DNA of 64,000 bases from Hemicentrotus pulcherrimus. Taxonomy: Eukaryota; Echinodermata; Echinoidea; Camarodonta; Strongylocentrotidae. The position numbers were made by a program, and so were the translations under genes. The DNA lies in the NCBI GenBank assembly GCA_003118195.1, contig BEXV01000901.1:62185-126184 (forward strand). Direction: 5' to 3'. Shown here piece after piece: positions 1-64,000 of the stretch. The notes below the pieces were generated by a model. It was not told where the DNA came from, did not search any database, and worked only from the letters and a program-made list of their open reading frames with translations. Position 1 is the first letter of the stretch; every line of letters begins with the position of its first letter.

Positions 1-2574
1 TTTTTTTTTTTTGGGGGGGGGTTGCTGGCTAAGTGCTGAAAAAATAAGATAATGATAATAGGAAGAAAAATATAAGATGCAAAAGGGTAATACAGGTCAA
101 TAATGATTATAGTTCAAGTTCAAATTTACACCCAAAATGGGTAGAGCACCTCTTATTAAAAATGGGGTGAAACATTAATCTCAGTTGGAAGGTAAAGTAT
201 TAAGATTCGCCAGACATGGTATTAATTATCATGCATGTAATAATCCGACGTGTTCATCAGTTTTTGCTTTTCTGTTTCCATATTCCTCACCTCTGGCATT
301 GTTTTCCTTTTCTTCTTTTTGTCAGCCATCAAATGTCATCAAAATTATGATCCCCTTGTTGAAGTGATATTGTGTCGCGTTATGCATGTAGAACTAGCCT
401 AAAATCAGCTTCCTCCACTAAATCATTTTTAGGCTTTTCAACTTTCTGCAAATTAATATGTACAACGCCTGAAACATAACGTCACGAAGCAAACAAAGAT
501 CTTTCTAAAGGTCTGTCTGTCATACAAACATTTATGTTAATATGAAAGAGATAGTTTGATAACATGCATTAGGATTTTCAAGTCCACTATTAGGTAAGAA
601 GATGAAAGGTGGTTCATTACGTGGCTGGCTTCATTGGTTAACCCTGTGGAGGAAAGCTTATATTATGTTTATCTTTCTTATTTTCTGCCTTCACTCCTAT
701 TGTTATTGACCGTTATGTCAAGGAAGTCTGGCTGCATGCTGTGTTCAGCAGAACTGATTTCCATATTACCGTCTCTTTTCTGATGGTATTCACATCTTAT
801 CACTCTTGAAACCTAAAGAAGATTATAGTTCGCCTTTCTGCTCCTTTGTTTGTCTTCAGAATATGCACACAGATATACTCATGACAATGACGCTGAACAT
901 CGTCCTTTTCAAGGGGTATACTTTTCTATAGCTTTTGTTTTTCTTAGATTCGTATACATTAACAAAAGCATGCAACGGAGCCAGAAAACAGAATTTTAAA
1001 CTGATATTTCTAACCAACTCTCTTTATTCCAAGGAATTCATATTATCTCCCTAACTTTCTAATGCAAATTTACATAGGCTAGAGTGGACGCCCTCCTGAC
1101 TCTAGACGGACAAAAATATATGTGCTCCCTATAACAAATCTGAAATGATGTTTCTCAGACTAGAAAACCAGTCTTGAACTAACGATAAGAACGAGTCCCC
1201 TCACTATATTTTGCCAAATGAAGAAGACAAATCGATGGGCTATATTATGTACAATACGAACAATACGTTTAACAACAGTTAAACAAAGAAATCGATTATG
1301 TAAGAAGAAGGAAATACGCAATAAAATGCAACAAAGCTTCAACACCCGATCTGTTGAATCCCTCACGTCTATTTGAATCTTCTGTCACAGCTTTTTAAAT
1401 GGCGGAGCCAGTAGAGGGGTGGAATACAGCCCTCCCCGTTAGCAATACTTTGGACTTAATTGTGCTTCCACACTGAGGCTCATCATTCAAAACAACTGTT
1501 TCTTTCTTCGTTTTCAAATATATTTTGTAAAATCTCTCTGAAAATGTGATAAAAACAAGAAAAAGAAGCCTAAACAAGAATAGGTAGGCCTGTTTGATTT
1601 TTTTTTAATGGACCATGATTATGGTGCATATGCCATGTTGAAAATTTCAAATTTTCAAAGAACTGAATAGGACACCATCATATTCATTTTCTCTGTTATG
1701 TTTCAATCAATATTGCCTGAATAAGGATATAACTAATACCCTCGTCATATCAGGTGCCAGTTTAGAGCAACTTCTTGCATCAGTATCTGTGCTGGCACTA
1801 GTATAGTTCTCATTTAGATGAACAGATATGTAATGTCCTCCTGAGTGTCAGGCTTATATCTACATCATCGAGTTAAAAAAAAGAGTTCAGGAATACATAT
1901 CGTGTGGAAACAAATAATTGCAATCGTGATAAAATTAACCTTCCCGTATTTGCCTCGTTGAAAATATTCACTTGAAAATGGCCCAATATCTCCCCCCAAT
2001 CGAGACCATTTTACGAGCAATATAAATGCCTAAATATATGACACAGCATGATTATAACATTGTCTGAATTTACTGAAAGTCAGCATGCATCCTGAATGTC
2101 ATAGATGAATCTGGTCTAAAAATATCCACTGTCGTTCGGAGACGCTATGTGCGTCATTGCGCAATATGTGTTTGACCAAGGGAGGGGTCAAAGAATAGAT
2201 GAAAGTTCTAAGAGAGCGGAAAAGTGGTCCGAAAGGGCGGAGGCTCTTCAAATGTTTGCACAAGTACCTTGGCACCGCCTGGCTCTATTATCTGGCTGTC
2301 GTTTTTCTTCAGTCATCCTCTATAGGGTTTCATGACTGAATAAAGTGCTGGGCCGGGTATTCTTCGCATAGATCCCGACAGCCTTAGAAGGGGTGACAAA
2401 CTCATCCGAAGGGAAGAAAACTAACAACTCTTTTTTTCGGGAAAACACCATCTTACATCACAAATTTTTATCCGCTCATGAGAGGAATAGATGCATCTCT
2501 ACCATGTCACAAGATTTTTAACAGTTAATTGCCTGTTTTGAGAGAAGATTTTTCTTACTGTGCGGAGAAAGGAA
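1..2574. other. Upstream non-coding region
   Basis: AT-rich with poly-T/poly-G at the left edge (1-23). No sushi-, EGF- or SEA-like exon was seen. It presumably contains the promoter and 5' UTR if the signal-peptide exon at 2575 is correct. No TATA box is convincing. Confidence 0.5.
2156..2165. promoter_or_regulatory. Perfect C/EBP-type palindrome
   Basis: ATTGCGCAAT is the ideal palindromic C/EBP (bZIP) binding site, about 420 bp upstream of the proposed first exon and next to a GCGTCA half-site. The identity of the sequence is direct; function as an enhancer is a guess. Confidence 0.3.
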
Positions 2575-2683
2575 ATGTTTTCCGGAATGCCGACTACCCA
2601 CTCAAAAAGGGGGCTATCTTGTCAATGGATTCATATACGTTATATCATCCTCACTATCTTATTGGTACAAAAGGTTTCGCAGG
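2575..2683 (+). CDS. Candidate first exon: signal peptide
   Basis: An ATG at 2575 (a second in-frame ATG at 2587; upstream in-frame stop TGA at 2539-2541) opens a 36-codon reading frame. It has a basic stretch (HSKRGLS...IHIR) followed by a hydrophobic core YIILTILLV and a short polar region QKVSQ. It ends at a strong donor G|GTAAGTA in phase 1. This is the phase needed by the first sushi exon at 6142, giving VSQ-A-C. Basic n-region, hydrophobic h-region and short c-region fit a secretory signal peptide. No transcript evidence is available, and another 5' exon upstream of the window remains possible. Confidence 0.5.
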
Positions 2684-5600
2684 GTAAGTAAAGTAACGCT
2701 TTTTTCAAAAGAAAAATCTGTTTTCTTTTAAATGAAAGTGGAGTCAATGAATTGTATAATTAAAACTTAACAATTTAAATCATAATCTATTATGTGCGGT
2801 ATCATACTTATTAGAGTTGGACCCTATGTGAAGGTGTCTCGTGGATATGTCACCGACTGTGGATCACATGGTTCGCGGTTCGAGTCCCGCCGCAGCACTA
2901 TGCATTTTGGCATTTCATTATCTATACTTTCGCCACACTTGACCCAGGTCATTTAAGTGTGTTAGAGCATCATGATGGCAGCAATGCTAAAACCGTGGTA
3001 GTAATACTGTGAAACGCCAGGAGTGTCAAGTCTGACAGACACTAGCGCTATACAAGAACCCGCTATTATTATTATCATTATTAGTATTATCATCATTTTT
3101 TGATTTGTATTATAATTAGTATCATTATTATCATTATGACTATTATTATTATTATTATTTAGCATACAGAAATACCTGAGAGAGGCATCCTAAGCGCATG
3201 CACGATATATTCAAGGGATGCCCAAGGCACCTGCAAAGTACATATTTTATCCTGGCTTTAGCCAAGCTGCCCGATAGCACTGGAAGCATTCAATGCATTT
3301 ATTTTCTGTAAGGAAACCATTTACTACACCGAAGTTGAGAATAAAATGTAGATTAATATTTTACATTGGACATCAATGTCACGTCTGGGATTTGAAACAC
3401 GAACCATCTGATCAAGACTAGACTGCGACACCTGCATCTTACATAATGTAATAAATCATGGTCTACTACGTTTGATGCACCATGGGTTGAGAAGTGGCAA
3501 ACGTAAAATGACGTTTTGCCAAAGGACATCACTTTGCCTCTTACTGTGGGATTCGAACCGCGAACCATCTGGTCCAGAGTATGATACTAGACCACGGCAC
3601 CTATATCTTACATAAAATAAAATTATTGTGTAATATTAGTATGCATTTACGACGCCTGGGTTGTTCGAGTCCGGTGCGAACCATGACATCTCTATATTAA
3701 ATATTTCATGTTTAAATGACCAAGACCAGACCAATGCATCTCCATCTTGCATGCACATAATAATAATATGTTAGGTGTTCTAATGGCCTTATACAAAGCA
3801 TTTTCGCCTTTTTTGGTATTTCCATTTTAACTTTCTATTATCTCAACCAAGCTTCGTGAGTCTTCTATTGTGACAGTGATTATAGTCTTCTGAATGGCGT
3901 GGCTGAGGGAAGCCCATCATATGCGGAAGTACTCCTCGCAAAAATTGTCGAGTCATGAGGAATCCATTTCACATAATAAAACTCTACGTTTCTTTATATT
4001 AGCGAAATAAATTAGAATCTTAACATCTAGCTATTAAAAAACAAAACGAAAGATCCATGGCAATGATAAGCATAATGATAATGAGCTACTTTTCGTTATG
4101 CGCATATAAAAATCTCAATGAACATGCAGAGTACCGGTTTTACGTCGTCTGCCCTAAAACAACCGAAGCATTTATAAAAATAAAAAAAAAATCCTTTCTA
4201 CCGGCTCCCATGAGCTACACCCACTGGCTTTAAAGTGGAAAGTGTAGAATAATGTCTTCATTGATACGAACTTGACATCAGCGTCGCGATTGGAACTCCA
4301 GCCCATGGATATTTGTATGCACATATCTACACCCTCGACCATTTGATTTAGTTATGGGTCTCAGATAGATCTGGCCTAAACTCAGTTTGATTGCTCGAAA
4401 TACATGCACCTCTAGCAGTGACATAGTTACGGTTGTCCAAAAAAAGAATTTTTCTTTTACCTAACTACCTACAACGACACGCTTCGAGATTTCAGATTTC
4501 ATTCCCTGTATACAAATTATATTATGTTATCATACGCTGTATTTGACTTCAAAGTTGCAGAACAAGAACTGCATTCTTTATTGATTCGTGTTGGTTTTAA
4601 ACACCACTGACTGTTACATTACTGTTTGTAAAATAACATAAAGAGAAATAGAACCGATTAAATAAATTATACAATGTACTTATAATGTCATTGAATCCTT
4701 TCTTTATATTCATAGTTTATGTCAATTACTACATTATGTGTCCTATTTCAAAAGCGGAGTATGAATGCCTATTATATTTAAATGTCATTCCTGTAAATCA
4801 CTTTAATAATGAAAATAATAAATAATAGCCTAATAGTCCACTCCAAATTTTATTAAACCGAAACGGAAATTCTTTTTGCCCAATTGATCGTGAGCCCGGC
4901 AGCCACTGTGCAGCGCCAGATCGACTTTGTCTTCGTATGTTGTTTTCTAATTGCATCTTGGCATTAGACTGCAATCCAACATACTCATTTGATCTTTAAA
5001 AAACAATATTTTTTTTACCAAAAGACCAAAACCAGGCTTTGGATGTAGCGAAGCTTGAAATCATCTAAGAATTTTAACCGATTGATGAAAAGCTTAGAAA
5101 TTACGTAAAGGAAATTTGATTATAAAAATGTATATTCTGGATCAGAGAATCGCTGCGAGTCGGAATCACATTTTCTTGTGCACAACACTAGCATTAGTTC
5201 ATAGTTTCAAGACTATTATCATACATAAAGGTCATCTCTCTGAGAAGTATCACAATCCGAGCTTAATATTTTCCTATTATTCTGCATGTCTGAATAATTA
5301 GTATTTCATTCAGGATTATCCAATCAACTACAAAACGCATATAAAAAAAACAAAAGAACTTCATCGGCGTTTTCTGTTTTGCACATATTGAATTGGCTAC
5401 AACCCACAAGACCATGAAGACCGTCTGCCCACGACCCTAGCATCATATCTCGTGATCCTTCGGACATCTTATTTGAGAATTCACGAGATTCACAAGACGG
5501 ATATTGTTGTCGCTTCATGGGCTGTCGGTCTCCTAAGATGTCCTGAAGTATTGCAATTGTAATGTAAATCAATCACAGAGACTGAAAACCTCATGTTCTG

Positions 5601-8600
5601 TTATTCCTGTTACTTCGATAGAAGTATGCTCATGTATCCAATACGTGTCGTACCAGGCACTGTCATCTTTTACAGTCCTTACAATTAACAACTGAATTAA
5701 ATTAAATGTTAATTTGTGTGTTTTTCGTAACTGAAGAATGGAAGATGGGATGGTTGAAGAAGGGCATGTGTTGAATACTATTAGATATACGCTTTGATAT
5801 GTCAAATTTTCAAGAAAAATAAATCGAGAGAATTACATTTGTTCACATAATTAAATAATTACACAAATTTGTAACAGTATAAACAATTCATTTGTTATTT
5901 GCACATGGTTATTACCAGACATAGCAACTATAGAGATGCCACCCTGCATAACAGATGTTTTTGCTGCTTATGTTAGGGTTATTTTCGGTGGAGAAACCAT
6001 TCAGCGCATTGATAAACTGTTCAGAGACTGTTCTTGAAATAAATTTGCACCATGAGTGATGGCTGATAGAAGATTTCTGTCCAAAATATATTCTAATTCT
6101 ATAATGAATACGCCTTCCATGATTTGTTTTGTTTTCTGCAGCTTGTGAAGTATTGACGGCGCCTGAGAGCGGATCTCTCACTGCTGAAGAAGGATTTGGA
6201 GAGGGAGCGACTGTAACGTTTAGTTGTAACGAAGGTTACAGTCTCATTGGATCACCATCTACGACTTGTAACAACGATTTATATTCAAGACCTGTTCCTA
6301 CATGTGTCCGTGAGTATCAGTAAAAAATACACTTAACTGAATAACGGGAAGGAAAGGGTCATGTATGCAATAATAACAAAGCAAGAAGACCTTAGATGTA
6401 TGAATTTTATTGGTAGCCAACCTCATGGACCCCCGTGGTGAAAAAGAATTTTCTGTCCCATTAAGATGTTCCACCTTACCTTAGTAGTGGATTTAAATGA
6501 ATGAATAGAAATAAATAAACAGATCAATAAACGAATAAATGAGTGATAATATATTGATACATTATAATGAACATATATTGAACAAAATTAGAGGATGATA
6601 TAATATAAATGAATAAATCAATAAATCAATACAAAATATTCATTGAAGTACAGTGGGGAAATTTGCAGAGATTGATATCAATGATTTTGGATTATTGAAG
6701 ACCGTGGCTCCTATGGCTGCTACACAGTAATCCTCCTTGCACACCAATATTACCTAGATCCGGAACCTGAATGGCACGGCATACAAGGTATTTCCTCCTA
6801 CCAAGCAGATACCAAATACCACATAACTTACGCCTTTATAGTTGAAAGGGCTTACCATCTTACTACACTTAGACCGAGAGGGCCAAAAAAACAGAGCAAG
6901 AATTCGAACTATTTACCGCTCGTTTGAGAATCGGATAAACGAGCCGCAGTTTCACGGCGCCCATTTAAAAATCCAGATATTTTATTAAATGTTTATTTTC
7001 AGGATGTGTGCAGCTAAAAGATTAAAATAACACTACTTGACTTTAAAATTCATATCACGATACCATTTGCGTATCATATATTTTATGAACAGGATGAAGG
7101 AGGGGGGAGAGGTTAGCCTGGAAGACGCCCAGCAGAGAATACGCTGTGCGCACCTTTACACGGGTTACATGCGAGGGGGCGGCATCAACCCCACCATCTA
7201 CCCTTACTGGCTCTACCACCACCAACATTGTCTTTTCCCCCATACTGGTTACCCCATTAAACAAGATAGCTTTTTTTTTTCTCGATCTTAGTTGACTGCA
7301 GTGATCCTGGGTTTCCAGTGGACGGGTCCCAAGAAGGGTCCCCAACCTACCAGGCTTACACTACGGTCTCGTTCGTGTGTGATCGTGGGTTCGGTTTGGT
7401 AGGGGCACCCACTATAACATGCGATGGTGGCACTTGGACTCTACCTGTTCCTGAATGTGTCGGTAAGTAGTTTGGTCGATGCCAGCTTTCAATTTTGGAA
7501 GCATAAACGTGTCAGCGGCAGATTTGTAAACGAAATTGATACTTAAAAATCACTATTTTGAAGTACATCAGAGTGAAAATCGGTGACTTTTAAACTTCTG
7601 AAGCAGGCCAAATGGGATTTTTAAGCTAGGAGGCTATTCTCGGGCACTAGTCAAAGGTATTTTTTGGTTCATTTATTCTCGTTTAGAGATGAATAAATGA
7701 ATTAGCTCGTATCCTGCACATCAAAAAGTATTGTAACTTTATTAAATAATATCAAACAAGTAATCAAAATTGTATAAGATCAGGAATAATCGCTTTCAAT
7801 TTCATTAATCTGTTGATGTATTTATATTGTAGCCAACTGTGCTGACCCAGGTACTCCATCTAACGGAGTCCAGATAGGGTCTCCCACCTATCTTCAAGGT
7901 ACGACTGTATCTTTCGAGTGTGAACCAGGTTTCACATTGATTGGTGCTTCAGTCATCTCCTGTGAGGATGGAGAATGGGATAGAGGAGCGCCCACTTGTG
8001 CAGGTTTGTCTTAAATCTAGCTTCATTAATTACGGACGACAGACAACAAACGAAAAAGAGGGTTAATGCACACATTATACTTAACAAAATTGTTGTCTGT
8101 TCAGAGGCAAAAGGGTGTATAAAAGGTTTTATTAAAATGAACGTCCTCCTGGTATTCGGCAGACATTTTCCATGTAACGGAAACAAATTAAACTTTCACT
8201 ATTAAATCAAGTACAATTGTTGTAGATATTTAATCTTAGACGACATGCTGTCTAAAATTTACACAAATGGCAGCAACAGCACTGAGGGAGGGGTGTAGGT
8301 CGATTTTTCCTCTGATTCTTTTTTCTAGGAGTTTGGTTATAATGAAGATTAATATTAATCACAGAAACCTAGATTAGGTAAGGAGAACGCAGTCTTAGAC
8401 TACAAACATGGTAATTTTCTTATAATTTAAAGCAATAAAAGATGAGATGAATACAAATATACCCTACTGTACTTAAATCTTGACAGAGTGGCTCGCACTA
8501 GCATCCCTAGTGAAGTGTATAATCATGGCCCGTTTTAAACATTGAAAACTTTGTGTGCCACTCCTCATGCCACAATTGAATATTCTTATCTGAACAAAAA

Positions 8601-11600
8601 TGACAACGAAAACATCAAAGAGCTCATTTTCTTCACAAACATTTGCATCTTTCAGCGGACTGCACTGATCCGGGTACTCCGGTTGATGGAACTCAATCAG
8701 GTTCCTATGGTAACGGAGACACAGTTTCGTTCACATGTGATGATACATTTACTCTGGTAGGAGCAAGTATCATCAGTTGCTTGGGTGGAGACTGGACTGA
8801 TGAAGTACCAGTTTGTTACGGTGAGAATACAATATTTGTTATTTTACTAACTCTGTTAGGGCATGTTCGAGCTATGTTCTCATTTTGTGTCCCATACGTT
8901 ACCAGGTATTGAGTGATTATGATCAGGAAGTGATATCAGGGCCCCGTCTTTCAAAGAGTTGATATCAATCGTAACTTATTTGCGATTGATATCAATCGTA
9001 ACTATGTACATAAGACATAGGAGACTGTAAACTTGTGATTGATTGGAGGACTTACGATTGATTTGGATCGATCGTGACTCTTTGTAAGACGGGGCCCAGA
9101 TGTGCCACTTTACTTTATGTAAGGACTGATCCAAGCTCAGTATGGCTGTGAACCTAATGTGATGATCAGGAATACTAAATTCTTTGATCTGGTCGGCAAC
9201 ATAAGGGACAAAAAAGTTTGGACTTGCGATTGAATCAATGTCTACAGTTCTGCAAGGCCCACATTTAACCCTTACAGACACTGGTATCAAAGGCGTCACC
9301 CTTATCACCGAGAGAGAAAGGGAGAAGCATCATTCATTATAGTGTTATCTCATTAGTTATTAATATCAAATTTCCTGTCTATAGGCACCGTCGATTTAGG
9401 TGCCGAATAATATATTAGTACAACAAATTCACCGTCCACAATTTTACACAATACATTATCGCCAATACATCGCTAGGACCTCTTATGCAAAGATCTGATA
9501 TAGATATTGATAAGAAGCTATATATAAGATTTCTCATCTAAACTATTTTAGGGAAAGTTGTTCAGTGTCTGACAAGCAGCCCTCATAACAAGTTTTATCC
9601 TACCACTTTTCATTGATCCAGCTCAATGTGGTGATCTGGGAACATTGGAGGACGGCACCAAGTCGGGTGGAGTAGAGTACGGGGACACACTCACCTATGT
9701 CTGCAATGAGGGATTCACCCTGGTCGGAGCTTCTGAGCTAACATGTACAAGCAATGGCTGGGACACTGATCCACCCGTCTGTTACCGTGAGTAAATATAC
9801 TAACGTAAATAACAACCATCACAGCATCTCTAATAATAAAGAGGAAATGTCATTGATAATAATAATGATAACAATAATAATAATGATAACATCAAGAGTT
9901 GGATATATACAACACTTCCTTTCAGTAGAGTATTATGTGTCATGTTCTGTGACTTTGTTCTATTTTTTTAGAAAGCTGCACAGATCCTGGCACTCCCTCG
10001 TTTGGCAGTCAGTCAGGAACATACGAAAATGGAGATGTTGTAGAATTCTCCTGTGACAGTGGATATACCCTCATTGGTGCATCACAGATCACTTGTGAAG
10101 ATGGAACATTTTCAGCGGAAGCCCCAACCTGTCAAGGTATGATACGGCATCTAATACGAAGTGATTGTTATCTTAGGAACCTGTGCTGCCATTCTTGATT
10201 GATAGAGTATCGACTTTCTAAATACATGTATCTAGAACATTGTTGTTGTCTCTTGTATTTAAAAAAAACCTACATGACCGCTGTCTTAAATTCCCTCTGA
10301 ATACAAGAAAATGTGATTTAATTTATATTAACTACTTTAAAATCCATATAAACTAGTTTCATCTTGGTCAGTGGGCCATATCTAAGACAAAGACGAATAG
10401 AACAAAAACACATATGTATTAAGCAAAGAAAGGGAGTAATTGTGATGTTTGTCACAAATTAACACAATCAGAAAGACAAGGTAATCATAAAAAATCCACT
10501 AAATTTGGGCAATTTTTCTTTTCCTACCCAATTTGTTTAATATTTTGCTCATTTTGAAGTAATTCAATATTTTGACTCTAATTCCACTAAATGTTATTCA
10601 AGTTTGGAAAATAGCCAAAGTTGGTTGGACACATAATTAACTTCGTACTGCGCAAATTTATATTTTATACTTGATGGAGTTATGTAGCACATAGTAACAC
10701 TTAATGCTACTGCTAATCATTTTATTTACTGACTACCAACTGCAATATTACGACATGAACAATTCATTCACTATTTCACCAGCCGACTGTTCGGACCCAG
10801 GAACCCCAGTAAACGGAGCCCAATCAGGATCATATGGCAACGGTGATACAGTGACATTCACGTGTGATGCCTCATACACATTGGTAGGAGCCAGAATCAT
10901 CACCTGTCTCGGAGGTCCTTGGAGTAACGAAGTTCCAGAATGCATCGGTGTGTAGGCCTACAATTATTTCTGTATTCTAATAAACATAATACTACAAGAT
11001 TTAGATGTTATATCGAAGATTCAAACATAATCACAATATTCCCCGAAATCATGGGTTCAAAAGATATAGCTTTGACATTATCATATATAATCCGGTCACA
11101 AAATTCTCGTAGCAGTGCAGTAACATAATACAAAATATCAGAAAGCTGGTTTCGTAGCAGCTTTTGGGAAGGCGTGTTGACTTGACTGCAATCGTCGCAT
11201 TCATATTTCTATAGGACATCCGTTAGAAACAAGATATTCATTCTTCCGAAAAATGTATTTATCTTATTTCCAATCTCCATCTATTTATATATGATAAAGA
11301 GATCAATTCATGTAGCTGTTGCCAAGAGTACTTCTGCTGACGTACATGTTAACGTCTCTTTACCCCTTACAGCGGCATGTGGTGATCCTGGAACATTGGA
11401 GGACGGCACCAAGTCGGGTGGTGTGGAGTATGGGGACACACTCACCTTTGTCTGCAATGAGGGATTCACCCTGGTTGGAGCTTCTGAGCTAACATGTACA
11501 AGCAATGGCTGGGACACTGAGCCACCCGTCTGTTATAGTAAGTCTGAACATAAATGACAATTTTCTATCAAGGATAAACTATTCAAACTATATTAGGTAC

Positions 11601-14600
11601 ATGTAGATACCAATAACTAGGCGCCGTGTCTGTTACTTTGCTTGATATGTTGTGATACACAGTGTCATATTGTGGGAACAGAAATTGAGAAGGCACTGGC
11701 ATCAACAACTTTTTTATTCAATTTTTTCACTCCAGTTTTCCCTATTTTACCATTCGGCATGTGGCCCCAACCCTCATGCCCTTTCTGTGATAACGGCACT
11801 GTTCAAGAATATGCACTGACCATTATTTAGCACTGCTTCGCGAGAAAAACAGTTTTCCATCATTCTTTCTTAATATTTTTCAAGGTAACTGTGAAGACCC
11901 AGGTACGCCAGCCTTTGGTAGTCAATCTGGAACCTTCGACCACGGCGATGTTTTAACTTTCGAATGTAACCAGGGTTACACACTGATTGGTGCATCTCAG
12001 ATCACCTGCGATGATGGAGCTTACAACGCAGACATTCCTGATTGTGAAGGTAAGTAGTTAATCACATACTCCCGTAATATCCTTCCTTCGATCAGTCTGT
12101 ATTTGCCGTAACCGGAACTTTTATGTTTCGGAAAAAAATTAGTTTGAATTAGTTTTACTGATAAAATTATATCCATGTAACAAACCAACATATTAGGCTA
12201 TGTGTGGCAATATTGTAGTACCGGAAAGAGTCAGGTCCGCCTGTAGTATATACTCAACATGAACACGATACAAAATTGTTTGAGTTATACCGCTATTTCA
12301 AAAAAAGTATATATATATATATATATATATCAAGACATTTCTAATAAGACAATGTATGCAATGGATTGACCGATGTATTCCACGAAAGTAATCAAAAAGA
12401 GCACAAACGCGTGTAACGGCGGGCTACATAAGTATGTTGCGAAGTTAAGTGTCTGTTTCATCACACTAAACACATGTCTACAAATGTCATTTCCCTTTTA
12501 TATTACATAATATTAGGTGATGTCACTGTATCAACGGATTCACCGGCTGGCACAACGCAAGGATCAAAACAAACAACTGTTGCTGCAGCTACAACTAAAG
12601 AGGCTTCGGTAACATCTACACCGACTAGCAAAGTGACTAGTGATAAAGGAACCACAGTAGAAGACCGTCCTACAACAACAACAACCGAAGTGACAACTGA
12701 ATTCAGGGAAACAACACTAGAAGTGGATGTCGAAACGACAAGACCCGGGCCCTCAACAAGACCACCTCAGCCAACCACATTAAGTTCTTCCTCATCTAGT
12801 ACAACAACACGTGTCTCCCCAACAACTGCTGCTGGAGCTACCACTACAGATGTTGCAGCTACTACGATACGGGAGAACGAGGAAACGACACCTGTTCTGA
12901 CAACGGCTGATACGGGAACAACTTTAGGAAGTCGCCCTTCAACAACACAACATGGTGTTAAAACAACGGAAGAAAGGGAAACTACACCAATAATCGACGT
13001 TGAAACAACGAGGCCAGAACCTTCCACTAGACCGCATCGACCAACCAGCCCAAGTGTCTCTACCAGACCTCTGCCTGAAAGCACTACGCGCGATTACTTC
13101 TCACAATCCACCACCATCGATATTGTAACATTACCTACTCGGATGATGACTACTGATGAATCATCACCAGAACCTCCAACGAGACCTCGCCCAAGATGCC
13201 CACCAATCATGGCCCCTATGCACGGATCTTACAGACGGTATGATTGGTATCGCCGTGGGGAGAAGGTTGTTTTCTCATGTGATCATAACTACGTCCTCAT
13301 CGGGCCAGAATGGATCATTTGTTTTGATGGAGAATGGAGTGGTCCTGTACCTGAATGTAAAAGTGAGTACATCTTCCCGTATAGTTACATTCAATGGTTT
13401 ATGTTTGCCAAGTGTATATAATGGTAACTAGTAATACTTTATTTCAATGTTTTTAAGCTTCTAAATTCAAAGTACATTGCAAGCCATAATGGAGTCAATT
13501 ATAAGAGCTTATACAGGATATATCGATAAAGATATAGCTTTCAATGTCGTCGTTGCTAGCATTGTCATCATTCATTATATTCCTACGTGATATCATTATC
13601 CATTTTTTAAAATATCCCTTTTTTGTTTCACTTGTCTTTATAAAATAGTAACCTGCGGTCATTATCCTCCTCCTCCAAGGCATGGTTATACCCTTACTCC
13701 CGATAAATACATTCCATCTCGTCCTTCATCATGGACACCTCGACCAGGTTATGGAAGAATGGTGCCGGTCTCACGAGCCTCATTTCCCGACGGTATGAGG
13801 GGAAACGACACTTTAAGTGACTTATTCGATGAGGCCGACGAATTTGATAATGTACAAGATCGTCTTGGAGCATTAAACTTCCCGAACATTGGAATAGGAA
13901 ATCCATTTGCGGGTGATGACGAGGAATCCGTCACAGCCTCTGCAGGCGCAACCGGAGATTCTGGAAATGGGGGATGGGGACTTCCTAGCGGGGGTTGGGG
14001 GATTCCTAGCGGTGGCATCGATTTACCTGATATAGACATACCTTTTATCGGTGGTGGAGGTAACCCTGGAGATATGGTGACGTTTTCTCCTGGATTGACC
14101 CTACCCTCGGTCACCTGGGAAGGTGGTGTTTCTCCTGGTGATTCATCCAACGGGTTTCCGGATTTTGGCAACGTCAATTTACAAGCTGTACAGGTCATCC
14201 AACAAATAATTGACATTACGATGGATATAGACTGGCAGATCATAGATTCTGAATCTTTCGTTATGATGCGTCTTCTACGTGAATTGATCAGAATTGTGAG
14301 CGACGTTATTATGGCAACTAACTGGGAAAATGGTGATCTATCTACCGTCAACTGGGAGGGTATGAACGCATCCGCATTGCCGATGCCGAGTATGCTCCGA
14401 GACGGTCTAACTGTGATCCTATCAACTGATTGGCAGAACTATGATTGGACATCTCTTGATTTCATCCATTTTCCAAGTTTTATGAGGGAAATCATGTATG
14501 TCATAACGGATACTGATTGGTCTACGGTTGTGGATATCTCAGAAGCTATCGCTGCTATTCAACGTCCGGTATTTATGATTGATGATCTACCTGATATTGA

Positions 14601-17600
14601 CCTTTCTCGTATCAATACAACACGCCTTTCAATAAACGTAGATGCTCTACGACTCTTAGGAACAGAGTTTCTCGATAGTGGGAACGTATCGGATGTTAAT
14701 TGGGAAGCCGTGGTTGAAATAATCAATTTGAACCTTCCCGAAGGATTTCCGATGATCCGATGGGAAATCGAAGGAACGTACTTACCTTTCTTGGATTGGA
14801 GTACGATGAACGTAACTGCAATGAATTTGGAAAATATCGAATGGTTCAATATGTCAGCGCTCCCTGAATTTATCAGGGAACTGACACTTTTCTTTCTTTC
14901 AACAGACATGGAAGTTATAAGAGCCGACGATATACTGCATATACTACCCATTCCAGATGGTATTAGAGACATGGTCACATTGGCAATGAATTTCAACTGG
15001 AACATGCTGAACATGACGGGAATGAATAATATGCCAGTACCTAGTACAAGTTCTGATTTGATCGCAATAGTCTCTCGAATTTTGCGTCAGAATCCCATCG
15101 ACTGGAGTCTTCTCCGAAACTACACTGACCTGGACTTGATGAACATGTACAACACGAGTTTGACAGATATGCCAATACCAAATGCACTGCGTCCTTTCCT
15201 TTCCGGCTGGAGTGATTTTAACATGACTGATATTCCTTACGTCGAGTTACTCCGACCTTATCTCGAAAGCTTGATGAATATAGATTGGGAGAGCTTTGAT
15301 GGCAACAGCACAGATTTCAGAAATATGAGTCTACCAGATTCCTTCCGAAACATTCTAGAATTTATAGTTTCAACAGACTGGGAAAACCTTGACGCTACGG
15401 TTCTTGAAAGCATCATGCCAGCATCGGTCCAAAACATTATGTTCATTGCAAGACACCTGGACATGACTTATCTTGAATTGATAGAGTTCTCGTTGCCTAT
15501 ATTACCATTGCCAGAGTATGTAAAGTACTGGATAGAGATGGCAATCAATTTCGACATGCAAGACATTGATGTTAATCAAATGAATATGACCGCTGTTCTT
15601 CCCGACGAATGGAGGGAATACTTAATGATGTTGATGAATATAGACTTGGAAAGCATCCGCTTGATCAATGTTACGGATTTCATCATACCTTCACAAGTTC
15701 GGGAGTTTTTCCTTTTCCTTAATGGTACGGACTGGATCAAGCATAATTCCACAGATATCCTGATGAGTCTACCGCTTCCAGATCAGGTCAAATCGGTATT
15801 GTTCGTCTTGGTTAACTCGGACTGGGACACTGTAGACCAGTCAAATATTGATGTAATCATGAATGAAATTTACTCCGTGTTGATGAATTTGGATCTGGAA
15901 CTTTTGAGAACTTTTGATTTGGATGCAATTGTTAATTTGCATGAAATGCTACAACCGTTTATCCTCATCGACTGGGAAAACTTTGACTGGACTAACGACA
16001 ACATCACAAATCTTCCCATTAATCCTGCTGCCAGCCGATTTCTGATAATGGTGATGAGGACAGATTGGGAGAATATCAACTGGGATCAGATCGACCTGTC
16101 TGCTCTCTCAATCCCAGACAAGGTCAAGAGTTTTATATTTACCATGACAAAAATGCGATGGGATGCAGCCAATTGGACTGAAATGGTGGAAAATTTGCCA
16201 ATTCCTCAGGGTAATAGGGATTTCCTCCTAATGCTGATGGATGCAGAAATCCAGGAATATATCTTTGATTTGTTAAATAAACTTATGATGATGAACTGGG
16301 AGAACTTTGATTGGATAAATTTCATGCCTGACATGGAAATGAAAGGGTTTGACTGGGCGATGATCCTAGATGTTCTAAATCTACCCATTTCAGAGGATTT
16401 TAAGAATGTATTATTGGTGATGTTCACCTCGAGCAGAGAGGACTGGGATCTGTCAAATCTTGATACATCAATGTTTCCCGATCAACTGTCCGAATTTCTT
16501 TACCTCCTTGAAAGTATGGATTGGGAAAACATTGACCTCATGCAAGCAGTAGACCTCACGAACCTGCCCATACCTGATCAGATCAAAGACATGCTCATGA
16601 TGATGGCACAGATTGACTGGGAGAGTTTTGACTGGATGAACATTGACTTTACAGTGATAAGGGAACTCCTGGGAGGATTGATGAACATGGACATGGGAAA
16701 TGTCGAATGGTCTGAGGTCATTGATCTTTCTGGTTTACCAATATCTGATCAAATGCGAATGTATCTGGAGATGCTGATCACATTAGACTGGGAAAACGTT
16801 GAATGGAGTGATGTCATCGACATTTCAGGTCTTCCAGAACCCATCAAAGCACTGGTACTAAGAATGATGAGCATGGACTGGGAAAACATGGATATGACAC
16901 AGCTTTCGATGCCAGATCAGTTAAGGATGTACATCATGATGATAACCCAGTTTGATTGGGCCAATTTTGATTGGACTCAGGTTATCGACCTATCTGGACT
17001 TCCTATCCCAGATCAAATGAAATTGGTCCTTGAAATGCTCATGACTATGGATTGGAATAACATGAGTTGGGAACAAATTGATCTGTCAATGATTCCTATG
17101 TCCGATCAAGTTAGAGAGGTTCTCGAGTTGATGATGCTTGTTGACTGGCAAATTGTTGACTGGGCACAAGTGATTGACCTGTCTGGTCTTCCATTTTCAG
17201 ACAATACTAAGTTGTTCCTCGAAGAGTTAATGAGGATGGACTGGGAAAACCCTGACTGGAGTGAAATGGACTTTTCGAGACTACCGCTGTCTGAAGAGAT
17301 GAGAGATATGCTTCAAATGATGTTGACCGTGGACTGGAATGAGTTTGATTGGACTCAAGTTATTGATCTTTCTGGACTTCCCATCTCTGATCAAATGAAG
17401 CTTGCCATTCACTGGATGATGAATATGGACTGGGCAAGCAATGATTGGATGGGCATGGATAGTATGATGGAGCGTGCCATGGCTTTTTTACATAGATTAG
17501 ACTCAATTGTTTCTGATCTACTTCACCGCATTTTCTATGACATGTACAACAAGATCTTAAAGTTTCTGTTTAGGCTAGACTTACCTTTTCTCCCTGATCT

Positions 17601-20600
17601 ACCACGTCCTCGACCACCTCCAATTTCTGGTGATAGTATTACGTATGTCTGTAAGAGAGGTTTCGAGCTAATTGGATCATCTGTACTAACCTGTACGAAT
17701 GACGGTTCGTGGAGCAGTTTGCCTCCTGATTGTGAGAGTAAGTACTCTTTGAAATAACAAATTTCTTAAATAGTACTGTTTCGTACATGGTATTTATTTG
17801 ACATGATGAACATTTGTATGATCACTTATAATCGAGCGAATTTTTGTAATACTGATTGAAAAAAAAAATTGATGTGCAACCAAAATAATACAGAAATGAA
17901 ATACGTAAAAATCGACCAATTAGATATGCGTGTTTTTTAATGATATATATACAAATTTGCACTATTTAATATTTTCTGTTTTTATGGATTTTATTGTATT
18001 TTTTTTTTCTTTTTTGGTTTGGCTTTAGGACTTTCTAAAATCATTTTCTTTGGCTCTTTCTTTTTAAGGAATAAGGCCAACACAACCCCCTCGTCCTACT
18101 GAACGGCCCAGACCAACTGGAAGGCCTACACCCTCAATACCTTCAAGGACGACTATATTTGAATTTACAACAAATGAAGCAAGCACAACCCCAAATAACA
18201 GAGCAACATCTGAATCCTCAACACCCACAGAACGGCTGCGTCCAACTGAAAGACCAAGGCCTTCAGAAGCTCCGAGATCAACTACTTTCGAATATACAAC
18301 AGAAGCAGAAGAAACAACTCAAAATGACAGACCAACATCTAAATCCTCCCAAACGACTGAAATATCCACTACAGAAAGAGATCAAGGAACTACCATTGAT
18401 GATGAAGTGACTACTCCAAGATCGGATCTACAAACTACGTCAGAGGCAGCAACGAGTATAGTGGTTACAACCGAGGAAGCTTCGTCTGCACCGACAACAC
18501 CTGCAGATCCATGTTCTTCGAATCCTTGTGTTTCAGATGTCAACGCAGATTGCGTCTCATTGGGTGACACATACGAATGCCAGTGCCAGGCAGGATACGC
18601 TAGGGACTCAAACAATACGTGTACATGTAAGTTGGTTAGTTTGCTAGGATACTATGTGTGTTCTTGTCTATAATCAACAAGGGGACTGACAGCTTTAAGT
18701 CCTCTCCGAGGGACTTGATAATGAGGATTAATACCTTACCAAAGGCTCTAGCGCATCAACTATGTTTTGAACCTGGGACTTCCCGGTTACGAGATACTTG
18801 TTCTGCAACTGAGCTAAAGCACCTCCTCATAAAAAGCATAAAATAAAAACCTTCTAGTGTTCAGGAAAATGATTTATCATTTCACCTATTTCACCTGTAA
18901 TGCTCAGAATATTAATCACAACATAGTTGTTACAATATTTATATACACGTTTAATGTAATATATCCTCAACCAGTCAGTATTTTCATTTACTATTTTCAT
19001 TTAGTAATGATGATACCTTTAAATCATAGTGAATATATGATAGACCTATTATTTTATTTTAATCCATCTTGCAGCAACCCAGCAGTTTGCAGCAATGATT
19101 CGAATCACCGAGGTAAATGGAGGAACTGCCTCCTTTACAGAAGACCTGCAGGATAAAACATCACCAGCTTTCCAGACTCTAGCTACTGACATAGAAAACA
19201 CGGTAAGCGTAGAAGAAATTATCCATCAGTGGCTGTCATAAATTTATGTAAACGTTGGTTGAAGTTTGAAAGAGTAGCTTATTCTCTTCAGTTTAGCTAA
19301 AATGTGGACATTTTATAGTACGTGTAAGAAAATGTAGGCATACAAATGATTATCGGCAATTAATAATCAGGAAAAAATGTAATCCGTTAGAGCATTTAAA
19401 GGCCGTCAATACTACTGGGCCAGAAGGGATTAGACCACACAGCGAGGTCACTGACAGGTGGCTATCTCATTAAATCAGCTCTCAACCAACATAAGAAAAA
19501 GAGGATCATGGGGGACCAACAGGCACCGATTGGGGAAGTTTTCTATAATTAGAGGGGCAAGTAGCTACAAGTAGGACAGTGGGCTTTAAGTTTATGATCG
19601 TTTTACTCTTCACTATTTTTTCATCAGTTTACCTTTAAAAAAAATAATAATAATAATAATAATAATACATAACATTTATTAGGCGCTTAATACTGATGTT
19701 TCTAAGCGCACAGTGTTCTGATTAAGAGAAGACTATAACCCGTTGAATTAAATTAGAAGAAAAAGCAAAAATACAAAAGTAACATAGATAAGGTAAGAAA
19801 AACAGTGGCAATCAACTAAATAAAGACAAATATGGTGCGCACCTCCATTGACCGACGCACAACTGCAATTTACAATTTGAAAAGATAGGTTTTGAGTAGA
19901 GATTTGAATTGAGATACAGAGGGGGCGCAGTGAATAAAGGCGGGCAGTTTGTTCCAGAGAGCGGGGGCAATAACTGAAAAGGCGCGGTCACCATACCGGG
20001 TGTTAGTGCGGGGTCCGTTTGCCTGTGGCTGTTTGTGTGTTTTATCAATTGACGCATCTGCCTCTTTTAATCATTTATTATCAAGAGCCAATATTCAAGT
20101 ACAAGTACTTACATGTACAAGTACTTACATGTATAATGATTATCGTATGTCTTCACCTTTTCATAGCTGGACATGATTTACTTGATGAGCTCTCTTGCTG
20201 ATTCGTATCTTGGAGCCACAGTCAACGGTTTCTCGAACGGCTCTATCGTTGTGGATTACACCGTCAAATTCAGGGACGAGGAAACCACCATACCAACGAA
20301 TACGACGACCAACACAACGATGCCGACATCGATTGATTCCACAACCGTTGTCTTAGCGTTCACAGAGTCGTTGAAGATGGCGATGGAAACGGGTACTGTC
20401 AATGTCAGTATCGATGAGTCATCTGTGATGGTTACTGGTGAGTGCAGATTGATGCGGTTCGTTTTGTCAGTCATCAATCCCCATCAGTGTGGAAGGAGTC
20501 GAGACCAGGACTTGATGGGGAGAACGGTTTTTCCAGGTCTAGGTCTTGAAAATTGTGGCCTACCACATTTATGCTTTCTTGAAATTAACATTGTCACTAT

Positions 20601-23600
20601 CGTTAGTAGTCCAAATCAAAAATAATGTGACGACCTGTTATCCTTTATTATAACAAGTCTAGAATTTGCTCACTTGTGCATTATCATACTAGTCCAAATA
20701 CACTGATATTCCTAAGGTAATATTCAATCCTATCTCAGTGGTAAATTTGTTTGTTAAACTGTTCTCAGTGAGAAAGAAAAACAAGTTTTTTTAAAATAAA
20801 TTTTATTAGATCTGGATGAATGTGCCTCACGCGATGACAATGACTGTGATGACGATGCTGTCTGCATTAACACTGAGGGGTCGTTTAACTGCCGTTGTCG
20901 TGAAGGATTCATCGATCTTTCACTAAACATCCGCCAACCCGGAAGAACTTGTTCTCGTAAGTAGCAGTTCATGAGATGCCCATTGAAAATTTTAGTGATT
21001 TTATTTATTATAGATGCCAGGACAATACTATAGTCTTCTCAGTTCTGCTGATGGCTCCTGATTTTTGCAAGGACTGACTTAAATAACCAATGATATCTGT
21101 TATCAACCATCTAGATAAACATTATTTACACGTACTTGGTATATAAACGGATTCGAGATTGTGGTTTGTAGGCTTGAAGATACTATTTTCTTCTCTTTTA
21201 CGTAGTGCCAAGCACGATGCCACCACCTCCGTCTAACCCCTGTACCAGAAACCCATGTGCCTATGCTCGGGCAGAATGCATCGTTGTTGGCAGATTCTTC
21301 AAGTGCGTTTGCCGACCTGGATTTGCTTTCAACCCCGATGGTGTCTGCAAATGTAAGTTTAAATTGATTGCACATAAATATGCGAACATCATTATATAAG
21401 GAAGGTATTACGCAGTCTAAATTATTTGGTGCCACTTATGGATAGACGTCTTTGCATTCGGTCGAAACTTCAATGGACTGCCAAAGCACTGTGTTACAAT
21501 ACATTTCTAAAAGGTGTCGCGTATGCAACAATGGACAGTTCCAAACAAATATCGTCCAATTTGTAAAAGTACACCGTCGTCAAAGTTCATGTATTCGGAA
21601 ACGCTCATCATGGTAATGTTTTCTCTAACTTTTATCGTGTCAGAGTTTAAGAAAATAATACAATTTATATATTTGATAGAAGAATGTTATAGAAAAGCTA
21701 TTGCGCATGTTATCCTCTACATCATACATGTGTTTGTTTTTTTCATAGTAACCTGTGGTCCTTTCCCCTATCCACCACGATATGGATACGCCATCCTGTA
21801 CGACAACCGCCCACCGGGCATGGAGGCACCGACGACTCCAAGTGGAATGAAAGGAAACGAGTCCACACCTGGCTGGGAATGGCCTGTCACGAGAGATCTC
21901 TTCGGAGATGAATTCACTACGGCGTCCAATGACTTGTGGACGGACGAGATCAATTGGTCTGGTAACATCGGTGATGTAGCGTCTCATATTGGAAGTCTGA
22001 ATTTCCCAAACTTTGGAGTTGGAAACCCATTTGAGGAAACAACCGGTTTGGAAGGAGCAACGACAGATTCGGGAAATGGCGGTTTCTTTGGTGGCCTACC
22101 AAATGTCGACTTGCCTAATGTGGACATACCCAACGTCGACATACCCAATATCGGTATACCAGCAGTTAGTATCCCTAACACGGGAGCAACGGAGGTTATG
22201 CAACAAATCTTGGACATTGTGATGGGTATTGATTGGCAGAATACTGATTTCGAAGTACTTCGTAGAATAATCGAGACAGTTCTTGAACTCGTCACTAACA
22301 CAATATCGGGAGACAGTGAACACTCCGTCATAGATTGGATGAATATGAATACAACTGTTTTAACTGGTATGATTCCAACTATTGATAACCGTACGCTAAA
22401 TCTTATTACCGTGGTCGGAAGAGAGATTATAGTCAATATGAACCGGTCTGAGGTGAACTGGGAAGCATCTATAGCTGCATTGAACTCACTTCTTCCTCAA
22501 GGTTTACCCAGAATCCAGTTGTCAACGGATGGGAGTTCCGGTGTCATACTTGACTGGAGTAGCTTTAATATGACATCACTACCTTTGCCAGATAACTTCA
22601 GACAGGCAATCACAATGGTCATGGATTGGCAGAATACCAACTGGAGTCACATCAATGCGATTCCAGAATTCATCAGGGTACTGATCGAACTCTTCCTAAC
22701 AACAGACATGGAAAATATAGGAGCCGACGATATACTGGCTATACTACCCATTCCAGATGGTATTAGAGAGATGATCACAATTGCAATGAATTTTGACTGG
22801 GACAGGCTAAACATGACGGGAATCAATGATACGCCCGTACCTTCCTCAGCAGTTGACTTGATCGCTATAGTCACTCGTATTTTGCGTCAGAATCCCATCA
22901 AATGGAGTCTCCTCCGAAACTACACTGGCCTGGACTTGATGAACATGTATAACATGAGTTTGACAAATATGCCAATACCAAATGCACTACGTCCTTTCCT
23001 TTCTGGCTGGAGTGATTTTAACATGACTGATATTCCTTACGTCGAGTTACTCCGACCTTATCTCGAAAGCTTGATGAATATGGATTGGGAGAACTTTGAG
23101 GGCAACAGCACAGATTTCAGAAATATGAGCCTACCCGATACCTTCAGAAACATTCTAGAATTCCTAATTTCAACAGACTGGGAAAACTTTGACACTACGG
23201 TTCTTGAAAGCATCATGCCAGAATCAGTCCAAAACATTCTGTTCATTGCTCGACACCTGGACATGACTTATCTTGAATTGATAGAGTTCTCGTTGCCTAT
23301 ATTACCATTGCCAGAGTATGTAAAGTCCTGGATAGAGATGGCAATCAATTTTGACATGCAAGACGTCGATTTTAATCAAATGAATATGACCGCTGTTCTT
23401 CCCGACGAATGGAGGGAATACTTAATGATGTTGATGAATATAGAATTGGAAAGCATCCGCTTGAGCAATGTTACGGATTTCTTAATGCCTTCGCAAGTTC
23501 GGGAGTTTCTCCTTGTTCTAAATGGTACAGATTGGTCGGGTATTGATATAGACAGAATACTGTCCCTGATGATGAACATGGGCTGGGAGCTTCCCGATGG

Positions 23601-26600
23601 ATTCGACTTCTTAAAAATATTAAATCAGTCGATACCGCAGAACGTTCAAGAAATGCTACAACCATTTATCCTCATTGACTGGGAAAACTTTTACTGGACA
23701 AACGACAACATCACAAATCTTCCCATTAATCCTGCTGCCAGTCGATTTCTGATAATGGTGATGAGGACAGATTGGGAGAATATTAACTGGGACCAGATTG
23801 ATCTTTCTGCTCTCTCGATCCCAGACGAGGTTAAGAGTGTTATATTTACCATGGCAAATTTGCGGTGGGATGCAGCCAATTGGACTGAAATGGTGGAAAA
23901 TTTGCCAATTCCTCAGGATGATAGGGATTTCCTCCTAATGCTGATGGATGCTGAAATCCAGGAATATATCTTTGATTTGTTAAATCAACTTATAATGATG
24001 GACTGGGAGAACTTTGATTGGATAAATGTCATGCCTGACATGGAAATGAAAGAGTTTGACTGGGCGATGATCCTAGATGTTCTAAATCTACCAATTTCAG
24101 AAGATTTAAAGAATGTTTTATTGGTGATGTTCACTTCGAGCAGAGAGGACTGGGATATGTCAAATCTGGACACTTCAATGTTGCCCGATCAATTGTCCGA
24201 ATTCCTTTACCTCCTTGAAAGTATGGATTGGGAAAACATTGACCTCATGCAAGCAGTAGACCTCACGAACCTGCCCATACCTGATCAGATCAAAGACATG
24301 CTCATGATGATGGCACAGATTGACTGGGAGAGTTTTGACTGGATGAACATTGACTTTACAGTGATTAGGGAGCTCCTGGGAGGATTGATGAACATGAACA
24401 TGGGAAATGTCGAATGGTCTGAGGTCATTGATCTTTCTGGTTTACCAATATCTGATCAAATGCGAATGTATCTGGAGATGTTGATCACATTAGACTGGGA
24501 AAACGTTGAATGGAGTGATGTCATCGACATTTCAGGTCTTCCAGAACCCATCAAAGCACTGGTACTAAGAATGATGAGCATGGACTGGCAAAACATGGAT
24601 ATGGCGGAGCTTCCGATGCCAGATCAGTTAAGGATGTACATCATGATGATAACCCAGTTTGATTGGGCCAATTTTGATTGGACTCAGGTTATCGACCTAT
24701 CTGGACTTCCTATCCCAGATCAAATGAAATTGTTCCTTGAAATGCTCATGACTATGGACTGGAACAACATGAGTTGGGAACAACTTGATCTGTCAATGAT
24801 TCCTATGTCCGATCAAGTTAGAGAGGTTCTTGAGTTGATGATGCTTCTTGACTGGCAATCTTTTGACTGGACACAAGTGATTGACCTGTCTGGTCTTCCA
24901 TTTTCAGACAATACTAAGTTGTTCCTCGAAGAGTTGATGATGATGGACTGGGAAAATCCTGATTGGAGTGAAATGGACTTTTCGAGACTACCGCTGTCTG
25001 AAGAGATGAGGGATATGCTTCAAATGATGTTGACCATGGACTGGAATGAGTTTGATTGGACTCCAGTTATTGATCTTTCTGGACTACCCATCTCTGATCA
25101 AATGAAGCTTGCCATTCACTGGATGATGAGAATGGATTGGGCAAACACTGATTGGATGGACATGTCTGCTTTGCCGATGTCGCAACATGTTATTGATCTC
25201 ATCCATTTCATGAATGGTATTGATTGGGAAAACTTCGACTGGACCACCGTCATTGACCTCTCCGGACTACCTTTACCAAAACCACTCAAACCAATCATGG
25301 ATAAATTGTGGGCGTTTAGTACTGCGGTGGATGCACTTGTACATGAAACATACTGGAAGTTCATCCACTTCCTAGAGTCGCTAGATTTGCCTTTCCTACC
25401 TACATTATCTCGACCAAGACCTCTTGAATTTGTAGGAGACAGTGTGAAGTACATCTGTAAGGATGGCTTTAAACTGATTGGAATGCCGGTCTTGAGGTGT
25501 ACAGCTGATGGGTCCTTCAGTGGCATGCGACCGATGTGTATGAGTAAGTAAATGCAACTTCAAAAGAAATAATATATGATCCCCTAAGAAATTGTTACAG
25601 TTTGCTCGTAGATAATTAAGACAGTCATTTGCAGATTCCATTCAGCTGTCAGACCTTGGGATGTCCTTTCCAATGTTTGATTTGATTTTCTTGTATTAAT
25701 CGATGTCTGTCTGACTTATTTCACATAATTTGCCGGATGGCTTTGTAATATACTAAATTATACCATGCAAGTTTTGCAAGAAACGATAAGTCATACGGAC
25801 TAGAACCTTTTTTTATATAAATTACCATAAAGTGTTTTTCAAAATATACTTGGATATGGATGATATTAAAGTCTTAGGTTTCATATTTTCTTGATTAAAG
25901 ACTTTTATAAAACTCACTTCTTTCCTTATCTCTTTTCCAGGAATAAGGCCAACAGAACCACCTCGTCCAACTGAACGGCCTAGACCAACAATACGGCCTC
26001 GTCCAACTGAAAGGCCTACACCCTCAGAACCTTCAAGGACGACTCTTTTCGAATTTACAACAATGGAAGAAAGCACAACCACAAATAACAGAGCAACATC
26101 TTCACCCTTCCAAACACCTAAAGAATTTACAACAGAAGTAGAACAAACAACTCAAAATGACAGAGCAACGTCTACAAACTCCCAAACACCTGAAGAATCT
26201 ACTACAGAAAGATATCAAGGAACTACCATTGATGATGAAGTTACGACTCCAAGATTGGATCTACAAACTACGTCAGAGGCAGCAACAAGTAAGATGGTTA
26301 CAACCAAGGAAGCTTCACCTGCACCGACAACACCTGCAAATCCATGTTCTTCGAATCCTTGTGTTTCAGATGTCAACGCAGATTGCGTCTCATTGGGTGA
26401 CACATACGAGTGCCAGTGCCAGGCAGGATACACTCGGGATTCAAACGAAACATGTACATGTAAGTAGAGAACTTATTTCCCTTTATGATGCTCAAACTTG
26501 TCCATGCTTAAAATAACTCACAAAAAGAGTGTTAGAATATTGTACGCGTTTGGAGAACACTGTGAAGCTTTTTTTTTCTTCTTAGACGCGATTGCATCGT

Positions 26601-29600
26601 TACCTTTACAATAATCATAGGATTATCGAGGTAGCTTTGACCCAAGCGCTCGATGTACATGAGCTAATGTGATGTTAATTGAAAACATTATTGGCACACT
26701 TTGCATTTCCCTTTTGGACGATGTCACTCTCCCATGTCAGCGCCCACCAATGACGAGTTCTATGTCAGCAAACGACGCACAGTGGGCCAAAGTGCCCCAA
26801 ACTCATTTTTGGTGATTTATTTTTTTTTCAATTTTTGTTCTTGCCCAGTTGAAACGTAATACATTGAGGACTACCTCAGTAAAATATTTATTTCCGGTAA
26901 GCGCAATAAGGGTATAAATTTATTTACAGCAAAATTCTACATATTCACAGTTTTAGTGCAAAAGTGACTTATTCTACAAATCTTTCAATTTAACATGAAG
27001 TTCTCAAGACATTGATATCAAATTACTCTCACATATTCCTGATAGTTCATTTTGTTGCATGACAGGGTTAAAATTAATAGAAACACAATCTTAATGATAA
27101 TAGGCTAATAAGGCACTGAAAAATGGACTAATTATCCATATTTGTTATAATTCCAGAGAAAATGTTTAGATGTCTGCAGAGTACCGCTTAAATTATTAAT
27201 ACCACCATTTTGTCTGATGTCTAAGCTTTACGTTGATACCAAATTTGGCTGCCCGATATTGCCCGTTGTTATGTTAGAGCCGATTTCCCTTGCCACATTG
27301 CCCCGAAAAATGTGTGTTTTGGGGGTCCGCGGCTAGATCATGAAGGATTCGCGTTCATCAATCACAGCGCGTGCATAGGGGCGCGTGACACTTGATCTGA
27401 CACCGCGGACCAAAATAAACACATTTTTCGGGGCAATGTTGCAAGGAAATGACTCTAACATAATAACGGGCACAATCGGGCAGCCAAATCTGGTATCAAC
27501 TTAGAGCTTAGACATCAGAGAAAATGTTGGTAATAACATTTGAGCGAAAATCCCTGGAAATCCAAACATTTCCTCTGGATTTATGACAAATGAATCCCCG
27601 TAAATTAGTTTTGGCGCAGTTTGGTTCCTCCCCCCCCCNTGTGATGTTAATTGAAAACATTATTGGCACACTTTGCATTTCCCTTTTGGACGATGTCACT
27701 CTCCCATGTCAGCGCCCACCAATGACGAGTTCTACGTCAGCAAACGACGCCTCGTCTGCAACGGCCAATACTTTATCTTACATATACTTTTTTCATCAAG
27801 AACGATATCGCAAGACAATTAAATTGATAAAAATGTACCGATTCTTCCAACAAAAACACCTTGCAGCAACCCAGCAGTTTGCAGCAATGATTCGAATCAC
27901 CGAGGTAAATGGAGGAACTGCCTCCTTTACAGAAGACCTACAGGATACAACATCACCAGCTTTCCAGACTCTAGCCGCTGACGTAGAGAATACGGTGAGT
28001 AGGGAATGTCTTCTCTGTAAGTTTCTGTCATTCGTAGAAATTAAAGGTTAACATAATAGCCTACTTTCAAGCCCATGTAGCTTTAGGTCATTTTAAAGTA
28101 TTTTTAGGAAATCCATCAATGATATCGAAACCAAATTAACAGCATAAAAATCTGAAATTCTGTACTGTTTTTTAATTTATTTTTATTATTATTATAATTA
28201 TCATGTTTAAATTGCTTATACGTTTACTGTGTTATATAATAGTAAATGTTTTTCAGACGGATCGTAATCCTTTGCCTCGAGTGGTTTTTTGCCAGTTTAT
28301 TTACAGACACAAGAGTTTGTATTAAAATACAAGCACTTATACTGATTAACGTGTGTCTTCATCTATTGATAGCTGGACATGATTTACCTGATGAGCTCTC
28401 TTGCGAATGTGTACCTTGGAGCCACAGTCAACGGTTTCTCGAATGGCTCTATCGTTGTGGATTACACCGTCAAATTCAGGGACGAGGAAACCACCATCCC
28501 AACGAATACGACTAACAACACAACGATGCCGTCAATGATTGATTCCACAACCGTTGTAGCAGCGTTCACAGAGTCGTTGAAGATAGCGATGGAAACGGGT
28601 ACTGTCAATGTCAGTATCGAAGAGTCATCTGTGATGGTTACTGGTGAGTGCAGATTGATGCGGTTTGTATGATCAGTCATCAATCCCCATCAGTGTAGAA
28701 GGAGTCGAGACCAGGATTTCAAGAGGAGACCGGTTTTTCCAGGTCTAGGTCTTGAAAATTGAGGACTACCACATTTATGCTATCTTAAGATTAACATTGT
28801 CTCTATCGAAAGTGGTTTCCAACAAAACAATGGGGACATATTACAAGTTTAGAATGAAAGGACGGTATTAAACTTAACTTTCAACATATTTCAGTCACTC
28901 ATGCATTTTCATTTATGTCCACCTGGTAGAACAAGTACATTTTGACATACTGATGTTCGTAAAATAATTCTCAATCCTATTTGAATATAAAATTAAGGGA
29001 TTTCAAACTGTTTTCACCAAGAAAGATTATTGTATTCATTAGATCTGGATGAATGTAACTCCCGAGATGACAATAACTGTGATGACAATGCTGATTGCAT
29101 AAATACTGAAGGATCGTTCACATGTCGCTGTCGTGAAGGTTTCATCGATATTTCACTTAACAACCGTGATCAACCAGGCAGAAGATGTTCTCGTAAGTAT
29201 TCATTTTGTAAGATGGCGGACAATATTACATATTGTCGTGATTCAATGATGCAACAACAAAAAATATTGTTGTTAATACCATGTCTATTAATGAATTGAA
29301 TAAAGGAGCTCTGTCCGACATAGCTGTTCCGGTGACAATTGCTGCAGGATTTATTTCATGAAATANNNNNNNNNNNNNNNNNNNNNNNNNNNNNNNNNNN
29401 NNNNNNNNNNNNNNNNNNNNNNNNNNNNNNNNNNNNNNNNNNNNNNNNNNNNNNNNNNNNNNNNNNNNNNNNNNNNNNNNNNNNNNNNNNNNNNNNNNNN
29501 GCTGATTGCATAAATACTGAAGGATCGTTCACATGTCGCTGTCGTGAAGGTTTCATCGATATTTCACTTAACAACCGTGATCAACCAGGCAGAAGATGTT

Positions 29601-32600
29601 CTCGTAAGTATTCATTTTGTAAGATGGCGGATAATATTACATATTGTCGTGATTCAATGATGCAACAACAAAAAATATTGTTGTTAATACCATGTCTATT
29701 AATGAATTGAATAAAGGTGCTCTGTCCGACATAGCTGTTCCGGTGACAATTGCTGCAGGATTTATTTCATGAAATAAAGGGTTAGGGTACTACACTGTTG
29801 GTCATTGTGGTGGAATATTTATTTTTACCCCAGCTTAAGGGAGGGATTAAAAAAAAAACTGTTTATTTGTAATAGATCTTGATAATGGCATACATTCCCA
29901 GATTTTATTGAATATTAATTTGCGAGTGTTTGTTTTGCGTGACTGCTTAATCATATGTGTGCTACTATGCTAATCAGCTAAGGGGTCTTACGTCCTTAAG
30001 TCATAATTGACAGTAATGAGGATTAATGCCTCACAAAAGGGCACTAATATGTAGCTGATCGACACAATTTTCATACTGGGGCCTCACAGTAACGAGGCCA
30101 TTGCTTAGCCCCTGAATCATGACTGTACACAGTGTTTGCTAGGGCACGCGGCCCCTTCCACAAATCCCCCAAAACGAAGAAAATGCAATAAATTGTCAAA
30201 AAAATCATTGCATTTTCCCCCGGCCCCCAACAGGAAAAAATCCTCTGTGTGGCCATGCCTTGAACCATAAAGCATGGCCCTATAGAGGAATTTTTCCTGT
30301 TAGGGGCCGGGGGAAAACGCAATTAATTTTTGACAATTTATTGCATTTTCTTCGTTTTGGGGGATTTGTGGAAGGGGCCGCGTACCCTAGCAGACACTGC
30401 TTACGGTCATGATTCAGGGGCTAAGCAATGGCCTCGTTACTGTTAGGCCCAGGATAAAAATCGTGTCGATTAGCTATATTAGTGCCCTTTTATGAGGCAT
30501 TAATCCTCATTACTGTCAATTATGACTTAAGGACGTAGGTTCCCTATCTGATTAGCATAGTAGCACACATATGATTTAGCAGTCACGCAAAACAAACACT
30601 CGCAAATTAATATTCAATAAAATCTGAGAATTTATGCCATTATCTAGATCTATTAGAAATAAATAATTTTTTTTTAATCCTTCCCTAAACTGGGGTAAAA
30701 ATAAATATTCCACCATTATGACCAACAGTGTATTAGGTTTTGTACTAGACTAAGGGTTTGGTACTAAGGTATAGACTCTGGTCTAGAGTTGAAGTTATGA
30801 CTTCGGTTATTGAATGAAATTGACCGCGGAGCAATTGTCGCCTGAACAAGTGTCGTACACCCGACTAACAAGGTGAAAATTGGAAGGGATGTGGAAACGA
30901 AAAGGAAGACCTTGCTTTCTTCCAACACACATGAACAGAATCATCAACTATTGCTATAAAAATGACTTATTCTGTATGTTGCAGACACATTGAGATGGTA
31001 GGCTTTATAATACTATCATCTTCTTCATATACGCAGTACCATTCACGACACCGACGATGCCTCCACCTCCCCCAACCCCCTGTTCCAGCAACCCNATTAT
31101 ATAAGGAAGGTATTACGCAGTCTAAATTATTTGGTGCCACTTATGGATAGACGTCTTTGCATTCGGTCGAAACTTCAATGGACTGCCAAAGCACTGTGTT
31201 ACAATACATTTCTAAAAGGTGTCGCGTATGCAACAATGGACAGTTCCAAACAAATATCGTCCAATTTGTAAAAGTACACCGTCGTCAAAGTTCATGTATT
31301 CGGAAACGCTCATCATGGTAATGTTTTCTCTAACTTTTATCGTGTCAGAGTTTAAGAAAATAATACAATTTATATATTTGATAGAAGAATGTTATAGAAA
31401 AGCTATTGCGCATGTTATCCTCTACATCATACATGTGTTTGTTTTGTTCATAGTAACCTGTGGTCCTTTCCCCTATCCACCACGATATGGATACGCCATC
31501 CTGTACGACAACCGCCCACCGGGCATGGAGGCACCGACGACTCCAAGTGGAATGAAAGGAAACGAGTCCACACCTGGCTGGGAATGGCCTGTCACGAGAG
31601 ATCTCTTCGGAGATGAATTCACTACGGCGTCCAATGACTTGTGGACGGACGAGATCAATTGGTCTGGTAACATCGGTGATGTAGCGTCTCACATTGGAAG
31701 TCTGAATTTCCCAAACTTTGGAGTTGGAAACCCATTTGAGGAAACAACCGGTTTGGAAGGAGCAACGACAGATTCGGGAAATGGCGGTTTCTTTGGTGGC
31801 CTACCAAATGTCGACTTGCCTAATGTGGACATACCCAACGTCGACATACCCAATATCGGTATACCAGCAGTTAGTATCCCTAACACGGGAGCAACGGAGG
31901 TTATGCAACAAATCTTGGACATTGTGATGGGTATTGATTGGCAGAATACTGATTTCGAAGTACTTCGTAGAATAATCGAGACAGTTCTTGAACTCGTCAC
32001 TAACACAATCTCGGGAGACAGTGAACACTCCGTCATAGATTGGATGAATATGAATACAACGATTTTAACTGGTATGATTCCAACTATTGATAACCGTACG
32101 CTAAATCTTATTACCGTGGTCGGAAGAGAGATTATAATCAATATGAACCGTTCTGATGTGAACTGGGAAGCATCTATGGCTGCATTGAACTCACTTTTCC
32201 CTCAAGGTTTACCCAGAATCCAGTTGTCAACGGTTGGGAGTTCCGATTTCATACTTAACTGGAATAGCTTTAATTTGACATCACTACCTTTGCCAGATAA
32301 CTTCAGACAGGCAATCACAATGGTCATGGATTGGCAGAATACCAACTGGAGTGACATCAATGCGATTCCAGAATTCTTCAGGGAACTGATCGAACTCTTC
32401 CTAACAACAGACATGGAAAATATAGGAGCCGACGATCTCATGCCTATACTACCAATTCCAGATGGTATTAGAGACATGATCACAATTGCAATGAATTTTG
32501 ACTGGGACAGGCTGAACATGACGGGAATCAATGATACGCCCGTACCTTCCTCAGCAGTTGACTTGATCGCTATAGTCACTCGTATTTTGCGTCAGAATCC

Positions 32601-35600
32601 CATCGACTGGAGTCTCTTCCGAAACTACACTGGCTTGGACTTGATGAACTTGTATAACATGAGTTTGACAGATATGCCAATACCAAATGCACTGCGTCCT
32701 TTCCTTTCTGGCTGGAGTGATTTTAACATGACTGATATTCCTTACGTCGAGTTACTACGACCTTATCTCGAAAGCTTGATGAATATGGATTGGGAGAACT
32801 TTGAGGGCAACAGCACAGATTTCAGAAATATGAGCCTACCCGATTCCTTACGAAACATTCTAGAATTTATAATTTCAACAGACTGGGAAAACTCTGACAT
32901 TATGGCTCTTGAAAATATTATGACAGCATCAGTCCAAAACATTCTGTTCATTGCAAGACACCTGGACATGACTAATCTTGAATTGATAGAGTTCATGTTG
33001 CCTATATTACCATTGCCAGAGTATGTAAAGTCCTGGATAGAGATGGCAATCAATTTCGACATGCAAGACATCGATTTTAATCAAATGAATATGACCGCTG
33101 TTCTTCCCGACGAATGGAGGGAATACTTAATGATGTTGATGAATATAGACTTGGAAAGCATCCGCTTGAGCAATGTTACGGATTTCTTAATGCCTTCGCA
33201 AGTTCGGGAGTTTCTCCTTGTTCTAAATGGTACAGATTGGTCGGGTATTGATATAGACAGCATACTGTCACTGATGATGAACATGGGCTGGGAGCTTCCC
33301 GATGGATTCGACTTCTTAAAAATATTAAATCAGTCGATACCGCAGAACGTTCAAGAAATGCTACAACCATTTATCCTCATTGACTGGGAAAACTTTTACT
33401 GGACAAACGACAACATCACAAATCTTCCCATTAATCCTGCTGCCAGTCGATTTCTGATAATGGTGATGAGGACAGATTGGGAGAATATTAACTGGGACCA
33501 GATTGATCTTTCTGCTCTCTCGATCCCAGACGAGGTTAAGAGTGTTATATTTACCATGGCAAATTTGCGGTGGGATGCAGCCAATTGGACTGAAATGGTG
33601 GAAAATTTGCCAATTCCTCAGGATGATAGGGATTTCCTCCTAATGCTGATGGATGCTGAAATCCAGGAATATATCTTTGATTTGTTAAATCAACTTATAA
33701 TGATGGACTGGGAGAACTTTGATTGGATAAATGTCATGCCTGACATGGAAATGAAAGAGTTTGACTGGGCGATGATCCTAGATGTTCTAAATCTACCAAT
33801 TTCAGAAGATTTAAAGAATGTTTTATTGGTGATGTTCACTTCGAGCAGAGAGGACTGGGATATGTCAAATCTGGACACTTCAATGTTGCCCGATCAATTG
33901 TCCGAATTCCTTTACCTCCTTGAAAGTATGGATTGGGAAAACATTGACCTCATGCAAGCAGTAGACCTCACGAACCTGCCCATACCTGATCAGATCAAAG
34001 ACATGCTCATGATGATGGCACAGATTGACTGGGAGAGTTTTGACTGGATGAACATGGACTTTACACTGATTAGGGAGCTCCTGGGAGGATTGATGAACAT
34101 GGACATGGGAAATGTCGAATGGTCTGAGGTCATTGATCTTTCTGGTTTACCAATATCTGATCAAATGCGAATGTATCTGGAGATGCTGATCACATTAGAC
34201 TGGGAAAACGTTGAATGGAGTGATGTCATCGACATTTCAGGTCTTCCAGAACCCATCAAAGCACTGGTACTAAGAATGATGAGCATGGACTGGGAAAACA
34301 TGGATATGACACAGCTTTCGATGCCAGATCAGTTAAGGATGTACATCATGATGATAACCCAGTTTGATTGGGCCAATTTTGATTGGACTCAGGTTATCGA
34401 CCTATCTGGACTTCCTATCCCAGATCAAATGAAATTGGTCCTTGAAATGCTCATGACTATGGATTGGAATAACATGAGTTGGGAACAAATTGATCTGTCA
34501 ATGATTCCTATGTCCGATCAAGTTAGAGAGGTTCTCGAGTTGATGATGCTTGTTGACTGGCAAATTGTTGACTGGGCACAAGTGATTGACCTGTCTGGTC
34601 TTCCATTTTCGGACCAAACTAAGTTGTTCCTCGAAGAGTTGATGAGGATGGACTGGGAAAACACTGACTGGAGTGAAATGGACTTCTCCAGACTACCGCT
34701 GTCTGAAGAGATGAGAGATATGCTTCGGATGATGTTGACCATGGACTGGAATGAGTTTGATTGGACCCAAGTTATTGATCTTTCTGGACTGCCCATCTCT
34801 GATCAAATGAAGCTTGCCATTCACTGGATGATGAGAATGGATTGGGCAAGCAATGATTGGATGGACATGTCCGATTTGCCGATACCGCAGCAGGTTATTG
34901 ATTTCATCCATTTCATAAGTGGTCTTGATTGGGAAAACTTCGACTGGACCACCGTCATTGACCTCTCCGGACTGCCTTTACCAGAACCACTCAAACCAAT
35001 CATGAATAAATTATGGGCGTTTACTACTTCGGTGGATTCACTGGTACATGAAACATACTGGAAGTTCATCCACTTCCTAGAGTCGCTAGATTTGCCTTTC
35101 CTTCCCGAATTGCCTCGACCAAGACCTCTTGCATTTATAGGAGACAGTGTGACGTACATCTGTAAGGACGGTTTTAAACTGGTTGGAATGCCGGTCTTGA
35201 GGTGTACAGCTGATGGGTCCTTCAGTGGCATGCGACCGATGTGTATGAGTAAGTAAATGCAAATTTAAAAGAAATTAATTTATAATTCCCCGGTTAAGAG
35301 TTATAGTTCACTCATATTCATTGTATAGTTTGTCATTTGCACATTTTCTTTAGATCGTGGGACTTATTTCCTGATACTCGATTCGATTTTGTGATATTTA
35401 ACGATTCCTTTCTAAAATCTTTTGCATAATTTGCCGGATGACCTTGAGTTACACTAATTAAACAAAAGTTGGAACATTCGTCATACAGCTTTATGTTCGT
35501 TTTAATTAATAGAGAATGCATTTGTTACTACGAATAGTCTGTATCCAAATGCAGTAAGTGTATATATTAGACTTTGGTGATATATTTATATCAAGTAAAA

Positions 35601-38600
35601 AAAAATCGGTGAAGCGGTTCTTGCAGAATGTAGACTTAACAAAATCCTTCAAAATGAAAGGGCTGAATTTTGTTTCATAAAAACATACTTTCATATCTAA
35701 AGCATATTTTGTTCCAATCAAAATAGAAATTATCCCAACACGACCACCTCGACCGACACGCCATCCTCGTCCAACACGCCCGACCATGCGACCAAGGCCC
35801 ACCCTACCGCCGTTTGAACCGACAACCGACTTTGCCTTCACCACATCTGATTTCATGATGTCTACCACTGAAGAGGCAACACCAAAAGATCCGTGTGCTT
35901 CCCTCCCATGTGCGTGGGATCCCAAAACTGTCTGTGTCTCGAGGAACGACATGTTCATGTGCCGATGCCAGGCGGGATATTCGAGGAACTCCGATGATAT
36001 TTGCATTTGTAAGTTTTTCAAAATATTTTAAAAATCACATTCTAATGATTGAACAGGACAAAATAGGGTGAGCTAATGAATGATTATGAGTGAGTTAAAA
36101 ATTTAGACAATACGTGACCTAATGGGTAAATTACAATATCAATTGTTTAAACCATTGTACCATGTAGGATATGGCTATCAGTTGATCCATAACTTTCAAT
36201 ATACCATTGGTGAGTATCTTAAAGTTTACCAAATAGATGCCCTTTAATTCTTATCACACAGTTACACAGCAATACGTAGGGGCATTTCGTATCACTGAGA
36301 CCAAAGGAAGACCAGCCTTGTTCACGGAGGATTTACGGGATAGAGAATCAATTGCCTTCAGGACTCTAGCTGTTGACGTAGAGAACTCGGTAAGTGTCTT
36401 ATGCTGTGCCTTGTAAGATATCTCCCATTACATCATTTACTGATCTAATCTGTTGAACAAAACAAAGACATATACTTTTACAAATTTTACCTATTTATGC
36501 CAATATTTCTTTTTACAAGTAACTTCCTCCAATATCTTTCCCATTTACAGGTGAACATGGTTTATAAGACGAGCTCGCTCGCCAGATTGTACTTAGGAAC
36601 TGAGATCAAAAGCTTTGCCAACGGTTCTATCATCGTAAACTATACCCTGCTGTTCCTAAACGAAGGAGTGGTCACAAATGCAACAACACCCAGGATTGAT
36701 TCGTCTATGACCACCAGCGCATTCATGGAATCACTAAGAAGTGCAATCGACATGGGGACTCTCAACATCACCATCGACGAATCTTCTGTTTCAGTCACTG
36801 GTAAATTACGGACAATGAAAAGCATGAAAAGCATAACAAAATACTTTTGATTGGTACGTTTACCAAAAAGATACAAAACTTGTTAACAAGTGAAGTACAA
36901 GAAACACATGCAAAGACAAAAGAGGAGATATAATGTAATATAGATAGGATGGAATATATAATATATAAATCCTCTGTATTTTTCTCTTTGGTAATATATT
37001 ATTATAAACAGAAGTAGAAAAGTTTAAGGAACAACGTCTTTCGTCAATTGGTACTCGACTGATGCACCAACCAAAGGACCAGACCTGACATAGATTCGTC
37101 GTTTTTTCCCCCTTTTGTCTGTAGATCTTGATGAATGTGCCTCACCCAATGACAATGACTGTGATGGTGATGCTGTCTGCATCAACACTGAGGGATCGTT
37201 CACCTGCCGTTGTAAAAACGGTTTCATTGATCTTTCTCTAAACATCCGCGATCGACCAGGCAGAAACTGTTCTCGTGAGTGGGATCCCTTGGATAGGATT
37301 TTGTATGAAAATAAATCACCGGATATCAGCAAAATATTGATGTTTACATTTTGATATTCAGTTATGTGAATAATCAACTGTCATATAAAGCTGCATGTAT
37401 TTATTATTATCATCTCGATTTTTTTTCTGATTTGTTTTTNGGGGGGGGTTGGGGTTGTTGTCCCCGTCACATCTCCGTCCACGTACAACACAATTTCTTT
37501 TATTGGAACATATTGTGTACCCTTGTTGTTGGTGCCCACACATGATCCTTTTATTTCCTTCACTCTTTTGTTCCTGCTCTTCTTCTAGGCCTATTACCTT
37601 CGACCTATTCTACTAGCATATTTCACTCAGATAAACATTTGAAGCTACATCTATTTGATTTGGGGATAGATACCTACAAACCTAAGCATGGGGGTGAAAA
37701 TACAGTTCGAAAGAGAAATTAACATGTGGGAAAGCATAATGCATTTGTTCAGCTATAGGAATGTAATATTTTTTCTCTTGATACAGGACATACGATGTCA
37801 CCACGTCCTACCAGAAGACCAACGCCAACGCTTCCACCAAGAGAACGAACAACAGACTTCTTTGAGGAAACAACGATTTCGGCAGAAGTTACAACTCTAG
37901 ACTCAAGGCAAACAACGATACGTGATTCAACAACCAGGGAGCCACATGGACCCGTTACAGAGCGGCCCAATGAAGTTACAACGGATGACATTGATATTGC
38001 CACTACCCGCGGGTCGGCAGTGACTACCCTCCAGACAACACGAGAAACTGAGCAAACAGAACGCAGTACAGACTCTTCGCGATCAACTACCGAATCACAG
38101 GCCCAGTCTACAAAAGCAACAACTGTGGAAAAGTATTTAACAACAGAAGAAGCCAAACGAATGGAAACGACTGACAGTATCGATTTCGAAACAACTGCTT
38201 CCACAACTATTGAAGCTACTACACAAGCTGCGCAAACAACAAAAATGACGACTGAAGAAAAAATGGTAAGACAAACTACAGACGATCTTTTCGAGACGAC
38301 TGATGTTGCTACAACGCCAGCGGGTAAACAAACCACACCAAGCGACAGGGCCACAACTCAACCAGTGGCAACGACAGAACTTGCTTCAACTGAAGGTCGC
38401 CAGACGACTATAGAAGCTACAACTGAAAATGTCCAAACTACACCTCATGGTGGTACAACGGAGAGCAAACAGTCAACAACTGTTGAGGAAACCACAAAAG
38501 TAGCAACTACTATCGCTGATACGACACTCGCAACAACAGTTGAAACAACAGCGGCTGCCACGACTATGTCGCATTCGACCGATGCTACCACACTAGATAC

Positions 38601-41600
38601 TACAACTGAAGCTCTGACGACTGATGTTGCTACTACACAAACTGGAAAACATACAACACTGAGGGTGACAACTCAACCAGTGGCCACAACAAAACTTGCT
38701 TCAACTGAAGGTCGCGAGACAACTATAGAAGCTAAAGAAACGACTCCCAATCGCATGTCTACAACGCGAGCCCCACAAACAAAAAAAATGACAACTGAAG
38801 AGAAAATGGTAAGACAAACTACAGATGACCTATTCCAGACGAGTGATGTTGATACTACACAACCTGGAAAACAAACCACACTGAGGGTGACAAAACAACC
38901 AGAAGACACAACAAAAACTGCTACAACTGAAAATGTCCAAACTACACCTCATGGTGATACAACGGAGGGCAAACAGTCAACAACTGTTGAGGAAACCACA
39001 AAAGTAGCAACTACTATCGCTGCTACGACACGTGCCACTACAAAGGAAACGACGGTAGCGGCCACGACTGTAGTTGTAACTAAACGCGCAACAACAGCAG
39101 CTGCCACGACTATGTCACATTCTACCGAGGCCACGAATAGTGCTACCACACCAGATGCTACAACTGAATCTCAGACGAAGGTAGCCACAACTCCAGTAGA
39201 TCTTTGCTCTTCTAATCCCTGTCTTTCTGATGTAAATACCGATTGCATCACGACAGGTGATTCTTTCGTTTGTGAATGCCTAACAGGATACACCAGGGAC
39301 GCAAACAACAGTTGCATATGTAAGTACCGTAACTATTTACTGAACTCTTCATATTTGTACGAGCCATGTACCTTACACCTTTCCCAATAATAATACTTGT
39401 AGACACAAGTGTTTGTATGCGGGTCATATATATGCTTGCTAACGTATTTTAATGAACATGGCAGTTGGGTTCTTTTGAATGTCTACCACAGAGAGAGAGA
39501 GAGTGAGAGAGAGAGTCCATCGAAAGCTTTGATCCTCTATTAAACCCTTGAAAAGAGTCCCTTTACTTAATTTAGAACATCTGACAAAGCGTCATGTTGA
39601 ATGATATCTTTGTTTATCTATGATCTAACAGCTATCCAACAGTTTACAGTAATGATTCGAATCACTGAGGTCAACGGCGGAACGGCCGACTTCACAGAGG
39701 ATCTGCAGAATACCACATCACTTGCTTTCCAGACTCTAGCCGCTGACGTTGAAAATACGGTAAGAAATACTACTCTTTAAAATAATGTTTTGATATAAGA
39801 TTTTGACATTCTTCTTCCACTTCTTCGTTCCATTTTACAGGCATAGGATTAAAATGCCAAAAGGCAGTATACCATGTATACTGCTTATAGGACTAATTCT
39901 TAAGATAATGCTAACTGACGCTGTTGTTGGTTTGAGGAGAGTCTTGATGCTGTTGATCAGAGCAACATTTGTGGCCTTTGTTAAACTGCCCCTCCCCCTC
40001 CCAACTCATGACAGTCAGCCCTATGCTTTCTAGTTAATCTTTCTTTTTTAATCGGCCAAAAATGTATTAAGACCTTTTCTTTATTATACAGCTGGATATG
40101 ATCTTTATGATGAGTACACTCGCAGATACCTATATAGGTGTTACCATCAACGCATTCAGCGAAGGTTCCATCGTTGTTGACTACACTGTCAACTTCAAGA
40201 CCGAGGAAACTGTCAAGAACGCGACCAGTAATTCCACATCTCCGCCATCTACGTTCATCAACTCGACGTTGGTCATGACAGCCTTTACGGACTCGTTGAT
40301 GATGGCGATGGAGATGGGGATTATCAACGTAACCATCGATGAGATGTCGATTATGGTGACAGGTAAGCTGAATGATCAAATGTTACTGTTGATCCAGAAG
40401 CTTCTTGGTGTAGGAAACTTTCGCGAACTCTTCGAACAGGCCAGGTTTCAAAAGTTTCATGCCACAAAAACATCAGCCATTGACTATTTTAAACAGTTTC
40501 TGGTTTTACAATCTTGCTTTTCTTATGTGTCAAATTAAAAATTAGTATGATCTTAGAGGAACATTTTCTTTGCATCTTCAGTTTGGTATGAGATGAAATT
40601 ATTTCGAGTGACCCTCAAATTTCTAGCTTTTGATGGTTATCTTTGGATGTATAAATTTGAATATTAGGGCGGTCATTTATATTTGAAACAGTGGCGTAGA
40701 GTGGTCCTAGCATGGAGGGACACTGGTCAGGCTAGTTGGATGAAAAGCGAATAAATAAAGCGTATCATGGGGGGGGGGGGTCGTATCATCTTTTTTTCAC
40801 TATTCCATGGAAGGAGGGACATGCACTCGTGTACCCCCGGTCTATGCTACTGCTCAAATCCTATTTTGATTCCCCTCCGACCAGATCTGGATGAGTGTGC
40901 ATCGTCAACGGACAATAACTGTGACAAGGATGCCACGTGCACAAACACAGAGGGGTCATTCACCTGCGAGTGTAATGTTGGATTCCTCGATCAGTCTCCA
41001 AACCTCCCAGGCAAACCCGGGAGACTTTGTGTTGGTAAGTTGCTGGACCTGCTTCTAAGATGTAGTCATACAGATTATCCATAACCTCACTGCCATTATC
41101 TATTTTGTTAAAGAGGTACCTCACCTTGCGCACAGAGTTGTGTCAAGGAACGCCTCTTTTCTCTGCTGTATATAAGACGAAATCTTTTGGGCAGTATAGA
41201 GTTAACGATGAGTCAACACAAAACATCCCTGTGAGAACCGTAGTTTGTAATAAATTATTTGGTGTGATATCAGTGAATAACAAAAATAGTCAATGATGAT
41301 AAAATCATCCACCATATTTTCCTAGTCATATTGTACTTAGAAATTTTGTATTTTGACCGATATGTTGAACGATTTTAAACATCTTGCATTTGTCTTTACT
41401 CGCCTATTTCAAATCCATGTGATGTTCACAAGAGTTTGATACCCAGTTTATTATCTCATCTTTATTTTGATCTTATCTTTATTTCTTATCTTAGCACCAA
41501 CAACACCTCCCGCTCCTACAGCAGACCCCAATATGACCACACCCACAACTCCACGCCTTCCTACGACCACGCCCACAACACCACGTCCATCTACCACTCT

Positions 41601-44600
41601 TGGTGATCCATGTTCAACTGACCCATGCGCCAGTGTGACCCATTCGACCTGCGTGGTGAACGGTTCGACGTACGAGTGCCAATGTCGACCTGGATTCTCT
41701 CTTAACAGAGGCCGTTGTAGACGTGAGTTTGTTCTTAACATTTGTATTTATTTTCTAAATAGGCCTATGTTTGGAAACTGTAATGTAAATCTCTAATCCT
41801 CTAATTACATATTTCGCTCTTTGTTTAATAAATGTCAAATTACAAAATAATTTTCTTTGATATTGGTCAATAATAACGCCAGCTATATTCATTTTGTTTC
41901 CTACATTCTAAACGCCGAATTATCGAATTAGTTAAAGATAATTTTTGAAATATTATTCTAGAAATTCACATACTTTCAAGAAGCTGCTGAATGATACATG
42001 AATGTATGTTATACGATTTGTGAATCATTGTGTTTATGAATGGTTGTCAGTGAAGACCATACAATTCACGTTTTATCAGTACTACAATCATCTTTTTCTT
42101 TTAACACTAACATCATCCCTTCACGTTAATCATTTTGAATCCTTAAACTTTTCTTGATCGCCAAACAGTTGTCAACCAGTTCGTTGGTAGCTGCAGGATC
42201 ACTCGATTCCGAGGGGTAAAGGCGTCCTTAATTCAAGCTCTGTCCAGCAGTGTTACTCAAGAGTTTGTAGCTCTCGCAGCAGACGTAAAGCAAACGGTAA
42301 GCGAATAAGTTGCATATGTAAATATGAAAAGTATTTGTAGACCTTGTGGTAAACAGACGTTAGGGAATTCTTGAATGAAATAGTTTCAAGCTCCCCACTT
42401 CAGATGTTAAGGAAACTGAAAGAGAATAATAATTAGGCCTTTAGTTTATAGTTCTTGCGACAGCAAATCGACCTTATGTAAAGGATAGTGAATGATAAGT
42501 GGACTTAATATAAGCATGAAAAGGAAATGCGATAAAGAAACAGCAAATATGAGACCAAGTCATGGTATCATAGCAGGGGCGGATCCAGCCGGCGGCGAGG
42601 GAGGGGGCCTAATTCCCTTTTAAGGTAAAATTAACGTTACCATTTCTTTTTTTAATATCATTTCGGGGGTATCATAGATAGGAAAGTCATCTTCAAAATG
42701 TCACTCATTCTGTTAATAAATAAAAACCTTCTATTTCATCAACTTGTTATCAATTTAACACGATAAATCAAATCAAATCAAATCAAAAGAAGCTTATAGC
42801 TATATAATTCACTCATATAGATGTTTGTTCAACAATAATTTACGGTATTCTATATAAAAATCAATTATTTTCACAATGATATGATGCCATTATCATCCCT
42901 TAAATCCTCCCACATGTCATTCAGTTTCATTTGATTATAAGACAATATCGGTTGTATCGTATAGATTTAGTATTGCTTCAGTGTTATATCTACTTTGCTC
43001 TAAACAGCTGAAGACAATATACCAATACAGCGTCGTTGCCGATCGTTACATCAATATCGTGGTCGACTCTTTCCGTAACGGTTCTATCGTGGTCGATTAC
43101 CGGGTCGAGTTAGAGGACGATAATACCACGTTAGCGAACTCGTCGAGAGTTTCAGCAGCCTTCACGCAATCACTAGAGCAGACTGTTCAGAACGGAATCG
43201 TTGATGTCGCTATTGATGAGAATTCCATCATTGTCCATGGTTCGTGTCTTAACATCTATTATTCTATCTATTATGGATGCAAATGTACTTAATTGGGAGA
43301 AGGCACTCCTGCGTCAGCCAAAATCTCGCAAAACGAGAATCCACGAGAGCACGTACGTGCGGAACGGGATTCTGCGCCTAGAACCTTATTAGGCCAAATT
43401 TGCATACGCTCTGCGGACTGACTGAAGGCCTGCGATATGAATTGGAATGCCCTTTCCCAAAATCTAGTAGTGCTTTTGCACAGTAACTCCCAAAGACGTT
43501 TCTTTTCTTTAAATAGGATGTTGAATCGAAGATATCTTACTAATATAGAATCCAAATTTGTAATTAAGTCTTTGTTGGTTCTACAATAGTCATGCTCTGG
43601 CGACTATCGATCCGCGGTCAAAATAATTCGACACTAACCGAATTACTTACTTCAACCCCGAACCGTACTCTACCTAACCATAACAACTTATTATAAACGC
43701 CAATGAAAACACTAACCCTATAATTTAGACGAAATAAAGCCTAGCTGTAATAGAAGTCGAGTCACTGCTGGCAGTGAGTCAATATCAGATTTAGGAGGCA
43801 ATTCACACCATTGGGATACATCTTTGGATTTGAAAAGTGTGTTGTTGGGACACAGTTTAGTATTAAAAAGAGAGGATCTTTAAAGTTGTTGGGGGGCTAG
43901 AAAAAAGAAGAGATTCATTTTAATATTGTTTAACGTCTAATGATCTAATTTTTCTTACAGATTACAACGAATGTCTCTCCACCAATGACAATGACTGCGC
44001 AGACAATGCTGAGTGTATCAATACAGAAGGTTCATTCACATGTCGCTGTAATGATGAACTCATTGATATATCACCAGATCCTGACAGCGATCCAGGAAGA
44101 CTTTGCAGAGGTGAGGATATTAATATTAGAAAATCATTCTCATAATCAATGTTCTTCCTCAACCAGTATCATAATGCTGCCCCAAAACGATCTTGAATGA
44201 TTTGGTTCTTTGATTTTAATATTAAATGAGCAATGATAACAAAGTGAAGGTATGGCATGCCAATAACCCTGTTAATATTCTATCGCGCGTCCGGAGAATA
44301 GTCACAGAAATAATGTTATAGTGTTATCGGATATGCCACCGATTTAGTACCGTAAAGTAATGCGGTACATTGTGTTTTCTGCTATAATTATTAGCTTATT
44401 TTGCAGCGTTTCCTCCGACAGTAATGGGTACAGAATAATAATTCAAATCTTTTGTCGAGTTGAAGCATCTCACATAGACAATATCTAATTGAAACATTTA
44501 CTTAGGAAGTTAAGTAATTCTCTCCTGACCATCTAAAACTTTTTTTATTTTGGAGTCAATCAATAAGATATTCATGCTGATAGATTTTAATAGTTGTGTT

Positions 44601-47600
44601 TGATTGTACAAGTGAAGACCACTTGTATGATGCAAACAGGGAATATTTAATATTATTTACTAATAACATATTGGTTTATCTGCAGAACCCGGACCTTGTC
44701 CATCAGACCTACCTCACACATGCTCACCAGGAGCTATCTGTATGGAACATGCTACCGATGGGTATGTCTGCCAATGTATGAACGAGTTTCAGGATGTCTC
44801 ACCATTCCCATCACTGCCAGGGAGGATCTGTGAAGGTATGTAGTTCTACCGCCACCATCAAAGCCTACATACCACGCATGTTGCAGATTAATTGTGATCG
44901 TCAATTTAGTCAGTTATGTATCATGTTAGCCATCATCGTTGTCATAATCATAAACACGAAAGCATTGAAACATCTTCATGGTAACTAACATGATCACTAC
45001 CACCATCATCATCACCATCATCAACATAATCAACATCATCATCACCATTATCATCATGACCACCACCCCTACCACAACAGTAACGATCAAAACTAACCGT
45101 TTCAACGTTGCCATTATCACGTTGATATTGTTATTAACGAAATGTGTAACTATCGTCCCTGTATGCCCCCAATCACCATCGCCATATCCAAATAAATCCT
45201 TGTTTTCATCATTGGTACCATCCTTTTCTGCCGCATTATTAAAAAGACTTTTAAATTTTTTTTTTTTTTTTAAATCCACATATTCAGTCATTACATTTGT
45301 TCTTTTTCAGAAATTTGTCCAGATGGATTTTGCGAAAATGGAGGAACATGCGAAGCTTCGGCAAATGGATCTGTCTGCAAGTAAGTAATGCGCATCGTGA
45401 AGGCGATATTTCCTTATGAGATGTCTGGCGATCCTAATACCTGACTCCACATATTTGATGTGCAATACAGAAATTCATAATAAGGACAATTTCACGTTTC
45501 TATACTGGACGTATATATTATAAGAGTGCCTCTTTTGATATAACACAACCCTTCCGAAGAATGTACGCTCGTCCAAGCCATGTTCAAGCCTCCTTAGTCG
45601 GTGAATCACATAACATAATATGATATACGAAGATACAAATAAATACAAGAATGTGTACCATATGAGTACATTTAATTATACATCTGGATGCCAAATGAAT
45701 TGATTGAATGGGTTACAAGTCAGTGAAGTCACAAGCATGATCACAAGTTAAGTAAATGTTGATTTCTTTGTTTCAGCTGTGTCGGCGGGTACTCTGGAAC
45801 ACAGTGTGAAATAGGGCCTTCAGGTAAGTGACTGATAGTCAAGAAAGTGTGTTGGCTACTATTTCGTCATATAAAATATATATTGTACATTATAATGAAG
45901 TATCATTTTCTGGGTTTCAATGGCTTCGCCTTCGACCTACGTGTATGATCTATATGAACTTTGTCTTCTCTAGCCTATAATGCAAGATTGTCATTAATTT
46001 TAGAATATAATTTGTTAAGTTAGATGGTATAAAACTTAAAGGAGGCTATGGGGGCCATTTTGAAAACCAAACATCAGTACCCCCGAATAATTTGTTTAGC
46101 TTGCACATGCAAAGGCGTAGAAGGTGTGTACGTAGGGGTGAGGGGGTAAGGGGCACACGAAGGGGCTGCAAAGTATTGAAAGTTTGAATATATACCCTCA
46201 CTTCATTTTCTTGCAGCAATTTATGTATAACTCTATATAGCTTTTCTAGTATACTTTAACGATTTAGATAACATTTGCATTTGATTTGTTATAAAGTGTC
46301 AAGATTCAGCTAGCCGACATTAGCTACGCCCCCCCCCCCTCCCTCCTTTCCCGGCAAAATTGTGCCTGTATGCCTAAGTTCACATGATATCCCGAAAGGC
46401 AATTTTGAGGCCTTGTACATCACTTATTGAAAAGGCCACTTGCGTTGATTTCTGGAAAGTCTTTGGGATCATGTTTTCTACTGCAAGTGATGGGTTTTTT
46501 TTGTTCTTTCCAGGTCGACTCCATGCTCTTGAGATCCTGGGCATCGCTCTCGGTTCCGTGATCTTTATCGTTCTCGTCGTCGTCCTCACGGTCTTCTGCT
46601 GCGCCATCAGCAGGAAACAGAATCGCTACAGAGAATCTTCTAAACGCCGCCGTGGTCGTGGAAACTCACAACCTCGCTTCTTCCACGATCCGGATTGGGA
46701 CCCCATTGATGAGCGTAGCGAGGACTCGCTGTCGAACGCAGCCTACGATGTAGCGGCGAACACCAGCGCGATGATGATGGAGGATGAAGGGAGGAGCCGG
46801 CGGATCGCTGGTTCTGTGGGACAGCTACCAGAATTCGAAGTAAGTCCTCCTCCTCCTTCTTCTCCTCCTCCTCCTCCTCTTCCTTTTTAACATTTTTCTT
46901 TTTCTTTTTGTCCTTGCTTTTCTTTTTGTTTTTGTTTGTTTGTTTGTTTGTTTTCTTCTTCTTTTTCCTTTTCTTCTTCTTTTTCTTCTTCAGATTCCTG
47001 TCCTTCTCCTTCTTCTCTTTCTCCTCTTATTATTCTAATCAACGTATACGATATGGATTATTCAAACATGATAAATACTGTGTGAAACGAGTCATTAACA
47101 TCCTACTTTAATACTTCACTATTAACTGCGCAGAATTTAGAACTGTATACTTCGAGTAAATTCAAGTGATGCTGTGCGGCCAGCGTTGGTCGGTCCCCTG
47201 TGCCCAATGTCGAGGTACAAGTCCAAGGGAGTGTTTCACATAGAATAAGATAGACTTCAAGTTGAACTTAACAATGGCAAGCCGTTTATGCCACCGTTTG
47301 CTCTCACCATTATAATCTTTAGATTATTTTGTTTTCTTCAATACTGAATTACCAATAAATGTAAATTCTGTAGATTTGTGACCATGATTTGTAAGTCCCT
47401 TGAGAGATGCCAGTAAATGGTGAGGGCAAACAGTGGCATGAACGGCCTGCCATAGTTCAAGTCCAACTTAAGTCGATCTTAGTCTTTGCGAAACAAACAT
47501 GTTGGCCTAATCAAGAAAATTCCTCCTGGTTTGTATGTGGATACCCCGGAATAGCGGTGAACTTGTGCTTATGATGTTTTTGTCAAAACACGGTTCGGAT

Positions 47601-48505
47601 CTGTGGATCAAATGTAGATTTTCTTTTCATTCATTATTGCCCGAAATGTCCAAGATCTGCTTAAGATTATCATTCAAATGTGATCTTTAAAAAAAAAATG
47701 TAACATCGAATTTAAATTGTTTAAAAAATTGTTTTAATCATCTAATTATCTTTTCCCTGCAGTCTTCAATTCATCGTATCAGCAACCAGCCGGTATACTA
47801 CGCCCGTCAGCAACCCAGGCTACTAGACATGGGTGCTACTGAATTCAGAAGACCATACGTCGCTTCCGGTGACGAGGTATGCATCTTGAATAACTTGGAT
47901 GAAAAGAAATAGCTTATATTGTTATGAAACCATGTCGTTAGTCGTCAGAACACATCAGAACCCTTCTTTTTAAACTTTTACTGTAATAATACATATATTT
48001 GTATTATAAAACGAAAGACATTAAAATGAATAAGAGGTCTCACAAGTTTACATTTCGAAGAAGATAAGAGTAGTAACATTTGTTTCGATGGAAAAATGGA
48101 AGACCCAAATCATTGTGTCGTTGAGCTATTTTCATAGATTTTCAAAAATTGTTACAACAATAACAAAAACATGCTGGGAANCCCTTATCATTCAATCATA
48201 TTCAGATCGGCTACATGGATTCTCGCTATATGCCCGGTCCCCATTCTACCCGAACCTCATCCAGTGTCTCAAGAAACCCACATGCAATAGCGCCAACTAT
48301 CGACAGGAGTACAAAGCCTCAACACCTCCAGGGATCCAGCGCCCAAGCAGCAGCACCGCCACCACCACCACCACCACCACCACCGCCTCAAGGCCCGGCG
48401 GCCGCAGACGTGGAGGCCCGATTGAGGAGACAGAAGAGAGAGGGCAAGAGTGTCAGCGTTAACCTCGTACCAATTATTGACCCCATGGAATCTCCCTATA
48501 AATGA
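2575..48505 (+). CDS. Giant sushi / SEA / EGF mucin-like type I membrane protein (whole gene, multi-exon)
   Basis: About 41 exons can be chained by matching splice phases (nearly all phase 1; phase 0 inside each SEA domain and in the tail) into one reading frame of about 21 kb. Domain order: signal peptide, nine CCP/sushi, Thr/Ser/Pro segment plus CCP, three giant split-CCP repeat exons each followed by EGF or SEA modules, a long mucin exon, two more SEA units, terminal EGFs, one transmembrane helix, and a cytoplasmic tail of roughly 215 residues. Known families: CCP and EGF bind proteins and glycans extracellularly; SEA domains of mucins self-cleave at G-S-[VI]-V-V. The inferred role is a very large cell-surface or glycocalyx receptor or adhesion protein, possibly in immunity or epithelial protection. 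No named gene is recognised. The exact ends, the copy number of the giant units and the exon near 31.1 kb are uncertain because of assembly breaks. Confidence 0.8.
2825..3165 (+). repeat. tRNA-derived SINE with ATT tail
   Basis: A polymerase III B-box GGTTCGAGTCC lies at 2877-2887 within a tRNA-like head. A tRNA-unrelated body ends in GCGCTATACAAGAACCC and an (ATT)n-rich tail from about 3063. This is the standard layout of a SINE; similar tails occur in echinoderm SINEs as far as I recall. Confidence 0.75.
3370..3610 (-). repeat. Two tandem tRNA-like SINE head fragments
   Basis: On the minus strand, a B-box GGTTCGAATCC is at 3549-3559 with an upstream GTGGTCTAGTATCAT head. A diverged copy (GTTTCAAATCC, 3388-3398) is preceded by GTCGCAGTCTAGTCTTGATC. 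Each resembles a tRNA 5' half. They are probably old SINE remnants. Confidence 0.5.
6142..6309 (+). CDS. Sushi/CCP domain 1 exon
   Basis: Phase 1-1 exon flanked by tttctgcag and gtgagt. It encodes one complete four-cysteine CCP module: C-E-V-L-T-A-P near the start, [20 protein letters not shown], then PVPTC. It is the most divergent of the nine N-terminal sushi domains: the usual DPGTP after Cys1 is replaced by EVLTAP, and the conserved Trp before Cys4 is Tyr ([10 protein letters not shown]). Confidence 0.87.
6885..6966 (-). repeat. tRNA-like SINE fragment
   Basis: The minus strand reads GGGCGCCGTGAAACTGCGGC, a tRNA-like head, with a degenerate B-box AGTTCGAATTC at about 6900-6910. It is intronic. 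Moderately degenerate. Confidence 0.4.
7292..7462 (+). CDS. Sushi/CCP domain 2 exon
   Basis: Phase 1-1 exon after a pyrimidine tract and ttag, ending at gtaagt. It encodes [11 protein letters not shown], then [19 protein letters not shown], and [11 protein letters not shown]. All four CCP cysteines and the conserved Trp are present. The length of 57 residues is normal for a sushi module. Confidence 0.87.
7833..8003 (+). CDS. Sushi/CCP domain 3 exon
   Basis: Phase 1-1 exon (acceptor ttgtag, donor gtttgt). It encodes [17 protein letters not shown], then [26 protein letters not shown] and APTC. It is a complete four-cysteine CCP. The donor is weaker than in the neighbours. Confidence 0.85.
8656..8820 (+). 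CDS. Sushi/CCP domain 4 exon (copy 1, type A)
   Basis: Phase 1-1, 165-bp exon (acceptor tttcag, donor gtgaga). It encodes [20 protein letters not shown], then [16 protein letters not shown] and W..EVPVC. It is most like CCP 7 (exon 10783), which shares the SGSYGNGD and CLGG strings. It is the first member of a duplicated A-B-C block. Confidence 0.9.
8939..9097. mobile_element. Short MITE with terminal inverted repeats
   Basis: Starts GGGCCCCGTCTTTCAAAGAG and ends with the near-complement ACTCTTTGTAAGACGGGGCC plus C. It contains internal GATATCAATCG/CGATTGATATC-type repeats. At 159 bp it is too small to code. It is a non-autonomous DNA element in the intron between CCP 4 and CCP 5. Confidence 0.7.
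9130..9260 (-). repeat. Dispersed repeat copy (related to 60640-60775)
   Basis: On the minus strand, ATCAAAGAATTTAGTATTCC, GATCATCACATTA and GAGCTTGGAT align with the plus strand at 60700-60765. Both are degenerate and non-coding. They are copies of an interspersed element of unknown class. Confidence 0.5.
9622..9786 (+). CDS. Sushi/CCP domain 5 exon (copy 1, type B)
   Basis: Phase 1-1, 165-bp exon (acceptor tccag, donor gtgagt). It encodes [20 protein letters not shown] and then [11 protein letters not shown] and PPVC. It is nearly identical at DNA level to exon 11373-11537, so the two are recent duplicates. Confidence 0.9.
9972..10136 (+). CDS. Sushi/CCP domain 6 exon (copy 1, type C)
   Basis: Phase 1-1, 165-bp exon (acceptor ttttttag, donor gtatga). 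It encodes [20 protein letters not shown], then [17 protein letters not shown] and APTC. It pairs with exon 11885 (FGSQSGT and GASQITC shared). The conserved Trp before Cys4 is replaced by Phe ([11 protein letters not shown]). Confidence 0.9.
10783..10947 (+). CDS. Sushi/CCP domain 7 exon (copy 2, type A)
   Basis: Phase 1-1, 165-bp exon (acceptor tcaccag, donor gtgtgt). It encodes [20 protein letters not shown], then [16 protein letters not shown] and EVPEC. It is the duplicate partner of CCP 4. Confidence 0.9.
11373..11537 (+). CDS. Sushi/CCP domain 8 exon (copy 2, type B)
   Basis: Phase 1-1, 165-bp exon (acceptor ccttacag, donor gtaagt). It encodes [31 protein letters not shown] and EPPVC. 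Only a few bases differ from CCP 5, including DLG to DPG. It is the duplicate partner of CCP 5. Confidence 0.9.
11885..12049 (+). CDS. Sushi/CCP domain 9 exon (copy 2, type C)
   Basis: Phase 1-1, 165-bp exon (acceptor ttcaag, donor gtaagt). It encodes [37 protein letters not shown] and IPDC. It is the duplicate partner of CCP 6 and closes the second A-B-C block. As in CCP 6, the conserved Trp is missing ([11 protein letters not shown]). Confidence 0.9.
12307..12330. repeat. (AT)n microsatellite
   Basis: Uninterrupted TA dinucleotides in the intron before the mucin/CCP exon. Confidence 0.9.
12517..13362 (+). CDS. Mucin-like Thr/Ser/Pro segment followed by sushi/CCP domain 10
   Basis: Phase 1-1, 846-bp exon (acceptor tattag, donor gtgagt). 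The first about 220 residues are dominated by Thr, Ser and Pro with repeated V-E-T-T-R-P, TTTE and STRP motifs, typical of an O-glycosylated stalk. The last about 55 residues form a [15 protein letters not shown], then [18 protein letters not shown] and [10 protein letters not shown]. It acts as the spacer between the N-terminal sushi string and the giant units. The acceptor choice fits the phase but is unsupported by transcripts. Confidence 0.85.
13649..17737 (+). CDS. Giant exon 1: sushi domain split by a ~1,270-residue Met/Trp/Asp-rich repeat array
   Basis: A single 4,089-bp open exon (1,363 codons, phase 1-1; acceptor aaaatag, donor gtaagt). It opens with [12 protein letters not shown], the Cys1 part of a CCP. 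It closes with [21 protein letters not shown] and LPPDC, the Cys2-Cys4 part. Everything between is cysteine-free. A Gly/Pro-rich leader ([16 protein letters not shown]) is followed by about 30 degenerate repeats. A late, well-kept unit reads [17 protein letters not shown] then IPDQMKLxLEMLMTM, about 32 residues. Each unit looks like a short amphipathic helix followed by an acidic Trp-bearing loop. About 19 N-glycosylation sequons (NMS, NMT, NGT, NVT and others) lie mostly in the first two thirds, consistent with an extracellular location. Before the 3' half-CCP is a helical stretch and an RPRP linker. I do not recognise the repeat family, and its function is unknown. Confidence 0.9.
18069..18626 (+). 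CDS. Pro/Thr-rich stalk plus EGF (unit 1)
   Basis: Phase 1-1, 558-bp exon (acceptor tttttaag, donor gtaagt). It starts with [15 protein letters not shown] repeats, continues through a Thr/Ser-rich segment ([11 protein letters not shown]), and ends in a six-cysteine [23 protein letters not shown]. It is the paralogue of exon 25941, with near-identical EGF sequence. Confidence 0.85.
18680..18832 (-). repeat. tRNA-derived SINE
   Basis: Read on the minus strand: GAGGTGCTTTAGCTCAGTTGC with A-box TTAGCTCAGTTGC (18805-18817), then B-box GGTTCAAAAC (18764-18773). The tail GTATTAATCCTCATTATC resembles part of the large palindrome at 29.8-30.7 kb. It lies in the intron between the unit-1 stalk EGF and SEA. 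Confidence 0.7.
19075..19202 (+). CDS. SEA domain, first half (unit 1)
   Basis: 128-bp exon, phase 1 to phase 0 (acceptor cttgcag, donor gtaagc). It encodes [20 protein letters not shown], then [13 protein letters not shown] and ENT. The pattern of a beta strand followed by residues leading into a helix fits the N-terminal half of a SEA domain. The same length and phase recur in all five SEA units. Confidence 0.87.
19637..20035 (-). mobile_element. 3' end of a non-LTR retrotransposon (LINE)
   Basis: On the minus strand the last codons read [20 protein letters not shown], then [19 protein letters not shown] and a stop (19870-19872). This is the typical C-terminal motif of LINE reverse-transcriptase ORFs (LWNxLP...FKxxLKTYLF). 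A 3' UTR and an (ATT)n tail (19642-19668 on plus as AAT) follow. Only the 5'-truncated end is present, intronic to the SEA unit 1. Confidence 0.75.
20167..20437 (+). CDS. SEA domain, second half with autoproteolysis motif (unit 1)
   Basis: 271-bp exon, phase 0 to phase 1 (acceptor tcatag, donor gtgagt). It encodes [19 protein letters not shown] followed by [14 protein letters not shown]. The GSIVV motif at 20239-20253 matches the mucin-type SEA self-cleavage site (G|S-[VI]-V-V) between two strands. A Thr-rich loop, then [10 protein letters not shown] and [14 protein letters not shown], complete the fold. Cleavage is inferred from family knowledge. Confidence 0.9.
20810..20956 (+). CDS. Calcium-binding-type EGF (unit 1)
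   Basis: 147-bp phase 1-1 exon (acceptor ttattag, donor gtaagt). It begins DLDEC, the cbEGF calcium-ligand signature, followed by CDDDAVC and [12 protein letters not shown]. That last string contains the C-x-[DN]-x4-[FY]-x-C-x-C Asp/Asn hydroxylation pattern. All six cysteines are present. Confidence 0.9.
21206..21352 (+). CDS. Additional EGF exon leading into giant unit 2
   Basis: 147-bp phase 1-1 exon (acceptor acgtag, donor gtaagt). It has a short Pro-rich lead ([11 protein letters not shown]) and a six-cysteine EGF ([23 protein letters not shown]). It resembles the stalk EGFs that precede SEA domains, but here it is followed directly by a giant exon. A truncated homologue sits at 31037. 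Confidence 0.87.
21749..25543 (+). CDS. Giant exon 2: sushi domain split by a ~1,200-residue repeat array
   Basis: A 3,795-bp open exon (1,265 codons, phase 1-1; acceptor ttcatag, donor gtaagt). The 5' half-CCP is [15 protein letters not shown]. The 3' half is [20 protein letters not shown] and MRPMC. There is one cysteine before and three after a cysteine-free array of about 30 units, with anchors such as [11 protein letters not shown] and [17 protein letters not shown]. It differs from giant exon 1 in having a pentapeptide string (NVDIP-type, 22096-22180) near its start, one repeat region replaced around 23530-23650, and a longer C-terminal array. The reading frame stays open about 235 bp into the upstream intron, but the CCP homology and the acceptor fix the exon start. 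Confidence 0.9.
25941..26459 (+). CDS. Pro/Thr-rich stalk plus EGF (unit 2)
   Basis: 519-bp phase 1-1 exon (acceptor ttttccag, donor gtaagt). It has R-P-T-E-R-P-R-P-T repeats, then a Thr-rich stretch with a short internal duplication ([14 protein letters not shown]), then [12 protein letters not shown] (here NPCSSNPC), NADC, YECQC, ETC. It is a close paralogue of exon 18069. Confidence 0.85.
26668..26778. repeat. Direct repeat copy 1 flanking a foldback insertion
   Basis: 111 bp starting TGTGATGTTAATTGAAAACA, repeated at 27640-27750 with about one substitution. See the insertion at 26779-27638. Confidence 0.8.
26779..27638. mobile_element. Foldback (inverted-repeat) element
   Basis: Two imperfect arms, about 27115-27332 and 27403-27620, pair across a short loop; for example CCCCGAAAAATGTGTGTTTT faces AAAATAAACACATTTTTCGGGG. 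The left edge begins CACAGTGGGCCAAAG. The right end is cut by a poly-C and the N at 27639, after which the flanking sequence starts again. It is probably a DNA transposon or MITE present in one haplotype. Confidence 0.6.
27639..27639. other. Single-N assembly join
   Basis: Sits between a poly-C run and a duplicated flank, so the sequence on the two sides is not contiguous in one haplotype. Confidence 0.8.
27640..27750. repeat. Direct repeat copy 2 (after the N at 27639)
   Basis: Nearly identical to 26668-26778 (offset 972). The sequence then runs on uninterrupted toward the SEA exon, as expected for the allele without the insertion. Confidence 0.8.
27867..27994 (+). CDS. SEA domain, first half (unit 2)
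   Basis: 128 bp, phase 1 to 0 (acceptor ccttgcag, donor gtgagt). It encodes [32 protein letters not shown] and DVENT, nearly identical to exon 19075. Confidence 0.87.
28373..28643 (+). CDS. SEA domain, second half with autoproteolysis motif (unit 2)
   Basis: 271 bp, phase 0 to 1 (acceptor tgatag, donor gtgagt). The GSIVV motif is at 28445-28459, in [14 protein letters not shown]. It is nearly identical to exon 20167, and similarity runs well into the following intron, marking a recent segmental duplication. Confidence 0.9.
29043..29192 (+). CDS. Calcium-binding-type EGF (unit 2)
   Basis: 150-bp phase 1-1 exon (acceptor cattag, donor gtaagt). It encodes [19 protein letters not shown] and [16 protein letters not shown], six cysteines in total. 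It retains the calcium-ligand and hydroxylation patterns. Confidence 0.9.
29366..29500. other. Assembly gap (135 N)
   Basis: A run of 135 unknown bases. The sequences on both sides overlap each other, so the true gap may be zero or negative. Confidence 0.95.
29501..29603 (+). other. Second copy of the unit-2 EGF exon after an N gap, probably an assembly duplicate
   Basis: From 29501 the sequence repeats 29090 onward (offset 411) through the rest of the EGF exon, its donor and about 170 bp of intron, with about two substitutions. The repeat ends where the N run begins in the first copy. This is what two unmerged contig ends or two haplotypes across a scaffold gap look like. I would count this exon once. 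Confidence 0.75.
29791..30732. mobile_element. Large near-perfect palindrome, 942 bp
   Basis: The left end TACACTGTTGGTCAT and right end ATGACCAACAGTGTA are complementary, and pairing continues inward to about 30260; for example GGCCCCTTCCACAAATCCCC (30150) faces GGGGGATTTGTGGAAGGGGC (30359). If the element is CACTGTTGG...CCAACAGTG, the flanking TA on both sides could be a target-site duplication. Parts resemble the SINE tail at 18.7 kb, so it could also be two inverted SINE-related copies. Confidence 0.75.
31037..31094 (+). CDS. Truncated EGF exon at an assembly join (unit 2 to 3)
   Basis: The exon starts after atacgcag and encodes a Pro-rich lead ([10 protein letters not shown]) and S-S-N-P, homologous to exon 21206 with a 9-bp longer lead. 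It is cut by the single N at 31095. The next base corresponds to 21391, which is already in the intron of the homologous unit. About 136 bp, including the remaining EGF cysteines and the donor, are therefore missing from the assembly rather than from the genome (inference). Confidence 0.7.
31095..31095. other. Single-N assembly join inside an exon
   Basis: Joins a truncated EGF exon to sequence homologous to the intron 136 bp further on in the neighbouring unit. Confidence 0.85.
31454..35248 (+). CDS. Giant exon 3: sushi domain split by a repeat array, mosaic of copies 1 and 2
   Basis: 3,795 bp, the same length as giant exon 2 (constant offset 9705), phase 1-1, with half-CCPs [15 protein letters not shown] and [25 protein letters not shown]. 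The upstream intron and first about 600 bp are almost identical to copy 2. About 32060-33000 is visibly diverged (for example [14 protein letters not shown] against [14 protein letters not shown]). About 33100-34050 is again nearly identical to copy 2. About 34270-34607 is identical to giant exon 1 and differs from copy 2. Cysteine-free array, N-glycosylation sequons and RPRP linker are as in the other copies. Confidence 0.9.
35727..36008 (+). CDS. Pro/Arg-rich stalk plus EGF (unit 3)
   Basis: 282-bp phase 1-1 exon (acceptor aaatag, donor gtaagt). It has [16 protein letters not shown] repeats, a short Thr-rich stretch, and [27 protein letters not shown]. The stalk is shorter and more diverged than in units 1-2, showing that unit 3 is a separate locus and not just an allele of unit 2. 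Confidence 0.85.
36262..36389 (+). CDS. SEA domain, first half (unit 3)
   Basis: 128 bp, phase 1 to 0 (acceptor cacag, donor gtaagt). It encodes [29 protein letters not shown] and DVENS. It is more diverged than units 1, 2 and 4. Confidence 0.85.
36551..36800 (+). CDS. SEA domain, second half with variant cleavage motif (unit 3)
   Basis: 250 bp, phase 0 to 1 (acceptor ttacag, donor gtaaat). It encodes [19 protein letters not shown] and [14 protein letters not shown]. The motif at 36623-36637 is GSIIV rather than GSIVV, and the Thr loop is seven codons shorter than in units 1 and 2. Confidence 0.87.
37125..37274 (+). CDS. Calcium-binding-type EGF (unit 3)
   Basis: 150-bp phase 1-1 exon (acceptor ctgtag, donor gtgagt). 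It encodes [19 protein letters not shown] and [16 protein letters not shown], six cysteines in total, with the cbEGF signature. Confidence 0.9.
37440..37440. other. Single N in a homopolymer-rich intron
   Basis: Lies between T and G runs in the intron before the mucin exon. No homology problem was detected around it. Confidence 0.7.
37787..39319 (+). CDS. Long Thr-rich mucin domain plus EGF (unit 4)
   Basis: 1,533-bp phase 1-1 exon (acceptor atacag, donor gtaagt). About 460 residues are extremely Thr-rich, preceded by [14 protein letters not shown] and followed by [27 protein letters not shown] 181-codon internal repeat has period 543 bp: [17 protein letters not shown] starts at 38242 and recurs at 38785, and ENVQTTPHG recurs later. 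Its role is probably a heavily O-glycosylated, extended stalk. There is no giant exon in this unit. Confidence 0.88.
39488..39516. repeat. (GA)n microsatellite
   Basis: Short imperfect GA run in the intron between the mucin/EGF exon and SEA unit 4. Confidence 0.85.
39632..39759 (+). CDS. SEA domain, first half (unit 4)
   Basis: 128 bp, phase 1 to 0 (acceptor aacag, donor gtaaga). It encodes [32 protein letters not shown] and DVENT. Confidence 0.87.
40092..40362 (+). CDS. SEA domain, second half with autoproteolysis motif (unit 4)
   Basis: 271 bp, phase 0 to 1 (acceptor tacag, donor gtaagc). It encodes [19 protein letters not shown] and [19 protein letters not shown] is at 40164-40178. Confidence 0.9.
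40690..40800. repeat. Possible transposon end (CAGTGGCGTAG-type)
   Basis: ACAGTGGCGTAGAGTGG followed by a G-run resembles a common terminal motif of non-autonomous DNA elements. The opposite end was not found. Confidence 0.25.
40885..41034 (+). CDS. Calcium-binding-type EGF (unit 4)
   Basis: 150-bp phase 1-1 exon (acceptor accag, donor gtaagt). It encodes [19 protein letters not shown] and [16 protein letters not shown], with six cysteines and the hydroxylation pattern. Confidence 0.9.
41495..41722 (+). CDS. Short Thr/Pro stalk plus EGF (unit 5)
   Basis: 228-bp phase 1-1 exon (acceptor cttag, donor gtgagt). It has [11 protein letters not shown] and [20 protein letters not shown], then [25 protein letters not shown]. 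It has the shortest stalk of the five units. Confidence 0.87.
42169..42296 (+). CDS. SEA domain, first half (unit 5)
   Basis: 128 bp, phase 1 to 0 (acceptor aaacag, donor gtaagc). It encodes [35 protein letters not shown] and DVKQT. It is the most diverged SEA copy, and it has a cysteine (SCRIT) absent from the others. Confidence 0.82.
42297..43007. other. Intron within SEA unit 5
   Basis: 711 bp, larger than the corresponding introns of units 3 and 4. It contains the possible transposon end and an (AATCA)n run at about 42768-42787. Nothing coding. Confidence 0.6.
42574..42700. repeat. Possible transposon end (CAGGGGCGGATCCAG-type)
   Basis: GCAGGGGCGGATCCAGCC followed by GA/GC-rich sequence is typical of hAT-like element termini as I know them. 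The partner end is not identified. Confidence 0.3.
43008..43239 (+). CDS. SEA domain, second half with autoproteolysis motif (unit 5)
   Basis: 232 bp, phase 0 to 1 (acceptor aaacag, donor gttcgt, weak). It encodes [19 protein letters not shown] and [19 protein letters not shown] is at 43080-43094. The Thr loop seen in the other copies is shortened. This is the membrane-proximal SEA. Confidence 0.85.
43240..43960. other. Intron between SEA unit 5 and EGF
   Basis: 721 bp. A GC-richer patch (about 43290-43450, GCACTCCTGCGTCAGCC to TGCGATATG) looks like inserted repeat DNA but has no inverted ends. No coding signal. Confidence 0.5.
43961..44110 (+). CDS. EGF (unit 5, first)
   Basis: 150-bp phase 1-1 exon (acceptor cttacag, donor gtgagg). 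It encodes [19 protein letters not shown] and [16 protein letters not shown], with the cbEGF signature. Confidence 0.9.
44686..44835 (+). CDS. EGF (unit 5, second)
   Basis: 150-bp phase 1-1 exon (acceptor ctgcag, donor gtatgt). It encodes [26 protein letters not shown] and GRIC, giving six cysteines. It lacks the DLDEC calcium motif. Confidence 0.85.
44990..45080. repeat. (ATC)n low-complexity tract
   Basis: Imperfect CAT/ATC repeats (ATCATCATCACCATCATC) in the intron between the last two EGF exons. Confidence 0.85.
45311..45380 (+). CDS. EGF (unit 5, third), first part
   Basis: 70-bp exon, phase 1 to 2 (acceptor tttcag, donor gtaagt). It encodes [13 protein letters not shown] and GSVC, the first four cysteines of a laminin/Notch-like EGF (E-N-G-G-T-C). 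It is the only EGF split by an intron. Confidence 0.85.
45777..45823 (+). CDS. EGF (unit 5, third), second part
   Basis: 47-bp exon, phase 2 to 1 (acceptor tttcag, donor gtaagt). It encodes [12 protein letters not shown], which supplies Cys5 and Cys6 in the standard C-x-C...GYxGxxC layout, followed by a short juxtamembrane IGPS. Confidence 0.87.
46112..46336. repeat. Possible MITE with GGCGTAG/CTACGCC ends
   Basis: AAAGGCGTAGAAGG near 46109 and TAGCTACGCCCCCCC near 46321 are inverted over about ten bases, in the intron before the transmembrane exon. The ends are weak. Confidence 0.3.
46514..46839 (+). CDS. Transmembrane helix and first part of cytoplasmic tail
   Basis: 326 bp, phase 1 to 0 (acceptor ttccag, donor gtaagt). 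A 25-residue hydrophobic segment (46534-46608; [11 protein letters not shown] then [14 protein letters not shown]) is followed by a strongly basic stop-transfer region ([17 protein letters not shown]). Orientation is therefore N-out. The CC pair at the inner boundary is a plausible palmitoylation site. The tail continues with an acidic [14 protein letters not shown] patch and M-M-M-E-D-E. Confidence 0.9.
46848..47030. repeat. Long pyrimidine-rich tract
   Basis: (CCT)n, (CTT)n and T-rich sequence starting just after the donor of the transmembrane exon. Confidence 0.85.
47227..47497. mobile_element. Inverted-repeat element (MITE-like) in a tail intron
   Basis: GACTTCAAGTTGAACTTAAC, GCAAGCCGTTTATGCCACCG and TTTGCTCTCACCATT on the left pair with GCAAACAGTGGCATGAACGG and TTCAAGTCCAACTTAAGTCG on the right. 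Outer ends are GTGTTTCACA / TGCGAAACA. No ORF. Confidence 0.65.
47763..47876 (+). CDS. Cytoplasmic tail exon
   Basis: 114 bp, phase 0-0 (acceptor ccctgcag, donor gtatgc). It encodes [20 protein letters not shown] and [12 protein letters not shown]. The tyrosines (PVYYAR, RPYVA) could be phosphorylation sites, but no canonical ITAM or ITIM is present. Confidence 0.8.
48206..48505 (+). CDS. Last coding exon: proline-rich cytoplasmic C terminus and stop
   Basis: 300 bp, phase 0 to the TGA stop at 48503-48505 (acceptor attcag). It encodes [19 protein letters not shown], a run of ten prolines from a CCA/CCG repeat, then [19 protein letters not shown] and the end MESPYK. Such polyproline runs are typical ligands for SH3, WW, EVH1 or profilin, which suggests a cytoskeletal link (inference). 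Confidence 0.85.
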   Translation: MGYMDSRYMPGPHSTRTSSSVSRNPHAIAPTIDRSTKPQHLQGSSAQAAAPPPPPPPPPPPQGPAAADVEARLRRQKREGKSVSVNLVPIIDPMESPYK

Positions 48506-49700
48506 TCAAAAAATTATTGATTAGAAAGGATTGTCTGGAATTAATCGCTGAACGCTCTTGTTCATTTGTAGCCACTTCTTAAAATTTGTTTATTGTAAAC
48601 CTTATTTTGACTTCTTTTAGACTTTTTATTTATTGCAGGTTCTATTTCAGTAGTACATTTAAGATTTTATTTTAAATCAGGCCTGTTGTAGAAAATGTGA
48701 TTCAAATCAACTTAACATTTTTTCTTTAAGTCTAATTTTATATCATTTTCAATATCAACTTTGGTTTAATTAAAGTCATTTCAGGTTATGTACTTTGGCT
48801 TGATTACAATTTCATTAAATGTCTCCGTCCAACAAAGATCTGGTAATGAATCTAGCAGGTAAAGTTGTAAATTAAAAGAGATTACTCAATCATATATTTC
48901 TTTCTTTAGAGAAAGCAAGAAGTTACTGGTAACTTCTTGGAGAAAGTAACTAAATATATTTCATTTATGGGTGAGACAATGCACAGTTCAGAAATTGCTT
49001 TTTGAAATTATAGTTATATAACTATAATAGAAGTGCCTTTATTTGAGACCTAAAGGTCATGAGCAACTCCATATTTACGTAAAAGAGTAAGAACAAGGAA
49101 TGTAACTTATTACACAGCTCAAATATATATCTATGTAGAAGCTTTTAATTTAAATATTTAGCATTTTCTATCTGTTTGACAAATATGATGACAAGCAATA
49201 ATGATATGTAATATCTACCACTCGTTTTTCTATGAAGTTATTGACAGTAAGATTCACAAAAAGTAAATAATTAAACTTATTTACACTATTTGTTATGAAT
49301 GGGTGTGTGCCAAATTTAGGATGTAATTTATTTTGTTGTGAGCAAGGTGAAGTAAACTGACTGGTAGAATATGTAAATTAATTTACTGAATTTTACTGTT
49401 AAATTATTTTGTGGTTTTGTTAAAGTTTAAAAAATATATGCATATATATATAAATAGGCTAGCCTCTAATGATATAATTGATATGCAACAGTTTTTCTGT
49501 GATTAAAACACATCCTTCAAATATTTTTTCCACTGATCATGTTATGTAAGATGTTTATCATATATATAGTCTGATGGTGATACATGCTAATGTTAATGTT
49601 AATTCTACTGACATTTAATTATGATAAATAAATTCAACAGGAGGAAATAATTTCATATTTGTTATTGGTTTACATATTTATACATTGAATAAGTACCATA
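48506..49700 (+). other. Probable 3' UTR of the giant gene
   Basis: AT-rich sequence without coding potential directly after the stop. Candidate poly(A) signals are ATTAAA at 48769-48774 and AATAAA at 49627-49632. The true end cannot be chosen from sequence alone. Confidence 0.4.
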
Positions 49701-50086
49701 GGAATCTAGATAGCACAAGTACGTTTCTCCCGTCATTTTTCCACAAGCTTTGTCCCCCTTCCCCATTTGTCTCTTTTAATCTCTTTTTCATTCATCTTGT
49801 GTACTTTATTTACAGTTCTCTTTTGATACTTGCTTTCATTATTCATTAATCACTTTGTTCTACTTTTTGTATATTTTTTGATTCTCATTTTCCCATTTCA
49901 TATATTTTCCATTAATTCAAATTGCAAGGATGTTTCGTTTTAAACGCTTAGGTAATTTTTCTTCATTCTTCCCCATTTTTGTTTGCTCCTGCCTTCCATT
50001 CTCATTATCCACACTCCACTCATTTTTCCCCATTTTCTCTATCTCTCCTTTCCTCTCTTGCCAACAAATAGTTGGTATGTACCCTA

Positions 50087-50096
50087 TCATTATTAA

Positions 50097-50136
<40 letters not shown>

Positions 50137-50290
50137 CGATCATAACTTCTCTCACCCAGGCTATCACCTCCATCATATATTCCCTCCATCTCCCTCCTTT
50201 CTTGTTCTCTCTCACTCTGTCACACATCCCCTCTCTCTCTCCTCTCTATCTCCCTCTCCTACCTCTATTATATATCCTCTCGCTTCCTTC
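50087..50290. repeat. (CT)n microsatellite and pyrimidine-rich tract
   Basis: A CT dinucleotide run at 50101-50132 followed by CTCTC/TCCCTC-rich sequence between the two convergent genes. Confidence 0.9.
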
Positions 50291-50329
50291 TCTTTCTCTT
50301 ACAGTCACTCACACTAAACAAATATTTGG

Positions 50330-53300
50330 CATATGATTGACAAAAGTATGAAGCAACACAAACATGTACAAATTAATCTTTTTGACAAAATTTAATGAAA
50401 TTCCAATGGAAAATTCCATTTAGGACACGGTATAAACCAACCATAAATACTTAGGAAAAACAATAGTACATATTGTACAATCTCAAGCCAAAATGCCTAG
50501 TACCCACAGAGTAGTTCACTGAAACTATATGAAGGTGGTACTGCATTTAAGTCACTAAAATATTTCAAGGCTTGAAGAAAATCATAAGTCTTAAATTTCT
50601 CATTCTATGGGTAAAAAGACACTTGATGCCAGATTTCCTGAAGGCCAGGTTGCCCAATACAGGACCTCGTCACTTCTCATCCATTGAAATACATCTCCAC
50701 TCGATTAGAATGTCTTTATCTATTCACATAACGTAAAAATGCAGTTTCCCATAGAAAATACAAGAAGAAAGTTTAGCATAGATTGAGATTCAGATACAAA
50801 AGTGGAGGATCATCAGCTTGATGGACACTCGGATTTTTCAATCTTAATTTCATCTTTCTTTTGAGTATTCCTGACTACTTTATCTTGTCCCAAATACTTG
50901 TTACCCTTTGGTATCACACCGATTCAACTAAACAAGAAACTCTGCAAATAGAGAAGCCTGTAAGAATGGAGAGACCTGCTGTATTTCTTTGTGAAGATAG
51001 ATAATCATTAAAATGACAAATTCTAGACATGAATAGATCAAACCAGCTCATACTTTAATATGCAGCACTAGTTTGTGACTTCCCACCTTCTACTCATAAT
51101 CATCACAATTCTCAATCAGAATGCACTTATAAAAAAATATCTTAAGAATAATTCACATCCACCTGATTGTTTTGTAAGTCTTTCAAAATAAGGGGAAATC
51201 GGGACAAAGAGAAGGGATACTAAAAATTTATACTAAAATGATAAAGAATTGAAAAGCATTTCCACACATTGAACACTTTAAGGTTATCACTAAAATGTAT
51301 AAATTATGACCAAATTACGATACATACTAAACACTTACGATTATCATGATAATTATATATACCATATGTACAGACAATAGTCATCATGTCTTTTTTTATC
51401 CAAAACAGGCACTTCTTAAACCAAACAAAGCGAGTTTGGCTTGATACTCAAGGTTAATGTGTTAAACTTGTTTGTCTACTGAACAAAAAGAAAATAATTT
51501 ATTCAAAAAGCTTTGCAAACTTCAGCAGCATTTGAACTGATATATATCTATGTTGGAAAGATAATACCATAATTCTACACCTTTCAGATATAAAGAGTCC
51601 ATTTCTTTCGAATCTTTTTCGAACTGGATTTAGACACATTACAATTGGTAAATCATGGGTACCTTATGCCCATATCTGCACCAAGAGTGAAGAAAAGTCT
51701 ACCAAGAAATCCCTTTCCCCCTTCTAAAAGCATAGTTATCTTTGGGGGGTCTTTTCTTTTTTAAATTTCGCTATTTCATAATGATAAAATTAAAATGCAT
51801 AATTGCATTACTGACGAAATCATGCGCATCATAGAAGTTTCATCCAATGTGATGAGTAAGGAATGATCTTGAGATACTGGGTTACATGGACTTAAAAAGA
51901 GTACAAAACAGAGAAAATAACATATCATCTTCATCATCATTCTTAACCAAGTCCAACAAATTCATTTAAATATGGTGTACAATCTTACCTCGGGTGGTAA
52001 ATCTGTACCCAAGGTTTAAAATCTACAGAAACCTGTCTGGTCTAGTTTAGAATGAAACGTAGAAATGAACAAAGAATTTTCTTTCATGATTAAAAAAAAC
52101 TCTAAAAGGTTTACTATAATGTAAGAATCTTAATTGACAAGGCTTTATAAAAACACCCATGGCAGCCTTTAACAATCTTAAACAAAACTATCTTTGGTTG
52201 GTTTGTTGTGAAAGGAAACTAAGCTATTTTTAGCAAAGGAAAAAGACATCAATGGATTCACCAGAAATAATACTAATAATCCTAATAAAAAAGACCTTTG
52301 TCTCAGTTAACTTACCCTGCTGTTTCAGATATCAACACAAGATTCATAGTTCAATATTTACAGAACAAGACCAGTTATATCGTAACAAAAACATTATTAC
52401 ATCAGCTCATGTCATCTGAAAAACAAAAAAACCTTTACAATCTAGCACTTTCTGGTTTACAAGTATGGATGGTAGAACATTTTTATCTCTTTCCAATAAA
52501 AAGTATATAGGTCACTTGACTTTCTCTGCTCACATCAAAAATTAAAGTTTTCTTTACAATTCGTAGCAAAAAAACTTGCACCATGGTTTATAATGATAAA
52601 GTATCTCTACATAAAATAACTTAAGCCAGATTGTTTTTCTCTCTAGGCAAGTCTGTTGGCTGCTACACTAATCTGGCTGCGGTGAATAAGGACAGTTGGT
52701 GCATAACATCTGCATGGACATTTGCATGTCCACTCTAGGTGCCCAAGTGATTTGGTGTTAAATAATCATATAGATGGTGTGAACATTAATGTGTAGCTCT
52801 CATAAAGATAAGACCTGTGCATTAATTGACAAGAGGCATGTAAAATATGTGCAGATTTTGTAAAATGTACTTTGAAATAGATGTTCACATTTTTTTGAGA
52901 AAATAACCGAAGACACATTTTTCTTTGCATATAGAAATAATGCTAAATATAATTAAACTGAATAATTCAGTCAAAATATTAAACTATTCATTGTCATTCT
53001 CCATGATCATTGTCGTTTGTCATGGTGGGTTATTTTTTTTAATATGAAGCTACTTTCTCATGAAAATGTGTAAAACCCATTTCAAAAGTTTGAAATATTG
53101 AAGTGACAAAATGTGCATAAGACTTTGATTTTACATCAAAAGACAACGAAATTCAATTTCAATGTTGCGACCGAAGATTCACACTTTGAAACAATCATCA
53201 CTTCCATTTCTTAGGGTATTCAAGCATTGCCAACTTAGTGCCAAAGACCGTGTGCAAAGAAATTACCAAAATACTAAAATTGTGCTCTCAGTGATTGAAG

Positions 53301-54115
53301 TACATATTTGAGAAGTGCACAAAAAACGAAATTTTCAGGTACTGGAATGGGAAATTTTGTTAGTGCAGGTACAGATTTTAATAATTTGAAGGTGATTTAC
53401 AGAGAAGTGATTAGTGAGCAACTTAGACTAAAGTGGTGTAATTTTGTGCCTTAAAAGATTCTTTCTAAAATATCACACCCAAGCACACACTGAGGTTTTC
53501 AAAAATGTATCTGCAATTTGCAAGTACTGGTCGATATATGAAAATAAACAACATATCCAGGAGATTTTTTAAAAATCTAATATTACACCAAAAAGGATAA
53601 ATAAAGATACAATCAATAAATATGAAAGTAATTTTTCATCTAGATTTCAAAATTTCATTCTCTTTTAGATTTCATAATTTTGTGTTTGATTAATGAAATA
53701 AAAAAAATCACTACAAGTTTATGACACAATTCAAACAACTTATTTCATTGAAAGATAATTTAACTACTCAATATATATATACTACAAAGAAAGTAAATAA
53801 CTGCACTCGATAGAATTTCTAGAATTCTCTAATAATTATCCAAAATCTACAATCACATAACAGTACAATATACACAAACACTGGGAATTTGATTTTTCAC
53901 CAATTATATACTCATGATTACAATCCATTTTTTCTTCAAAATATAAAGATCTGAAGGAAACAAGATATCTTATAAACAATAATTAAATTGGTCTTCTCTC
54001 TTTTCCTTAAATAAACATAATATACACATAATATAGAATTGCTAGGCTAGAATGATTATCTCTCTCTCGCTCTCACTCTCTCTTACATGCACCGTATGAT
54101 TTAGAGGGTTTTGGG
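50330..54115 (-). other. Probable long 3' UTR of the RBPMS/MEC-8-like gene plus intergenic DNA
   Basis: AT-rich, no ORF of note on either strand. A minus-strand AATAAA is at 51498-51503 and other A/T-rich signals occur. A long AT-rich 3' UTR is common for this class of RNA-binding protein. The boundary with the 3' end of the plus-strand gene is not visible. Confidence 0.35.
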
Positions 54116-54201
54116 TTACCATGGCAACTGCATCACTGGAATACCAACTGGGGTTGCATTGATGGATAGAGCTGATGGGTAGTCATTTCTATTCTCTTGG
54201 G
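54116..54201 (-). CDS. RBPMS/MEC-8-like gene, C-terminal coding exon with stop
   Basis: 86 bp from acceptor cacacag to a TAA stop at 54116-54118. The phase-1 join gives ANM-A-Q-E-N-R-N-D-Y-P, then SALSINATPVGIPVMQLPW and stop. Phase and the short terminal peptide fit, but support is by reading frame only. Confidence 0.72.
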
Positions 54202-57200
54202 CTGTGTGGAAGAACAAATTTAGTGAAAGCATGTTTATTAGATTATTCCATGTAACTGAGTGGGGAAGAGTGGGGGGGGGGGATAGTTTAATTCAAAACC
54301 GTACTATTTATCTAAAGCATTCTATGTTTTAACCACGAACATAACAAAATTTGCTGGGATAGTACATGAAAGATATTAATGCTTCTATTCTCAACGTTGT
54401 CTCTCTGACGGAAGTTTAGATGTAATGGCCTTCTGGGGAATATTGAGAAGAATCCAAAAACCCACTGTCAGGAGACAGAGGGTCCACAAGAGGGCCTTAC
54501 ATAACTAGACTAAAGAGTTACAAGACAACATTGACAACATTTGTTATGGTTATTTTTTCTTGCATTAACCTTTGATGGTACACTAGACTATAGCTATTTA
54601 ACATAAGAAATTGCTTCAGTGTTACCACTACTTTAGATATAGCTGGAAAAGCTGTCAAAATCATTAAGTATAAATCAAATGATCTGTTTAGAGTCAAAGT
54701 GCATAACATAATGGCTCCAAACAGACATTCAAATTCAGAAATGATTAGGTTAATAGAAATTAGGTGTCAAAGTCCATTGCGGCTTCCTCTATTCAACATC
54801 TTACTCTCATTTACTGCTGACTAATTAGCAAACTAGAGTCCTAGGTACAAGGTCATTCTGGCAGCCAGCTGATGTGTCCTGGTATGATCATCGCGGAGGA
54901 GTTTAATTTAAGGGGGAATTCTATTTAAGACCTCACCTCACCCATATTTGCCTTGGCAAACTCTACACGAAGGCCACCACGGTCGCTTGACTTCAGCATT
55001 AGCCCCTGAAGGTGGGCCAGGGCTTGCATGGCAAACCCTACGTTCTATAAGGAGTCAAGAAATCATATACAGAGAGAATTGTAAGAGGGAAAGAGAGAGA
55101 GAGGGGGGAGAGGGGGGAGAGGGAGAGAGAGAGAGAAAGAAATAAAAACAAGTGTTAGGTTGATATTGTGGTCTGTGTTAGATAAAATCAACCCTGGTTG
55201 TAAAATCTGATTTAACCAAAAGGAAAACTTCTACCTCAATCTAACTTCCAGTGTTACTTTAGACTAAACATAAACCCAGCGCCAGGATGAAATGTGGGTA
55301 GGATACAGTGTCTATGAATTGGACATTTGTTTGCTGGGAGCCAGAAAAACAATAAAATATTTGTAAAATGACTGAAGTTAAATGCACTTTTAAGCTCTAA
55401 GCAGATAGACCAATGGCTGTACTATCTTCATTCAGCTCTATGTAGAACAGAAATTTTACAGAAATCTTTACTTTGGGAAAATTAAATATTTAAAATAATG
55501 TTGAATCTTTGAAATAAAAGATAGATTAAAGGATAAAAACATTCACATTTTCTGTTTTGAAGATATCTTTTGCATATGTACTATAATTCTTCTGATTCTA
55601 ATGTCTCATATCTTCATCACTTTACATGAAAAGATGTACAGAAACTGCTCTAAAATATTTATTTAATATATATTTCAAACATGATTATCATTAAATAATT
55701 GATACAAATTGGTCAGCCCAATCTTTTCTTATCCCATATCAATATCTTTCAAACCACAATGTAGGACAGAAAATGGACAAATCTATAGTCAAGAATTAAT
55801 ATAATTGTAATGATCAGACTGTATGCTTATGATTTGCAGCATGATATGGAAAAAGCTCTGCGCTCTAAAAATTCCCCAACATTTCCTCCACTTTTTTTTG
55901 TTTAAAGTCACTAACACTTCTTAAATCTACTCCCTAAAAGAGCACTTAATAAGTGCTTTCAGAATCGAATTCCTTACACAACTCCTATGAATGCCATAAC
56001 AAAACGTGCTTTATGATTGCAAGAGGCCATACTATTTTGATTGCCCTTGTTAGTTTGTAGCAATTAGTTGGCTAATGACAATTTACCTGGAATTCCACAA
56101 AACAGCATGGTGCACCTCCTTTGTTGTGCATGCGTAGTCTGTTAAAACCTGGGAGGCTGGGGGTGAAAACAAAACATTTTAAACAGTTTGAAATAATCTG
56201 ATTGTTTCTACACAGTGGGAGCTACTTAAGATCTGCATTCCAAAACGTTTGAGAGTATGCATTAAGGTAGTCGACTTGATTATTCTCTTAGGGGACTAAA
56301 CTGAATACAGAATAACAAATATGAATGAATAACTTTTTATAGAACAAAATATCCAAGATCAACCTTGTTAGCTTGCAACGTAGAAAGACTGAAAGAGTAT
56401 GGCTTATTCTCTTTGTGGTTTGATAGAGTAGGAAGAAAACATTTTAGTTCAAATTTTAAAATAAAAAATGTAGATAAATATTGTATGTAGCCATCCTGTG
56501 TAAATTGAGGGAAAATGGGAATGGTTCTATTAGAATTCATGTGTTAAGTCTTCACAGATTCATTTCAATATTTCTGATGGTTAAGATCCTTGCATAAAAA
56601 TGAATGTGATTCTATGGTGTGAAAATACAAGTGAACTGTGTGCTTTGTGGATCAAAGTTTTCAAAAAAGGAAAAAGATCACAACTTGTCAAACTTACCAA
56701 GCACTCAATAAACTCATTCCTTGATTAGGAATTATGGCAGAAAACTGCTAAAATGGTTGGGTGCTCATGATTCTAATGATTGTGAAAGATACCTAAGCGA
56801 ATCTTTAGTTGAATCCAAGGTTTGTGAGGTGATTTGTAAATGACAGAAAAGCAGTAACATCAGATTCTAACAAAGTTGCTAATGAAGGATGAAGTAGGGT
56901 ATAAAATTCAAATGCAATCTGGTATGCTGTAAGTGTGTAGTCTCCAAGACTGATCCATTAGTGCATCATTTAAGGTAAAATTGATTTGATTGTATTAAAA
57001 TTCAATTGTTAAACTGGTTTCAACTTTTGGCTCCTTTTGGGAAGGGACTCCAACAAATTGTTTCATTTTATTTACATTCAGGAAATTCCATGCAATGCCT
57101 CATATATGACATAAGTCTTTCATCCTTTTTTTTTTCATCCAAAATGAAAAATATCTGTATATGGCCCATGCCTAGTTGTTTTTACTTGACCATTCATCAC

Positions 57201-60200
57201 TGGTCATATCAAAAGATTCAGCACTTTTATTGGAAATAAATAGATAAATTCATGTCACACAGGACACAGTACATGGAGTCCATCATTAAATCCTTCCTTG
57301 GATCTAACTGGTGGCCCCTACCTCCAATATCAAGGGTTTGCATGTATGTATCAAAAATTGTTTAAGAAATGGAAGGAAAGTGTGACTTGTTTGTAGAGAG
57401 AACTCACCACCTGAGTGTGTCGCGTAATTCCTGCTCGGATGTGTTAGTCCCAAGGTTGGCCAAAAAAAGCGTCGAGCAGGCGGCCCCTGAGTTAGCCATG
57501 GCTACCATAGTGGCTGCATTGGCCATACTGATAGGGATGGTTTGTTGGTGGGGAAGGGGTGTGTGTTGCGTGGGGGTATGTGCAACGGCCTGGGGGGTGT
57601 GGTGAGGCTGCATGGTGGATACAATCAACAAGACAAGGATAAGAGATATGGAGGGGAGGAAACAAAAAATATAAGAAAGTCAATCAGTTTCCCCGGTTGC
57701 AAGTGTTATCTTTTTTTAAAGATGACAAATTTTAATAGCAGGTCTCTGTTGTTGAATGGTTGCTTTCTGAGAGTGGTTAATTGCCTTTTTAACTTAGTTA
57801 TCATCTTTCTGTCCTTGTTGTTATCATGTTTCATATGAATATGTTAGAAAGGATGAAGACATTCTGAACAAGTCTATTTTGTTGACAGCATACTCTTGAT
57901 GAATGAACTGACATAATAGACACTTCTATCCTTTTTAATGGATTATGTATCATTTGGGAATTAAACAGTAGAAGAACAATGTTCCTTCTTAATATATTTG
58001 TAGAAATTATGGGACATTACACTTGATATGACTCCCAATGAACCGCAAGTTTGAAAATCAAGAAGCAAGAAGAAAAAAAGAAAGATGTGAGCTCAAAACA
58101 TTGGGGAAACAATCAGCACTTAGCAGAGGAATTGTATAAAAACATCCATAAAAAGAAGGAGAAAATCCATTATCTGACATAATTAGTTCATTGATCATCA
58201 TAAAATTATACATTTTAGGGAAATTATTTTTGTGTAACATAATTCTTGTTGCACTTGTTGGCATCACTGTAAGATTAATATATCTTCATATAGGAACCCC
58301 AAAATCTAAAGCTCAATATATGCCTAAATCTTTTTTTCTTCATTAAAATAATTTTTACCCACCGCTAAATTCCTAGTACCCTTAACATTGAGCGGCTCTT
58401 CCTTTGGGTTTGTTTTTTGTATAACTTTCTCCCAAAATAATTATTGTGACACAATTCTTAATGAGTATGGATTTTCATAAGTTCATCTTGTAAATTTAAA
58501 TGATGAAATGTGCCACTTTTAATTTGAATTATTCAATGTTAGGAAAAGAAGTTGATAGGAACAACTGTTACCCAATAATCGTAAATCTATCAAACCATTC
58601 TTACCTAGAATGATAGCATCCTATCTTCAAATTTTGTAAATTGTATTTCAAAGTATGTTCTCTGTTAAAACAATTTAATTTATTCTATATAATTACACAC
58701 CTTCTTTACTACTTCAGTTCATACAAAAAGGGAAGTTGTCCAAATGGCATAAATACTTGTGTGAAACTGAAATAATGCCAACTGTTTCCTCTTAAATAAC
58801 CCACTGCTTGTTATAAAATCATATGTACCCTTTTTTTATGGATCCTATTTACTTTTTGCTACAGGTGGTTTTGCTTCTGTGCAAGCAATTTGACTTGATA
58901 TACACCCTTTTAAACAGAAATTGATGGTTGAGTAGAATAAAGAAAGCCAATTTATATGGGATGACGCCAGCCAAAAAATCCACCCAGTACATAATAATTA
59001 GTTATCATCATAAACTTGCCTAATCCTGTCTATAGTCCCACCATCCCCCATTCATTTTCACTACTATTGCTTGAATTATTTTACAGCCTGCCCTGAACAG
59101 GATCATAAATATAAATGGCCATCAAAAGATAATTTACGGTCTCAATTTCTTAAACCTTGCCACCCTCTCAGATAAACAGGCTTTCAATCGAAATGCCAAG
59201 AGTGTTATGATATTGGTTTAATAAATAGTTGCAAATATTGGGCTTGAGAGAGAGCGTTGGGGCACTGACGGATATAATTAAATGGATTTTATGATCTTAA
59301 GTAGATGCTGATGTACTGTGAATAGGCCAGGAAAATGAGAGAGAAAACTGCCAACATGTGAAATTTTCAACAATAAATCTTACCACTAATCATCATATCA
59401 GCATTTTGTGCCAGAAATGTTGTTGGTTGCAAATAGTTGCACGTGCTCAAAATTTCATTGGATGCAAGAATTGAAAATTGAATCTTTTGAAAGTGCATAC
59501 AAAGGTCAGTGCCCCTGTTTTTTGTGTGCGCTTTGAGAATATCACATGCTCTGTTCACACAACCTATAAAAACATCAAAATGACATGGTGTGCAAGTTGA
59601 ATGCTTCAAATCAACTGGTCTAAACACAGCAAATCAGTGAAACTAGCATATAAAGGATAACTCCTACGTATGCACTAAAGGAATAGATCTGACACCTGAC
59701 TTCATGAAACAATACAAAAAATACAAAATGACAGGGAACACTATCTTATGTAAATTAAGGAGTTATCTTGAAAAAGGTGGCATTTAAACACTTTCTCAAA
59801 TTATCACCCGCCTACATGTACATGTGCTCAGATATTTGTCTCATAATTATTTATGCTGGAGTGAGTGGTCACTGTAGAGCATTCTTGTCATGATTAACAG
59901 CACTGTAACAGTGTTATTTGTGGAAATGGCCTTACAACAAATAAGTGCAACAAGGAGATTGTGTTTTGCAGTTTTGTAAAAAAAAAATATTATGATAACA
60001 ACACCTCAATTGAACAAAGTGATAATTAAATTTGTTAATCTCTGCAGAGCTCCAGAGAGATATTAATTCATTTCCATGTACTATGAAATGGACTTAATTT
60101 ATATGGCTCTCAGCACTTGGGATAACACCTAGGTATAATCATAAATTCACTTTTTACTAGGTTCTCCTGTTTTCTTAAATAATCAGTAAATTTGACAGTT

Positions 60201-61298
60201 ATTGTATAAACTGCTTCTTCCCAAGTGATTTAACTGACATTACACTGCCATTTGTTATCGAAATACAAATTGTGACCAACAGGCTGATATTCTACATGAC
60301 ATGAAATGTTACCACATACATGTGTGAGTGTGAGTTGAGATTGTGTTGACTGTGTGCATTGTAACCTGTGATGACTAACAAATACCTTTCTACCTTATTG
60401 TAAATGTTTCCACATTACAAGCACAATGATTGTGTCATAACTGAGGTATAAATCTATAGAACTTGCTCAATGTATTCTTGTTGTCTATGGTTTATACATG
60501 TCTTTACACCAATCTCCCCAAATGAATTTCACCAAGCAAGATCAAGTACCTTGTGTCAAAATGGAAAAAAATCCAACACATCACAGTGACCTTTTTCCAA
60601 TCCTTCATTACCAAATGACCAATGGCCCACAGATGTCATTTGAACACACAAAGTTTGTATTTGGCCAAGTCCAAGTTATTTTGTTCCATATATTTACCCA
60701 TTACATCAAAGATTTTAAAATACCAGATCATTGCATTAACTTGATAGCCCTACTAAGGCTTGGATGAGACTTAATATCAGGAAAAATTACTACCCGGTAT
60801 ATCAATGTTACTTGTATTCCTTATTCTTTGATACTATGTAACACTAGGAACACAAATTGACCAAATAACTTGGACTTGCCCATTTCCTTATTTTACAAAC
60901 TGAGATGACATTCAAATTAAGAATGTGTACATCATTTTAGTCTCGGCATTAAAAAAAAGATGTAGTTAGCAGAGAGGAAGACTTATTAGGGTCTTTGAAG
61001 TGGAAGCCTGTGCTGATTTCTTACCAGGACATAAGCAAGTCTTGCCCCATCAGTAACGGGTAGCTGTGCATGGATGGCTGGTTGGCCCAACACAGGGTGA
61101 TGCACCCCTCCAGTCGAAGCCGTTAAATCTGTGTACGATAATCTGAAAATACAGAAGAGAGGAAAGCAAGAGAGTAATGCGACATATTCATTAGATGACA
61201 GCAGAGTGGAATAAAATAAGACTGCTCTTCATAACACTAACCCTATTCTGTGATTACCCAAAGCAGGGTGGTGTACCCCGCCATCTGTGTAAAATGAT
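54116..61298 (-). CDS. RNA-binding protein, MEC-8 / couch potato / RBPMS family, 3' part (C-terminal RRM)
   Basis: Six minus-strand exons with mutually consistent phases: 61242-61298, 61025-61142, 57408-57607, 56087-56156, 54942-55044, 54116-54201. They encode a His/Pro/Gln-rich linker, then an RRM with RNP2 TLFLANL, a central PGFNRLRMHNKGGAPCCFVEF that includes an RNP1-like KGGAPCCFVEF, and the end SSDRGGLRVEFAKANM. The C terminus is short (...MQLPW, stop). The RRM layout matches, from memory, the second RRM of nematode MEC-8 and relatives, nuclear and cytoplasmic regulators of splicing and mRNA. The N-terminal RRM must lie beyond 64 kb or in unrecognised exons. The gene converges with the giant plus-strand gene. 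Confidence 0.85.
54202..54941. other. Intron of the minus-strand gene
   Basis: 740 bp, AT-rich, containing no recognised exon or element. Confidence 0.6.
54942..55044 (-). CDS. RBPMS/MEC-8-like gene, RRM end
   Basis: 103 bp, phase 0 to 1 (acceptor ttatag, donor gtgagg). It encodes NVGFAMQALAHLQGLMLKSS and DRGGLRVEFAKANM, i.e. RRM helix 2 and beta4. Confidence 0.88.
55090..55142. repeat. (GA)n/(GGGGA)n low-complexity tract
   Basis: Purine-rich run close to the acceptor side of the RRM-end exon (a CT tract on the minus strand, 5' of the acceptor). Confidence 0.85.
56087..56156 (-). CDS. RBPMS/MEC-8-like gene, RRM centre (RNP1)
   Basis: 70 bp, phase 2 to 0 (acceptor cccccag, donor gtaaat). 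It encodes LPGFNRLRMHNKGGAPCCFV and EFQ, the beta2-beta3 segment carrying an RNP1-like motif. Confidence 0.88.
57408..57607 (-). CDS. RBPMS/MEC-8-like gene, start of RRM
   Basis: 200 bp, phase 0 to 2 (acceptor ccatgcag, donor gtgagt). It encodes PHHTPQAVAHTPTQHTPLPH, SMANAATMVAMANSGAAC, then RRM beta1/RNP2 STLFLANLGTNTSEQELRDT. The GTGAGT donor is preferred over GTGGTG three bases earlier because it keeps RRM spacing (LRDTLRCLPGF). Confidence 0.85.
57608..61024. other. Large intron of the minus-strand gene
   Basis: 3.4 kb of AT-rich sequence. Apart from the dispersed repeat at 60640-60775 nothing was recognised. Confidence 0.55.
60640..60775 (+). repeat. Dispersed repeat copy (related to 9130-9260)
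   Basis: ATCAAAGATTTTAAAATACC, GATCATTGCATTAAC and AAGGCTTGGAT match the minus strand of the copy at 9.2 kb. Confidence 0.5.
61025..61142 (-). CDS. RBPMS/MEC-8-like gene, linker exon
   Basis: 118 bp, phase 2 to 0 (acceptor attttcag, donor gtaaga). It encodes LSYTDLTASTGGVHHPVLGQ, then PAIHAQLPV and ARLAYVL. A P-A-[IL]-H-A-Q-type motif also occurs, as far as I recall, in vertebrate RBPMS tails. Confidence 0.75.
61242..61298 (-). CDS. RBPMS/MEC-8-like gene, 57-bp cassette exon
   Basis: Acceptor tatttcag and donor gttagt on the minus strand. It encodes SFYTDGGVHHPALGNHRI between phase-2 boundaries at both ends, so inclusion or skipping keeps the frame. It is similar to the start of the next exon (YTD...GGVHHPVLG), which points to tandem exon duplication. 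Confidence 0.65.
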
Positions 61299-64000
61299 CT
61301 GAAATAAACGATAGAAAATGTGTGTCAGTGAATAAATTTGACGTTTTCATAAGGTGACCGTCTGGAAAAAAAAAGAAAGACAAGAAAATTTGATTAATCA
61401 ACTACCATCCCTTTAACCTTATCTATCTAAAATTATTAAGGCAACATTTAAAAGCATGAACAATACAAAAGAAAAGCATATAAGTCATTTAAAAATTGCC
61501 CTGTGTGTGTGTGTGTTCATAAAAGGTCACTTTCAAATCAAATTTCAAAACATGGGAGGATACTTGATTATAATCCTCAGGGCTCTAACCTGTCCATTCT
61601 CATTAATTCATACAGCATGACTAATTGCTGCTAGAACCTCCCAATCTCAATCATACTTCCAAATAACAGAAACTGTATATTTTAGGTTTAAAATATTTGG
61701 AAGAGAGAGAGAGAAAAACCAATATAATTTCAAACTGGGGATGTGCCAACAAGAATTGCCAATATTGCATGGTCTTTTGACATGTTGATTTGTCCTAAAC
61801 AGAATGCAAACAAATTTAACAAAATTTGCCCCTTGACGGTCATTGTGAACAAAACACTTTGTTTGAGTCAGTGCCTCTAGGTGTCTTCCTTATAATCTCT
61901 TTTCATTGTTAGGCATTGAATAACTTCACATCGACGCATTGCCTGAGCCAGCAAAGATTGCATTACGTGCTTCCATAAACAAGTTTGAATTTGTGGAGCT
62001 CGAAAATCGAAAGTTTGAATTTGTGGAGCCAGAAAATCTGTTCACTTTGACACTAATGTGAGTGCTTGCTCTCACATTCAATTTGTATCAATGGGAGTCA
62101 CGTCAAATAGGTGTGAGGGAAGATGGTGACCGGCAAATGAGAGTGATAGAGGGAAGAGAATGTGGGGAGAAAGAATGATAGAGGGATAGATTGAAGAAAG
62201 AAAGGAAGTTTGATCAGGAGGATAATATAAGGTTGGAGTTATAACTACAGGTTTGAGCTTAGCGAACAAGAACGAGGCATGGAGGGATATAGGAAATGAT
62301 ATAGTCAAAAGAGATAGAGAGACAGAGAGACAGAACAACAGATCTTTTCTTTCATTATATACCATTTAGAGTATATCTTAGCTAGTTTTATTATTGTTAA
62401 CCATGAATGTGATTCATGTAAACTACTAAATTTTCTGTATTAAAGCTGTGATATCTCTAGGAATTACACAATATTCAGAGAATGTTAAACCTGAATTCAA
62501 GTCCCCGTATTTTAAAAGTTCCCAATTTTATCTCTATAATCCTCTACTTTTGGATTTCCCTGAATAGCAGTGCATCTGAATGCAAATTCAGAGAATAACT
62601 ACCGTATATGACCAAACTAATTTAGATAGAAGATATCAGTGCCGGGTCAGTTTTTACAGAGGTCCAGGTGGCACAATTTGTTCTCCCAAATTGAAATAAA
62701 CCATGGGTTAAGATAAAGTGCCTTAAGGTATACTAAAAACTGAACAATTCATCACATATTCAGAAATATCATAAAGCATCTGGAGTTTGCAGAGGCATTC
62801 AAGCCAGGCTCCCAAAGAGTTAAAGAAAATGCTTATCAACATGTCCACTTTGTCTTGAGAGACTATGAAATTTGAATGGGTATACCTAATTTGATGATCA
62901 AATGTGGAGTACATTTTAGGCACTTAAATGTACAAGTGAGGATTATGACCATTTCATAGTCCATCACTTGGCAAATACCACTTATCAATGTGTGATTCCC
63001 AATGCTCTGCTAAAACATGCTCCTACATTGCTGATTTATGTGACTGTTTAATTGCCCGATGTACCGTGACACAAAGCATTCACTTTCATTTCAAATTCAA
63101 GAAACAACTGCAGCGGGAGGACACTACCCTGGCTGACATTTCAATTCTGATCAGAAGGAGAAGAAGAGTGCGCTTGAGAGAACAAACACACAAATGAAAG
63201 AAGCTACAAAGTGAGTGTAATGGTTTCCGTTCAGCAGTCAGCTTCATTGCACTTGATGCATACAAGAAGATGAGACAGAGGAGAGAAGTTCTTCATAATT
63301 TAGGGCTTTCTTGGCAAGCAGTCAAAACCACTGTCTCATTTAGAATGGAAATGTACATGAAGCAGTAGTAGTACAAAGCAGTTTACACTTTTAAGTTCAG
63401 ATACTGCATTAAGCGCATAGTGTTGATCAAAACTTTAGACAGGAAGTGTATTAACATTTAAAAGGTAATCTTCAGTTCTAGTGAGAAAAAAAGAAAGGGT
63501 CTTCTTTAATCAATTTAAATAGGATCTGTTAAAAAAATTGCCAGAATGCTAAAGCATGGAAAGCTGATGAATCATATTCAAGACCTTTCTAATGATGAGT
63601 TAAATTGGCAACACAGACACTTGATTCTGAGAGTGGGAAGAATACATGAACCTTGCTGAGGCTATCTCAAATTTATTGTGTTTCACAGTTTCCAGCATGT
63701 TATTAATTTGTGATTCTACATAAACATTGGTCCGTAAAAAGCAATCTCAAAGTGCCTTGGATCACAATCAACAGAATGAAGTCAGAATATTTTTTCAGAC
63801 AGTCTCTCTTGACATACAGCTTTCTTATCAGAACTCACGATTGCATGTATCTTTAATCAGAGGTATGTGTTGCATGTTGTAATTGATAACAGCTTAGGTG
63901 AACCATGTGATGACAGCTTTATTCAAGACATACATATCCTCTGTTGAGAGCTGGAGAGTGTTAACTCACTTGCTTTTAATCAGAGTTAACGCCCTTTCGG
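61299..64000. other. Right-hand region, presumed upstream intron of the minus-strand gene
   Basis: AT-rich, with a short (GT)n at 61502-61516, a 29-bp tandem duplication (AGTTTGAATTTGTGGAGC twice, 61980-62040) and a purine-rich stretch at 62250-62340. No RRM1 exon was recognised. Confidence 0.5.

Follow-up and report, generated by a model that had tools for sequence, protein, structure and literature searches.

Domain Organization of the Locus

The window (the whole 64,000-nucleotide stretch of DNA analysed here) contains exons for Sushi (CCP), EGF-like, and SEA domains and for Thr/Ser/Pro-rich (PTS) stretches, among which lie three very large exons encoding arrays of a 31/32-residue repeat. 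Nine ordinary Sushi domains, one per open frame, are located at 6144..12045 (+ strand); a profile was built from these domains, and PF00084 was checked on the first only. An open frame at 12432..13421 (+ strand) combines a Thr/Ser-rich (PTS, mucin-like) stretch with a tenth Sushi domain (13197–13358, + strand; PF00084, 42.0 bits).

Each array exon is followed by a module on the + strand. In module 1, a PTS stretch and then an EGF-like domain (18068..18640; EGF-like at 18512–18622) precede a SEA domain spread over two exons (19080..20437; GSIVV) and two EGF-like domains (20821..21348; own profiles only). Module 2 consists of a PTS stretch with an EGF-like domain (25895..26467), a SEA domain (27872..28650, end approximate; GSIVV), and a further EGF-like domain (29054..29188), with a gapped second copy of the latter at 29498–29599 adjoining an assembly gap. 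The assembly contains N gaps near 29.36–29.50 kb and 31.1 kb. Module 3 has a PTS stretch with an EGF-like domain (35681..36020) and a SEA domain (36267..36820, end approximate; GSIIV). Further downstream on the + strand are a fourth module without an array, which comprises a long PTS stretch with an EGF-like domain (37759..39390) and a SEA domain (39637..40360, end approximate; GSIVV), a fifth SEA-like domain (42174..43270, end approximate; GSIVV), and a transmembrane-like segment of 21 residues with a mean hydropathy of 3.0 (46534..46596), 3′ of which a basic, charged, presumed cytoplasmic tail is encoded.

The PTS stretches (from 12432, 18068, 25895, 35681, and 37759) were recognized by inspection only. 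EGF-like domains were detected with our own profiles, and the two tested with Pfam, those of modules 1 and 4, scored 19.6 and 20.0 bits, under the EGF cut-off of 21.5. Four of the five joined SEA domains exceed the Pfam cut-off, the fifth scoring 22.0 bits against 26.4, and all five carry GSI[VI]V, a putative self-cleavage motif resembling GSVVV. Splice sites were inspected in the three array exons and the first SEA/EGF region (among the SEA domains, in the first only); other exons are chained by order and strand. In its domain content, with ten ordinary Sushi domains, PTS stretches, EGF-like domains, five SEA domains, and a hydrophobic segment, the locus resembles a SEA-type membrane mucin.

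Array Exons

Open frames on the + strand at 13591–17757, 21511–25551, and 31216–35256 each contain one array, and splice signals (AG/TAACC and A/GTAAGT; slash, exon boundary) delimit array exon 1 at 13649..17737 (4,089 bp), array exon 2 at 21749..25543 (3,795 bp), and array exon 3 at 31454..35248 (3,795 bp). All three exons are of phase 1-1, are open over 1,264–1,362 codons, and encode exactly four Cys residues, one ahead of the array and three behind it. The layout of exon 1, which is shared by exon 2, is a presumed Sushi Cys1, a linker, an array of about 30 units, a C-terminal linker, and a Sushi Cys2–Cys4 part. The three large open exons with about 30 units each that a preliminary description had reported are thus present, with the same outer ends.

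The description of three arrays holds for the number of exons and fails for their independence: exon 3 shares 95.5% DNA identity with exon 2 across 4.4 kb, and only two clearly distinct arrays are therefore recognized. Arrays 2 and 3 are a recent duplicate, and array 1 exchanged sequence with them. Exons 1 and 3 have an exact tract of 533 bp in common, and exons 2 and 3 one of 785 bp. The array core is homogenized between exons, while roughly half of the sequence differs at either exon end.

The arrays are under purifying selection, with dN/dS ratios of 0.35 (95% limits, 0.27–0.45), 0.36 (0.27–0.47), and 0.46 (0.33–0.68) for the three exon pairs; in the exon 2/3 comparison, one 200-column block is at 0.77. 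A ratio near 1, combined with a lack of transcript or peptide support, had been named beforehand as a refutation; the overall values of 0.35–0.46 are not near 1. The array sequence is clearly real and maintained by selection.

Repeat Unit

The units are diverged, 31 or 32 residues long, and number about 30 per array; a self-trained profile finds 30, 31, and 31 units above 3 bits in arrays 1–3. For a second profile, 35 units from the relatives P0005 and P0006 (see below), located beforehand with the self-trained profile, served as the training set. In each array, 25 units score at least 5 bits with it and 20 score at least 10, the totals being 319.9, 325.2, and 296.3 bits for arrays 1–3. In 50 shuffles of array 1, the relatives-trained profile finds at most one unit at 5 bits and none at 10, with a best total of 8.4 bits, and in the six frames of the window outside the arrays, the best unit-profile match has an E value of 0.7. 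In every array, the two strongest autocorrelation lags are 63 and 32 residues. Regular 31/32 spacing is found chiefly towards the C terminus of the array, and the N-terminal part is variably spaced.

Asp18, Trp19, and Leu1 are the most conserved unit positions, positions 7, 10, 11, 14, and 17 are hydrophobic, and the unit signature is D-W-x-N-x-[DN]-W. The repeat of the earlier unit motif is upheld, and its D-x3-[KR] element is corrected to D-x2-[KR]. Residue counts agree with the unusual Met/Trp/Asp-rich, Cys-free composition noted earlier (Cys, 0; Met, 9.3–9.4%; Trp, 4.4–4.6%; Asp, 9.7–10.5%; pI, 4.05). The identity of corresponding units between the window and relatives is 0.47–0.51, whereas that of units within one array is 0.28–0.33. 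Recent tandem slippage was rejected because no tandem repeat of about 93–96 bp was reported in the arrays and because units within an array are more divergent than units between relatives.

Presumed Sushi Halves Flanking the Arrays

Behind arrays 1, 2, and 3, Sushi Cys2–Cys4 halves are encoded at 17626..17733 (PF00084, 37.2 bits, profile positions 22–56 of 56), 25435..25539 (30.0 bits), and 35140..35244 (33.4 bits), respectively, all on the + strand. The three halves exceed the PF00084 cut-off of 20.7, matching only from profile position 17–22 to 56. The Cys2–Cys3 spacing in the array exons is 14 residues, as in the neighbouring Sushi domains, and the Cys3–Cys4 spacing is 13 residues versus 12 in the ten neighbouring domains.

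The Cys1 part looks like the missing half of the same domain, as suggested by motif, phase, and relatives. The relatives P0006 and P0007 start with a Cys1 motif (TCGPYPHPNRYGYA and TCGPPPHPSPNGYA), as the window copies do, and the C-terminal end of P0005 is a Cys2–4 half, as in the window. When the Cys1 part of P0007 is joined to the Cys2–4 part of P0005, PF00084 is matched over positions 1–56 of 56, with a gain of just 1.3 bits; the N part of P0007 alone has no PF00084 match. With the gene's own Sushi profile, joins of the window Cys1 and Cys2–4 parts score no higher than the C part alone, and they do not outperform joins whose N part was shuffled: of 300 shuffles, 109, 185, and 188 reach the real score for the three window copies. 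In Pfam, two window joins align with PF00084 positions 16–56 and 22–56 only.

The four Cys residues are split 1/3 around the array and the exon is of phase 1-1, so that the array, with its more than 1,200 residues, appears to have been inserted into a single Sushi domain between Cys1 and Cys2. The preliminary description had named the repeat a candidate new biological module; each array sits within one Sushi exon amid SEA, EGF-like, PTS, and Sushi exons and so resembles an insertion more than a free-standing module.

Relatives of the Array and Structure Prediction

Four array-bearing relatives were found by protein-database searches, each scoring only the 8,000 (in one case 7,998) candidates with the most words in common: P0004, P0005, and P0006 (68, 37, and 33% identity over 100, 96, and 47% of the query) and P0007 (37% identity over 42%). 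When the own genome was searched with P0001, 34 of 37 candidates were scored and 12 matched; these 12 all lie within the window (contig C900), and two of them are to ordinary Sushi exons. Single-protein queries yielded no match in viral contigs and four pattern matches in genome contigs, none a relative; a prokaryote or virus origin was rejected, as no relative was found in viral or genome contigs with such a query.

The only Pfam match above cut-off in P0001–P0003 is the flanking Sushi half, with nothing for the array. NCBIfam gave no match for the four proteins tried, and a PDB sequence search with a 26-row profile gave none at E ≤ 10. At the sequence level, these searches bear out the earlier statement that the array matches no described repeat family. 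Two Pfam candidates were discarded: SOCS_box in P0005, whose summed score of 24.1 bits (cut-off, 23.5) includes no significant stretch and was judged spurious, and RelB in P0004 (20.1 bits; cut-off, 22.4).

Two AlphaFold2 models, each spanning part of an array exon only, are of low confidence: one covers 647 residues (7 alignment rows; mean pLDDT, 38.8) and the other four units (26 rows, selected out of 30 fragments; mean pLDDT, 53.1). Of the 23 helices in one model, 16 are 11–12 residues long, as are four of the five listed in the other, at one helix per unit. These low-confidence models do not establish the alpha-solenoid or stacked superhelix that the preliminary description had suggested. 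Foldseek with the four-unit model gave no match, which at this pLDDT is weak evidence.

Proposed Model and Alternatives

The model that we favour, to which we give an even chance, is that the array is a giant protein-coding insertion in one CCP, present in three modules of a very large membrane-anchored SEA/EGF/PTS glycoprotein that forms a mucin-like surface coat. Each array would have been inserted between Cys1 and Cys2, near a CCP loop that tolerates insertions elsewhere, and the CCP, its two halves presumably folding together, would serve as a scaffold. A long chain, acidic and without Cys, would leave this scaffold and come back to it, and would be made up of about 30 short amphipathic helices with Asp-Trp loops between them. 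The glycoprotein, probably translated from a single transcript, would most likely act as a SEA-type membrane mucin, a tall coat on the cell surface, with the arrays as stiff N-glycosylated spacers or as ligand- or self-binding rods. The SEA domains may cut themselves between Gly and Ser of GSI[VI]V and release the outer part under force. More tentatively, and with rather more doubt than confidence, we suggest that the array is a new extracellular Cys-free helical repeat class (short amphipathic helix plus D-W-x-N-x-[DN]-W loop), with more than 1,200 residues inside one CCP loop displayed as a giant superhelical rod, in three copies on a self-cleaving membrane mucin.

The least probable of the alternatives, which we consider very improbable, is an artefact, with array 2 and array 3 representing two haplotypes of a single exon or with the arrays lying outside exons. 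The near-identity of exons 2 and 3 and the N gaps would fit such an origin, but exons 2 and 3 are followed by dissimilar PTS, SEA, and EGF-like exons, array 1 stands clearly apart, the array recurs in relatives, and the frames are open, bounded by splice sites, and under purifying selection. Concerted exchange could also have shaped the arrays as the variable ligand-binding part of a gamete or immune recognition protein; the long exact tracts, the homogenized core between divergent exon ends, and the exon 2/3 block at 0.77 are in keeping with this idea, which is nevertheless improbable given an overall dN/dS well under 1.

The remaining alternatives concern the fold. Instead of folding into a solenoid, the array may be mostly disordered or form a flexible amphipathic brush (e.g., self-associating or lipid-binding), and the low pLDDT of both models, the acidic, Met-rich, Cys-free composition, and the variable N-terminal unit spacing are compatible with this; however, unit positions (the hydrophobic positions together with Asp18, Trp19, and Leu1) are individually conserved between relatives, which suggests packing, and a high Trp and Leu content is unusual for disorder, so that we regard a brush as unlikely, if a serious contender. 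Membership, in a diverged form that profile searches miss, of a known class of helical solenoids or leucine-rich repeats (LRRs) would account for the period of 31–32, the single amphipathic helix per unit, a spacing loosely like L-x-x-L-x-x-N, and the 11–12-residue helices of the low-confidence models. It is opposed by the array having no significant Pfam stretch, NCBIfam match, or PDB match at E ≤ 10, and weakly by the Foldseek result, and appears rather unlikely. Under the new-repeat reading, the array would be a repeat class without a relative in the libraries searched, the capacity of the CCP loop would be extreme, and membrane mucins of this lineage may gain height and stiffness from folded repeats besides sugar-coated PTS stretches.

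Comparison with Known Systems

The SEA-type transmembrane mucins (MUC13, MUC3/12/17, and MUC16) are among the closest known systems. Unlike SEA-type mucins, the window locus has Sushi domains, ten of them ordinary and three apparently bearing arrays, and repeated EGF-SEA-EGF modules. Muc13 is described as having PTS, EGF, and SEA modules and a transmembrane segment, to which the locus is comparable in its PTS stretches, its SEA domains, and its candidate EGF-like and transmembrane-like parts, and MUC16 as having multiple SEA domains, of which the locus likewise has several (PMC1552070). GSI[VI]V is close to GSVVV/GSIVA, the SEA self-cleavage motif (PMC6954182).

The array is like alpha-solenoid and LRR proteins in being built of tandem 31–32-residue units, each with a short amphipathic helix according to low-confidence prediction; it differs from them in its D-W-x-N-x-[DN]-W signature, its probably extracellular context, and the absence of a link at the sequence level. 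Additional sequence inside a CCP domain is a feature that the window array would share with TGM, HpARI, and HpBARI: Heligmosomoides TGM-D3 has 23 ordered extra residues in the CCP hypervariable loop, and the CCP domains of HpARI and HpBARI contain "large insertions" (PMC9163516). Compared with the 23 residues of TGM-D3, the insertion proposed here would exceed 1,200 residues, organized as about 30 repeats.

Array Exons and the Repeat Unit

Three coding exons on the forward strand (13649–17737, 21749–25543, and 31454–35248), each a long open frame with AG and GTAAGT bounds and phase 1-1, encode one array apiece, a run of Met/Trp/Asp-rich units of 31 or 32 residues. The arrays span 1,057–1,125 residues, have a computed pI of 4.05, and carry 18, 19, and 19 N-glycosylation sequons, at which they may be glycosylated. 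The high Met and Trp content and the lack of Cys in the preliminary description hold in the translations (Met 9.3–9.4%, Trp 4.4–4.6%, Cys 0), as does its count of about 30 units per exon: unit hits scoring over 3 bits with a self-trained profile number 30, 31, and 31 in arrays 1–3, and in every array 63 and 32 residues are the top two autocorrelation lags. A second profile, built on 35 units of two database relatives (P0005 and P0006) that had been located with the self-trained profile, scores at least 5 bits in 25 units and at least 10 bits in 20 units of each array; in 50 shuffles of array 1, at most one unit reached 5 bits and none reached 10 bits. The rough consensus is L-P-[IML]-[PS]-D-x-x-[RK]-x-x-[LI]-x-M-[ML]-M-x-M-D-W-E-N-x-[DN]-W. 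Among 56 non-redundant units from the window and relatives, W19 is conserved in 87% and D18 in 85%; M13 (41%), M17 (35%), and several further positions are pluralities only.

Profile searches of Pfam, NCBIfam, and PDB gave no credible match to a known family for the array, and within these libraries, which define what is meant here by unrecognized, the earlier statement that no known domain family has this signature stands. AlphaFold2 models of 647 residues (pLDDT 38.8) and of four units (pLDDT 53.1; the input alignment had 26 rows, with units drawn from various positions) contain helices of 11–12 residues (16 of the 23 listed in the former, one per unit in the latter), but neither model backs a fold claim. 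Foldseek with the low-confidence four-unit model returned no matches.

A Sushi Domain Proposed to Be Split by the Array

In the array exon translations (P0001–P0003), the only family with an above-cut-off Pfam match is Sushi (CCP, PF00084), whose second half is matched C-terminal of the array. Each exon encodes four cysteines, one a few codons past the exon start ([13 protein letters not shown] or [13 protein letters not shown]), with the other three beyond the array. Cys2–Cys3 spacing is 14, as in ten neighboring Sushi domains, whereas Cys3–Cys4 spacing is 13, compared with 12 in those domains. The Cys1 motif also opens the relatives P0006 and P0007, and the Cys2–4 half also closes P0005. The simplest reading is that the array would be an expansion of more than 1,200 residues in the Cys1–Cys2 loop of a Sushi exon.

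Profile tests of the Cys1 half in the window were negative: in joins of the Cys1 portion (N part) to the Cys2–4 portion (C part), a shuffled N part scored at least as high as the real one in 109, 185, and 188 cases out of 300. In the two real joins given to Pfam, the alignment was limited to positions 16–56 and 22–56. The P0007 N part had no Pfam match alone; joined to the P0005 C part, it gave a match to positions 1–56 of 56, only 1.3 bits over the C part alone. The main grounds for the insertion model are therefore the number of cysteines, the motif, the phase of the exons, and conservation.

Evolution of the Arrays

Protein-database searches found four relatives carrying the array (P0004–P0007). 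A search of the animal's own genome with P0001 (34 of 37 candidates scored) found no array copy outside this locus, so other species are the probable source of the relatives. Units at matching positions in the window and in P0005 or P0006 (identity 0.47–0.51) are more alike than units within one array (0.28–0.33), which argues that assembly of the array preceded the divergence of these sequences and that every unit retained its own identity.

Exons 2 and 3 share 95.5% identity. When exon 1 is compared with them in 60-codon blocks, identity is 78–100% through most of the array core and 48–59% at both exon ends and in one internal block. Exact tracts of 785 bp (exons 2 and 3) and 533 bp (exons 1 and 3, whose ends are only about 50% identical) suggest conversion-like exchange between array exons; the 533-bp match would point to conversion or unequal exchange.

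The exons are under selection. Nei–Gojobori dN/dS values for the three exon pairs are 0.35 (95% interval, 0.27–0.45), 0.36 (0.27–0.47), and 0.46 (0.33–0.68), the first two pairs being restricted to alignment columns 400–1330 since synonymous sites are saturated on either side; across all columns the values are 0.33, 0.32, and 0.46. Maxima in single 200-column blocks are 0.49 (exons 1 and 2) and 0.77 (exons 2 and 3). A dN/dS near 1, named beforehand in combination with missing transcript or peptide support as a point against the module, thus does not apply to these pairs (0.35–0.46; upper 95% bounds at most 0.68).

Architecture of the Host Gene

Profiles derived from domains within the window were used to scan the forward strand of the window and of the preceding 30 kb. 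They located ten complete Sushi domains (6144–13358), the three Sushi halves of the array exons, and five SEA domains, with EGF-like domains in between and no Sushi domain in the upstream 30 kb. Both ordinary Sushi domains submitted to Pfam were confirmed, at 41.1 and 42.0 bits; the two EGF-like domains submitted scored 19.6 and 20.0 bits, just under the EGF cut-off of 21.5. Four of the five joined SEA domains exceed the Pfam cut-off of 26.4 (57.5, 56.3, 40.2, and 58.3 bits; the fifth, 22.0), and all five contain GSI[VI]V. Thr/Ser/Pro-rich, mucin-like (PTS) stretches lie upstream of EGF-like domains, and a 21-residue hydrophobic segment lies at 46534–46596. The order is nine Sushi domains, PTS, and Sushi; three rounds of array-Sushi, PTS, EGF, SEA, and EGF; and two SEA modules without an array, EGF, the hydrophobic segment, and a tail. 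From order and strand, we infer that all exons belong to one transcript; inspection of splice sites covered the array exons together with the first SEA/EGF region.

Two ordinary Sushi exons (9626–9792 and 11377–11543) share 93% DNA identity, a recent exon duplication. The longest PTS stretch has an internal duplication (38216–38565 and 38759–39069; 76%), as is typical of mucin repeats. N gaps occur at about 29.36–29.50 and 31.1 kb. The former is flanked by a 276-bp direct duplicate (29090–29365 and 29501–29776; 99.3% identical), perhaps an assembly artifact doubling part of an EGF-like exon. An inverted repeat of about 950 bp (29788–30735; 90% identity between the element and its reverse complement) is perhaps a fold-back transposable element, and a second palindrome-like element (27140–27591) shows 78% such identity. 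The region 49000–64000, of low GC with simple repeats, held no convincing coding exon by eye in the ORF list.

A Possible Coat Protein and Comparison with Known Systems

Our preferred reading is that the host would be a mucin-like coat protein, anchored in the membrane and able to cleave itself, and that each array, if folded, would form a stiff or semi-stiff rod borne on a CCP scaffold. We give this picture as a whole about an even chance, and any exact role of the arrays rather less. The domain order resembles that of SEA-type membrane mucins (PMC1552070), and GSI[VI]V is close to the SEA self-cleavage motif, described as GSVVV or GSIVA (PMC6954182). Insertions in CCP domains are also known from Heligmosomoides: TGM-D3 has 23 ordered residues inserted in its hypervariable loop, which contributes to receptor binding, and HpARI and HpBARI have large insertions in CCP domains (PMC9163516); those proposed for the present arrays exceed 1,200 residues.
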